Positions 1 to 64,000 of a stretch of 64,000 bases of DNA are shown here, in pieces. The notes beneath the pieces were generated by a model. That model did no database searches and was not told where the DNA came from. It saw only the letters and a program-made list of their open reading frames with translations. Each line of letters begins with the position of its first letter. Position 1 is the first letter of the stretch. This stretch comes from Apostichopus japonicus (lineage: Eukaryota > Echinodermata > Holothuroidea > Aspidochirotida > Stichopodidae): NCBI RefSeq assembly GCF_037975245.1, contig NC_092579.1, positions 5,145,001-5,209,000 of the forward strand, given 5' to 3'. The translations under genes were made by a program, and so were the position numbers.

Positions 1-26
1 TATATACTCTGTCAACTTGGTCCAAA

Positions 27-1037
27 ATGAAAAGTTTTTACGAAATGGACTTTTGTGTTTTTGGATATAATATTGAAATCGACAAAAGTCGAGAATCGCC
101 GTCGATGAGTTTAACAAGTGAAACAGCGAACTCTCGATTCAAAACATGTCAACAACAAACTCAAGTAGGACACGTGGCAGAAGAACGAAAGTCTCAGGTT
201 GAACCAATCATATTTAATAAAGATGCAAATTCCACGACAGGTGCAGGTTGCACCATGTACACTTACTTCCAAAGGTTAGAAAACACTAAAGACGTAGATG
301 TACTATTGCAAAACATAACCCTCAATACATGGCGGGCAGCTTGGAAAGCAGCAGGATGGAAAACTCGTATTCTAACGGAAGCAGATGCCCTCTCCCATCC
401 CGAATACGAGTTACTTCGAAAGAAATTTGAGACTTTTCCAAGTGTTAATGAAGGCGATTATGAAATTTCTTGTTTTATGCGTTATATAGCTATGGCGAAT
501 ATCGGTGGTGGATGGATGACTGATTTTGACGTCATACCGATTCGTTTCCCAGCATGCACCGAGGAACTATATCATGGGAGTTTTACTATCTACCAGAAAC
601 ATATTCCAGGTATGGTATCAGCGAGCCCCAGTGAGTACATGCGAATCGTTCGTCTCATGGCAGACATTCAATGGCAAGGAGACGATCACTTTACCTTCAA
701 TGGGAGGCCGCACGTCTCTGACATGCACTGTATTTTGAAATTTATCAATCAGGGTTTAGTCAACACAGTGAATGTGATCGTTCCAGCTGACATTTTCTTT
801 ACCAAAGAAAATTTTTGTCATGCGTCAAATTATGACCCATTTACTGGTCAGATAACTCCTCAGTTGTCAACCCTTGCTTGGGCTGTTCACTTTTCTCACC
901 ATTCTGGTCTAATGTTGAAAGATAACATAAATACATTGCCAGAAGACTTAGCTACAAAGTTACAATTAAAAAATAGGGCTAATCTCATGAGGAGTGCTTA
1001 TAGAGTTTTCAGAGAGACATGTCATTATTATGATTGA
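27..1037 (+). CDS. Glycosyltransferase-like protein with DxD motif (5' end uncertain)
   Basis: A single open exon of 336 codons ends with TGA. It looks like a GT-A-type sugar transferase of the DxD class. The segment WRAAWKAAGWKTRIL (about residues 103-117) is followed by a Cys/Arg helix (CFMRYIAMANIGGGW) and then DFD at residues 166-168, which would bind the divalent cation and nucleotide sugar. Known families with this order (Gly_transf_sug-like) act in the Golgi or are secreted, but no signal peptide or membrane anchor is visible here. The frame stays open upstream of the ATG to the window edge, so the true start or an anchor-bearing exon may lie outside. The first 70 residues look low in conservation. 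Donor and acceptor sugars cannot be inferred. The call of glycosyltransferase fold is fairly secure; anything finer is not. Confidence 0.65.
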   Translation: MKSFYEMDFCVFGYNIEIDKSRESPSMSLTSETANSRFKTCQQQTQVGHVAEERKSQVEPIIFNKDANSTTGAGCTMYTYFQRLENTKDVDVLLQNITLNTWRAAWKAAGWKTRILTEADALSHPEYELLRKKFETFPSVNEGDYEISCFMRYIAMANIGGGWMTDFDVIPIRFPACTEELYHGSFTIYQKHIPGMVSASPSEYMRIVRLMADIQWQGDDHFTFNGRPHVSDMHCILKFINQGLVNTVNVIVPADIFFTKENFCHASNYDPFTGQITPQLSTLAWAVHFSHHSGLMLKDNINTLPEDLATKLQLKNRANLMRSAYRVFRETCHYYD

Positions 1038-3286
1038 GCTGTATGACTGTATATTTTAGACATAGTTGCACACCCATTTATTCGAAACTTCAAGTAACAT
1101 GTTCTTGTATCATCAGATATTACCTAATGAGAGTTATTTCCGTTAACTTACGGGTACTTAGGTAATTACGTTTGCTACGGGAAAGGGAAAGTGGTAAAAC
1201 AAAGGAGGGTATAAATATGAACTTGCCTTGTGGTTCATTTAAATTTAGACTGCGAAGCCTTTATCATGAACAGAGTTGTGGATCTTAAAGTATATGGAAA
1301 CCTCGCCCTAGATAGTCGAAAAAGACTGATATTATGGGCTGATCATGTCGTATATACAGACTGATGATTGGTAGAAAGTATGCACACCGATATAAAATTT
1401 GACTATTAATAAGCACATTGCTCCAAAGAGCCAATCACAAAGTGAAGCCAAGACGTTTTCCAAGTAAGCTCCGCCTAGCTGCTTGCGCGCCGAACACTTG
1501 CGTCTAGAAATGAACCTTTTATTATAAATTGTCATTGCTCTAAAATTGTTTAAATTTACATCATGTAAGACACAATTTCTTTTTATAATCGAGGTTAAAA
1601 AGCTTGAGAATGAGATTCTTTCAGTGATGCAAAATTAAAAACATTCCGGGAATGTTTCCGCGGGGCTACAATTGTAAGATACTTCAAGGAGCTAACAGAG
1701 TAAATTAACATTATAAGTGATATGTCACGGACGCAACACCGGCATGATTTCATGGCTAGTCTCAATGTATTAGAGGACTATATATAAGACTACGAGGAAG
1801 ATCAAGTTGTTCAAGTTTCGTGCTTATGATATACCTTGGCTGAGTTTTTATTTTCCACTTGAAAAGTAATTAATCATCTACTGGCAAGATCTTCATATTA
1901 ATTGAAATACTGTTCATTAGTTAATCATCTCACGTCGTTTCCACTAGGCTATATGTCACGTCAAGTTCAATACGATTACACTATTACTTTTGCAAGCTAT
2001 ATAAACAGGATACTGAACACTAATTCCAATGCAGATGAATTGAAATCTAATATTTTCATTTAATATTTAGATGTTACCAAGAAAAAAGGCGACTGTACAG
2101 AAGATTAATGCCAAAGCTTTACGAACAATTTAAATTTTGAAGAAAAAAAAGAAGAAGAAATAAATAAATAATGGGGCAATAATGAGATAACGATTTGGCC
2201 ATTTTGAACCATTCTAATCGGAAGGAATTGGGACTACATGTTAATCAATATTTTTCCAGTTTCAAAGCCGAGCAGCCAGTTTCCAAAATCTTCGTCAGTT
2301 CATTGATTTCTTTGTTTTGTTTTATTCTACGTTTTTATTAAGAGCACCTAGGATTTTCACCTGTGTTTTCTTACTTAAGTTTCAATTTGTTTTGGAGTCA
2401 TGTTATTGTCTTTGTCTCAAGGATACTAAATTCGATAGTAATAAAGACTACCCCATGTAAATTGTTCTGTGTTTCCGTTAAGAGACATTTGCAAGCGAAA
2501 TTGATTGCAGAATCTGGTCGATTTGGTCTGTGCCACCTTTGAGCACAAATATGTCAATGAACAATATTGGGTTTGATCAAAATGTACAATTGTAACCCAA
2601 ATAAACTCAATTTAATGTTCTACTAAACAAAGGCTTCAGTACGAACACAGCCTGTAAACAATAATGCGATCAAGGTTTTGGTACGCGGACAATACAATTC
2701 ATATTCGTAAATTTGCATATTCTTTCAGCATCTAAAAATAGGGTGAATGCTATATTTCAAGTAACAAACAGTAAAAAAATACGCATTCATTTAAAACATT
2801 GTATCTATGAGCATAGTTGTCGTACGGTACCTAAATAAATTTGCAAATTCCACGGAATGATTCGTTATTATAATATTTTTTTCTATTTCTTTAATAACAA
2901 AATAACGTCATAGGAATGTGTTTGCGCGTGTGTTTGTGTGTGCGGTGATAAAGAGAAGTGGAGGGCGAAAGGGTGCCAGTTTCTTTTTCTGAAAAAAGGT
3001 CCATAATCAAGTTTAAATCTTGGCTTATCCATTGTTATTGATTTTACTGGGTGATTTTGTTTTTTATGTGCAGTGCGATCATTGTCAGCCTGATCAACTC
3101 ATACAGCTTTACTGATTTTCCTTGCTCTTATTATATCACTAATTATGGTAACAATAATCATATCCGATGCAGGAGAAGATTTCCTCCAGAACACGGATGA
3201 ATGATACAATTATAATAAATATAATATATGATAACGAACGAACGAAAATATAACGAAAAGGTACTGAACGTTGTTTTTCAAAAGTA

Positions 3287-3288
<2 letters not shown>
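1038..3288. other. Non-coding stretch, no gene seen
   Basis: Only short ORFs without recognisable domains or splice-linked partners occur here. The sequence is AT-rich with scattered TG runs near 2,925-2,945. It probably includes the 3' UTR of the glycosyltransferase-like gene and intergenic DNA. Confidence 0.5.
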
Positions 3289-3347
<59 letters not shown>

Positions 3348-3487
3348 TACATATATGCATATATATATATTTATTTATTTATTTATTATATTTATTTATT
3401 ATTATTTACATATATATATTATATATATATTATTATTTACATATATATATATTTATTTATTTATTATATTTATTTATTTATTTATTA

Positions 3488-3552
<65 letters not shown>

Positions 3553-3557
3553 TTATA
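3289..3557. repeat. AT/ATTT microsatellite
   Basis: Perfect AT dinucleotide runs at about 3,290-3,340 and 3,486-3,547 flank an ATTT/ATTATT-rich centre. ORFs reading through it are tyrosine/isoleucine runs and are not genes. Confidence 0.95.
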
Positions 3558-5680
3558 GGCTATAACCGTTTCAACGCCATTTTTCAATTCTACCACACTA
3601 ATCACTTGTCATAAATTAAAAACTTTCTCGTGGAGGTTACAAGGACTTCATTGTTAAGTGATTCATCACGATTTCATTTACAAAATAAGTATATCCCGTC
3701 CTGCAAGTTCCCAGCCAGTCAGTTCCATGAATCCTTTTGCCCGTTAAACACGCATTTGACGAACCTATCACTGGACTCGGCCACCCACAATTTGCCACTC
3801 AACGCTGTGACAGAAATTTGACAACCTTTGACGACCTTTGAAGTCCTTCGCAAATGACTAATTTAGAGATAAATACTAACCATAATTGCCGTAACAAAGA
3901 ACTGACCGTTTCTCTTTTCGGCAACTTCTTCTATGACCTTTTGAGAATTATTCATGCTTCAATATTTTACACAATATAGTAAAAAATAGTACAAAAATTA
4001 ATTTTATCGTGCGAAAGATATTTCTTGAATTTGTCATTAGAGGATTGTACCACTAACAATAACCAGGTCACAATTCTTAACACCTCACTGCCAACTAATA
4101 CAGGTTTCGTGCAACGCTCGTCACTCCCAAGACCCCTTTGAGAGCATCGATAGAAGTTTTCAACTGATTGGCTGATGTCCTACCCACCATATGATGATTG
4201 GTGGCATGGGGGTTGAGCTATCACGGCATATTCAATTTACTCCAAAGCAACCGCTACGATTTTGAGCTATAAGAGGTTAAACTTTTGCATAGTGCTCCCC
4301 CAACTTTACCTGACAGATCTCGCTCTGGAACTTTCTTGTTTCATCCAGGGTTTTCTAAAATGACTTAAATCACTTTCAATCCTCCATATTTTAGACCATC
4401 AGTAGTTATTTTAGCCTCTTTGACATTCAAGCAAACTAAAATAATAATGAAAGGCGAAAAAAGGCACTTCAGCAGGCCAATTGAGGACAATTTTTCGAAT
4501 GTTAACCCTTCATGCGAACCACGTGCACTCCTACCTACATATCTGTGGCGATAAGACTTTCGCCAACATCAAATATGATATAATATAATAAATATATGTT
4601 TATACGATATATATCTATATACACACATTACCACCCATCTGTCAGAACATTCATCATCACCGTCCCTCAATGGGACTTTGCATCCCTGAAGGAAGATAAG
4701 TCTCAAGCTGAAAGCTTTAGTCCACCTCGCCTGTTACCAATCTTCCAACTATTGTCTTCCATACTTTCTAAAACACAAACTACGTGAGGAGGTATAACAC
4801 TGGTTGTTATAAAAAACACGCTGTCAAATATTGCCACATTACCACCGGGACCAATGTTACTATATAACTAAAATGTTATGTATGTGCGTATGCGTGTATG
4901 TGTGTATGTATGTATGAATGTATGTATGTATGTGTGTATGCAGTCAGTCTCTTACATTCATATTTAACGTCCTGATTATGAATTTTCAATTGCCAACAAC
5001 TCTGTAACTTCCGGAATGATCAAAAATTCCAAATCTACAGTGTCTGGGTAGTTGAAAAATTTCGAAAACGGGGAATCCTGGAAATGAACAAGGATTGACT
5101 GTTTTTTGTGTTTTTGTTGCGATTTTTAAACGTAGGCTAGGTGACACCGATAACCCGTGTCACCTACATAATTTCCCTCTTCACAAAGAACGTATAATAT
5201 AATGCAGTTGAATATGTAAATCACATTGCTGGGATTACAAGAGAGGGAAGGGGACAAAGGGGTCATAAACAAAAGTCAGAATTGGGAATTTTAACCATGT
5301 AATGCCACTGAGCTAGGGTAATTTGGGGGCATGTTTGACGAGGTTTTGCCTCAAATGAAATTACCTGCCGTGATGGAAACAGGTGTGGGAAGTCTGGAGG
5401 GAGTACCTTAAAAGATATTGTTCTATAGAATGATCATCTTTGAATATAGCAAATCTTGTTCGATTTTGCAGCACATATAAGGGATTTGATGAGTGGTTTG
5501 TAACTGGTCACAAACGAAATGCATGTCTTAGGAAGTTTTGGACCCTTTACTCGACACTATTCCTTCAGTATATATACACGTTCTACACATTTTGGAGAAC
5601 CCTAAATAATAGTCAGGCGCAATGCTTGGCAATCCATTAAAAGAGCTCTCTCCCTTCCTAATATCCACTCTCCTGAATGA
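3558..5680. other. Non-coding stretch with a small TATG microsatellite
   Basis: No coding exon was recognised. A short TATG/TGTG microsatellite lies at about 4,880-4,942. The rest is AT-rich single-copy-looking sequence. Confidence 0.4.
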
Positions 5681-5689
5681 GAAGTCCAA

Positions 5690-5860
5690 AGTAACTGAAA
5701 ACAACGGCCAAAATCTTCTTAATTGTTGTCAATTTCTATCCCAATCTGACTCCTCTTCGCCATATTACTGAAAACCATTGTCTTCAAAGAGCCATTCCTG
5801 ACAAGCCAACCATTGCCTTCAGACGCCCAAATAAGCTGCGGGACTTATTGTACCACCTTA
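5690..5860 (+). mobile_element. Penelope-like element ORF fragment
   Basis: One plus-strand frame reads IAFRRPNKLRDLL near 5,810-5,848. It matches the pattern of the conserved segment before the GIY-YIG endonuclease of Penelope-like elements (consensus of the type F-RRP-NLRDLLV, from family knowledge). The preceding residues PLRHITENHCLQRAIPDKP fit the same context. The fragment is short, has stops on both sides, and joins directly to LINE-like sequence, so it is a dead relic. Confidence 0.4.
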
Positions 5861-5884
5861 ACTTAATCTCCTCCCCGTCCATAA

Positions 5885-6560
5885 TTGGGTTACACTTATC
5901 CTAGTCATATTAATAAGCTCTATATTCTTCAAAAGAAAGTGTTGGGTGCAATTTATGATGTTCCTTACAATAGTCACTCGTACAACCTCTTCTGTGACAG
6001 TAAACTCTTAACCATATTTAAATTAGTCAACTACTACACCTTAATTTTGTACATAACTTTTTTCACGAGAAGTAGCTTCTCCTATTTTTTTGTATCAAAT
6101 AATTGTTTCATGCTTACAATACTTTCCTTCCCCATTATTCTCTTGCAAGTAGTCAACATTTTGTCAAATACTCTGCTATTTCCTTTTGGTATTCCGTTCC
6201 AACTGCATTGCATTCAATTAATAATTTATCCTCATTCAAACGTAATTTAAAGCGTTACCTTCTTTCGAATAGAATTTTCTGATTTAGTCTAAAATTCGGG
6301 CCACGTTTGGTTTAAGTTTTTTTTCTTCTTCCCCCACACTTTTTCTTATTATTAATATTATTCATTTTCTTGTAACTTTTTTTGTTGTTGTCTTACTTTG
6401 TACCTTTGTTATACTTTGTCAGTTTGTATTTTGGGGATACCTCACTTATAAGTTCCTATGAACTTTTCGAGGATCCCCACAACCATATACTTTGTATGTA
6501 TATACTTGAATTATGTAAAATGTTGATTACGTTGATGGTTGAAATATAGTTGAACAAACA
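5885..6560 (+). mobile_element. 3' end of a non-LTR retrotransposon (LINE), decayed
   Basis: The frame beginning at 5,885 reads HINKLYILQKKVLGAIY, then a spaced HS and LF and an L-TIFKLVNYY segment. This is the usual order at the C-terminus of Jockey/CR1-type reverse transcriptases, after the catalytic domain. It is followed by a 3' UTR-like stretch with a stem-forming GGGGATACC / GGATCCCC pair near 6,433-6,479. No reverse transcriptase catalytic core is present, so the copy is 5'-truncated. Confidence 0.5.
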
Positions 6561-7360
6561 ATTGTACTCGAGTCATATGCGCTCTTCTCTCCAGGTGCGT
6601 TGTCTGCAAGGTCCATAGTTCACACCACCTAACACACAATTTCTACGCAACCGACCTCGATACAGTTGGCAATACGCAGGGACCATTTTTTTCAGTTCAA
6701 TACCTATACTTCTCCTTCGTTGTGTCGATTTTAACTTTTCATCCTTCATTTGTCCAATGCCTGCCATGTCAGTCTGTGTCTGTTAATGTGTCCATCTTTG
6801 TCTCCTACTGTGTTCTTAGGCTCGTTTCTGTTAAACTCCAAAGTTTAGTCTAAACTAGATCCTTTTATATGATCGAAACGACACCCCATTCTAACTGTTA
6901 CCTTTACACGTATACAGGCTTTTTACAGTAAATAAGCAGTTGGCTCACTTGATCTCTCTCCTCTTTTACGCCTCACTATAAGAGCTATTTGTTAAACGCA
7001 ATATGAAAATTTAGTTTTTACTTAGATGTCTGATATTTGTATTTCTATCTTTTTACCGTCATTTTTGTGCTTTTGGATGTTACTGATTTTCTATTGCATA
7101 ATATTGTATATGTATTTTGTATTGAGTGCTCCTCTGGTAACTTCAGTGCTTCTGCACTTGAGCAGGACTACCCTCATTGAAGAGGACAATAACCAAAAAA
7201 ATTAAAAAAGACTGTTTTGCAGTTAATCCGTTCTACGTTTAGAACTAGCCATTGAAATTTACGTTATGTAGGTTTGTTATTCGGTTTATGCAAGTTACTT
7301 GTTGTTTGTCTAAGCGTGTACATGTTTGTATGTACATGTTGTGTATCTACTAACGGGTGT
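6561..7360. other. Non-coding stretch, possible LINE 3' tail
   Basis: No gene was seen. At about 7,110-7,208 the sequence ends with a GAAGAGG-type motif and an A-rich tail, like the 3' end of a non-LTR element, but too little is left to classify it. Confidence 0.3.
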
Positions 7361-7399
7361 TCACAAACACAAGCTTTCAGTGGCTTTTCAGTGAATCTG

Positions 7400-7409
7400 C
7401 TCAACGATC
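7400..7409 (+). repeat. Left target-site duplication of the foldback element
   Basis: CTCAACGATC is repeated exactly at 10,377-10,386. The uninterrupted tandem units carry it only once (10,652-10,661 and 10,927-10,936), which shows it was duplicated on insertion. Confidence 0.93.
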
Positions 7410-8910
7410 GGCCAGGTCGATAACGCGGAAACGAGGAAACCGCGGAAATCGAGAAACCGGGTTCGATATCAACGGTTTCCGCGGTTTCCGCGTTATCGAC
7501 CTTGCTATATAGCAAGGTCGAAAACGCGGAAACCGCGGAAACGAGAGGAATTTGTCAAGGGAGGGTGACAAAGTCTTTTGGGCGCATTTCAGCCTATATT
7601 CGCCAGGAAGGGGTGCGGGTTTAAAGCTATTTCAGTAAATGTAGGTCGAACACGCGGAAATCGTACTAAGCAATGGATGAGTTAGATTATTTTGTCAAGG
7701 GAGGGTGAAGAAGTTTTTTGAGCGCATTTCAGCCAATATGCGCCAGGAGGCGGTCGGAAAGGGCTAAGGTTTTTTTTTACTAAATGCAGGTCGAAAACGC
7801 GGAAATGTTTTTGTACACAATGAATTGCGTAACTAGAGGATTTGTCAAGGGAGGGTAAAGAGTTTTCGGCTCATTTCAGTCAATACGCGCCAGGAAGGTG
7901 ATTGGGTTGTAGGCCTTTTCCCTAAATGCAGGTCGAAAACGCGGAAATGTTTTTAACAAAGGCGGAACTAGAGGAGTTTGCCAAGAGAGGGAAATGAAGT
8001 GTTTTGGCCGGCGCATTTCAGCCAATATGCGCCAGCAAAAGTGTGGGGAGGTGGGATTGAGGCTTTTTCACTACATACAGGTCGAAAACGCGGAAATATT
8101 TTGTTTAAATGGCGAAACTAGAGGATTTTGTCACGGAATGCACGGTGAAGATGTTTTCTGAGCGCATTTCAGCCAGTATGAGCCAGGAGGGCGTGCGGGA
8201 GGGGGGGGCAGGCCTTTTCCCCTACTAAATGGAGGTCGAAACGCGGAAATGGTTTAACAAAGGCGGAACTAGAGGAGTTTGATAAGGGACGGAGAAGAAG
8301 TGTTTTGGCAGGCGCATTTCAGCAAATATGTGCCAGGAAGGGGTTGGGGAGGTGGCATAAGGCTTTTTCACTAAATACAGGTCGAAAACGCGGAAAGGTT
8401 TTTTTTTACAATGGCGAAACTAGAGAATTTTGTCACGGCAGGCACGGTGAAGATGTTTTCTGGGCGCATTTCAGCCAATATGCGTCAGGAGGGGGAGCGG
8501 GAGGAGTGATTTTTTTTACTTAATGCAGGTCGAAAACGCGGAAATGTTTTTTTTTTTACAATGGCGAAACTAGATGATTTGTCAAGGGAGGGTGAAAAAG
8601 TGTTTTAGGTGCATTTCAGCTGTAATTCGCCAAGAAGGGATTGGGGTAGAAGATTTTATTTCACTAAATCCCGGTCGAAAACGCGGAAATGTATTCTTCT
8701 CATAAACGATCAAAAGCTCCTTTGCCGTCCCCTAGCTGTGAAAATCCTCTAGTCCGCCATTGTACATACGCACGTACTTTATATATACCGACAGGGTGGC
8801 CCAAGAGGGGGAGGGGGAAGCGGGGTAACAGTCCCAAAAAAAAAATGACAAACGCCTACAGTGGAATTGCGACCTTCCTTACCGGTTTCGAACCTCTGGA
8901 CATACAATCA

Positions 8911-8982
8911 GCGTCCATAGCCTAGTGGTTAGGGTGTCCGCGTACAGAGCGGAAGGCCCGTGGTTCGAATCCCGGTGGAGGC
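8911..8982 (+). tRNA. tRNA-like sequence (pseudo-tRNA or SINE head) in the foldback centre
   Basis: The 72 nt fold as a cloverleaf by hand. The acceptor stem GCGTCCA/TGGAGGC pairs 6 of 7. The D arm is GCCT-AGTGGTTA-GGGT. The anticodon stem TCCGC/GCGGA is perfect, with loop GTACAGA (anticodon position ACA). The variable loop has 5 nt and the T loop is TTCGAAT. The T stem CGTGG/CCCGG has two mismatches, and an A34 anticodon for Cys is not normally used. A T run follows at 8,990. A box and B box are both intact, so Pol III transcription is possible, but a working tRNA is unlikely. Confidence 0.6.
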
Positions 8983-9031
8983 TGAAAGTTTTTTCACTGT
9001 TCTTGATATTCCAACTCATTACGATTTTCAT

Positions 9032-9059
9032 TTATATATATATATATATATATATATGT
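9032..9059. repeat. AT microsatellite
   Basis: A short perfect TA run within the unique centre of the foldback element. Confidence 0.85.
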
Positions 9060-11162
9060 ATACATTTAATATTACAACGTGCACACAATTGTTTTTTTTT
9101 TATCTTTTTCTGCCTGTATTTAGTGAAAAAGAGCTTCAAACCCAAACCCTTCTTGGCGCATGCTGGCCGAAATGCGCCCAAAACATTTCTTTACTTTTCC
9201 TGCATGCATTTAGAGAATTTCCGTCATTGTTAAAAAAAAACGCGTTTACGACATGCCTTTAGTGAAAAGACCTCAACCTCACCCCTTCCTGGCGCCTATT
9301 GGCTAAAATGCGCCCAAAACACTTTTTAGTTTCGCCAAATGTTGTGAAAAAAATACATTTCCGCGTTTTCGACCTACACTAACTGATAAAAGTCTCATAC
9401 CCCCACTCCATCTTTGCACATATCGGCAAACAGGTTTTCCGCGTTTTCGACCTGCATTTAGTGAAAAAGCCTCAACATCCCTCCTCACCCCCTTCCTGGC
9501 ACTTTGGCTGAAATGCGCCAGCCAAAAACACTCCTTTTCCCTCCCTGAGCAAACTCCTCTAGTTCCGCCTTTGTTAAAAACATTTCCGCGTTTTCGACCT
9601 CCATTTAGTAAAAACAGCCTACACCCCCTCACCTTCCTGGCGCATATTGACTGAAATGCGCCGAAAACTCTTAACCCTCCCTGGAACAAATCCTATAGTT
9701 TCGCAATTGTAAAAAACAATTCCGCGTTTTCGACCGGCATTTAGTGAAATAAAATCTTCTACCCCCACCCTTCTTGGCGGATTACAGCTGAAATGCACCT
9801 AAAAAACTTTTCACCTTCCCTTGACAAATCATCTAGTTTCGCCATTTAAAAAAAAAAAACATTTCCGCGTTTTCGACATGCAGTTAGGGAAAAAGCCTAC
9901 AACCCCATCACCTCCCTGGCGCATATTGACCCTTCCCATGACCAAATCCTCTAGTTTCGCAATTCATTGTGTAAAAAACAACATTTCCGCGTTTTCGACC
10001 TGCATTTAGTAAAAAAAAACCTAAGCCCTTCCCACCCTCCTGGCGCATACTGGGTGAAATGCGCTCAAAAAAACTTCTTCACCCTCCCTTGACAAAATAA
10101 TCTAACTCATCCATTGTATGTACGATTTCCGCGTTTTCGACCTACATTTAGTGAGAAAGCTTTAAACCCGCACCCCTTTTTGGCGAATATAGGCTGAAAT
10201 TCGCCCAAAAGACTTCGTCACCCTCCATTGACAAATTCCTCTCGTTTCCACGGTTTCCGCGTTTTCGACCTTGCTATATAGCAAGGTCGATAACGCGGAA
10301 ATCGCGGAAACCGTTGATATCGAACCCGGTTTCTCGATTTCCGCGGTTTCCGCGTTTCCGCGTTATCGACCTGGCCCTCAACGATCCGCATGCCTTTCTT
10401 TGTACTATTACCGTACGGTATGTATACATATATATACGTGTATACACGTATGTATACGTGACTACAGTCACGTAGTCTTTTTTATACCGCTGTGTATCTG
10501 TTATAATGGTTGAAATAAAGAACACTTTAAAAGAATACCATGGTTACAACGGGAAAAGCCGTTCGCGGGATAGTCCCTTAAGTTTAGAACAGAAAGATAA
10601 ACACCTGTTTAGTCACAAACACAAGCTTTCAGTGGCTTTTCAGTGAATCTGCTCAACGATCCGCATGCCTTTCTTAGTACTATTACCGTACGGTATGTAT
10701 ACATATATATACGTGTATACACGTATGTATACGTGACTACAGTCACGTAGTCTTTTTTATACCGCTGTGTATCTGTTATAATGGTTGAAATAAAGAACAC
10801 TTTAAAAGAATACCATGGTTACAACGGGAAAAGCCGTTCGCGGGATAGTCCCTTAAGTTTAGAACAGAAAGATAAACACCTGTTTAGTCACAAACACAAG
10901 CTTTCAGTGGCTTTTCAGTGAATCTGCTCAACGATCCGCATGCCTTTCTTAGTACTATTACCGTACGGTATGTATACATATATATACGTGTATACACGTA
11001 TGTATACGTGACTACAGTCACGTAGTCTTTTTTATACCGCTGTGTATCTGTTATAATGGTTGAAATAAAGAACACTTTAAAAGAATACCATGGTTACAAC
11101 GGGAAAAGCCGTTCGCGGGATAGTCCCTTAAGTTTAGAACAGAAAGATAAACACCTGTTTAG

Positions 11163-11738
11163 TCGGTGCTTTACACAGCATATGATACCGTTGGAAAGAA
11201 TAACGAACCTATTCAAAATGAACATCAATTATATTTGAATACAAAAGATCTGTCAGAGAGGATTGAAAGAAGGACGCCAATGAGTTATTGTGGCACCCTA
11301 ACCGCGCATCGGATATGCCCCGCAAGACAACCATGCAGCTAACCATAAATAAGGTACTATAAAGGCAGGCGTTATCTTTCTGTATTTATTCTTCATTTTG
11401 TGTGTACTTGTGTGGTCAGATGGTGAAACAGGATAAATAATACGTTGTAATACTAAGGCGTAACGAAACTAATCACTAAGCTAAATACGATAAAGATTGT
11501 ACTTAGAACAGTGACATGCAGCTATATTATAACAATGCCGTAGTGTCAATGTGTAGTATGTGTTCCTTTACTTATTTTAGTGGATATGCACTGGGGAAAT
11601 TTAGCGGAACTCGTCCTGTCCTAGGTTTACATTCTACACTCACATCATGTTTATAAATGACGATTTCAAGAGCTCCTCCATACTTGCTAATGAGACAAAA
11701 CTATGAGGGCCAAACCTTTATCATAAGAAACGATATAA
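11163..11738. other. Non-coding stretch, nothing recognised
   Basis: No coding exon, RNA gene or repeat family was recognised between the end of the 275-bp array and the MITE-like repeat. Confidence 0.4.
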
Positions 11739-12300
11739 GTACAATTATAGAATACACGGCCATTCATTAACTCTTCCAAGCATCCGCATGCGCGGTGTGT
11801 CTGTAGTTTTATTACCTATGTGAATATTCTCAGCTTAATCTATAAACTCCCGCCCATTTGTCCTTATCTGCATCTAATAAACTATCGACAGTTTATTTGC
11901 AATATCACCTTCCTAAATTCAGTCCTTAATACGCTTATGCTTAGGAGATCTTTTCTTATGTAAATAATATCGTCGTATTTCCTATCCATATACCGTCACG
12001 TATTTCATTTTGACTCCGCATCCGCGCATCCTCCCCGAGAGTACTAGGAAATGACTAGTAAAGTTTCCACATATACCATTACGTATTTCAAATACTGAAA
12101 GTCCCGCATGTAGGAATATATTCCACATCAATAGTGTGTCGTTCTTGAAAGGCATCCGTACATGTATGATGCCCTCTAAAATTCCATCACGTATTTCATC
12201 TTGACTCCGCATCCGCGCATCCACCACGGAAGTACTAGGAAAGGGCTTAGGAAATTTTGACCCCGCATCCAAGCATCCGCGCATTCACTCAAAAAGAAGT
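11739..12300 (-). mobile_element. MITE-like repeat, copy 1 (one terminal repeat lost or diverged)
   Basis: It begins with ATTATAGAATACACGGCCAT and continues CATTAACTCTTCC, matching the reverse complement of the right end of the element at 17,653-18,076. Blocks around CCGCATCCGCGCATCC and CATACATGT recur further in. The right side ends in CACTCAAAAAGAA, also shared with copy 2 (about 17,764). The middle (about 11,815-12,050) is not shared, so this copy is rearranged or carries extra sequence. Confidence 0.6.
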
Positions 12301-13580
12301 TTAAATGAGATCTTGCATCATATATATCAGAATAAAGCGATATATATCATAATTAGATTTGAAACAGTGAGACCAAGAAAACAGCCTTGTTTCATACCAA
12401 CCGTGCCATCCATTCTACATTAAGAGGCTGACCCTTAAACTTAGGATGCGAGTGCTGGTCAGAAACCACCATCGAGGTCCCTGCTTCAAATCTGATGCTA
12501 GCCTAAGACAAAAATTCTCAGAATTAAATATGTTAACATTATCCAACTTATTTTCTTTTTATCTCTTGCTTAAAAAGTATTGTTTATAGAGTATTTCTAA
12601 ACACCTAATCTTGATGAACTGTTTTTCATTTTTGGCTTTGGCTTCCAAATTTTGTCCCGTTGCTACTGCCAGATTGAACCCCTGTCTACTAGGGCTACTT
12701 TGGATCACTCAGAGATACATAGAAATACACATAGATAGGGATCCACTGGGAGTTAAAACCATGTTAGGTTGCACCATATCATAAAGAATACATTAAAGTA
12801 AAACTTTATGCTAAGAAATCTATCTATCAATCTATCAGAGATGAGGTGAAATATTCCTTTAAATGTACGTGACAAGAACAAAGGAAACCTCTCTATGAAT
12901 TATACATAACACTATACAATCCATGATACGCAATTGGCAAAGAGCCCATGCAATATTTCGAGGGTCGGTAAACGGAAGTATGTTCTCACTTTCCCTTTTT
13001 CCTCTTTAATAACCTTTACGCAATCTTCACAATTACACAATACTAAAATTTTTAATTTTGGTTAAATATACTAAAGGTGCATTGTCCCACATTTGGGTAA
13101 AACTGGCGCAAAAGTTACAATTTGGGTTACAGCCCGTTCCACCTGCAGGCTGTAACCCTTTGTCTCCTTATGGTCAATTGCAGCTTGGTTTGTATTAAAT
13201 GTTTGTCTCTTCATCCCCATTTGTTTCTAACTTATGATAATGATCCACCTGGAATGCAGGCATTCCACCAAGCTAAGCAGCAAGTTCAGTTGATAAATCC
13301 ACTTAACACTGTCCATTAAAAAAGTTAACAGGTTAACTGTAATGCAGAATTCTTTTATAATTTGGATGATCACTTATGATGCAGAAAATCGTGGAATGAC
13401 ACCCGAAAGAGCAACAGGCTTTAATCTTGACTGACGTGTGTGGTAAACCCACGGCCTCCCAGATGCTAGGAACCTTTACTTCTGATGGGGGTCGCTTCCA
13501 TCCATCTGATCCTCTTTCCTCTGCAGTAAAGGGCATAACATGTGTTTCTCCTACATCCATATACCAGTCATGAATATCCA
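12301..13580. other. Non-coding stretch 3' of CCDC137
   Basis: No convincing exon was found. The part adjoining 13,580 should contain the CCDC137 3' UTR, since the gene runs on the minus strand and its stop codon is at 13,581-13,583. No clear polyadenylation signal was picked out by eye. Confidence 0.4.
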
Positions 13581-16500
13581 TCATCTTCGATTCCCTCCTT
13601 TTGACATCCTTTGCATTTTAACTTTTCTGTAGGCTTCTATAGCCGCACTCTGTTTCTCGTCGAACGTTTTCCTCTCATATAGAGTCATGGCTTTCCGTTT
13701 CTTGTACTTGGAGGTACTGCTTTCTTGGTGTTTGACAGGAGCAGTAGCATTCTTTGACAGCATTGCACTCAGATGAAGTTGCCTCTTACCGCTCTATAAA
13801 TTTACGAAAAATAAATAAATAAATCATAATAATAATAGTGGCTTACCAAAAGAGAAACATATGACTTAACCACCAACGATGAATCTGTTCAGAGAGTTAC
13901 CAAAGTTTGGAGGTCACTCGCATTCAAACATTTTTTTGGCCTGGTGACCCCAGTTTTCACCTTCTTGAGCTTGGCAACCCTCCCGCAGATGTTAGGAAGG
14001 TGGTTTACGGGGAGACGGTAACACACTCCTTTTTAATATGAATATGAAGGTGCACAGTTGCAAAATGGTGATGAAATTTGCATCTTTTGTTTTCAAGCAA
14101 TTTGTGTTCAAGACTTTCCACCTTTTTCTTTGCCACGAATAGCAGCAATTTCAGTTTGTTTTTGCTTTGTTTTTGATGAACCTCCAAAATCGTTTGATGA
14201 CGCTAACAGGGGTAGCGACTCCACCTTGAATACTAGGGGCGTATGTCACTGATTAAACCAAAGTAGCAGGGACACTAGTTGGTTTCATTGGACACTAGAA
14301 ATGAAGGTATTTCAAATTCAAATATCCTGAGCTAAGAGCAACAAGATCTTAAGATGAAGTTTTCTTGTTGCAGTAGGTTCTCTTTGTGGGTCACCTGTGA
14401 TTTGATGGTCAGTAAACAACTTCTTTGTTGCCTAACAGGCAATATGTATCTTGATCAAAACTCCACAAATTCAGTTGATACTGCTGCAAGCCATTTCTTG
14501 TTGTTTTTGGAATTGTACCATATGCAATATATGATTAATCTACCATTTGAACTGTCAAGAAACGTGAATCCATGTGAACCATTTTATCACTTCATACATA
14601 AAAAGAAATATTCTTAATCTATCACATAATAAGTTTAGTTTGCAGTACTAGTTAATGTCAATTAAAAACCATAGTAACTTTTTCTGGTTTGAAACTTAGC
14701 TTTCTACTGTGGCTTTCCCTTCTCTGGGTTTGGCTGTAAACTGTGGAGGACATCTTGCCACATCACCAAATGCTATTTTTTCTAGAAGTGAATATGAAGG
14801 CACAAATATCAGGTTTATAAACTTTACATTACTGATAGTAAAAACTTGATACAGTTAACTTTTGCAAAAATAATATCTTCCCTTAGTCCTCTCTTTGTCT
14901 CTCTACAGTTTATCTCCTACCTCTCCTCTCCCCCCTGTTGGTGTCTTTCTTCGCTCCATCCCTTGTCTACTAATCCATCCTCTTACATCTATCTCTTTTG
15001 TGTTCACCCTGCTCATTCACCTGTCCGTATTCACTGCTTGTATTTGTCCCTTCTGTTACTGTTACTTGTCATTCAGCCTCTGAAGAAGATCGTGCTAGGA
15101 TCGAAACGTCAGGCCAACTTTTACACAAACATAATATCTCTTTGGACTTAATGACTGTACCAGAAATAGAAAACATGGCATTGCAAATATTTTTTTTTCT
15201 AAAACAGAATTGACATGATCTTGCTGTAGTGATTTTCAAGATTACAACCAGTTTGACAAATTTTTTAACTTTTGCAACTTTATTTAGTGCCTGGGTTCAA
15301 GCTAGGCATATATATGTCCTAATAATGACACGTATGGTTAAAATCTCTTGTAAAACTTACAGACATTTCCTTCCATGTTTTAATATATATCATGATAAAA
15401 TTTAAAAAAATAAAATAAAAGCAGGGGACAATTAAGTGTTTTGAATTTGGTAAAGCAAGTTTTATGTTACTGAATCCTGTTGACAGTAGAATAATGAAAA
15501 TACTACAAATCTGTGGATTCAAAATTCTTTGCAATTGTGCAACAATTTCACGAACTTGCTTTACCAGGTAAATTATTATTAGCACAGCAGCCTTTTGTCA
15601 CCAATCACCTCCATTACTTTCAAAACAGAAGCTTGCGTGCAGCACTGTTTTGTGGAACTCAAAAGTAATCTGTAACTAGAAATGGAGATAATTTAAATAT
15701 CTTGATCATCTTTACATGAACTTCATTAAATATAATATGTTCTACCTGTGAAAAAATCTTTTTCCAACTGATCTAGATTCTTTTCTATCTTCTTGTGCTC
15801 CGCTTTCTTCTTTAGTAGCGCCAGTCTTCTGCGGAATACAGAAAAGTGATACAAAACGTTAAAGTTTTACAACATATGATGTTTTAAGTTAAGGAGAAGG
15901 CGATACCTGAAGGTCATGACTGAAACAAAAAGGCTCATTCCTTTTTAAGTGATATCAATGAGATTTAATGTTCCTTCATATAACAGGCTGAAGACTTGAG
16001 CAAGTCTAAATGTGGCATCTTCATGCCACTTGTGCTTCAAATATTGTTTTTCTTTCAAAACTTATTTTCTTAGCTGTTTTGGGGTGTTCATCAACAAAAA
16101 TATAAAACATATAAGCTAAATATGAAAATTAGGTTTAATGTCTCAGATTCCAAGAAGAAACTTAAAGCAACTTGTTGACTCTTCACTATTTTAAGATATA
16201 TCTCTATAAAACAATGTCACTTTCCTCTCTTTGTGGTCAAATAATATATAACATACAGTTAGCATAGACTATACAGCAGTACGAGTGAACTTGATGATAT
16301 ATAACATAGAGTTAGCATAGACCATGTAGCAGTAAGAGTGAATTTGATGATATATAACATAGAGTTAGCATAGACCATACAGCAGTACGAGTGAACTTGA
16401 TGATATATAACATAGAGTTAGCATAGACCATGTAGCAGTACGAGTGAATTTGATGGGAAAGGAAACAAAATCATGAAATGGAAACCATTGCTTTAATGAA

Positions 16501-18971
16501 TATGGAAACATAACTGGTAGCTAGGTACTTTTAACTTTTATCAAATCGCTAAAATGTACAACCATGAAAAAAGAAAGATACCCTGTCTCTCCTCCCTCCC
16601 TCTCCCTCCCCCCAACCGGAAAGAGATATGTTTTCATTCAAATATTAACTACCTGAGTTGATCTGGACGCCATACAGTATTTCTTCTCAAACAACAATAT
16701 ATGATCAGGTTGTAACTGCCTTGACCACTTAATCATAACAAGTTCTGACAAGACTTTTCTTTTTTTACAAATTCGGCAAGGTGTAGATACTTCTGCACAT
16801 TTTCTGTGAAAGAAGGTAAATTCCCAACTTCAAGTGTTAAGCATTTCTTCTGACCAAAAACTTATGCATCACAGTAAAAACACATTTTATGACAATTTTA
16901 GAGATATTATGTTGAAAATATGACCAAAGTGTGTCATGATGTGACACAACAACGACATGATCTTACACAACTCAACAAACCTTGGTTCAAAAATTTCCAT
17001 ACTCTTTAGAGTAAATCTAAACTTGCAGGGAAAAAGTCAGATGAGGAATAATTCAAGACCAAAATTAACTAAGAAATTTTTTAAAATTATTTACCTCTTG
17101 TTACTGTCCGATACTTTCGTTTTTCGATCGCTGTTTTCATCGTGACTATTTACAAGTATTTTCATCCTCTCTTCTCTGATTTTCTTATTTGCCGATGATG
17201 AAACTGGCTGGACGAATGCATCCATTTTTTCACCTTCTTCAGGATAAGTATCTGGCTTTATTCCCACTACATTAAAAACAAGTTCCAAGAAATCTATGAA
17301 ATAATTGGTATTTTAAATGATGATGATGTATTGATCACGAATCTGATCACATGGCTAATTTGTCACGATGTTTGCAGACTCACAAACGTTTGTTTATATG
17401 CTCATCTAAAAACAAAAACATTTTACCTTCTTCCAATGCAGCTACTTCAACTTTTCTCTTCTCTGCCTTCTCCCTTTTCTTTTCTGCTTTTGTTTTCTTT
17501 GCATCTTCAATAGTTCCCAGCATCGACTTGAAACTATTAGGCGCAGACTGTTCTCCAGGATTAATAGGTGCCACATCCTGTTTCTCTTCCCATCGCTTTT
17601 GCTCGCTGTAAAAGAAAACCGAACTAGTCAATGTTCACGGAACATTTGGGGAGTAATTATAGAATACAGGGCCACTCGATGATTCTATCTGAGCATTCGT
17701 ATACGCGGATGCTCAGTCTCACCCCAGTACGTATGTGAGTAAAAAATGTCAAAGTCCAAGTTCTTTCTTTTTGAGTGGATGCGCGGATGCGTGGATGCGG
17801 AGTCAAAATTTTCCTAAGTCCTTTCCTAGTACTTCTGTGGTGGAATTTTAGAGGGCGTCGCACATGTACGGATGCCTTTTAAGAACGACACACTATTGAT
17901 GTGGAATATCTTCGTACATACGGGACTGGTGGATGCGCGGATGCGGAGTCAAAATGAAATACGTGATGGAATTTTAGAGGGCGTCATACGTGTACGGACA
18001 TGTACAGACACACCGCGCATTCGCGCATCCGGATGCTGGGAAGAGTTAATGAATGGCCCTGTATTCTATAATTGTACCATAATAATCGACCTGCCTTGGT
18101 CGTAAAATTACCTTTTGACCAATTAGTCTGCAAATACTGCCATATATTTTTTCTTGTGTGAGGGTCTTTGTGTGAACGCTGTATGATAAACTACACTGTA
18201 GATATGAACATACTTCCACACAGTGACAAATAACCTAATGGTGTTAAGAAGCTATGCAGGCTAATCTTAGACTGCCTGAGGTGGATTTACAACTGTGGCA
18301 GGTCGATTACGTAATCACAAAACTTTCCTAGCTATAGCGTGCTATAATTGGAGCCAATAAAGCAGATCTTTAACATAGCCTACAATAGTGCAGAGGTGAA
18401 GTGTAAATTTCAAAATAGATTTTATGTTCCTTTATAGATACTTAAAAAATATTTTCAAAACTTTCTGAACATTTAACTCGCATAGAAAACGATTGGGTTC
18501 AATGATGGGTCGTTCTCATTATAATGCAAGGGTTTTCGATGAGTTTTCGACAGCGTTTGTGTAGCCACTCCACGGGATTGCTTTAGACTTAGAAAATTTT
18601 TTCATACTTTCTCAGTAAACTCGCATAAAAATAGACTTCTTCTCAATGGTGCCAACGTAGCCACTCACGGGGAAACCTTTGGAGATCTCGACGTACACAC
18701 TCGATTTGAGTGGGTATTTTACAACAACCGCAAAACCCTAACGATCTAGCATCGTTGAGTGCAAAGACAACTACAAAACAATGGTATACAGGGTAGGGTA
18801 AACCAATTACACGAAATATTACAACGTTCGAACTCCCTAAAATGAGGCTTCTGTAAAATTAGCTTCTCCATCAGATGGGCCATAAACAATTCTTAATTAC
18901 CGGACACGTTTATCTCTTCTGGGTCCCGTGAGAAAGGGGTCAATCGCTTTGATCCTCTTGTGTTTACCCAT
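13581..18971 (-). CDS. CCDC137: CCDC137 orthologue, complete six-exon gene
   Basis: Coding exons on the minus strand are 18,971-18,901, 17,605-17,427, 17,266-17,095, 15,828-15,746, 14,781-14,708 and 13,793-13,581. They total 792 nt and encode 263 aa plus a stop. All introns have GT/AG borders and every junction phase agrees (2, 1, 2, 1, 0). The start MGKHKRIKAIDPF, a basic coiled-coil centre (RLALLKKKAEHKKIEKNL), the block FGDVARCPPQFTAKP (human protein: FGEVV-PPELTARP, from memory), and the end KQSAAIEAYRKVKMQR (human: AVQAYRALKQR) identify the family. The human protein, about 290 aa, is a nucleolar/chromosome-periphery factor also called RaRF, reported to bind retinoic-acid receptor. The 5' end of the gene is duplicated at 62.2-64.0 kb. 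Introns hold a 53-bp tandem repeat, a Penelope-like fragment and a MITE. Confidence 0.88.
14880..15190 (+). mobile_element. Penelope-like element fragment with hammerhead-like motif (intron 5 of CCDC137)
   Basis: After a pyrimidine-rich stretch the sequence at 15,076-15,114 has the hammerhead-like core CTGAAGA (15,080-15,086), then a GATC/GATC stem, then GAAAC and GTC. GCCT before and AGGC after can form stem I. CTGAAGA...GAAACGTC is the recurring signature of the terminal repeats of Penelope-like elements, in which hammerhead ribozymes are known. No reverse transcriptase accompanies it here. Confidence 0.5.
16244..16455. repeat. 53-bp tandem repeat, four copies (CCDC137 intron 3)
   Basis: Units start near 16,244, 16,297, 16,350 and 16,403. 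Each contains GTTAGCATAGACCAT, GCAGTACGAGTGAA and TTGATGATATATAACATA with few differences. It lies entirely within an intron. Confidence 0.85.
17653..18076 (+). mobile_element. MITE-like element with terminal inverted repeats, copy 2 (CCDC137 intron 1)
   Basis: The left end AATTATAGAATACAGGGCCA and the right end (reverse complement) AATTATAGAATACAGGGCCA match exactly over 20 bp. The interior is full of GCGGATGCGGAGTCAAAA-type blocks in both orientations, and no ORF of note is present. No clear target duplication was found beyond AT-rich flanks. Copy 1 is at 11,739-12,300 in the opposite sense. Confidence 0.75.
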
Positions 18972-19139
18972 TTTAAGTTGTATATATTCTAAAATTGACT
19001 AGTTCCAGCTTGACTTTATTCACTAAGTATACATCTGCCGCTGGTACATGCGATTCCAGTCCAGTCGTCTCGTATGTTCTCCCATGAAGCTATAAACAGA
19101 TGGTTCTCCAAGCAAGGTCAGCATGGCCCTAAACCCTGA

Positions 19140-19196
19140 GAGTTCCAACTCAGATGTTATGGTCTTTCCTTGGTCTTATTATGGTCTTTCCTTGGT
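19140..19196. repeat. Short direct duplication of TATGGTCTTTCCTTGGTCTT
   Basis: The 20-bp motif TATGGTCTTTCCTTGGTCTT occurs twice in succession, about 200 bp upstream of the CCDC137 start codon. The duplicate segment near 62,458-62,500 has the same arrangement. Confidence 0.7.
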
Positions 19197-20141
19197 CTTG
19201 AAGTTGGGGCTCGTACAAAGAAGTACCTTAAATAACTTCTCGTGTTTTCAGTTTGATAAAATACGATAAATCTTCCCCACAAAATTGATGGCAAACTATA
19301 TTTTGTCGACATGCATAAATTAAGTTTGAAACACTCGAGATTTAGAGAGTTTGGCAACACCTAAAAATTGTGGTAGCTTAACACATACAAGGATACTATT
19401 CACCTCAACTGTTTCATAAACGATGCTGTCAAGCATAGAAAATGGTATTTTATTCCCCTAACCAACCCTTGGTAATGAACTTATCGATTATAGGCCTCAA
19501 TAATGAAGGTCATATTTTGTCATTTCCACCAGTGTTTCTTTGTGGGCGTCATGATGCAGGGAGCTTCCAGCTCCCGCATGTATTATGTAACATTTCTTTC
19601 TGGGCGACAAATTTGTCTAAGTAAAAATGCAATGTGTCTCACTTTGATCTGAGAGTGTAATCATATTTTGAACAGTAGGCCTGTACTAGGTTGGTAAATT
19701 TGTTGAACACTGAACGTTATTCGCAAAATGCTGCTTCAAAATAGATATGCCTAACATCTAACGTTTATTGGTGTCTAGAGGAATCACATCGATACCCAAT
19801 TAGAGAATACTTTCGTTTTATTGAGACTTGTATGTTACCATTTCGAATATGGATGGCTTAATTGACATGAAACAATCAAACCAACCCTTACGTCGTCATC
19901 TAGTGATTTTTAGGCCTGCTCTGATAGAGTATGTTATTATATCAAGTACGGAAAGGTGTCTTTCTTTTATCAGAGCAGTGGTACTGGGAAACGGTTTAAG
20001 CTGTCTAGCCCGTACCGAACAACTTATCCAACTTGAAAAATGTAGTAAATAATATAAAATGAAGGAATATGTAATTCTGTGGAACATTTCAGTGGAAGTT
20101 GGCTTTCTGGTTGCTTTAGCTGAACTGATTAGCATTTTTAG

Positions 20142-20660
20142 TACGGTGTAGGACAGGGTTTCTCCAACTTTACCCCCCTCCCCACGAACCCCCTGTGGAT
20201 GTCAGAGTTGTCCACGAACCCCAACTTTTCGAGAAAAGATCTGAGTCATTATTATACTATAATACGCATAACAGTGCTTCGTAAAAGATCAAGTTCATAG
20301 TGTAGTATTGTAATGAAAAAAACAAAACAAGAGATGAACAAATATTTATTTGGAAACTTCAAGATAAGATCACGAATTGTATCACTCATCGATCACTCAT
20401 CACACACGATGAGACGGATGCTCCTGTGTTTTATCACATGCACGGTACTACTATGGCAACATATGCGTATGGAACGCGAAAATAGTTTGTCAATAGGTAA
20501 GACTTTTGTACATTACAAAAGTATATGATATATCAGATTTTAGTTCAACAAAAAGTGCTCTAGTTTTCACTTTCAGAAACGTCTCACGAACCCCCTGGGA
20601 TGGACTCATGCACCCCCTGGGGATTTATGCACAACAGTTAGGGAACCCTTGCGCTACAGC
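20142..20660. mobile_element. Possible non-autonomous hAT-like repeat
   Basis: Left CAGGGTTTCTCCAACTTT and right (reverse complement) CAAGGGTTCCCTAACTGT form imperfect inverted ends. CACGAACCCC motifs lie just inside both ends (about 20,184 and 20,586). The pattern resembles hAT MITEs, but no clean target duplication was found. The same segment is present in the duplicate from 63,500 to the window end. Confidence 0.4.
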
Positions 20661-20690
20661 GAGAAGGGTAAGATTTAGTCCCATTCCATT

Positions 20691-23387
20691 CTGAATTTTG
20701 AGGTTCTTTGTTAATATTAACCTTCATTGTCGTGCACCCGGGGGGATGGGGGATGTATCCCCAAACATTCGACTAGGGGGAAGGTCCATGTTATCATCCA
20801 CCCCCCCCCCCATGTTATGTATATGCGTGTGCCAGATAGTACATTTATTCTCCACATGAAAAATAATGATTAATTCAAGAAAGTAATATTATAAATGTGT
20901 TTTTAATTTTGAAATAAGGTTACGAGATCGGAGGAATGGGAATATATCCCCCAACATTTGACTGGGGGAGGAGGAGGGGCATGACCCATTTAATCATCTC
21001 CCCCCCATGTTATTAATAGACCCTAACAAATGTTACATCGTTAGAAAGTTAAAAATAACGTAAATACTGTAATTATACTTGTCTATGTCGCTATGGCTGT
21101 GCCTGAAGCTCGGAAGTGTTGGTAATCGCGTCCTTCGCGACACATTATTTGGTAGGATGTTAACGGACAACCCTCCGCTCATACCCTTCCCGGGTATCTC
21201 ACTTGCACTTTGCTCTTGGTTCGCTACCGTACCCCTCATCTCAAAATATGTGGATAACCTCCTCCCCCTCTCCATCCCCTCCCCACCGATGTCAAAAAGA
21301 TATCTACGCCACTGTTCACCTTTATCCCGATGTTTTCATTTGTACACGCACGCGAAGTGTGGGAAAGGCCTCGCTATAGATACAGGATGAGGAAACTTCG
21401 TCGTGAACTTCCCATTAACGGTGCCATGTGCATAGGGTATTGTGTTAAATATGGTGCATTGGAGCAACAGTGTGAAGTCATTATCTTTTATAGCCATATA
21501 AGCTAACTATAATCAACATTGCCGAGTACTCCAATATTTACTTTCGATATTTAACTGAGCACAAATAACGACCTTTGAACACAGATACAGTTTTATTTGA
21601 ATGCAAAATCATATTTGTAAGCTCTCCCCTACAGACTGCATGTTAGACTTAACGTGTTTGGTAAAGCAACCGCTGCTCGAGCTAAAACGAAACTACGTTA
21701 GTACATTGCTAGTCCAAAGTGCTTACTAACATCAGCGTTGCATAGGAACTCTTGATATTAAGTATTAAAGCAGTACAGTATATATATTTAAGGTTTCTCT
21801 TAAACACCGCTATGCACTGAACAAGGCTTTCCATGTTAATTTTATTTGGAGGCCGAAATTGTGTTCCAATGGGAATGGAAGTTAATTAAGGCTGACTCAT
21901 AGAAGAACGAAGCTCATACAGGAAGCTCAACATCTTTCGCCTGCATGCGTGTGCACTGACACACACGACGAACCGATTTTGGAACATATTTTCATCCACT
22001 CGATATACTCCCGTCTGAATACCCCAACCTCACTCCCTCCCCCACTTATCTAAACTGCCCAATATACTCTGATGTGAAACAATTCATCTCCTTATTTTGT
22101 CAGGTTTCTATTTTGAATAATAACGGAAACTAGTAGAGAATTTTCCAATATTCCGCTATTAGATACGACTATATAGGACCGTTGACCACACAAGTCTGCC
22201 GTAACTATTTGAAAGACGCTATAACAACTGTATTCGCCTTTTACAGACTGATGTTGGACTGGTTAGAAAGACAAATATGGTGGCCCACTTACTCAATAGA
22301 AGTTAGATTGAGGGAGAGGGATATCTCAGGCTATGCGATTATCTCAATGATGATATGTAGACTGTACAGGCAGACCACCTGTATTGATATTAAGCCAGCC
22401 CCCCCCCCCCCCACATCAACGAACTGCTTTTAGTTCAATATTGACTTAAAAATCACGCGATATGGTTTATATCTAAGAGGTCAAGGGTTAGTGGGCTTAA
22501 TTTAGTCTTTTACTCATTTGCTATAGATACCAGATCAGATCAAGCCTGTCCTCCTCTCTTACTGTAGCAGTCAACCCTCCATTACCTCTTTCGTGCTCCA
22601 CGCTTCAGTTTTTATTATCTAATATTCAGTAGATAATTTCTTCGATCCTCTGATCAAAGCCATAGCAATCCGTTGTCTTTTCAATTATCTCAAAGGACCA
22701 TCTGTGTGAAATTTGTGTTATCACTTCACGCTTCGTTGACCTGCCAGCAACTCAGCATACAAACCTATGCAATTATATCAAGAACAAGTCTATATTCAAG
22801 ATAATATTCGAAGAATATTAGCTGTACCTCACCTGCACCTATCTTAAAGAGACGTCTATTATTGTAAGTAAAAAGAAAACATTGATGAATTTTTATTAGC
22901 AGCATTCCAGTACAGGGAAGTATAGCTAAATTGTACAACATGCGTATACGGGACAGTTTAAATAAAAATATCAATTTCTTTAAAGAAAATGTCCTCTTTT
23001 CACCATCGTATATATAAATTCATTAATTTTACGAAATTTAAACTATTTTTTCACGATTTCGTTGTCTTTTTCGCAATCCAACATGAACTAAAGATAGCTG
23101 AAAATTAAAGAGTATGTCCAGGGAACCTTTCCTGATGACCAAAAACATAATTTCATACATCATTAAGTGCAAGGTTGTTCGTTAAAGATCATAAAGGCCA
23201 CATGATTCACCCAAAAGAAGTCTTCTTTCCGTTCCACTGATCTCTGTATTTATTGCGATATTCCTCGATAAGAATATATTTTAGAAAGTAGTATTTGTTT
23301 CTTTAGACTTTTTCTAATTTTATCCGCAGATCAGGACTCCCGCTGCATTAAAATAATTTTCTCAGAACTAATTAAGCACATTTCAAA
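20691..23387. other. Non-coding stretch
   Basis: No coding exon was recognised. It holds poly-C/poly-G tracts near 20,803-20,811, 20,945-21,006 and 22,401-22,412, typical of degraded MITE ends, and otherwise AT-rich sequence. Confidence 0.4.
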
Positions 23388-26300
23388 ATGGCCGCCACAA
23401 AAACCTCGTAAGATTTACTATTGTTTTCTTGTTTTATAAAAGATTCAAATGTGTTTATACCAGGCGATTATACATGGCAGTATAAGAAAAATATTGATTA
23501 TTTGTTTACTTTACATTCATCTATATACAAGCAATGTTGAATACTGAAAATCTTTCATAAACCGGGCTGTTCGTTCCTCAGATAACTTATGAAATGGAGG
23601 AAAGGGTTCAGTGACGAAGGGGTGGGGTAGGGGTGGGATGGGCGTGGTACAAACTCCTAAGGTTGGTAGGACATCACGGTGGCGTTGAATTGAAAAGGTA
23701 AAGTACAAAGCCATCTCAAATCGCCAATAAAATGGATCCTTTCTGCATTTCATGCCACGAATTCCATTATTTCCATTATTTTCAACGATATAGGACCTTT
23801 CAATTGATTAGTTTAATTTATCATCAAAAATGGCACTTCTTGATTACACTTTTCCTAAATGTCTCAACGAAAGGACCCGTTTTAAATAACAAAGAATGAC
23901 AAAGAACGGAACTTGTCAAAAATTGGCACTTCTAATCTATGAAACGGGGCACTTCTTAACGTTTGTGTTACAAAACAGGAGGAACTTGTATCCTCGGATT
24001 CCCCGCATCGGGTCAATCGCCCATGGATATAACACAAATGGTTATGTCAAAGCTTAGCCTGGTAGACATAAAGGGTTACTTTAAATACAAAATTAACTTA
24101 ATGTTTTGTATACTTTTAAAATACTCTGCTATCAGCCCATGTTGGATGTCTATAACACTTTTCATTTTAAAGAAATGGTCCTTTATACAAATGAGGTTCA
24201 ACACTTTGAAGTGACTGGACCGTATTTAGTCTCATACAGATACCATTAGGTCAGTTTCTCTGATACAACACAAGATTCACTGTGAAGACTTTTATGGCCT
24301 CCAATGCCATATGTTAAGATGCATTGCAAATTTGTCATGTAAAAAAGGTGTTAAACGTCATCCAAGGATGTGTTTTGCTTTTAGGGAGATCAAAGAACAT
24401 GTTTTGGTGAAGTTATTAGAATTTCTAAGCAATGGATTAACATAAAGACTTAGGATTGCACTGAGGCGCGACGCATTGATCTCTGGACCCGAGCATTCCA
24501 GAGTTTAAGCATATTTTGAAGGTAAGTATAAGGTAAGAAGGTAAATATAAGTGGAAAGCTGCGTAGCTATAAAAAACATTATTACCAGCAGTCAAATTTG
24601 TCCTTTTTTTCTCTTGGACTTAATATGTCAAAGAACTCAAGACTAAATTTCAGTCTGAAGTCAACCCGTGAAAACTTTAGACCAAAGTTGGCTTTCTTGA
24701 ATAGCGCCATCACTAAATGATTACCGGAGCCTTTCACAAAGTTAGCTTTCTTGAATGGCTCCACCACTTTTACACAACTTGCGGTATCTCTCTCTCCTCT
24801 TTCGGCGCTGAATTCAAATGTAATGCACTGCATGCGTGTTGTCGACAAACACAAGTTGAATCAGAAAGTTCCATCAGTACCGTACATACATATTGATAAC
24901 AACGAATATTGAAGATAATTAAATGTGTTCAAGCAAACTAAATATAGCCTATGCAATTTTATCAATTTGACTGAAACTGCTTATTAACAATTAAGGCATA
25001 TAGTCGGTGTAATTGTTATATGTGAGAGAAATTTTGTGAAAGGAATAGTTTCATATCCGTACAACACACAGTAATCAATTGGAAATGTTTTTCTACATTC
25101 TGACGTTTATTTAGACTTTAATAGGATACTTTAATAGGATTTTTTTTATTCGGTCGATTTTCCAGTTTATTGCACTTTATACCCCGTTTGCTATATATAA
25201 ATTCACGCAGCCATGTATTTTCTTCACGTTAGTGCGCGAAAAAGTTCTTCTTAATGGGAAACCATTGTAAGTCGTGGGTCTATAGGCCAGTATCCCGATA
25301 ATTCCTTATTATGAGGCTTTCAACGTCTCGTTTCTTATATCTTCGAGATTACCTTGTCGATTAATTTGCTCTGGACATCTGCCAATGTGGCCACGACTTT
25401 GTAATTCCATGCATAAATCAATAGCTTATTAAACATGCAGTGCCGTTTGCAAGACCTATACTAGGCAACTTCGCAGTTGTTCATCATTCTTTCGATCAAA
25501 AATCACTCTAAATTCTTCGTTACCATGGATACAGCCTCCAACCTTGACCTAACTTTACACGTTTTGCCTTCCACACACACAGAGTGTACACAACGATACC
25601 ACGATTCACTGTACAAGATGATTACGAGGTGTCGGTGATTGACGTGCTAGATACAGGCCGTTTGGCTGTCGCTGGATATAATGTCAAGACAAAATGCAGC
25701 TTTATCGATCTGTTTATGTTACAATTTGATCCTGATTCTCCAGAAAAACCGTTAATATTGACGTCAGAACCGTATTATTCTGAGGAATTTACCGAGTTTG
25801 GTTCAGAATGGCGGACTGTTTGTTTACTGGATGATCGTCTGTTTTTAACGTGTTGAAAGAATACGATAGCATTGTACGATAGTAGTAATGGCGGTCTGGT
25901 CAATCAAGGGAAGTTTAACGGTACAGCCACGTGTATGACAACCAGAGATGTGTTAGTGTATGTCGGTTTAATATCCAAAGAGGTGATTGTCTTAGATTCG
26001 AGAGAATTGAGAATAAAGAAGACAATCACCTTAACAGGATTAGAAGGAGGAGACTGGCCCAGGGATATAGCAGTTAGTAATAATAAACTGTTTATCTGTA
26101 CAGCCGGTGGGAGAGCTTTAATGTATAATAGTGAGGGAGAAATAGAACAGGAATATACAAACACACATTATGGAGATGCACTGAGTATAACAGTCAGTGA
26201 AGAGAAAGGATTAATATTTATATTATGGGAGGGTGGTGGTGGGAGTACACAAGTTGTTGTTTACTCTCTATCTGGGGGTCATTCTTCCATCTCTGGGGGT

Positions 26301-26437
26301 CATTCTTCCATCTCTGGGGGTCATATCTTGGCTTCTTTTAAAGTTCCTGATGATTCCCAGAGAATCAGGATCAATAATAACATAAACAGATTGTTTTTGG
26401 TGACCCGGGAAACTGGAGAAGTATATGAATATCACAC
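23388..26437 (+). pseudogene. Beta-propeller-like gene with an in-frame stop (possible two-exon reading)
   Basis: The main exon runs from an acceptor at 25,582 (CACACACAG before it) to a donor at 26,437 (CACACA|GTAAGT). It reads as successive four-strand blade-like units: GYNVKTKCSFIDLFML, VCLLDDRLFLTC, NTIALYD, VYVGLISKEVIVLDS, IAVSNNKLFICTAGGRALMY, and ITVSEEKGLIFILWEG. This is the pattern of NHL/WD-type propellers of TRIM-NHL-like proteins. A TGA at 25,854-25,856 interrupts the frame after LFLTC; the frame is otherwise open on both sides. A 21-bp unit (SGGHSSI) is repeated at about 26,271-26,325. A tiny first exon ATGGCCGCCACAAAAACCTC at 23,388-23,407 with a GTAAGA donor joins in phase, but this is speculative. 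No downstream exon was found. Confidence 0.5.
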
Positions 26438-26696
26438 AGTAAGTACTAATAAAGGATATATAGGCCTGTGGTAAAAATTAGGACTTTTTATCACTTTTAT
26501 TCAAACAATCCTTTGAATGAAGATCAACTAATTTGGTTTCATTCAATGCGAACAAGTTAGGAGAAGACAATCTTAGATGTTTTGAGATCTACTTTGCAAA
26601 ATTTAAAGAAAAATAAGGACATTTTTGGTTCCTTGCTTTAGCAAAAGGAACCTATGCTGTCAGGTTTGTGTGTGTGTGTATGTATGTGTGTATGCA

Positions 26697-27239
26697 TGTA
26701 TGTATGTATGTATGTATGTATGTATGTATGTATGTATGTATGTATGTATGTATGTATGTATGTATGTATGTATGTATGTATGTATGTATGTATGTATGTA
26801 TGTATGTATGTATGTATGTATGTATGTATGTATGTATGTATGTATGTATGTATGTATGTATGTATGTATGTATGTATGTATGTATGTATGTATGTATGTA
26901 TGTATGTATGTATGTATGTATGTATGTATGTATGTATGTATGTATGTATGTATGTATGTATGTATGTATGTATGTATGTATGTATGTATGTATGTATGTA
27001 TGTATGTATGTATGTATGTATGTATGTATGTATGTATGTATGTATGTATGTATGTATGTATGTATGTATGTATGTATGTATGTATGTATGTATGTATGTA
27101 TGTATGTATGTATGTATGTATGTATGTATGTATGTATGTATGTATGTATGTATGTATGTATGTATGTATGTATGTATGTATGTATGTATGTATGTATGTA
27201 TGTATGTATGTATGTATGTATGTATGTATGTATGTATGT
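26697..27239. repeat. TGTA microsatellite, ~540 bp
   Basis: An essentially perfect TGTA tetranucleotide run of about 135 units, flanked by TG-rich sequence. It creates >200-codon ORFs in several frames on both strands (MYVC and HTYI repeats) that are not genes. Confidence 0.98.
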
Positions 27240-27449
27240 GTGCTTGTGTGTATGTGCTGTTATTTTGTATTCTGATTAAGGACTTGAACAAACCAATTCC
27301 AGGTTCTCGGATATGATTTTAAAAGAATCACTACGTCTTTGCACGAATTATATTGTTATGTGGTATTATTAAAGTTAGGGAACGTGGATTAGAACAATGG
27401 AATAAACAAAGAGGACCTTGGTCTGAATGTAAAACACAGCTGTGTGTGT

Positions 27450-28280
27450 ATGAAGCCCTAACTTGTAAACATGATATATCAAGATGGGTAACTGGAACCT
27501 CAGCAATTCTTATATTTGGCATGTGGCTTCCCCATAATTAGTGCAAGAACCCTATTGTTTTGGGTGAAGGTCAAAGGTCAGCAGAGGGAAAGTAGTGGAA
27601 ATCACAAAACACTGTTTCCCTAGGACCAGAACATCAAAGGAGCTCTGTACATCCAAGGTAGGATAGCCGTATGTAATGAAAGGTTTTTACACTTGATGTA
27701 TGTCAGAGTTCATTTAAGGTCACCAGGGTTCAAAACGTGAAATCATTGTAACCATGCTATCTCCATATAGGAAAATGAATTGGCTGTAATATTTGCATGT
27801 TACCTCCCTATAAAGAGTACAAGAACCGGATTGTTTTGGGTGGAGGTCTGAGGTCATTTGGGGTTCGCAGAGGGAAAAATGTGAAAATCTCAAAAATGCT
27901 GTATCTTCAGAACCAGAACGTCAATGGAGGTCATATACATTGTATGGTTGCCTTACATAGTGTAAAGTTTTTGCACAATTTGGTGAAGGTCAAAGTTCAT
28001 TTAAGGTCACCAGGGGTCAAAATTTGAAATACTTGTAAATACGATATCTCCAGATCGGAAACTTTATTTGCTCTCATATTTGTTATGTGGCTTCCCTATA
28101 GTGAGTATAAGAAACCTATTATTTGTAAACATGACATTCCAAGATAGGTTACAGCATATAGAGCTCCTACTTTGCATCTTTCTTATAGAGTACAAGATGT
28201 GCGGATGTCATAGGTCATTTAGGGTCAGCAAAGGTGCAGATTTCAAAATATCAAATGGATCTCATCAGGTTAAGTATTAT
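27450..28280 (+). repeat. AGGTCA-rich interspersed repeat array, plus orientation
   Basis: Degenerate tandem units carry phrases like ATGATATCTCMAGAT, GTGAAGGTCAAAGGTCA and AAGGTCACCAGGG (27,566, 27,716, 27,846, 27,985, 28,208). The family belongs with the array at 28,360-29,110, which is in the opposite orientation. Confidence 0.75.
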
Positions 28281-28359
28281 TAAACCAGAATGCAAAAATG
28301 CATTGTGGTTTCAATAATTTAACATGAGCAGTTTTCTTCATGAATCAGATTATCTGACG

Positions 28360-29110
28360 TATGTTTACAAGGGTTTCACAATTTGACCTCTAATAACCCC
28401 AAATAACCTACTGTATTGACCTCCACCAAAAACATTAGGCTTCTTTAACTCAATGTGGTACTTCTACACACTAAATAAGATTGTCGGCCCAAGCTTCCAG
28501 TATTGAGATATCGTGATTACAAGGTTTTCACAAATTGACCCTTGGTGAACCCAAATGACCTTTGACTTCAAACAAAAACAATAGGCTTCTTTCACTTAAT
28601 GTGGTACTTCTACACCCTAAATATGAGGTCCTCCCAAGCTTTCCTTCTTGAGATATCGTGTTTACAAGGTTTTCACAATTTGAACCCCTCGTGACCCCAA
28701 ATGACCTTTGACTTCAAACAAAAACAATAGGCTTCTTTTACGCAATGTGGTACTTCTACAAACTAAGTATGAAGTTAGTCTGACCTTCCCTTTTAGAGAT
28801 ATCATGTTTACAAGGTTTTCACAATTTCACCTCTGGTGACCTTAAATGACCTTTGAACTCCACCAAAAACACAAGATTTTTGTAATTGATGTGGTACTTC
28901 TACACACTAAGTATGAAGTTGATCCGACCTTCCTTTCTTGAGATATTGTGTTTACAAGGTTTTCACAATTTGACCCCTGGTGACCCTAAATGACCGTTTT
29001 TAACCCCACGAAAAACAATAGGCTTCTTTCAGTCAACGTGGTACTTCTACACATAAAATATTAAATTGGTCTGATCTTCCCTTCTTGAGATATCGTGTTT
29101 ATAAGCTGGG
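28360..29110 (-). repeat. ~145-bp tandem repeat with TGACC motifs, five copies
   Basis: Units start near 28,365, 28,509, 28,654, 28,799 and 28,944. Each contains TTTACAAGGTTTTCACAATT, then TGACC...TGACC(T), AACAATAGGCTTCTTT, GTGGTACTTCTACA and CTTGAGATATCGTG. The array ends in a CA-rich tail at 29,115-29,150, the typical boundary of this family. Confidence 0.9.
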
Positions 29111-30700
29111 CGTCACAAACACGCACACAAACACACGCACATACGCCATCATGAATGCAAAGGTTATGATTGTCATCGAAACCAAAACTGCAAAGTCAGC
29201 TCTTTGTTGTTAGACTGGGCATGCAAAATAAACTACAGACGACAAACAATGTTCCTCTGTCTTTCTTTTCTTGTTGTGGTATTAAGTCACATGATTCTCT
29301 GTCATCAAACCATGTAAGCACTGACTCTATTTAGATTTATCCTGCCCTCCATCTCCAGTATAACAGTGTTATTAGCGTGCAAATACTCTTGAGCTACATA
29401 TGTATCTAAGACAAGTAAACACTGGGAGGGGTTACCCTCTGGTTACAGTACTGTTGATGTAACTGCTCATCTACACAACAGTGATACCATAACAACTTTA
29501 ACTGTCACTGTTTTAAAACATTGCAACGGCCTTTTACATGATATTGAAAAATGATTCAAAGTCATAAATATCCTCTTCAGATTTTAGGGAGGTGTGATCT
29601 ACCTCACTTGATGACATGAAAGTAGATCACATTATAAGGCGAAAATGGGTAAGGCTTTTATTTTCTACATATTTTACAAGAAAGACATTGGAGGTGTTGA
29701 TATGTTTTATGTTATTTGCTTGTTGACCCCAGCACACTTTGTCAGTTTGAAATGAGATTCTTATCCAACAGAATGTCACTATACAGTATATAACAGACAT
29801 TTACGGTTAATGATATTTGTTGCTTTAGTTTGGATAAAGACGATGTTGACATTTTCTTTTCTGTGTCAGAAAATGCTTGATCTGCATTTGTGAGACCATG
29901 TATTAATGCAATTATTAATGTATTAAGGCAATTACGTTTGTGTTGCTAAGGAACAGCGAATCCTGTCTTCTGCTACTTATGTCAATTTACACTATGCATG
30001 CACAGTCCCAATATGCTGAATGTATTTCATATGCAGTCCAATCTTTTAAAAGGAACTAGCAACTTTGCAATTGAAAAATTACAGTAAACACTGATATGTG
30101 CATTACTTAGCTAAAATTCTGGGTTTGCTAAGTTTTTTTTCAGGACTGTGGTAGTTATCCATTGATTAGTTGTTGAAGGGATACATCAATACAAGACGTA
30201 GGATCGAAGTTGAGTGCTACCACATCACATGACCCTCTATGGTTATTATATCTTTATTTTCAGACATCTTCTAATTGACATTCTCAAGCTTGACTAATCT
30301 CCTGGTTAAATGTGTATATGATCGACTCCCAAATGACCTCAGTTAAATTGCTCTAAATTTGTTTCATATATACAACCAATACCTATATGAGTTAGTTTGT
30401 TTGTATTAATAGTGATCACATGACTACCGGACGGGTATGTGCTATCCTGTACACCATGTCCTTTCACAAAATGTCATGCTGAAACCAAAAGCCTATTACT
30501 GACCACATCCCTAACTAGAAAGAAAGGTTTTCAGAAATTAAATTCTGCTAGCCTTAAACAAGTCTCTCTTGAAAAACAAAATTATCCAGCTATAGTGCGT
30601 TTAAGGTTTCTACACTTTCCTGATCTTTGACCTTCACAAAGAATTACTGGGCTCTTGAACTCATTATAGCAAAGTAATATGTCACTATGAAATCTGATCA
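29111..30700. other. Non-coding stretch
   Basis: No exon with supporting splice sites was recognised. The sequence is AT-rich, with no tandem structure visible. Confidence 0.35.
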
Positions 30701-31250
30701 AGCTGCCTATCTTATGATGTCATGTTTATAATTTCCAGAATGTAACCTATGCTGAACCCAAATGACCTGTACCCTCCACCCAAAACAAAAGGGTTTGTGC
30801 TCATTATAGAGAAGCAATGGCCATATCTACCAGCTACTGCAGCTTTCTATCTGGAAATATCATATTTAAATAGCGTTCACGTTTTCACACCTGGTGACCT
30901 TAAATGCTTTCTGACCTACATGAATTTGTGTACAAACTATACAATACACAAGGCTATCATACCATGCATACATTAGCTGCTCTCATTTTATGGTTCTGGA
31001 GATATATCACTTTGATATATTCACATTTTGCCCTTTACTGACCCCAAATGACCATTCACCTCCACCACAAACAATAGGTTTTGCTTAACTTATTACAGGA
31101 AATCCATAAGCCACATATAAGAATTGAACACGCTACCTTCCGTGAGATACAGTATCATGGTTACACGATTGTCACACTATTTTCCATCTGTTGACCTCAA
31201 ATGACCATTGAAATTCACAAAATACATTACAGATCGTCTGCTCACCAAGT
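30701..31250 (-). repeat. Further AGGTCA-family repeat units (minus orientation)
   Basis: TGACCTGTACCCTCCACC (30,765), GGTGACCTTAAATG (30,893), TGACCCCAAATGACC (31,037) and TTGACCTCAAATGACC (31,191) mark diverged units of the array seen at 28.4-29.1 kb. A truncated LINE is inserted next to it at 31,343. Confidence 0.6.
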
Positions 31251-31342
31251 TTGAACTCCCTGAAACTTCCACTTTTGAATAATTGTGCGAACAATGCTTT
31301 CAGAATTTGACGTAAATTACCTTTCACCAATACCAACAACAA

Positions 31343-32072
31343 CAGAGCATTGTCAATTACCACACAGCTATTGCGGAGACTGTAGCGTGGTGTGAAACCA
31401 ATTACCTTTTTATTAACAGCTCCAAAACCAAGGAATTAATTGTCGATTTCCGTTCAGTTCAGATGCATGATCCAGTTATAATTAATGATAGTGAGGTTGA
31501 GGTTGTGTCAGATTTTAAATATTTAGGACTCATATTTAATCATACTCTCACTTGGGACTCTCATATAGGCTCAACACTTGCGAAAGTAAAGCAGCGGCTA
31601 TATTGTATTTATAGGTTGGGAGGATTTGGTCTAGAATATGAGAAACAGCTTTGGCTCTTCCGTTCCATGGTGCTTTCACTCATGGTCTATTGTGCTCCTG
31701 TGTGGCTCTCTTCCTGTTTCAAGACTCAACTCAATTTGATTAACAGACATTTCAGAAAGTATTATTCTATAGATGATCAGTACATTGAAGAAATTGTACT
31801 TCATTATGTAAGAGGGATTTTGGCTGATCCTGACCATCCTCTCCATAAGTATTACACCACTCCACGTAGGTTGTATACCCTACCTCGTATGCGTACTGAA
31901 CGCTTTAGACATTCTTTTTTACCGAGGAGTATAAAGCTATTGAACTGTCATATAACTAGATGATATTTTTATCATATTTTTGTATATATATTTTGCATAT
32001 TTTTAAGCTGCGGAATCCATTTTATTATATCTTCATTTTATGATTGATATCAATAAATTTTACTTTACTTTA
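31343..32072 (+). mobile_element. 5'-truncated non-LTR retrotransposon (CR1/L2/Jockey-type)
   Basis: One frame reads AWCETNYLFINSSKTKELIV, then a DFKYLGLIF motif with TWDSHI, then KVKQRLYCIYRLGGFG. These are the conserved segments after the catalytic YxDD of LINE reverse transcriptases. It ends with MRTERFRHSFLPRSIKLLN, stop at 31,961. A 3' UTR with AATAAA (32,051) and a TTTACT-type simple tail to about 32,072 follows. The catalytic core is absent, so the copy is dead on arrival. Confidence 0.8.
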
Positions 32073-32290
32073 CAACCCCAAACCAGTTCTATATAAGGGG
32101 AACCTACATACCAAATATGAAATGTACCACAGTTATCCTTCTGAAGTTTACAAACAAATGTTTACAGCGTTTACAAACGTTTACAAACAAATGTCACATA
32201 CACACACATAATACACACGCCATCACCATCGCTTAGATTCCTTCTGCCTTCGGCAAGGTCAAATAGATTTAACCTGTTTCCATGATACTC
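32073..32290. repeat. End of an AGGTCA-family element
   Basis: ACACACACATAATACACAC followed by GCCATCACCATCGC and CCTTCGGCAAGGTCA is the recurring border of this repeat family; compare 29,115-29,160. Confidence 0.5.
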
Positions 32291-32524
32291 CTTGATTTAT
32301 TTACACCTCTGGCGAGCTAACTTGACTTTAATATCTTAACAAAATTGACAGTTTGACAATACATCCTACACTACTTAAATTGATTCAAGTCACCCCCCCC
32401 CCCCGGATACTTGAAAAGCTGCACATGGGACTATGTAAGGATACACAGACTTTACATAATGAAACACAATAATGTCTGGAAATTTATTACAAGCAGCAGC
32501 AATGATCTTTTCATTGTTACCTAC

Positions 32525-35005
32525 CTGCCAAAGTTGATCCCTGTGATATGTCTAGAGTTTCACGTTCTCCAAGAAGGGTTTCTTCCTCCGCAACAGAAGC
32601 GGAGTAAGCCTGCAAATAAACAAAATAAGAAAGATATGTTATATGGTTTACTGACACATTAAAAATAGAACCTCAGCTTTCATGTCTGTCACCTGTCAAG
32701 TTACACCAATTCAGTCTTTAGTTGATAAAAGCAACTGATTTAGTATAGGTGAATGTACTCATTACTCACTTCACACTACTTGTTATCAAATGTAGCATGA
32801 CTTTGAACATTTGTTTTTAACTCATTGAACTATTTCTGTAAAGCTCAAGATTATGTTGTTACTTGTAACACCTTTAACAGTGGAACGTTTGATCATAAAT
32901 TCAACACAGTAATGGTCTCATCACAATATTTTGCTAACTTTACACACACACACTTCTTTTGCTACTGATGGTATACTGGCTACAGATACACACTGTTCTA
33001 TATTCATAATTCACTTACTATTTACTTAATCATAGTACTTACCAATTGTTGCTGATTCAAGGCTTCCCTAGTCTGCTTCAGGACCTCTTGTAAAGCCATG
33101 GATTCTTTGGCATATTCCAGTTGAGACTTCACAAGTTCATCTTTTGTAGCCCTTAGACTTGATTTAGCCTCTTCGTGCTCCTGTCATGTAAACAACACAG
33201 TGAATGAAACAAGAAGGATGAACCTCCCACTGGTTACTTGCCACAAATTAAAGTTTATACCAACATTGGAGTAGCATATGTCTGAAGGGAACATTATTCA
33301 AGTTGACAAATTTCTTCACACTTAGTTTTAGGCAGGCTGAAATGATTACCTTTTGACTTTTACTTGAGGGTGTGACGATATTGCAAAATTACTACCTTGC
33401 TCAGAGAAAATCACAAGTTTAATTTAGTGCTGAAAATTGTGACCTAACTTTCAAAAGGAAAGTTCCAGGAATGGTGGAACTACTGTTCTAGAAGAAGGAA
33501 AGTAGGCCTATCACATTGAAGGATAGACGTTCAGTTATATCAATTAGATTAATTAATTACATGTTTCAATGTCTTCAGCTTGTTTTCAGTTGTATCCAAT
33601 CTATCTCTGAAGTGTTGTCTTTCTTCCTCTGTTGTCTTTAGTCTTCCAGTCAGCTGTTGTCTTTCCTCCTCTGTTGTCTTCAATGTATCTTTGAATTGTT
33701 GTCTTTCCTCCTCTGTTGTCTTTAGTCTTCTAGTCAGCTGTTGTCTTTCGTCCTCTGTTGTCTTAAGTCTTCCAGTCAGCTGTTGTCTTTCCTCCTCTGT
33801 TGTCTTCAATGTGTCTTTGAATTGTTGTCTTTCCTCCTCTGTTGTCTTTAGTCTTCCAGTCAGCTGTTGTCTTTCCTCCTCTGTTGTCTTTAGTCTTCCA
33901 GTGAGTTGCTGTCTTTCTTCCTCTGTTGCCTTCAATGTGTCTTTGAATTGTTGTCTTTCCTCCTCTGTTGTCTTAAGTCTTCCAGTCAGCTGTTGTCTTT
34001 CCTCCTCTGTTGTCTTCAATGTATCTTTGAATTGTTGTCTTTCCTTCTCTGTTGTCTTCAATGTATCTTTGAATTGTCATGAATACATCCATATATTAAA
34101 TTACATATATCCATATATTAAATTTCAAAAGGAAAGGAAATAACAAAATTTTACCAATCTTGTCTGCACTTATCTCAAATGAAACCTTTGATTGAGTATA
34201 TCCCATAATTTACAAGACTTATGCAAGTCTTCCACCCATGAGACTTAGTTATGTTAATAAACATAGTTCAATATATCTTAATAATTTATGCAGTAAAAAC
34301 TTCCAGGAAAATATTGTGACAAACTTGCACCAAATTTTGGTCCAACATTAGCATGTTATATGAGGTGACCATGCAATCTTTCACTTTCTTTGGTGTTGAT
34401 ATTGGCCCTGCTTCTGAGCAATTGAACAAAGTCAAGCCCCTTCAATGATCCTCCAACATATATAGGATAAGTTACAGACTTAGGCAAATATTTGACTGTA
34501 ATGCAAGCCCTTGACATTGAATGAAATGTTTTCTTGCCTACTTATTTATCAGATTATACTATTCAAATTGTATTAATGGAGGGTCCTTCTCCTAACAACT
34601 ATGGGTTAATTAACTTAAGTGAATATAATGGTATATTCCCTCAAATTGCAGTTATTTATTTTGTGGGCAACACATTTGTATGTTTTGCGATTCATAACAT
34701 ATTTAACTTGTTAAGCTATCTGATATAAACATACCTCGAGCTTGTTGGTAGACAGCCAATACTGCCACTACTTTACTCAGACCTTTGTCAGAGCATGCTG
34801 TCATTAAATGGTGGATGTCATCAAAAGAAACCTTCCCTGCCTCTCTGAGATGGTGGACAAGAGATGAAAAGGGTGCATCACTCTTAATAATGTCCTTTGA
34901 TTCCTTAGCTGGAACCTTAAGATAGTCAAGTAGCTTCTGACAGTCATATTTGTCAATCATTGACTCTGAGTTCATCATGAGGTTACCAAAAGTTAGGATG
35001 GCACT
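32525..35005 (-). CDS. DED-like death-fold plus coiled-coil protein (3' end not found)
   Basis: The minus-strand exons are 35,005-34,735, 34,066-33,561, 33,180-33,043 and 32,609-32,525. All have GT/AG borders and matching phases (G|AT joining exons 1 and 2, then phase 0). Exon 1 (ATG at 34,978 or an upstream acceptor at 35,006) encodes a six-helix death-fold-like segment: DCQKLLDYLKVPAKE, FSSLVHHLREAGKVSFDDI, KVVAVLAVYQQAR. Its closest pattern is a death effector domain. Exon 2 is eleven 14-residue repeats of the type KTTEEERQQLTGRL or KTTEEERQQFKDTL (two heptads each), predicting a long coiled coil. Exon 3 continues the coil (DELVKSQLEYAKESMALQ). Later exons were not found. It lies head to head with the ZU5-UPA gene. 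A role as oligomerising death-fold adaptor is inference. Confidence 0.75.
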
Positions 35006-36860
35006 CTATATCAAAAGGACAACGAACAGAAAATCAAATAAATATACTGGTGGTAGCAGACTATAAAATAGATTGAGGCATTGAAACAGCAACACATTCA
35101 AAAGGAGGGATTTAAATTAATATGAAAGTGTGAATAATGTGGTTGTGATTTACTTTAATTACAGTATTATTTATATTCTGATAAAATAAAAGTATTAAAA
35201 GTGAACAATTGGTTTGATTGATTTTTAAGACTATACATACCACATTCTTCTATACATGAAGCTGTATCAGGCATATTATTGTTGATTGAATCTTGATGCC
35301 ACCACCTTATAATTATAGTTTAATGGGCTTAACAAGTTATTCAACAAATTTAACCAAAAGATACTACCTTGCAACCCATGTTTGTGTGGGAATGTGATCA
35401 TGGACATAGAACTACTTAAAGTGTCTTCTATTCTGGGCAATGTAGGTGGTCAAAAACACAGCTAAAAGTTACATGTGCTGCAGCTCAAATGCTTGAAGAA
35501 TCAAAGTCCATATATATGCACTGTGAGTCTTTTCAAGATTGGTGGATACACTAAATCGTATAGTGCAGCTACTGCACTACGAGCTACTCACAGCTTCATG
35601 ACAAAGAATTCATGTGAAACATTTAATTATTGAGACTATGTGCAGTTATCAACTATAATGCTAAACCAAGTTTCCTGGGTCACTTAACTTGGTTATTTAG
35701 TAGTATATGGTGTGGACAAATGACATGTATAAAAAAGCCTCTTACTGTACAGGAAGACCATTATTCTTACACTGGTTGACATGTGGTAATGCTTTCTCGT
35801 GCATGGGTAGCAATGATCAGGGAGTTCCATAACAACTCCCTGCAATGATCATGTTAAATCCATGTGCATATCAATTGCATACATTACACTGCGTGCTTGG
35901 TGACAGCTAATGAGTGGGGATCTTCACTGCAGTTAATTAGTGTATTGGGTATTTAGAAAATTAAGCAGGATATTGTGTATCATTACTTACACAAAGTGAT
36001 GTCTATAATCGTTACTGTCACAAACTTACCAGAATTGACTGCAGTAATATATACATTACTTTCTTAGTTTTCAAACAAAGAAATCAACATAATTTTCAAA
36101 ACAGTTAATATTTGCCTCATTTTTCCTGCTTATTCCCCATATGACCTACATTATGAGTGTAGTACAGCTAAATTGTACCTAATGAGCATTGTCAGGAATT
36201 AATTCAAAATCTGTTTCTTATTGTTACTTATAAGGACTACATTACACTGTGCATTCTTCATAATGGAAATCATAGGCCATCAGTGAAATGAACCATTTGA
36301 AGAGAACCGACAAGAAGACTCTCAACTGATTCGATACAATTTATTCTCCTCAGAAGTACTGAAGATGATTTCAATGGCTTTGCAAATTTTGCAGCCTTTA
36401 CTATGTTGACAGTGTGAAAATAGTACCACAAGGCTAAGGTCACATTTTCCCCTTCTTTTTCTGCTTTTTTACTAATTTGGACCAAAATAAACCACCCCTA
36501 CATCCCAAAATAGAAGCAACCTTGTGTCATACCATTTTATCAAGACTTAAATACTGTGATCAAATCAAGGTATCATCATTTGCTATACATGGATGCACTA
36601 ACTAGTGCAAAACTAATCACTATGGCCTAAAATAAGATAAAACATATTGCCCCAAATTTTTCTTGAATTTTATCTCATTACAAGGAAAATTGCACCTGTT
36701 GTGTACTTAACAATAGTTTGCATTGATTTTTGTCAAATTTGAATATTTTAGCAGACTTTGACAGCCAATATTAATGACAAAGGAACTACACTTTTTTAGT
36801 CTGAGCTGTTACACTATGGACCATTCATCTTGCATCAATTTGCAAAGTTTTGACCTAGAA
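35006..36860. other. Intergenic stretch between two head-to-head death-fold genes
   Basis: No exon was recognised with confidence. Both 5' ends (minus-strand DED/coiled-coil gene and plus-strand ZU5-UPA gene) must lie between here and 40.8 kb, so promoters are expected but none is identifiable by motif. Confidence 0.35.
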
Positions 36861-36865
36861 TAGAA

Positions 36866-37690
36866 ATCATTGCCTAAAAAATAGCACTTATATTTATTTT
36901 ATCTTTTCCAGCACTTAAGTGCAACAAGATTGTAATGGCCTAAATTTTTCATAAAATATTGTGCTTACTTTTCCTTCTTAACAAACAAGTTATAGTTGTG
37001 TTCTTAATAAACTTCCGCATCCACTAATACCAAGTTAGCAGCTCGTAAGATCAGAAAATAAGAAGAAATATTTTCCAAATTTTGTGTGCTGCTCTAATAT
37101 TGGAAAGTGCTACAAGCTTCCAATGGCCAAAATTTTTCATAACAATTTGCTCTTACTTTTCCTCCATTTTGATCTCCCTCTGAACAAACAAGTAATAGAT
37201 GTGTTTTTAATGAAATTCTGCATTCACTAATACCAAATTTGTAGAAATTAGCAGCTCGTAAGCTCAGAAAATAAGAAGAAATATTTTCCAAAGTTTGTGT
37301 GTTGCTTTAATATTGGAAAGTGCTACAAGCTTCCAATGGCCTAAATTTTTCATAAAAATTTGCCCCTACTTTTCCACCATTTTGATCTCCCTCTGAACAA
37401 ACAAGTAATAGTTGTGTTCTTAATAAAATTCCGCATTCACTGATACCAAATTTGTAGAAATTAGCAGCTTGTAAGCTCAGAAAATAAGAAGAAATATTTT
37501 CCAAATTTTGTGTGTTGCTCTAATATTGGAAAGTGCAACAAGCATCCAATGGCCTAAACTTTTCATAAAAGTTTGCCCTTACTTTTCCACCATTTTGATC
37601 TCCCTCTGAACAAACAAGTAATAGTTGTGTTCTTTATAAAATTCCGCATTCACTAGAAACAATATTGTCTACATTTGAAGCTATGAAGAC
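36866..37690. repeat. 213-bp tandem repeat, about four copies
   Basis: Units begin near 36,866, 37,055, 37,268 and 37,481. Shared blocks include ATATTGGAAAGTGCTACAAG, CATTTTGATCTCCCTCTGAA and AGAAATATTTTCC. The first copy is the most diverged and shorter. Repeated minus-strand ORFs are products of the repeat. Confidence 0.9.
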
Positions 37691-38029
37691 TGAGAAAATA
37701 AGGAAAACCAATTTTACTTTTACATTGACAGAACAAATCACTTCCATGACAACCTTCCCAAAACCAACATATCCCAAGGAAAACAAGAGCCCAAGGGCAC
37801 TGTGGTTCCTTGCTTGGGGTATATGACAATACACATAATATTATCAAGCAAGATTGGGCTCAAATAGTCCAAGTAATTGTGGTCCTACATGTTCCCATAA
37901 AGTAACCAACACTATAGCCAACACTTTTGTGATCACAAAATGTGATCGGATTTTGGATCAAAAGGCACTTTTGAGATCTAAATATGGCGTCGAAAAAGGT
38001 AAGAAATATAAGAGACCTACAAGCGTGTC

Positions 38030-40290
38030 AACAGATATGATAACATTGGTGACCTCAGATGACATGACCTTTAAGTTTCAAAATGTTCCACCACCCCGTT
38101 CACAACTTGTCCCAAAATATCAACCATGTCACACCTTGGCATTGAGATTTAATTGCATTAAATTAAAAAAAATAACTTTGAACTTGTATACATAACTTCA
38201 CACACAAAGGTCACCCGAAGGTCAACCAATTGACATTTTTGATCGGTGAGACCTAAATATCTGAGCATGACTGTAAAAATTCGAACATTTTTTCTTTGCC
38301 CATTTTCTCCCCCCAAAATACTACTTTTTTAACATTAGCTGACCTTTGGTGACGTTGGACCACATGACCGTTAAGTTTGAAAATATTCCCCTATACCATT
38401 TGCAACTTGTCCAAAAAAATAAACCTTGTCACACCTTGGCACTGGGAGTTATTGCATTAAATGTGTGAAAATTAACTTTGACCTCATATAACTTCGCACA
38501 CGAAGGTCACATGGGGGTCAACCCATTGACATTTATGATCAGAAGGTACCTTTAACATCTGAAAATAGCATCGAAACTGTAAAAATCCACAAAACACGAA
38601 AAGATCACCAGAGGTCAAATTGAGGTCAAGGGTCACCCAGATGCGGGTCGACAATTGGATTACATTGAAGCAACTCCCAACCCTAACGGACAATTTGTTC
38701 TCAAGTTATCGCAAAAATACTAGTTTTTTATCATTAATTGACCTTTGGTGACCTTGTATCACATGACCGTTAAGTTTGAAAATATTCCCCTATACCATTT
38801 GCAACTACTCCAAAAATATCAACCTTGTCACAACTTGGAACTGGGAGTTATTGCATTAAATGTGTGAAAATTAACTTTGACCTCATATAACTTCGCACAC
38901 GAAGGTCACATGGGGGTCAACCTATTGACATTTATGATCAGAAGGTACCTTTGACATCTGAAAATAGCATCGAAACTGTAAAAATCCACAAAACACGAAA
39001 AGGTCACCAGAGGTCAAATTGAGGTCACGGGTCACCCAGATGCGGGTCGACAATTGGATTACATTGAAGCAACTCCCAACCCTAACGGACAATTTGTTCT
39101 CAAGTTACCGCAAAAATACTAGTTTTTTATCATTAATTGACCTTTGGTGACCTCGGATCACATGACCCTTATGTTTGAAAATATTCCCCTATACCATTTG
39201 CAACTTGTCTCAAAATATCAACTGTGTAACACCTTGGCACTGGGAGTTATTACACTAAATGTCTGAAAATTAACTTTGACCTCATATAACTTAACATACA
39301 AAGGTCACCTTGGGTCAACTTATTGACATTTTTGATTGATGAGACCTAAATTAGAGCATCAAACTATACAAATTCAAACTTTTTTTCTTTGCCCATTTTC
39401 TGCCCCCAAAATACTAGTTTTTTAACATTAATTGACCTTTGGTGACCTCGGATCATATGACCGTTAAGTTTGAAAATATTCCCCTATACCATTTGCAACT
39501 TGTCCAAAAATATAAACCATGTCACACCTTGGAACTGGGAGTTGTTGCATTAAATGTCTGAAAATTAACTTTGACCTCGTATACTGTAACTTCGCACACG
39601 AAGGTCACACGGGTGTCAACCAATTGACATTTTTGATCGGAAGGTACCTTTGATATCCAAATCTAGCATCAAAACCAAACAATTCCTTCTTTGCTCGTTT
39701 CCTCCCAAAATAAGCACATTTTTTCTAATGTGACCTTTGACCTTTTGACCTTGGTTTCAGATGTAGTTTAATCTCCTGATTCCAAAAAACAAAACGACAA
39801 GTCTGTACAACCATCCTAACTCCGACCGAAAAACTTTGACCCCATATAACTTCGCACATAAAGGTCACACAGGGTCAACCCATTGACATTTATGATCAGA
39901 AGGTACCTTTGACATCTGAAAATAGCATCAAAACTGTAAAAATCCCCCAAAACACGTCAAGGTCACCAGAGGTCAAATTGAGGTCAAGGGTCACCCAGAT
40001 GCGGGTCGACAATTGGATAACATTGAAGCAACTCCCAACCCTAACGGACATTTCGTTCTCAAGTTATCGCAAAAATACTAGTTTTTTATCATTAATTGAC
40101 CTTTGGTGACCTTGGATCACATGACCGTTTAGTTTGAAAATGCTCCCCTAACCAGTTCACAACTTGTCCCAAAATATCAATCTTGTCACACATTGGCACT
40201 GGGAGTTATTGCAGTTTTAATATTTTCGGTTTTTGGACCATAACTGACCTTTGGTGACCTTTGTGGGCACCAGAAACAATAGGGCACACC
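38030..40290. repeat. ~400-bp tandem array with nuclear-receptor-type direct repeats
   Basis: Long units (about 38,470-38,870, 38,873-39,275, and again from 39,840) share CATATAACTTCGCACA, AGCATCGAAACTGTAAAAAT, AGATGCGGGTCGACAATTGG and AAATATTCCCCTATACCATT. A shorter variant lacking the middle lies at 38,170-38,470 and 39,290-39,700. Every unit carries several AGGTCA/TGACCT half-sites in DR1, DR4 and DR5 spacing (see findings). The array ends in CA repeats at 40,378-40,400. Confidence 0.85.
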
Positions 40291-40620
40291 TTCTCCATAT
40301 GGCGGATCTATAGTCCAAGTTTGGCCTCAATCCAACATTCCGTTATTGAGATAGAGCGTACCCAAGCAAGTGTCACAGACACACACACACACACATACAT
40401 ACATACATGTTTGTGTTTCATTCCAACCGAGGACCCTATTGTATTTTCCTTTGTTCAAATCCACGTACCCTAACCTTAACAATACCCCATACTATAGAAT
40501 TCTTCCGAGGACGTGGTGATTCTTTAGAAATCACAACCGAGGACCTGAAATTCTTTTGTTCAAGTCCTCGGTCGGATAGAAAAACAAACGCACCCACACA
40601 CACACACACACAAACTTGAC
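40291..40620. repeat. CA-rich border and inverted GAGGAC segment
   Basis: CA microsatellites at 40,378-40,406 and 40,592-40,612 flank a segment with CCGAGGACC and GTCCTCGGTCGGAT facing each other. This looks like the end module of the upstream array. Confidence 0.5.
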
Positions 40621-40868
40621 TGTATAGGTTAATAGGAATTAAATTTATTCAGATTCCACAGAAATCATATCATTTTCCGTTATTGAACAGATTTAAAGAA
40701 ATGTATTTTATTTCTATATATAAATACATAGAAAACAATCTAACAATCAAGGTGATAAATTGGAAAATGTGATCTCATCCATTATTTTATAATCGGTTTT
40801 ATCAGTTGGTTTGTTGTGTTGAGTGAGATCCTGAACTATATTTTTGGTTACTTTTATTTATTTTTCAG

Positions 40869-41192
40869 CTGATTACGGCAGATTAATGGTCAACGTTGCC
40901 CAAGATCTTACTCTAGACAGCACTCTGAAATTAGCAACTCTGTTCCGTCTACCACCAGCAGAAACTGATATGCTACGCCGGGTTTCCCTGATAGAGACAC
41001 CAGGAATCACTCTGATTAACTTCATGAAGACAAGAAACATCATCAATATGTATGATGTCACTAACCTACAGAAGGGTTTGGTTTATATTCAGCTAACCCG
41101 AACAAATGAATATCACTTAGCTCCATATCAGTCTAAAGTTGACCCCTTTCAGTTTGAGGAAAACCAATTACCGCAACTGCTTGACTGGCCTG
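40869..41192 (+). other. Module 1 death-fold (DED-like) exon
   Basis: It encodes ADYGRLMVNVAQDLTL, LATLFRLPPAETDML, and LINFMKTRNIINMYDV. The LFRLPPAE helix pattern, a following L-x-F/L-M helix with basic residue, and the terminal helix pair match the exons at 45,994 and 55,119. It ends GACTGGCCTG before GTAAGA. Confidence 0.75.
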
Positions 41193-44100
41193 GTAAGAAT
41201 GAATAAAATGATGTAATCAGAATAGATGAAACCAAAATACTACAGTACAATACAAACTCTAGAAATGTGTGTGAGTCGTGTTAATGTTCTGCTTTCAGGC
41301 AATTTGTTATTTTAAACTATTAATTATCACTGTGTATGTATGGTGAAAGTAATTACAAGGCGGATATTTTGACTAAGTATTTGTTGCCATTTGGTTAATT
41401 TCTTCATAGTAAAAGATTGAAAATAGAACAATGCTAAACAAATTAGGTCCCAAGGATTAGCCAATATTTCAAGGATCCATTTAAGCTGTCTGGTCACTCT
41501 CAGACATGATGCTAGATTCTTTTGATACTCCTGTTGTCAAATTCTCTAACAACATAAAACTTGTGTTACATATCTATTACATTTTATATTATGATTACTT
41601 CAATAATACCTCTTTCATAAATCAGTTGCAAGGCTTTTGTATTTTTGAAGAACTTTAGATTAGCAGGGAATGATTAAGTTTATCCATAGTACTTATAGGA
41701 GACAAAAGTCTAAACAAAATGATAAAATTATCCAGTATCACATCGAAAAATGCTACGTTAAATGGGCAAATTAAACACTTAATTATTCTCTGATTAGGAA
41801 TTAATGTAGCTCAGTATGGCAGATTTGGTTTTTAAACATAAAAGCTTCATTTAATGTTGTTTGTGTTTCCATTATTCTATTTTCAGTTGACAATGTCAAA
41901 TTTGACCCTGATAATGAATCAACTCCATCACAAGGTTCTGATGAAAGAGAGGAAGATCATGACCATAGTAAGGAAAGTTTGATGGAGAGAGAAGAGAGAG
42001 AAGTACCAAAACAAAGAAAAGATTCACAAATACTTGAAATGAGGCACTATCATTCATACATTGAACACAGGATCACGTATGAAGGTGGAACTATTACCAT
42101 CATGGGGGTACATCTGACTATTCCTGAAGATGCTTTATCCTCTGATCGTGTAATTGCTGTTAAAGTGATCTATGATCCCACCATACACCTCCCTGGCCCC
42201 TGGCAGTGCTCGTAGGGGCAGAATGACACCTCTGATAAAACTAGAGCCAGAAGGGCTCACCCTCGACAAGCCAGCCCAGCTGACTATTCCTCACTCGGCT
42301 ATTATCCCTGAGCCAGATCGACATGATGTTATAATCTTCACTGGTCTGAAAGACAAAGAAAGTTTAAAAGAAGGTAAAGATGGTAACCAATAAACACTTT
42401 AAAATGCAATTGAATAATGTACCAGGAGAAGTACAATGAGTTATATGCTGAGAATCAGTTCTGTTGAATTTAATATATATCTTATCTAATAGGGTCTTGA
42501 TATATACTTTTTTAGGTTTACTCAATACTATACTTTATATAATATTACTTATTATAGGTGAAATAACTTGGACTGAAGAGAAATCTATTGATTGGAAGCT
42601 AGACCCAGAGAAGATCAGTCTTGATATAACCATCTTGAGCTACGTCTTTGCTAATTTAGTCGACCAAGAAACAGAACAGAAGCATATATTCCGTATTGTT
42701 CCATTTATTGATGGGATACTTGATGCCAATGATGATGTCTTAATAACTGTTTGTTTCTGTAAGGACAGTGATGAAGAGTACAAGGTGAGGATAATCTCTT
42801 GTTACCATGGTGATATATGTAGTAGCTTAGAGGTCAGTTCTGGTTTATATTATGATTTGTAAGTCGAGTACTGGCAATGTTACTTTATTTGTTAAGTGGT
42901 TATCATGCTTCACTGGCAAATTATGAAGTGATTTTGTTAAAGGTGCATTTGTGTGACATAATTTTGTTGATTCATCATAACACATCAAAAAGAAAAATCT
43001 GAAATTTGAAATGAAAATATTTAAACTTGACGTTGACATAAAACATGTGTCTGTCAAAAGTGTTTGTGCTTAAATGAAACTGAGAGTATCCCCATAGTCA
43101 TAGAGGAAGAATGCTGATAGTCTTATAGAGGGCTGATGATGGTATTTTACTAACATTATATTTTATTTCTTCGGTCAAAATGTCATTTTCTTACAAAATA
43201 TGTGGTTCACCTCAAAAATATTCAGATGGCCCAAATTTTTATTGTGGCTCAAAGTGTGCACAACAAGGATTAAGAGGGTTGGGGGCTCTGAAGAAAGAAG
43301 CAACATTGGTAATGTGAGGAAATAATGGAAACAAAGATGATGTTACTTGCTATAGCAGTATTGATCTCTCTGTACAGAGTGAAGGCACAACAAATTGTAT
43401 AATCAACTTTCTGCTTGTTTCTAGCAATTTAAATCTTCATGTCCTTATGTTTTAGTTGCTGTTAGAGGACCACCATCCCAAACTGTGTCTAGGAAACTAT
43501 ACAACATCTCAAATTACCCGGACATTGAGTGACGGCAGAGACCATGTTTCTTACATTGATCTGATCATGTCATCACCCAGTGGTGGTTACCATCTAACGG
43601 GGGAAGAATCAACAAAAGTTTGTAATTGCCAATGCTATTGAAGTTTTTCTTTTAACATTACAAGACTTGTAGTTAAGGATTGGTTACTTAAAGTGGATCA
43701 AATTGTGTAGCAGTTAGAGTGTCGCCCTACAACTATGCGGTTTCTGGTTCAAAATCCCAGCAGGAACCACAATATAGGCAACCTTCTGCTGTGCAGTGTT
43801 GCTAAGCAGGATCTTGTGCGGGTTGGTATTCCTGGTTTGTGAATAAGGAAGTGAAGTTTGGTCCTATGTTCTTTTGTTCGGTATTGCGAATAGCTTCATT
43901 CACCGTGGCTTTACTTTTGGTGTCTATAATTCACCTCCGTTTGTATTGGAGGCAGTGTTCAGTTGTATTGTGGCACTCTCTCAGTTCTTGGATTGGGATG
44001 TTGATTAAATGGATATCCTGAGAGCAGGAATGATTGAGACAATTACATGTCTGCCTAGAAAATCTCTGAACATTCATCAAACAGAATGATTGTAATAAGC

Positions 44101-47100
44101 CGGTGTTTATCCACAATGACACGAATACCCATGGCTTGAATATGTTTCTTTATGGTTCCTACCAATTGGAACAATCTTAACCTAAATAATGTCATGTAGT
44201 TCTTATTACAATAGGAAAGTATAACCTTCACCAGCTGCCCATGAAATGTGAGGATTTGTACATGACAACATGTCTTGGCTCCTTACCAGCTTTTTGTATA
44301 TCTTATATGTCGCACCTTTTCTTTAAATACTTAACAAGCATTCTCATCCTAAGTACATTGATCTTTAATATCTTTTAACCATTAGCATGTAGACATTGAT
44401 TACCTCTGTGCTGCCAGTAGAGTCTCTCGTCAGTTCAGACTTACAAGGGACAAAGATGGAGACACTGGCATGGTTGATGTGAAATTAAAAGTATTTCAAA
44501 ATGAAATGAACCAGACAGCCCTTATCCTCCAATCAAAGGTGAGTAATGTCTGTTGATTATCTTCCAGCTCTCATATGTCTCTTCATTACATCACATTAAG
44601 CAGCATCTTCTCCCATCTGCTAAGTAATGTCCTATCTGTTGGAAGTCTTGCAGCTGTTTGCAGGCTGATTGAATAATGTTAGTGCTGTGGCTGAATTATA
44701 GTTATTTGTTGGCATATTCTCTCATGGATGCTTTTCTTCGTAATATGCATGGTGGATGATAATTTAATTTAATTTAATTACAGCAGTGTTTTATTACTGT
44801 ATTCTTATTTTTCAGTCACTCCAGTGAACCTGGTATTCTTATGTTTCTTATTTTCATCCTGTTTTCCAACTTTTTCCGACTCTTTCGTGTTGTTTCGTAA
44901 ATAAGGAGTGCAGTAACTTGAAAGGCAAATAATTGCTGAAAAAGTGTACATATGACCTGTGTGTTACCACATACACAGGTCAACAGTTATGGGAAACTTA
45001 GGTACTAATGAATATTACATAAATAATAGGTATGCTGTCGTCAGCATTCCTTTTCCTTTTGGGATTTCACACATTTATAATGTGTTGTTCCATGTCTGTT
45101 ACAGCCCTATTTTCTACATTACGTTCCTACTTGAAACCCTAATCATTCACAGGGGTGTGATAGATAGCCTGCATAATTGTATGTTAAATATTCTTACATT
45201 GAAAGTTTTCATTAGTCATATAATTTTTGTTTTTGGGTTTTCCTTCAGGTGAAAGACATTCTCTTATCCCCCGAAAGCCAGAAAATTCTGCACCCAGGTG
45301 AGTTTTTATGTTAAAGTGGAACAAATGGGTGGACTTAGCTAGTTTTAGAAGTCCACCCTGACCTGTATCTAAGTGCAGTTTGAAGAAGAAAAATGAATGC
45401 TCATTATTCGTAGACACACCCCAGGTAAATGTGTATTAGTGGAGATGAAAAAATAAGCACACGCAGAGCACATGGACCCAGGTGAGTGTCTAAGTAAAGG
45501 TGAAGAGGTAATAGCATTTGGGTTTAGCAGTAGACACACCTAAGTGTAATACTTACATCAACTTATTTTATTGGGAAATATTTCATCAACATAATCATTT
45601 TTGATGGAAAGAAATTTAATCATGCTGCTGAACCCTCCAAAAAAAGTCCTATTTGCATGCTTTCATTTTTAGTTAGTATGCTCACTTCCTACTTTGTAGC
45701 TCAAAGAAACCTTGAAGGTGAAGCTGTATACATGAAAAGAATTATGCACAAGACAAGGACTTAAAGTTGAAAGTTGCATGCAAGTTATGGACAGTATACT
45801 TAACAATAGTTTATAACGTGAGGTTGCATACCAGCATTCTCCATGCAGGTTGCATGCTTCATGTGGGCCAGTTGTGTACTTGTGCATGCTAACTGTGAAC
45901 ATTGTTTAAAGTTCAAACCTGCCAATCAATCAGCATGTGCTTCAGTTGCTCGTATTTCTACATGTGATATCTAGTCTTTGCTATATATTTTAGAATTTCA
46001 AGTGGATGTTATGTCCACACTTTCAGGCTTACACAAATATGAAAAGTTGAAAGGAGACATTGCCAAGCTTCTGGATAAACAACATTGGGCAAAGCTAGGC
46101 ATGCTGTTTGGGCTCAGGCCAGCAGAAAATGAAACAATTCAGGAAGCAGCAGAATCTGGAAAGATGCTGATGAAAATTTTGGATGAAAGAGAACTCATCA
46201 TGCCAGACAGAATGATCGGAATGTACGAAGGATTGAAAGCTATTCACTTTGATAAGGTGGCAAGACTGGTGCTGGAGTACATCGATACATCACAGGAGAA
46301 GAATGGAAAGGAAAAAAAAGAGGAAAAAGATGTTAACAAAATGGTTTGTGTTTTGTAAAAACTTGTCAAGACTATGAAACTTTAAGCTTGAATCCAACAA
46401 TGGTTACTTTGCATAACATCAGAATCTTAGAATGGTTTAGTCCTGTATTTTCTGATATGAAATGTATCATTTTTGCTGTCATGCAAGTCACAAAACAGAA
46501 AATTAATTATTACTCCATTACTAAAAAGTCTTCCTATTACTCGTTGTAAAAGAAACAGGGCATTTAACTGATTATTTCTGCTTACATAAAGTTACGTTTG
46601 TAGAGATCAAGTGTACAGCAAGTCTGTGTAGAATATTCACTGAAGCCAAATCAAATGCAGTAATTAGTTTTATATCATTATGAAAGTATGACCAAGTTGT
46701 GAATTTGATAAACAATTTGTAATATTTCAACATTGTTTCAGGTAAAACTTCCAGAGAAACAGGAAGTATTCTCAAAAAGGGAATCAAAATCGTCAGTAAA
46801 TTACACAATTTTGATAGAAGAGGGTTACAAGAGACTGGATGTCCAAAGAGCCTTGAAATTGTCTAATGGAAAACTGGACTTGGGAAGACGGATATTGCTA
46901 CTAGCAAAGGAAGATCATGGTAAAGATACCCTATGTATTCAGCTACATGGGTATTTCTTTTAATATTTCTACCTGATTTACCTCAATGTTGAATCACACT
47001 CTAGGACCACATTTCAAGCCCTTGCTGTTTCAGTGTTTATGGAAGAAAAAGTATTTTTTATTTACTTTAGGAAAATTACTCACAAAATAGCTAGATCATA

Positions 47101-50100
47101 TGAATATGATCTAGATACCTGAAATAAAACTAATTCTTGTTACTTTCAACGAAATATTCTCTTCAAGATCTCTTTTCATCAATCAGGTCAATTATTTCAT
47201 GTCTAATGTTCACTGTCAAAAATTAAAATTATTGTGATTCTTAATTATTTTGTTTCTACAAGTAGAAGTGTTAAAGAGACTATTTTCATTAAATGTGTTG
47301 ATGCATTGAAGTGGCATTGAAGTGGCAAAATCACTTTCCTTTATATATTACTTTTCTCCTCCAGAGAGGCTTCTTTTTTTCCCAGGATCCAATCTTTATA
47401 AGGAGCAGTACTTTGATCAGCATGGAGGAGAGATGTTTATCGCAGGTGTTATTCTCCTTGTACCAGCTGGGGCATTACACACTGGAAGGATTGTTAGTCT
47501 GTGGGTTTCTACGGAACCTGCCATTAATGGACCTTTCGCAAAGAAGAGTCTAAGATTGACTCCTTTTGTGAAATTTGGTCCAGAAAGCCTTACCTTTCAC
47601 AAGCCTGTCACCTTGATTATTCCACACTGTGCTTTTAATCAAGCTGACCAGACGGGTCTTGATGTTTACTCTGGTGTATTACAAACAGGTGTGTTTCTGT
47701 TTCTTTTGCGTTGTGTTTATTAGTCCATTGATCATTATATTTAGTTACTTAAATTTGTTGTATCAACAGAGGTATGTATATGAGTAAGTGTGTTTGTATG
47801 TCACCCCTAATGTACTGTTTATGCTTGCTTCACTGTATGGCTGACCACTTGTACAACTGCTTGCAGATATAACAAACTCCTACTTTTGGAAAATGCCGTA
47901 CTGTATCAACACTATTAGATTCCTGCATAACTGCAAAAGTAAAGCTGGGATGAAAGTCACACTTGATATGTGAAACCACATTAGTACAAGAATGCTATAT
48001 TGGCAATAAAATCACTAAGCCCTCTGGGTGTCTAGTTCTGTGTAATGTAAAAATGATTTTCTCAAGAGGGAGGTATTGTCCCAACAGATTATGTTTGATC
48101 CTTGTTTCAGACGACAGGAATCTATGCAATGGTGATGGCATGTTTGTGTGACACTTGCTTGTATAAACAGGCAAGTGGCAAATTTCATAGTGGATTAACT
48201 TCATACTTGGTATGTGGATATGTATTATGGAGTACAAGAACCCTATTCTATTCTGTGAATATGTAAACATGATATCTCAAAAATTTCATCTTTCTTGAAC
48301 TTCATACTTAGTACGTAGATCTATCTTGGTGAGTGTATGAACCCTAGTCAAAGTCACATGAGGTCAACAGGTGTCAAAATCTGTAAACCTTGTAAAAGTG
48401 ACACTCCTATATTAAAGCTACAATTAATTTGGGAGTTCTCTGCTGCTATGATTTTCTTTTCTGGCTTTCACTTAATTCATAGACAAATTTAAGACAAATT
48501 TAGACAAATTTCACTCATTTGCTCTACATTAGTCTTATAGGTATGTGGAATTTTGAGCACATTTTATGGCACGGAATCACAAAGCTAACAGGTTTTTCAA
48601 GGTACCCTTCTCTTCTCAGTAGTACATTGGCCTGATGACCTCAATCATTTGTTCCACAAAACAAATTTGATCTCAATCATTTGTTTATTTGGGATAAATA
48701 AACAAGATCATTAAAAGAGAAAAAAGCACTTCAAGCTATGGCAAGCTGTAGTTAGCAACACAATTTATCTGGCAACCTTGCAATTGAAAATAAAGATATT
48801 GTACTGTTTTGATGTTCTTTGTATGCAGTGTTGCATTTTCTAACACAAGACTGTCCCTTTAAAATCATCTTTGGTATATTTTAGGATTGGTGTTCTACCT
48901 TTCAACATGTTATAAATACCTATCTAGCAAAACTTTTTTTAAATCTTCAGATAAAATTATCAAATGGAGCCAAGAAAGGAAACACCTCAGCTGCTCTATG
49001 AATAATCAGCACTTTGCAGTTGAAGCAGAAAAACCATGTCTCATTGGTCTTCATGTCCCTTTCATACCCAAGATTTTGAAGCGTGTCTGCGTCTTACCGA
49101 TTGTAAACAGAGTTTCTGAATTGGGGAATCAATTGACAATTCATCTTTGGTTTCATAATGATGACTCACTGGAACGTAAAGTAAGTAGTAGATTTTGTCA
49201 GCTCGAGTGGTATTGCAATTTATCTCACGGAGTCCAGTTATCTGCCTTAATTCAAACTAAATTGATTTCAGAGTAACATAATAATAACAATAATAATGAT
49301 AATCAGCAGTTATTTTTACGACGCTTAAGCAACCACAAAATGGGGAGAAACCACAAGGGCTTATGGATTACACCTTACCCTTCGGATGGCTTCCAACTCA
49401 ATATTTTTACTCAAATTTGGAATCTTTTCAATTTAGAAAGTCATTTCAGATAAGAAAACTGTAGATTGCTCTTGGATGAAAAGTCCACCTTACTATAACC
49501 TGGCCGTTTATCTTATTCGGAAACCTCCAGATTGCTAAGCCTCCAGATTGCTTCAAATGCCATCGCCTTTACCCACTCGGCCACAGCACCAGTGGAATGA
49601 TACAGTTTCAACCTGATGCCCTACAGACACAAACCTCTCTGAAAGTCAAATTGTGATCATATAGCAGGCGCGTATCCAGGATTTTCTAACCCGGGGGGCG
49701 CGAATTACTATCTAAGCGGAGCGCCACCATCGGTTGGGGCGGAGCGTACAAGAAAATTTCTGGTTTTGATACCCCCCACATCACCGGAAATGGCACTTCT
49801 CGGGCTTGAAAATGAGCAACCAGATGTACACTTTTGCCTGAGTACCAAGTATTTCCCAATAGTTTTTTTCCATCCATAACATTTTTGAAGATTGTCACCA
49901 GTCACACATCATGTTCGACCTCATTGCATGTCCTGTGGATCATTGCTTTTGTAAGTGATTCTACGTCACGGCCCACAATATCCGAAAGCCCCACTTTTCA
50001 TGGTTTTAAGCCCATTATTTGTTCAGAATTTGAAAATTCACATTTCTCGTGAATAAAATCACTTCAAAACATACCCATAATGTTGCACAAAATTCAATCT

Positions 50101-53100
50101 ATGGACAACCAGTATAGAAAAACCCCCTTCAACCACTAACAGACAGGTCAAAATTGCACGAGTAGAGGGATGTATGATGAAGAATGTTTGTCAGGAAATT
50201 TTCGAAAATTCAGACACAGTTAATTTATTGGTGTAGAAATATTGCAACCTCTTATAACGGCTATTATAAAACTTGGTTGAAGGAAATGAAAAATAGCAGA
50301 TATTTCCAATATCAGATAACCGAACACTACACACATAGGCGTAGGAGGCGGGGGCTGCAGCCCCCCCCCCCAACCAGATTTTTTCCCCTGAAAATTCGGG
50401 CAATGTGCTGAGAATTTTTCGGGCACCTATACTGAAAGAAAAATTAATAGCAATGGTGTAGCTTAAGGAAATGAATAGTTTAAAAATTATCTCCTTGGTA
50501 ATTCAAATAAAGTTCTAAGCTTGGCCGACTAATTCGCCATTACCACTGTAAAAGAGAGTTTTGACATAATTGGACCTGTATGCTTTTTCTCCATAAGACA
50601 TTTCGTTGTTCACAATAGCATCCGGCGGTATACTGTGCAACTTTCACGGACCGTACGGTACACGATGCGAAGTAATGACCGATGCTTGCTTATACGATAT
50701 TGACATTAACATGTTAAATGCGCGCGAAAAATTTTGGTTATATTTTTCGTGCAAGTCGTTACAGCCCCCAAGTCCAATTGGGCTCCTACTACACACATAG
50801 ACAGTTTTGAGGCTGTTCACCCTGGAACATGCATTTTCATGCTCACTGATATGATGTGATATCTGCTCTTTGCTTTGCCAAGGGAGGGGCGAAGCCTGTA
50901 GGCAAACTATCTAAGCGTAGCGCCACCATGAGTTGGCGCGAAGCGTGCAAGAAAATTTTGGCCGAAAATGCCTCCCAGATCGTTGGAAATGACATTTCCC
51001 AGGCCTTGTAAGTTGCATCTAAGCATTGCCTTTTTTGAAATTACTAGCGATATCATAGAAAAAATTTGCTCGGGTGGGGGGGGGGGTGGTCGCCCCTTCC
51101 CGAAATGCGTCATGTTCCCCGACGACTCGGTTGAGTTCAAGACCAGCCACAGTTGGTTCCATAGCACAATTGTACAATTGTTTAAGGCGTCCATACACAC
51201 ACACGCGTTATGATAGACCATATATAGTATATATATAGATACATTAGTGAAAGAGGAAAAATGGAAACGTCAAAAATGGAGTTGTCGGTGTAAGGGGTAG
51301 GGTGAGGCGCACGTCCCCTCCGTAATCCTCGATCTGTCACTGGCAACCCTGTGTATATTATAGGGGTCAACGCTGTAATTATGACTGTTCCTCTTTCTCT
51401 TCCCGAGGTCTTGGCGTTTATCTTCTACTCCCTCCTGTTCTCCTTTTTCTCTCTTTCTTCTTTTCTTTTCCCTTCCTTCCTCTCCTCCTTTTCTTTTTTT
51501 CCCCCTCCTTTTCCCTTTTTTCTTCTCTTTTTTCTCTCCTCTTTTCCTTACCCGGGGGGCGCGCCCACAACGCCCCCCCCTGGATACGCACCTGTATAGT
51601 CAAGCAAGGGGTCCAGTGAGATTAGCCCGTTCAGGACATTGATGGTTGAAAATAAACTTTGTAGTGGATGAAACACACTGACCAGATGTCCTACGAAAAA
51701 ATATGCATGTTCAATTTTGTTTTCGTCTGTGGTCATTGACAACTGACAACAACTGTTGTAACAGCCACATTTGTGAATACGTACACCTTTTCCAATATTA
51801 GAGTGCATAGTTTATATTTCAGAACATAGGCCATGAGATTATGAATGGTCTTTGATAATGCATCTGGCAGACAATCAATGTGTAATATATATAATAGTAA
51901 TAACAACTCCCTGATTTCAGTTTATATTCCCCAGATTACATGGGGATTCAAGTCACAGGCTTGTGTTGTATAACAGAGCTCAGTGTTTGATAACACATTA
52001 GTTGGTCCAGTTAATCACCCAGACAAGATTTGGACAGAAAATCTGTACAGACAGTTAGACCTCATTGCATTCGATGTATGAAATATTTAAAGTAGCTGTT
52101 TGTTTTACCAAATCATGGCCACACCAGTTTTAATGAGAGGGTCATACTAGGGAGCTGTTATTGCTTCCTGATCATACATGGGACAATGCAATGGGTGCAT
52201 GCATTGATGGTAATGTTTAAATAAACATTAATTATAATGTATTATTGTGTCATTTCTATTTTAACAGAGCCTTATCAATGAAGAAATCTATCAGCAAAAG
52301 GGATCCATAATTCATGATCCTGTGTCTGTTCAACTCCATTCTATGACTTCAACTTTACATGTTAGCACTAACTCCAGTACGTCACAGTGTAACCCAAGAA
52401 GAGTGGTTAGTATTGTCTGTCAAATATTCTTATTTATTTTATGTCAACATGTAGAGAAAGCAGGTAGTTCCTGTTCCACGGGTAATTTGCATTTGTTGGG
52501 AGAATAGTTGTATGCATCTGTTGAGTGGTATGTAATAATGCTAGCATATGTTATTATATTGTAAACTGTTGTTTTGTTTATATCATACATTAAAGGTATG
52601 CTGTATTGGCCCAAATATAGTATATAAGTAAGTAAAATACAGTAATAAGTAGGGTCACCTTTGGACAAAATTCTTAAACTATATTTGTTATCACCCTGGA
52701 GGACATTTACCTCACTGGGACATTCAAACATCTTGTGTGTTCCTTTAGAATGTCTGAGAACAATTTGGAGAGTAAAGACTTCCAGGAGGGTACTTTATGA
52801 CACTTCTAGCAATTATAGCATGCTATAATTTGGGTCCTATACAGACTACTTTTTATTACAAATCAATGTTTCATGTTATATTGAAACTGTTTCTTTCTCA
52901 ATTTGTCATGATACTCAATGAGAGTATCATATAGTACAGTGAAAGTTACCTCGCAGGTTTACATTTATCCATCTGGGTGAAGAGGGGAATTTCAGATCAA
53001 GTGCCTTGCCCAAGGTCACAGATTAAAAATGTGCAGGAATGGAACCTGTAATCCTTAGAATGTCAGCACATTAACTTTAACCACTTCAATGTCAACTTAA

Positions 53101-55420
53101 ATGCCTTAAAGTCTAAAGTTTTATAATATAATAATTAAAGACCTTCTGATTATTCTCCTTCAAAGGATGTTGCAATGGAAACCCTATGGTTAAAGAACAG
53201 ACACAAGATAGAATTCCATCTTCAGTATAAAGGGATCAAAGATACTGTCAATCTGGAAATAGAAGCAAGATATGGGATGTTAAGGTGGAATCTTTTCCAG
53301 CTTAGTATTCAGTTGCAGGTAACTTTATTTTGAATTAATGTTACAGAAAGAAATATTTGAATATGAGGAGAATGTCTGGTTCAGTTAATACTTGGTACTG
53401 TGTTGTAACTACATAGTATGTATATGTTCTTTGCATCAACAATGTTACCTCATTAATATTTATGAGTGGAAAATTGTCCAAAACAGTTTGTAAATACGAT
53501 ATCTTAACAAGCACAAGTTGAATCAATGTTATATTTGGGAGATAGATGCCCCATGATGAGTAGATGTGCCCCATTGTTCTTGGTTCTCATCTCATGAATA
53601 TTAATGAGTGGGCAGGGCTTAACGTGAACTTTGGTTCATACTGGTATGGTCATGCTGGTGCACATAGAGCACATTTTCATGATGTCTCCAACTTCATGTC
53701 ATTAATATTCATCAAATCGCAAGAAATGGCTTTTAACACACGACAAGAACGAAATGTTTCATGATTTCCATACTTGACATATTAGGTTTGTCACACTACA
53801 TTATTCATACAATCAACCGTGTTGTTTTTTGGTTGCATATCATGAATTTTATTCAGTGAACATTAAATTCTTAATCAGATATCTCTGAAGTAGTATGTCT
53901 AATTAGCTTTACACATGTACTTGGATAATATGATGTAAGTATATAGATACATGCTTATGAGATCATAAAATTTGACCTCATTAAAATCCATGTCTTTTCT
54001 GTTTTTATAGTATGTCTCAACATGATAACACATTCCTTTAAATGTTGCAGCATTAGTCACTCATTTGGCTGGGCATAAGTTCATGAATATTAACATGTAT
54101 GGCTTACCACACTATGTATTTCTTTAGACATCAGAACCACTGAACGTTTTCCTTTCTGTTCTATTGAAATCTCTACTCTGTCGGTCTTAGTTGATTAACT
54201 GATCTTCATTATAAAAGTTTGAATGAATATTTTAAAATGCCAGAAAAAACTTATAACCAGCTGTCTTATAGAAAATATACTGTATAAACAGTAAGTCCTA
54301 ATTAGCATATCTTAAAAGTATTAGTGAAACTGCTTCTGGAGACATACTCTTCATTGATAGAGGTGAAATATGCACAAACTAATTTTCTAGGGCAATCATA
54401 AAGCTTTCCTCTGTTTCCTCTTCACAGATTGAAAAGTTACGACACATTGACCAAATCACATCTCCATTCCAGCTCATTCTACCTGAATGTGAGTAATTAA
54501 TTACTTTAGCATGTTAATGCAGCTGAAGATGTTTCATTACAATGTTGCACTCAATACCAGATTTGTAAACTAGAACAGTTTCTTCAATATCAAGTTTTGA
54601 AAATAGCTGATAGTTACATATATTCCACCAGTTGAAATGACAACTACAGCCTGGACTCCTCTTTGCAAAGTAGGATTAGGTGTACACATCTCATATGTAA
54701 GGAATTGTCGGCAGTATGTAAAATGTTGATGTATGAATAGTAAGATTACATGTACACATCTCATATCAAAGGATTGCACCTAACTTGTGTATAAGTATTG
54801 ATGTGTGCTTAGGTGTTAAACATAAGTATTGATACCAAAGCAACACACTTAGACTGAGTATTGATACTGTATTCAAGTCTCATTGCAGTGGAAAACAACA
54901 ATTACTGAAATTCAGCCACCTGCTTTAAATATGCATTCTCAGAGTTAAACCAGATTTCATTTGTAGTCTCATTGAAAGCTTTTACGGTTTATTTTGCCCC
55001 TGAGTGTAAGAAACACATTTATGTTGTCTCACATTGCTGGTATTTTTTTGTTTAAAACAGGATTGGTTTAATTCACTTTATGTAGAGTTGCAATTTACTT
55101 TTTTTTTCAACCTTACAGCCATCATCAAATCTTTTGATCAGCTAAAACAGAACGTATCAGAACATCTTGATGTAGACCAATCTACCCTGCTGGCATATAT
55201 TTTCCAACTTCCTGAAGAAGGAATTACTGATATCAAAAAGCACAAAACACCAGGAACTCTTTTGTTAGAGAAGCTGACCAAAAGTTCACTAATATCTCCC
55301 ACAAATGTCACAAAATTCGAAAATGCCTTAACAGAACAAGGAAATGAAGAATGTGGAAAACTTGTCAGAGATTTTAGATGGGAAAATCCTGTAGTTCAAG
55401 CAACATTGTGCAAACAATAA
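40869..55420 (+). CDS. Multi-module DED-like/ZU5/UPA protein, 14 exons (5' incomplete)
   Basis: Exons: 40,869-41,192; 41,887-42,373; 42,558-42,784; 43,456-43,617; 44,386-44,538; 45,249-45,297; 45,994-46,343; 46,742-46,919; 47,365-47,688; 48,951-49,180; 52,268-52,405; 53,166-53,318; 54,428-54,488; 55,119-55,420 (TAA). They give about 1,045 aa with every junction in phase. The order is death-fold, ZU5, UPA; death-fold, UBA-like, ZU5, UPA; death-fold. ZU5-UPA-death-domain supramodules are known from UNC5, PIDD and ankyrins, where they control assembly of signalling complexes. No transmembrane segment or caspase is visible, suggesting a cytosolic PIDD-like scaffold (inference). The first visible exon starts at an acceptor, so an upstream exon is missing. 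Exon 2 needs a frameshift, so either the gene is damaged or the assembly has an error. Confidence 0.8.
41887..42373 (+). other. Module 1 ZU5 exon with a frameshift
   Basis: An acidic linker (about 41,887-42,040) leads into ZU5: YEGGTITIMGVHLTIPEDAL, then in the +1 frame TPLIKLEPEGLTLDKPAQLT and IPHSA. These are the classical GG, IP-x-AL, TP-x-x-P-x-G-L and PH motifs. The first half reads in one frame up to about 42,200, the second half from about 42,190 in the next. 487 nt is one too many for the flanking phases, so a 1-nt insertion or 2-nt loss near GGCCCCTGGCAGTGC is implied. Confidence 0.8.
42558..45297 (+). other. Module 1 UPA domain and tail (four exons)
   Basis: The exons of 227, 162, 153 and 49 nt read FRIVPFIDGILDANDDVLIT, VSYIDLIMSSPSGGYHL, and RQFRLTRDKDG. 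This is the beta-rich UPA pattern: strand pair, D-containing loop, L-x-L strand with a glycine turn, and a final F-x-L strand. The 153-nt exon has an equally sized partner in module 2 (53,166-53,318). Confidence 0.7.
43695..43775 (+). mobile_element. tRNA-like SINE head
   Basis: GTAGCAGTTAGAGTGTCG resembles an A box and GGTTCAAAATCCC a B box with one extra base, about 35 nt apart. It sits in an intron of the ZU5-UPA gene and is degenerate. Confidence 0.35.
45994..46343 (+). other. Module 2 death-fold (DED-like) exon
   Basis: It reads YEKLKGDIAKLLDKQ, WAKLGMLFGLRPAENETI, LMKILDERELIMPDRMI and VARLVLEYI, six predicted amphipathic helices. The L(M)KILDEREL segment is DED-like, whereas WAKLGMLFGL is reminiscent of death domains. 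A lysine/glutamate tail follows (KEKKEEKDVNK). Confidence 0.78.
46742..46919 (+). other. UBA-like exon (module 2 only)
   Basis: It encodes NYTILIEEGYKRLDVQRALK followed by LSNGKLDLGRRILLLAKED. This is a three-helix UBA pattern, with a G-Y/F loop after helix 1, an AL helix 2, and a helix 3 with LL. UBA domains bind ubiquitin. No counterpart was seen in module 1. Confidence 0.55.
47365..47688 (+). other. Module 2 ZU5 exon
   Basis: Intact in frame: HGGEMFIAGVILLVPAGAL, LTPFVKFGPESLTFHKPVT and IIPHCAF carry the diagnostic ZU5 motifs. The exon is 324 nt with phases matching both neighbours. Confidence 0.85.
49510..49592 (-). mobile_element. tRNA-Ser-derived SINE head
   Basis: On the minus strand GTGGCCGAGTGGGTAAAGGC is a near-perfect Ser/Leu-type A box region. 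GATGGCATTTGAAGCAATC follows in the anticodon arm position, and GGAGGTTTCCGAATAAG resembles a decayed B box. The repeat lies in an intron. Confidence 0.55.
49665..51594. mobile_element. Non-autonomous DNA transposon (hAT-like ends) in an intron
   Basis: The left end is CAGGCGCGTATCCAGG; the right end read inward is CAGGTGCGTATCCAGG (15 of 16 identical). Both are followed by G-runs and GGGGGGCGCG. TATAG flanks both sides (49,660-49,664 and 51,595-51,599), a 5-bp direct repeat, shorter than the 8 bp usual for hAT. CTATCTAAGCGNAGCGCCACCAT recurs inside near 49,712 and 50,907, so the element is compound. No transposase remains. Confidence 0.6.
50355..50455. repeat. Segment shared with the MITE at 60.5 kb
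   Basis: AATTCGGGCAATGTGCTGA, TTTTTCGGGCACCTA and TACTGAAAGAAA match 60,754-60,800 with few differences, so two different DNA elements carry the same internal piece. Confidence 0.65.
52940..53100 (-). mobile_element. tRNA-derived SINE with a CCTTGGGCAAGGCACTT tail
   Basis: Read on the minus strand: GTGGTTAAAGTTAATGTGCT (A-box region), GGTTCCATTCC (B box), then GACCTTGGGCAAGGCACTTG and CACCCAGATGGATAAATG. This head-plus-tail order is common in SINEs of marine invertebrates (recognised from memory). It lies in an intron, about 70 bp before the exon at 53,166. Confidence 0.65.
55119..55420 (+). other. Terminal death-fold (DED-like) exon
   Basis: It encodes FDQLKQNVSEHLDVDQSTLL, YIFQLPEEGITDI, LLLEKLTKSSLISPTNV and ECGKLVRDFRWENP, ending QATLCKQ and TAA. 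It is the third copy of the same fold in one gene. ATTAAA at about 55,573 could serve polyadenylation. Confidence 0.75.
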
Positions 55421-55835
55421 TGACTGAAATCATATTGTGGGTTATTGTAGGCAAGTAGATATGAACATATCACCAGTGATGATGTAACACTAACCAGGAA
55501 CTTGTTCACTTGAGAGGGGCAGAGGAAGTCAGTAAGTCTTTCTGTAATCACTGTTAATTACAGTTGGAGCTTATTAAACAGGATTATATGCTTAATTACA
55601 CCTGTATGAGTGACTTATATACAATATGCTTCTCCCCCTCTTACATGGTTATGTATGTAAATACTTTATGTGACTATATGCTCTATTCTTGGCTTTGATA
55701 AGCAAACAATTAAAAGTTACCTATGCATTCATGTCAGCGTGTGTGTGTGTATGCTGTAAGTTTTGGTTTCGATGAGAATCATAATCAATGCAGTCATGAT
55801 GACTTGTGTGCGTATGTGTGGATGTGACACAGATG

Positions 55836-55974
55836 CCGACCGAAAAATTCACTGATTTCTTCACAAAATTAGAAAAAGCCCTGACAGAGAAAGAAAACGA
55901 AGGATGTGCAAGACTTGTCAGAGATTTCAGAAGAAACAAAACTGTACTTCAAGCAACAATGTGTCAGGAATAGA
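55836..55974 (+). pseudogene. Broken duplicate of the terminal death-fold exon
   Basis: The frame reads FTKLEKALTEKENEGCARLV, then RDFRRNKTVLQATMCQE and TAG. It aligns residue for residue with the end of the exon at 55,119 (FENALTEQGNEECGKLV, RDFRWENPVVQATLCKQ). Only the last ~45 codons survive. The upstream side is replaced by AGGTCA-family border sequence (TG repeats at 55,738-55,750 and GTTTCGATGAGAATCA). Confidence 0.8.
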
Positions 55975-56249
55975 TTTATGGCTTGTCAAAATTTTGCTGT
56001 GGGCACTTAATTAGCACCATCGTATGCAAACATATTTATTCGCAGATTGGAATAGGAAAAGCTTTCATTTTCTACGCTTAAGCCGTAACATTATTACAGA
56101 TATATTGACAATATATTTTTCGTCAGGCCACATGGTGAACAAATCGCTCAAGTGTTTTTTTTTTTTTTTGTACATGTTAATTCATTTCATTACAGTATTA
56201 AATTTTCTGTAGAAGTCTTACAAAACCAAACATTTTCGTTTCTGATGGT

Positions 56250-56780
56250 AATCGTAACCTTTGTAGTCATTCAGGTGGATGAGTGTGTGCATGTGTATGT
56301 GCATGTGACGCCTTGCTTTTAAACATGATATCTCAATAAGGGAAGCTTGTACCAATCTCATATTTCTTGTGTAGGAGTTCCACATTGAGTAAAAGAAGTC
56401 TATTGGTTTTTAGAGGAGTCCAAAGGTCATTTGGGGTCACCAAGGGTCAGATTGTGAAAACCTTGTAAACACGACATCTCAAGAAGGGAAGCTTGGACCA
56501 ATTTCATATTAAGTATGTAGTTGTGGCATGTTGAGTTCAAGATCCCTATGGCTTTGGTGAGGTCAAAGGTCATTGGGGTCATTAGGGGCCAAATTGAGAA
56601 AACCTTGAAGACGAGATATGTCATACGTTTTGTAGAGTTGTGACTTTTGTAATTGTGCTCCCCTGGCCCAAATTGTGAAAACCTTGAAGACAGGATATCA
56701 CGAAGACATGAGATATGTCATACGTTTTGTGGAGTTGTTACTTTTGTAAATTGTGCTCCCTATAGGCCCAATAGCCGTCA
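56250..56780 (+). repeat. AGGTCA-family repeat with TG-rich border
   Basis: The border GTAACCTTTGTAGTCATTC and TG-rich run (56,280-56,310) is followed by units with ATGATATCTCAATAAGGGAA, CAAAGGTCATTTGGGGTCAC and, at 56,560, GAGGTCAAAGGTCATTGGGG. A duplicated CACGAAGACATGAGATATGT segment ends it. Confidence 0.75.
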
Positions 56781-58450
56781 GTATTAGACACCAAATAAGG
56801 AACGCAGGCCTAGCCTATGGTCCAGCTAAACATCTAGGTGGAAACTTTAAAACTAGGGCTAGACCCTAGCGTAGGTCATTTGGGCCTATAGAAATTGAAC
56901 TATGAAGAATGCTGAAACAGTGTATCACCGTGTTGTTAAGCAGTGGAGCCTTGATAAAAGTGAGGGCGCTTCGCGTTGTACATATATACATTGCGCATTC
57001 CACTTTGAAATTGATTTGAAATCAATATAACGAAATGATTTTTTCGAAAGAGTAGACCTGCATAGACATGTTATAGCGATCAAATGGTAAGTTCTATACT
57101 CCTGACGTAAGAACCAACTTTGAAAACCCTTTCTTTCTTTTTTGGCCTCTAATTACTGGAGCAAGTGGAGTGTTTTATGTAACTTTAAATGTCTAAAAAG
57201 TGTCATTTCCGGTATCTGAGAAGTTCATGGCAAACATTTTTCTGGCTTGTATTATTCCAGTTCTCCACTCAGTGTGCCATAGTTATCCCAGGAAAATGCC
57301 GTGAAAAAGCAACACACCTACTTTTATGTAATACTTCCATATTAGTGTATGTATGCAGTAAATTTAATGTTGCAAAGTGGGTAGTAGTTTATGCAGGATA
57401 ACAGATCCCACCTAATGTAGTGATAGTGCAAAAAGCAGTTTGTTGCATGTCTACATTCAGACAGCCATCAAATGATGAGATGTTAGCACGAGTAGTTGCT
57501 TCAGTGTGTCGCTTTGCCTACGAAACTTTGTTCCGCGAACATGATTAGTGAAATCATTTAGCCTTAAAGTCATAGTTGAGTAAGTTAAGATACATAGCTT
57601 TTAAAATTACTCCCACGAACCTGAGTAGGCTTCGGCCTATATCAAAACTCAGCTAGGCCTATACTAGCTGTTAATGTCGCTTTGCCAAATTACAGTGTTG
57701 GGAATATGTTGCAAACTAGAGGATGTGTTTGAATATTTGTCCAATTCTAAATATGTTAATAGACTGAAATATTATAGGTTTAAAATAAGACCTAGGCTAA
57801 CCTAAGTTAGACCAAAGGCAAGGCTGCGTACAGAGGCCTAAGTTGGGCTAAGCCTATTTGCCTTGTATTGAATTGTTAGTGATAAGCCCAGGACATCATA
57901 ATCGTCAACCCATGTTATTCTGGCATGTGGATCTATCGTTAGATTTTTTAGTAAAATGCGGTGGTGATATTTTTTGTCATTAGGCTTTAGTCATATCACA
58001 ACAAATAGGACAGCAGTAGCCGGTCTATGTGCCAAGGCTAACTATATCCAGAGTCCAGTTAATAACAATACAGCAGCTGAGCAGACGATCATTAGTATCA
58101 TTAGATTCCTATGTAATTGCTTCTACTATCGCTTCCTAAAAATTACCTGTACAAACTGCAGTCCACTGCCACATTTTTGACGATTTTGGCACCCAAATGC
58201 GGCACACGATATATCCATTTCGAGTGACTTATGCCAAATATATCCCTTTAGTTATGTCAAAGATGTGATTGTATTACGCGACGGTACTTTCTTGCCGTAC
58301 AAGCAAAGCGCCACCAGTTGGATGAGTGGCTTCAGTTGACGCATGACGTCATTCTCCCTACTTTCATTTCTATGTTTAGGCCTACCAAAAAGGATCTATG
58401 TTAGAAAAAGAAGAAGAGTACACATTTAGACTCGGATCAAGAACTAGAAA
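56781..58450. other. Non-coding stretch
   Basis: No exon was recognised. AGGCCTA words recur often (for example 56,806, 57,650, 57,832), but no unit structure was seen. Confidence 0.35.
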
Positions 58451-58454
58451 TAAA

Positions 58455-59530
58455 AAACATAGCATCCCTTTAATGCTAAACCAAAACATGCCCAAAATGA
58501 CAATTACCCTTTAAGATTGGTAATTATTGAAACGATAATTGAAAATGATTTGTCCCCTTTAAGATTGTTTATTCAAATTTAAATATTTAGTAGACAATCC
58601 CTTTAACGTGACAAACTATTTATGTTAATTCATTCAGGTAAATCGTACCATCACTTTTAAGTTAGTGGTCCACTGTAAATTTATATGGCTTCCCAAATAT
58701 ACCGGTCTCCTGAACGAAATAGTACCTTTAAGCAATGTATTAGTTATTTCTCCTCAAGTAAATCTAGCATTGTGATAAATATTTATACGTACTATTTACA
58801 GTGAGACTAATCCTTTAACTCACATTGGTGTCATATCTCCAATAGAAATGATACCAGTCCTTTGAAACACTCCACATAAGATAGGATTGCTCCTTATAAT
58901 GTATCTACTAACTGTGGAACAGGCTGCTCCTTTATTATTAACACACAACAGCAACAAGTTAGTACTGTCTATTTAACTTGGTTGTTCGAAATCATTACAT
59001 TACCTAGTGTACATTCAGGGAGACTGTCACTTAAATGTCAATACTTAATATTTAGTAAGACCTTCCCTTTAAAATAATTAAAACAGTTTTCATATGCATT
59101 TATGGTTGTTAGCGGTAAACAATACACTGACTATGGAAACCATGCGACCATAATAAAGAAAGTATAATCTCAATTACTGAAATGTTGATGCCATTAGTAG
59201 TTACCTAAATTAATTCTGGATAATCAACATGTATAATCAACTCTGGAAAACAGATTATTAGTCCCTAACGATGATCCTATAAATTAAGCATAACAGCCCC
59301 TTTAAATCTGTCCAAAAACAACATCATTATTTAATGATATGTATTTTATACTTGATGGCAATGAATGAGCCTGCAAAAATCATGCAACTAAATTAACACT
59401 AGAACTGCTCCCTTAATCTTGTAACAACAATATTAACTGCAGTTGATGAACTCAGTAAAACAGTTAACTGATCAGTCCCAAATACTTTTAAGAGAGAATT
59501 ATGTATTCTATCATTTTAGACTTAAAGGGT
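58455..59530. repeat. Region with recurrent CCCTTTAA motif
   Basis: CCCTTTAA or a one-base variant appears at about 58,465, 58,509, 58,556, 58,600, 58,723, 58,810, 58,930, 59,063, 59,299 and 59,409, and reversed (TTAAAGGG) at 59,522. Spacing is irregular (about 45-240 bp). The sequences between show little similarity. Confidence 0.5.
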
Positions 59531-60503
59531 GTGAAGACTCGCGCAAAGAGAAACGTCTAATGCCGGTAATCTGACCTAGTTTCGAATGAGGTTTAACAGA
59601 AGTTTGCTACCATCGGTAATTAGACACTAGTGCACAGTCAGTACATACAGCTGCGGTCAATACCCATAGCACAGTGTACAAACAATACAGCGATGGACAT
59701 TCTCAGGTCCAGCTAAAGATATCACGTTTTATTACTGTCTGCATTTTGTAGCGACACGAATAAAACGTCACTTGCAAGCAACGGAAAGTTAACTATTTCA
59801 GATGGCCGCACGTGGTTTGGGCGAGTCTTCAATGCCTTTAACTGAATATTGGACAGAAATAGTACTAAAATAAGCATGAAACTATAACTAGCAGTTTGCA
59901 GTCAGTTAGGAGGACCTAACCCTTTTCAGCAATATTGCTACTGTTGAAAACATATCAAAATTAACTGGACATTTACTCTAGGGAGAATACACATACTTAT
60001 AACGTTAATGAATATGGTACGAGTGACACTTGCTTGGCCTATTATCCTTCATAAGCACCAGTACCAAACATAACATTTTCCTCGTCTGCATGGGCGCGAC
60101 CATTTTGAATCACATCATAAGAGAGCGTTTGTTACAGCGCACCTATTCATGTATTGACCCATGCGAAACGTGATACCACCAGTCGGACATACTATACTGT
60201 GTAGTTGAACAGTATGTAGGCTTCCAACACTAAGGGACTATGTCTACGAGAATACATTTTTATGAAATTTGAAACAAGGATGGCAAGACAAACCACTTTA
60301 AATATATTTTCAGGACCTCACACATGTGCATGTATTGTCAGATTTAGAATAGGTCCCATATGTGAGTGGTGGCTAAAGTGATGAAGGCATCAAAATAAAT
60401 CAGTGGTTGTTCGTTGGAGTCCTCACGCAAGTTACCTCGGTTGCTATGTAGATCTGCATCTGGTAATCGGGTGAATTCTGTTCGGAGCGTACTATGTAAC
60501 CAC
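59531..60503. other. Non-coding stretch
   Basis: No recognisable exon or repeat. It could include a promoter, but no motif decides this. Confidence 0.35.
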
Positions 60504-61093
60504 CGTGTACCCAGGGACGTTGCTAAGGCCTGATGATTGGGGGTGTAGTGGCTGACAATCCAATCCATTGCCCCCCCCACCCACCCTCGCGCTAATCGTC
60601 AATGATACGGTCAGTGTCAGTCAAACACCCCAATCTTTCGCGACTGCACTTTTGTTCCGAACTATTTTCGATACATTTGTACCCATGCACTGGCAGTCGT
60701 TTCACAAACTTATTAGCCCCCACCCCCCACCCAAACCCAATATTTTTGTGAATATTCGGGCAATATGCTGATAAATTTTCGGGCACCTACTGAAAGAAAG
60801 ATAGTTCGCAATGTGTTTTTCAGTGGTTAAACGACTTCCCCAATAATTATAACCAATATGGAAGGGAAATAACACGGAAGATGATTGTATTTTTTTGGCA
60901 TGCGAGTATTTGGAGTATTCAAAATCATACCAAGCTTTGTACGGTGGAGTATAAGAATCGCGAGATACAATTTCTCAAAGTGGCAGGGAAACGTGGTAAA
61001 TAGGTCAATTTTGACCGAAATATTTCAATTTTTAGGCCATGCACAATGCACACCCCCACACCCCCTCCCTCTAGCGACGTCCCTGCGTGTACC
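60504..61093. mobile_element. hAT-type MITE with perfect 8-bp target duplication
   Basis: The element is 60,512-61,085 (574 bp). The ends are CAGGGACGTTGCTA and, read inward from the right, CAGGGACGTCGCTA. The 8-bp direct repeat CGTGTACC sits immediately outside both (60,504-60,511 and 61,086-61,093). Eight-base duplications and CAGGG ends are standard for the hAT superfamily. No transposase is encoded. Confidence 0.9.
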
Positions 61094-61399
61094 CAGTGTT
61101 CTCACTGTGGAGTAAACTCCGGTATCACTCAACAACAAGGTAACATGGGATGCGCTGCCACGGAATATGCTCCCTATTTCATTTACCCAATATTGGGAAC
61201 GGGCACCGTCTTTGAATCACCATCTACAACTAAACAACAAAAATGTACAGGCTTTGGCTCTAGCTATGAAGTGCTGTCTCTAATGATAATGACGGAGCGC
61301 ACTAGTTTTCTACTGGAATCGCCCGAAGATGCGGCGTCTGTAATCCGAGGAACCAACGAACTTCTCTGCTAACTCCTCAGGCTTCAACTGGGCTAGAAT

Positions 61400-61790
61400 T
61401 CGCGGTGAATATGGCACACCATCGCATGGTTCAGTCTCTGTTGAGTCATGGTGCTCCGGAGCCATGTCTTCAAACGCCTCAAAGCACTAAAAGATCTCTC
61501 GGCTTCCGTCGAACTGGCGGGGGAGACGGGGAGCAACCGCAAGAGAGCTTCGACTTCACCAAACATATAGCCCGTACCGCTGGATTTATCGACTTGAATA
61601 TTTGTCTATACCCGTCAACCGACGACGACTGGAACTGGCCTCGAAAGAAAGGCAGACTAAGCTTAGGATTGTCGGAGAGCTCAGGGTACCAACTCACGAT
61701 ATCTGGGTGGAATTCTCCATTCACCAACATTGATTGATATTCGATGATATGAATCCTGAGATGTGTAAGCCCTAACAAAATAGAGCCACG
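61400..61790 (-). pseudogene. hAT transposase C-terminal remnant (ZMYM1-like dimerisation region)
   Basis: On the minus strand one frame reads LPFFRGQFQ, DGYRQIFKSINPAVRA. After a frameshift near 61,545 it reads SPASSTEAERSFSALRRLKT, WLRSTMTQQRLNHAMV and CHIH, then TAG. This is the hAT dimerisation (hATC) domain as found in domesticated ZMYM1-like and related transposases. G/C runs with CCCCCC at 61,811-61,883 resemble a decayed element border. Frameshift, truncation and lack of the catalytic half show it is dead. Confidence 0.75.
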
Positions 61791-61799
61791 ACAATACTC

Positions 61800-62159
61800 C
61801 TTTTCCAAATGTGGGGGGGGGGACATTTGATAGTGTGTCCCCCACCCATCGAAATGTGGGGGGACGTGCCCCCCCCCTCCCCCAGGATTGACGCCCATGC
61901 GCCCATGTACTAAAGTAATACTATGACTTAGAAACAACCTTCATTGACCAATTCACTGAACGAAGGAAGTTAAAATGCTCTCGCTGACACGTTAACGTAT
62001 AATACAAAACTGTCTCTCGTTGAACGCTGGTCCTCTTTGTTCTGGGAGCGAAGATAAGCAAGAAAGTTGGGCAACAGAATGTTTGTAAACAAAATACGTA
62101 GGCTGTTCCACTTTGCGAGAGGGAAACTATATAGGCTTGCTTGCAGTGCAGTCACTATA
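61800..62159. other. G/C-run border and unclassified DNA
   Basis: GTGGGGGGGGGG and CCCCCCCC tracts at 61,811-61,883 look like a DNA-transposon end. The remainder to the duplication breakpoint has no recognised feature. Confidence 0.35.
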
Positions 62160-64000
62160 AACTCCCTAAAATGAGGCTTCAGTAAGATTAGCTTCTCCAT
62201 CAGATGGGCCATAACCGAATCATAATTACCGGACACGTTTATCTCTTCTGGGTCCATTGAGAAAGGGGTCAATCGCTTTGATCCTCTTGTGTTTACCCAT
62301 TTTAAGTAGTTTATATTTTAAACTTGGCTAGTTCCAGCTAAACTTAATGCACTAAGTATACATCTGCCGCTGGTACATGCGATTCCAGTCCAGTCGTCTC
62401 GTATGTCCAAACAAGGTCGGCATGGCTCTAAACCCTGAGTGTTCCAACTCAGAACTTCTGGTCTTTCCTTGGTCTTATTATGGTCTTTCCTTGGTCTTGA
62501 AGTTGGGGCTCGTACAAACAAGTACCTTAACTAACATCTAGTGTTTTTAGTTTTATAACATAGGATAAATCTTCCCTAATTTTGAATTTTTATTTAAATT
62601 AGCCACAGAATTGATGGAAAATTAAAAACTGTCGACATGCATAAAGTAAGTATAAAACACTCGAGATTCAGAGAGTTTCGCAACAACTAAAAAATTGACG
62701 TAGCACATCACATACAAGGATACTATTCACCCAACTGTTTCATAAACGATGCTGTCAAGCATAGAAAATGGGATTTTATTCCCTTAACCAACCTTTTGTA
62801 ATAAACTCATCGGTTACAGGCCTCAATAATGAAGGTCATATTTTGTCATTTTCACCAGTGTTTCTTTGTGGGTGTCATGATGCAGGGAGCTACCAGCTCC
62901 CGCATGTATTATGTAACATTTCTTTCTGGGCGACAAATTTGTCTAAGTAAAAATGCAATGTGTCTCACTTTGATCTGAGAGTGTAATCATATTTTGAACA
63001 GTAGGCCTGTACTATAGGTTGGTAAATTTGTTGAACATTGAACATTATTCGCAAAATGCTGCTTCAAAATCGATATTCCTAACATCTTTCAAACGTTTAT
63101 TGGTGTCTAGTGTAATCACATCGATCCCCAAAGGAGAATACTTTGGTAGAAGTACAATTTTTTTGTTATATTGAGACTTTTATGTTATCATATCGAATAT
63201 GGATGGCTTAATGGACATGAAACAATCAAACCAACCCATACGCCGTCATCTGGTGATTTTTAGGCCTACTCTGATAGAGTATGTTATTGTGTCAAGTACG
63301 GAAAGGTGTCTTTTATCAGAGCAGTGGTACTAAGAAACGGTTTAAGTTGTCTAGCCCGTACCGAACAACTTATCCAACTTGAAAAATGTAGTAAATAATC
63401 CAAAATGAAGGAATATGTAATTCTGTGGAATCTTACAGTGGGAGTTGGCTTTCTGCTTGCTTTAGCTGAATCGATCAGCATTTTTAGTATACGGTGTAGG
63501 ACAGAGTTTCCCTAACTTTATCCCACATGAACCCTCTGTAGATGTCAGAGTTTTCCACGAGCCCCAACTTTTCGAGACTCGATCTAAGTCATTATTATAC
63601 TATAATACGCATAACAGTGCTTCGTAAACGATCAAGTTCATAGTGTAATATTGTAATTAAAAAACAAGAGACGAACAAATATTTATTTGAAAACTTCAAG
63701 ATCAGATCAGCTGACGTATGACGTACTGTCATGCGTAAAACAACTTCACCAAAGCCACGCGGGCTGGGTATGTTTCATAATTCAGTTATTTATCACATGC
63801 AGGGTACGGTACTTTTATGGCAACATATGCATATGGAACGCGAAAAGAGTTTGTCGATAGGTACGACTTTTGTACATTACTAAATTATATGATATACCAG
63901 ATTTCAGTTCAACAAAAAGTACTCTAATTTTGACTCTCAGAAACGTCTCACGAACCCCCTGGGATGGACTAAGGCACCCCCTGGGGATTTATACACTCCA
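62160..64000. repeat. Segmental duplication, copy B (cut by the window end)
   Basis: Matches 18,832-20,680 in the same orientation with scattered substitutions and small indels, including a ~30-bp insertion near 62,575. It includes CCDC137 exon 1, the TATGGTCTTTCC direct duplication and the hAT-like repeat. The right boundary is outside the window. Confidence 0.9.
62230..62300 (-). pseudogene. Orphan copy of CCDC137 exon 1
   Basis: 71 nt with an intact ATG (62,300-62,298), open frame MGKHKRIKAIDPFLNGPRRD and a GTAATT donor, identical in length to the true exon at 18,971-18,901. One visible amino-acid change is T15 to N (ACG to AAT). Homology stops about 70 bp into the intron, and no exon 2-6 copy lies downstream on the minus strand in this window. 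It can only make a fusion or a non-functional transcript here. Confidence 0.85.

Follow-up and report, generated by a model that had tools for sequence, protein, structure and literature searches.

The ZU5-UPA plan is already known from ankyrin, UNC5, PIDD and CARD8, and the original prediction for the locus described here took such proteins to consist of a single supramodule with a single death domain behind it. This view is too simple. Ankyrin-B reportedly has the order ZU5-ZU5-UPA-DD. MACC1 is described as carrying two overlapping death domains (PMC11585957). In the FIIND of CARD8 and NLRP1, ZU5-UPA lies beside a death-fold domain which polymerises, and UPA reduces the concentration that CARD filaments require (PMC7794386). 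In sponges, lancelets and bivalves, genes with shuffled death-folds have undergone lineage-specific expansions, among them a DEDD2-like TRADD-N clade with fusions to a UPA-Zu5 module (PMC8195603). NACHT-Zu5 genes are reported in early animals (PMC12909245).

The locus compared with these systems lies in a window of 64,000 nucleotides from the genome of Apostichopus japonicus (C19:5145001-5209000; genome of 672 Mb in 35 contigs). With UNC5, PIDD and ankyrin it shares a ZU5 domain, UPA-like exons after it and a putative C-terminal death-fold domain. It departs from those proteins in having two copies of the entire ZU5-UPA-death-fold unit, death-folds of DED-like type, a UBA-like insert and a coiled coil. 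Relative to CARD8 and NLRP1, it has two modules and DED-like domains in place of CARDs, and the F-S cleavage pair was not seen where the alignment would put it. MACC1, which is not known to have a UBA domain or a coiled coil, differs from the family described here in that it combines one ZU5 and one SH3 domain with a pair of overlapping death domains. The likeness to the MACC1 and SH3BP4 group lies in the combination, in MACC1, of ZU5 with more than one death domain (PMC11585957). The Death/DED TRADD-N families of Amphimedon, Branchiostoma and Crassostrea offer a parallel in their large species-specific expansions and shuffled death-folds, whereas here Pfam scans of the chains gave no TRADD-N, and the doubled order of DED, ZU5-UPA and UBA is not mentioned in the accessible text on those families (PMC8195603). 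Searches of open-access papers gave no description of a module present twice and combined with four DEDs and a UBA-like segment. We regard it as moderately probable that the window exons are the 3' part of a family member that would encode one such doubled-module, four-DED scaffold protein.

The exon set of the window

All of the fourteen exons proposed for positions 40869-55420 of the forward strand were recovered (14/14) by translation and splice-site inspection, and the proposed exon order, namely DED, ZU5, UPA (four exons), DED, UBA-like, ZU5, UPA (four exons) and DED, holds. The first DED-like exon, D1 (40869..41192, 324 nt), is an internal exon of phase 1 in and out. It is followed by the ZU5-1 exon (41887..42373, 487 nt), UPA-1 exons a (42558..42784, 227 nt), b (43456..43617, 162 nt, donor GTTTGT) and c (44386..44538, 153 nt), and the UPA-1-to-DED linker exon d (45249..45297, 49 nt). 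The DED-like exon D2 (46027..46343, 317 nt, donor GTTTGT) and the UBA-like exon (46742..46919, 178 nt) then lead to the ZU5-2 exon (47386..47688, 303 nt), UPA-2 exons a (48951..49180, 230 nt), b (52268..52405, 138 nt, present in 9/10 paralogs by tblastn) and c (53166..53318, 153 nt), the UPA-2-to-DED linker exon d (54428..54488, 61 nt), and the terminal DED-like exon D3 with the stop codon (55119..55420). The D3 exon recurs in part at 55831..55963 as a decayed copy with 75% identity; all of these features are on the forward strand. The phases, originally described as perfect, agree everywhere except at the ZU5-1 exon, which is frameshifted in the window copy and hits a stop.

The two linker exons are the sole candidates of their type within their own intervals at the thresholds used, at which the whole forward strand of the window contains seven candidate short-linker-type exons. 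Three candidates in the window, one of them inside exon D1, score at least 9.5, against a mean of 0.2 in 20 random 64-kb sequences. The exon that is 49 nt long in the window has 61 nt, as does its partner, in 8/9 paralogs with the linker located. For D2, the acceptor CTTTCAG at 46027, the 317-nt length and the open frame agree in 11/11 copies.

Domain identity

The identity of the ZU5 domains is certain. The window chain matched Pfam ZU5 with an E-value of 7.2e-13, or 1.7e-10 with an X at the break, and the chain of one paralog (E, at C19:3951325-3974042 on the minus strand; paralogs are referred to by letter) matched in two stretches at 1.7e-20. The best PDB matches of the module were ZO-1, UNC5B and ankyrin-2, and the ankyrin-2 stretch, which spans ZU5 into UPA exon a (2.6e-6 for the whole chain, 1.2e-3 for that stretch), makes the UPA assignment plausible. 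The Pfam scans of the chains returned neither a UPA nor a UBA match, and UPA taken alone found no UPA match in Pfam or PDB, UPA-1 having one PDB hit at E 1.1.

DEDs are characterized by a six-helix fold and a charge-triad/RxDL surface. The DED assignment is plausible: the DED-like exons come in phase after both UPAs, the support for the fold coming from the profile only. A four-exon DED profile matched c-FLIP at 8e-4 for the whole chain and 0.016 for the DED2 stretch alone; with D4, an upstream exon discussed below, left out, the best match was 0.24. D2 matched Pfam DED at 0.038 in the spliced window chain. In paralog E, D4 matched Pfam DED at 3.8e-4 (21.1 bits, against a cut-off of 35.9) and, over the same stretch, a CHMP7 winged-helix model at 0.0017; D1-D3 of this paralog matched no DED model in Pfam. 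Searched singly against PDB, D1, D2 and D3 of the window gave no matches and D4 gave unrelated chains only. All seven PDB matches of the UBA-like exon were UBA domains (CBL, CBL-B, Mud1), at weak E-values of 0.2-1.6, and we treat this segment as tentatively UBA-like. The folds given here for the individual domains are predictions.

The gene family in the genome

The window gene is one copy of a clustered, lineage-specific animal gene family of about fifty copies. The UBA exon has 53 matches in the genome, 52 of them without a stop, and at 44 of the 53 loci anchored on these matches D1, ZU5-1, UBA, ZU5-2 and D3 occur in order, on one strand and at set distances; one of the 44 (C16:6250662) is doubtful, its D3 match being 21.8 kb away. 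D4 lies upstream on the same strand as the gene at 47/53 loci, and all six exons are found at 41/53. The deviants include four C15 loci which have no ZU5-2 match and a D3 match only ~0.4 kb behind UBA. The order counts used 57/86 matches for D1, 52/54 for D4, 54/67 for D3 and 53/53 for UBA, as well as 52 ZU5-1 loci and 48 ZU5-2 rows out of 116 ZU5 matches; the remainder were weak or distant matches, or further fragments of a single exon. Genome-wide, at least 150 exon matches to the ZU5 model were scored. The genome has a large ZU5 expansion, part of which has an internal duplication preserving exon structure.

Ten paralogs were picked for having two nearby ZU5 exons on the same strand, and so are not a random sample. 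In seven of them the full set of 14 exons is present in order, while two carry 13 exons and one carries 8. Two exons are frameshifted in paralog G, which has 13, and at locus J ZU5-2 was not found, the only ZU5 match there being distant (28.7%). The exons are under selection: the pooled dN/dS is 0.41 (10 copies), a value which predates the corrected D2 boundary and took its D2 part from 5 copies, with per-exon values of 0.24 to 0.58; D2 gives 0.52 (10 copies). Apart from the D2 value of 0.52, these estimates omit locus I throughout, the window in ZU5-1, and G in UPA-2 exons a and b and in D3 (stops). Both copies of the ZU5-UPA-DED unit are present in the diverged locus I; the intragenic duplication of this unit, which kept the exon structure, would therefore be older than the expansion of the family.

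Upstream exons and the inverted 5' block

Three death-fold domains had been proposed, whereas the family gene has four DED-like domains and a coiled coil. The acceptor AG of D1 is conserved in 11/11 copies whereas the Met of D1 is missing in one, which rules out this Met as the start; coding exons must therefore lie upstream of D1. In paralog E, D4, a coiled coil, a second coiled coil, a linker and D1 form a chain in phase, and from D4 onward, together with the fourteen exons, this paralog has 18 exons and 1359 codons with one terminal stop, the first coding exon excluded. Read from one transcript, an intact member would encode a single protein of the order DED - coiled coil - DED - ZU5 - UPA - DED - UBA-like - ZU5 - UPA - DED.

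A search of the forward strand of the window for an exon upstream of D1 gave none that was convincing, because the 5' block lies in inverted orientation. The upstream regions of paralogs E, K and D (K compared in part only) align to 27.2-37.8 kb of the window in opposite orientation, and for D the reverse match extends over tandem repeats as far as 40.2 kb. The 0.2-0.5 kb adjoining D1, by contrast, match in direct orientation. On the reverse strand, and thus inverted relative to the gene, are D4 (34735..35005, 271 nt, bounded by ATATAG and GTATGT), a coiled-coil exon of 14-residue repeats (about 33561..34076) whose 5' end was not found within the window, a second coiled-coil exon (33043..33180, 138 nt), and the matched part of the linker exon before D1 (32526..32585). 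The interval containing the block is 26635..40374, its extent being 27.2-37.8 kb against paralog E and reaching 40.2 kb against D. Its left breakpoint is near a TGTA satellite (26669-27255) and its right one between 37.8 and 40.4 kb; the inverted exons sit between this satellite and the tandem repeats.

The state of the window copy

The ZU5-1 frame of the window is shifted by a 7-nt unit in two tandem copies (42191..42204, forward strand), which is single in paralogs E, A and D; the place is open in 10/10 paralogs. A tiny intron at this position was considered and rejected: 95 GT/GC-AG pairs of at least 20 nt open the frame, none was judged to fit the ZU5 alignment, and the paralogs are simply without the duplication. 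Among 52 loci (150/192 candidates scored), ZU5-1 is split into two pieces only in the window and at C19:3.86 Mb. Given this duplication and the resulting stop, the inverted 5' block and the missing 5' end of the coiled-coil exon, it is quite likely that we are dealing with a pseudogene, probably a recent one, or else with an allele that was misassembled, in a family that is otherwise functional. Against this, the other 13 window exons are open, and dN/dS between the window and paralog E is 0.44; any loss of the window copy would therefore be recent. Damage of this kind is compatible with our preferred reading, in which the window exons are the 3' part of a member of the four-DED family.

One gene or two

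The original prediction of a gene with an internal DED/ZU5/UPA duplication is supported by the ordered exons at 44/53 loci and by the junction between the modules: when UPA-1 exons c and d, D2, UBA and ZU5-2 are spliced together, no stop interrupts the reading frame in any of the 9 copies (9/9) for which the chain could be built. This open junction favours one gene spanning both modules over two. It is unlikely that the exons instead belong to two neighbouring genes which are always co-duplicated, the first, (D4-coiled coil)-D1-ZU5-UPA-D2, ending at a stop just after D2 and the second consisting of UBA-ZU5-UPA-D3. The window and paralogs E, C and H do have an in-frame stop within 8 codons past the D2 donor, but 6/10 readable copies (A, B, D, F, G and J) have none. 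This donor has a poor score (-0.7), yet it is kept, as GTTTGT or GTTCGT, in 9/10 paralogs. For UBA, the candidate first exons in the gap of the window have scores between -10.9 and -0.1; the top-scoring one is two codons long and is found in 3/10 copies only (window, E and D). Canonical poly(A) hexamers occur in the D2-UBA gap in 4/10 copies (AATAAA in B, D and H, ATTAAA in C), the window gap containing only variant hexamers. D2 and UBA were found together at 10/10 loci read. From sequence, we thus prefer a single gene.

A putative non-cleaving scaffold

Self-cleavage of the ZU5-UPA modules, as in PIDD and CARD8, with release of DED fragments, is very improbable: the FIIND likewise consists of ZU5 and then UPA, and cleavage requires an SF/S motif, HFS in PIDD (PMC3210808), but the F-S pair is absent from UPA exon a in the window and 10 paralogs for module 1 and in the window and 9 paralogs for module 2, where the aligned place, set by the ankyrin alignment alone, reads KIS/KIY and HFA/HLA/RLA/HLE. 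A non-cleaving scaffold is therefore proposed.

By analogy with CARD8 and NLRP1, in which UPA clusters CARD, the family probably functions as such a scaffold, clustering DEDs and with them death or immune signalling proteins. The protein would be soluble and would not cleave itself. Its coiled coil and two UPA domains may promote self-association, and multivalent assembly of a doubled-module protein is a reasonable expectation. The DEDs might then build short DED stacks which recruit DED partners; that these would be FADD or caspase-8-like proteins is suggested by DED biology in general. The UBA-like segment may link the assembly to ubiquitin.

A broader possibility, which we put forward with considerable doubt, is that some fifty giant four-DED scaffolds, each with two non-cleaving ZU5-UPA platforms, a variable-repeat coiled coil and a ubiquitin-binding segment, make up, within one animal lineage, a novel class of death-effector hub. 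Such hubs would have diversified in the manner of immune or allorecognition genes, and each polypeptide would unite DISC-like with inflammasome-like parts. Should the intact paralogs produce the predicted protein, a single polypeptide would carry four DED-like domains and two UPA platforms. In that case, the family would make it possible to test directly whether the nucleation threshold of death-fold assemblies depends on how many death-fold and UPA domains are linked.

Structural variation among family members

Among the family loci, four on contig C15 (C15:23752949, 23884483, 26749077 and 27291649) deviate. At none of these four was a match to the second-module ZU5 exon found 3' of the UBA-like exon, and the match to D3, the terminal DED-like exon, begins just ~0.4 kb past the UBA-like exon. 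Judged by their sequence, these loci are possibly variants without the second ZU5-UPA module.

The coiled-coil exon is made up of 14-residue (42-nt) repeats, both in the window (33561-34076, minus strand) and in the same-genome paralogs E, D and K. Paralog K has a far longer stretch of these repeats than paralog E, so their copy number seems to differ among paralogs. At the 3' end, the D3 exon has a second, incomplete and decayed copy at window 55831-55963, and similar additional D3-like pieces occur 3' of paralog E and of two other C19 copies.

The matches listed for the A. japonicus genome include numerous additional ZU5 exons, which are clustered and lie mainly on C12, with others on further contigs. 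The ZU5 exons that were read, at loci L004, L007 and L008, share ~27–34% identity with those of the family.

Neighbouring open frames

Three further open frames in the window, all on the plus strand, were without a Pfam match at an E-value of 0.01. By eye, that at 3-1037 (344 codons, extending past the window start) is glycosyltransferase-like, that at 31316-31963 resembles a reverse-transcriptase fragment, and that at 25857-26474, which ends in a stop codon, contains beta-propeller-like repeats. Because window 25876-26635 matches, in the same orientation, the stretch 5' of the upstream DED-like exon (D4) in paralog E, the tandem unit may include a neighbouring gene.
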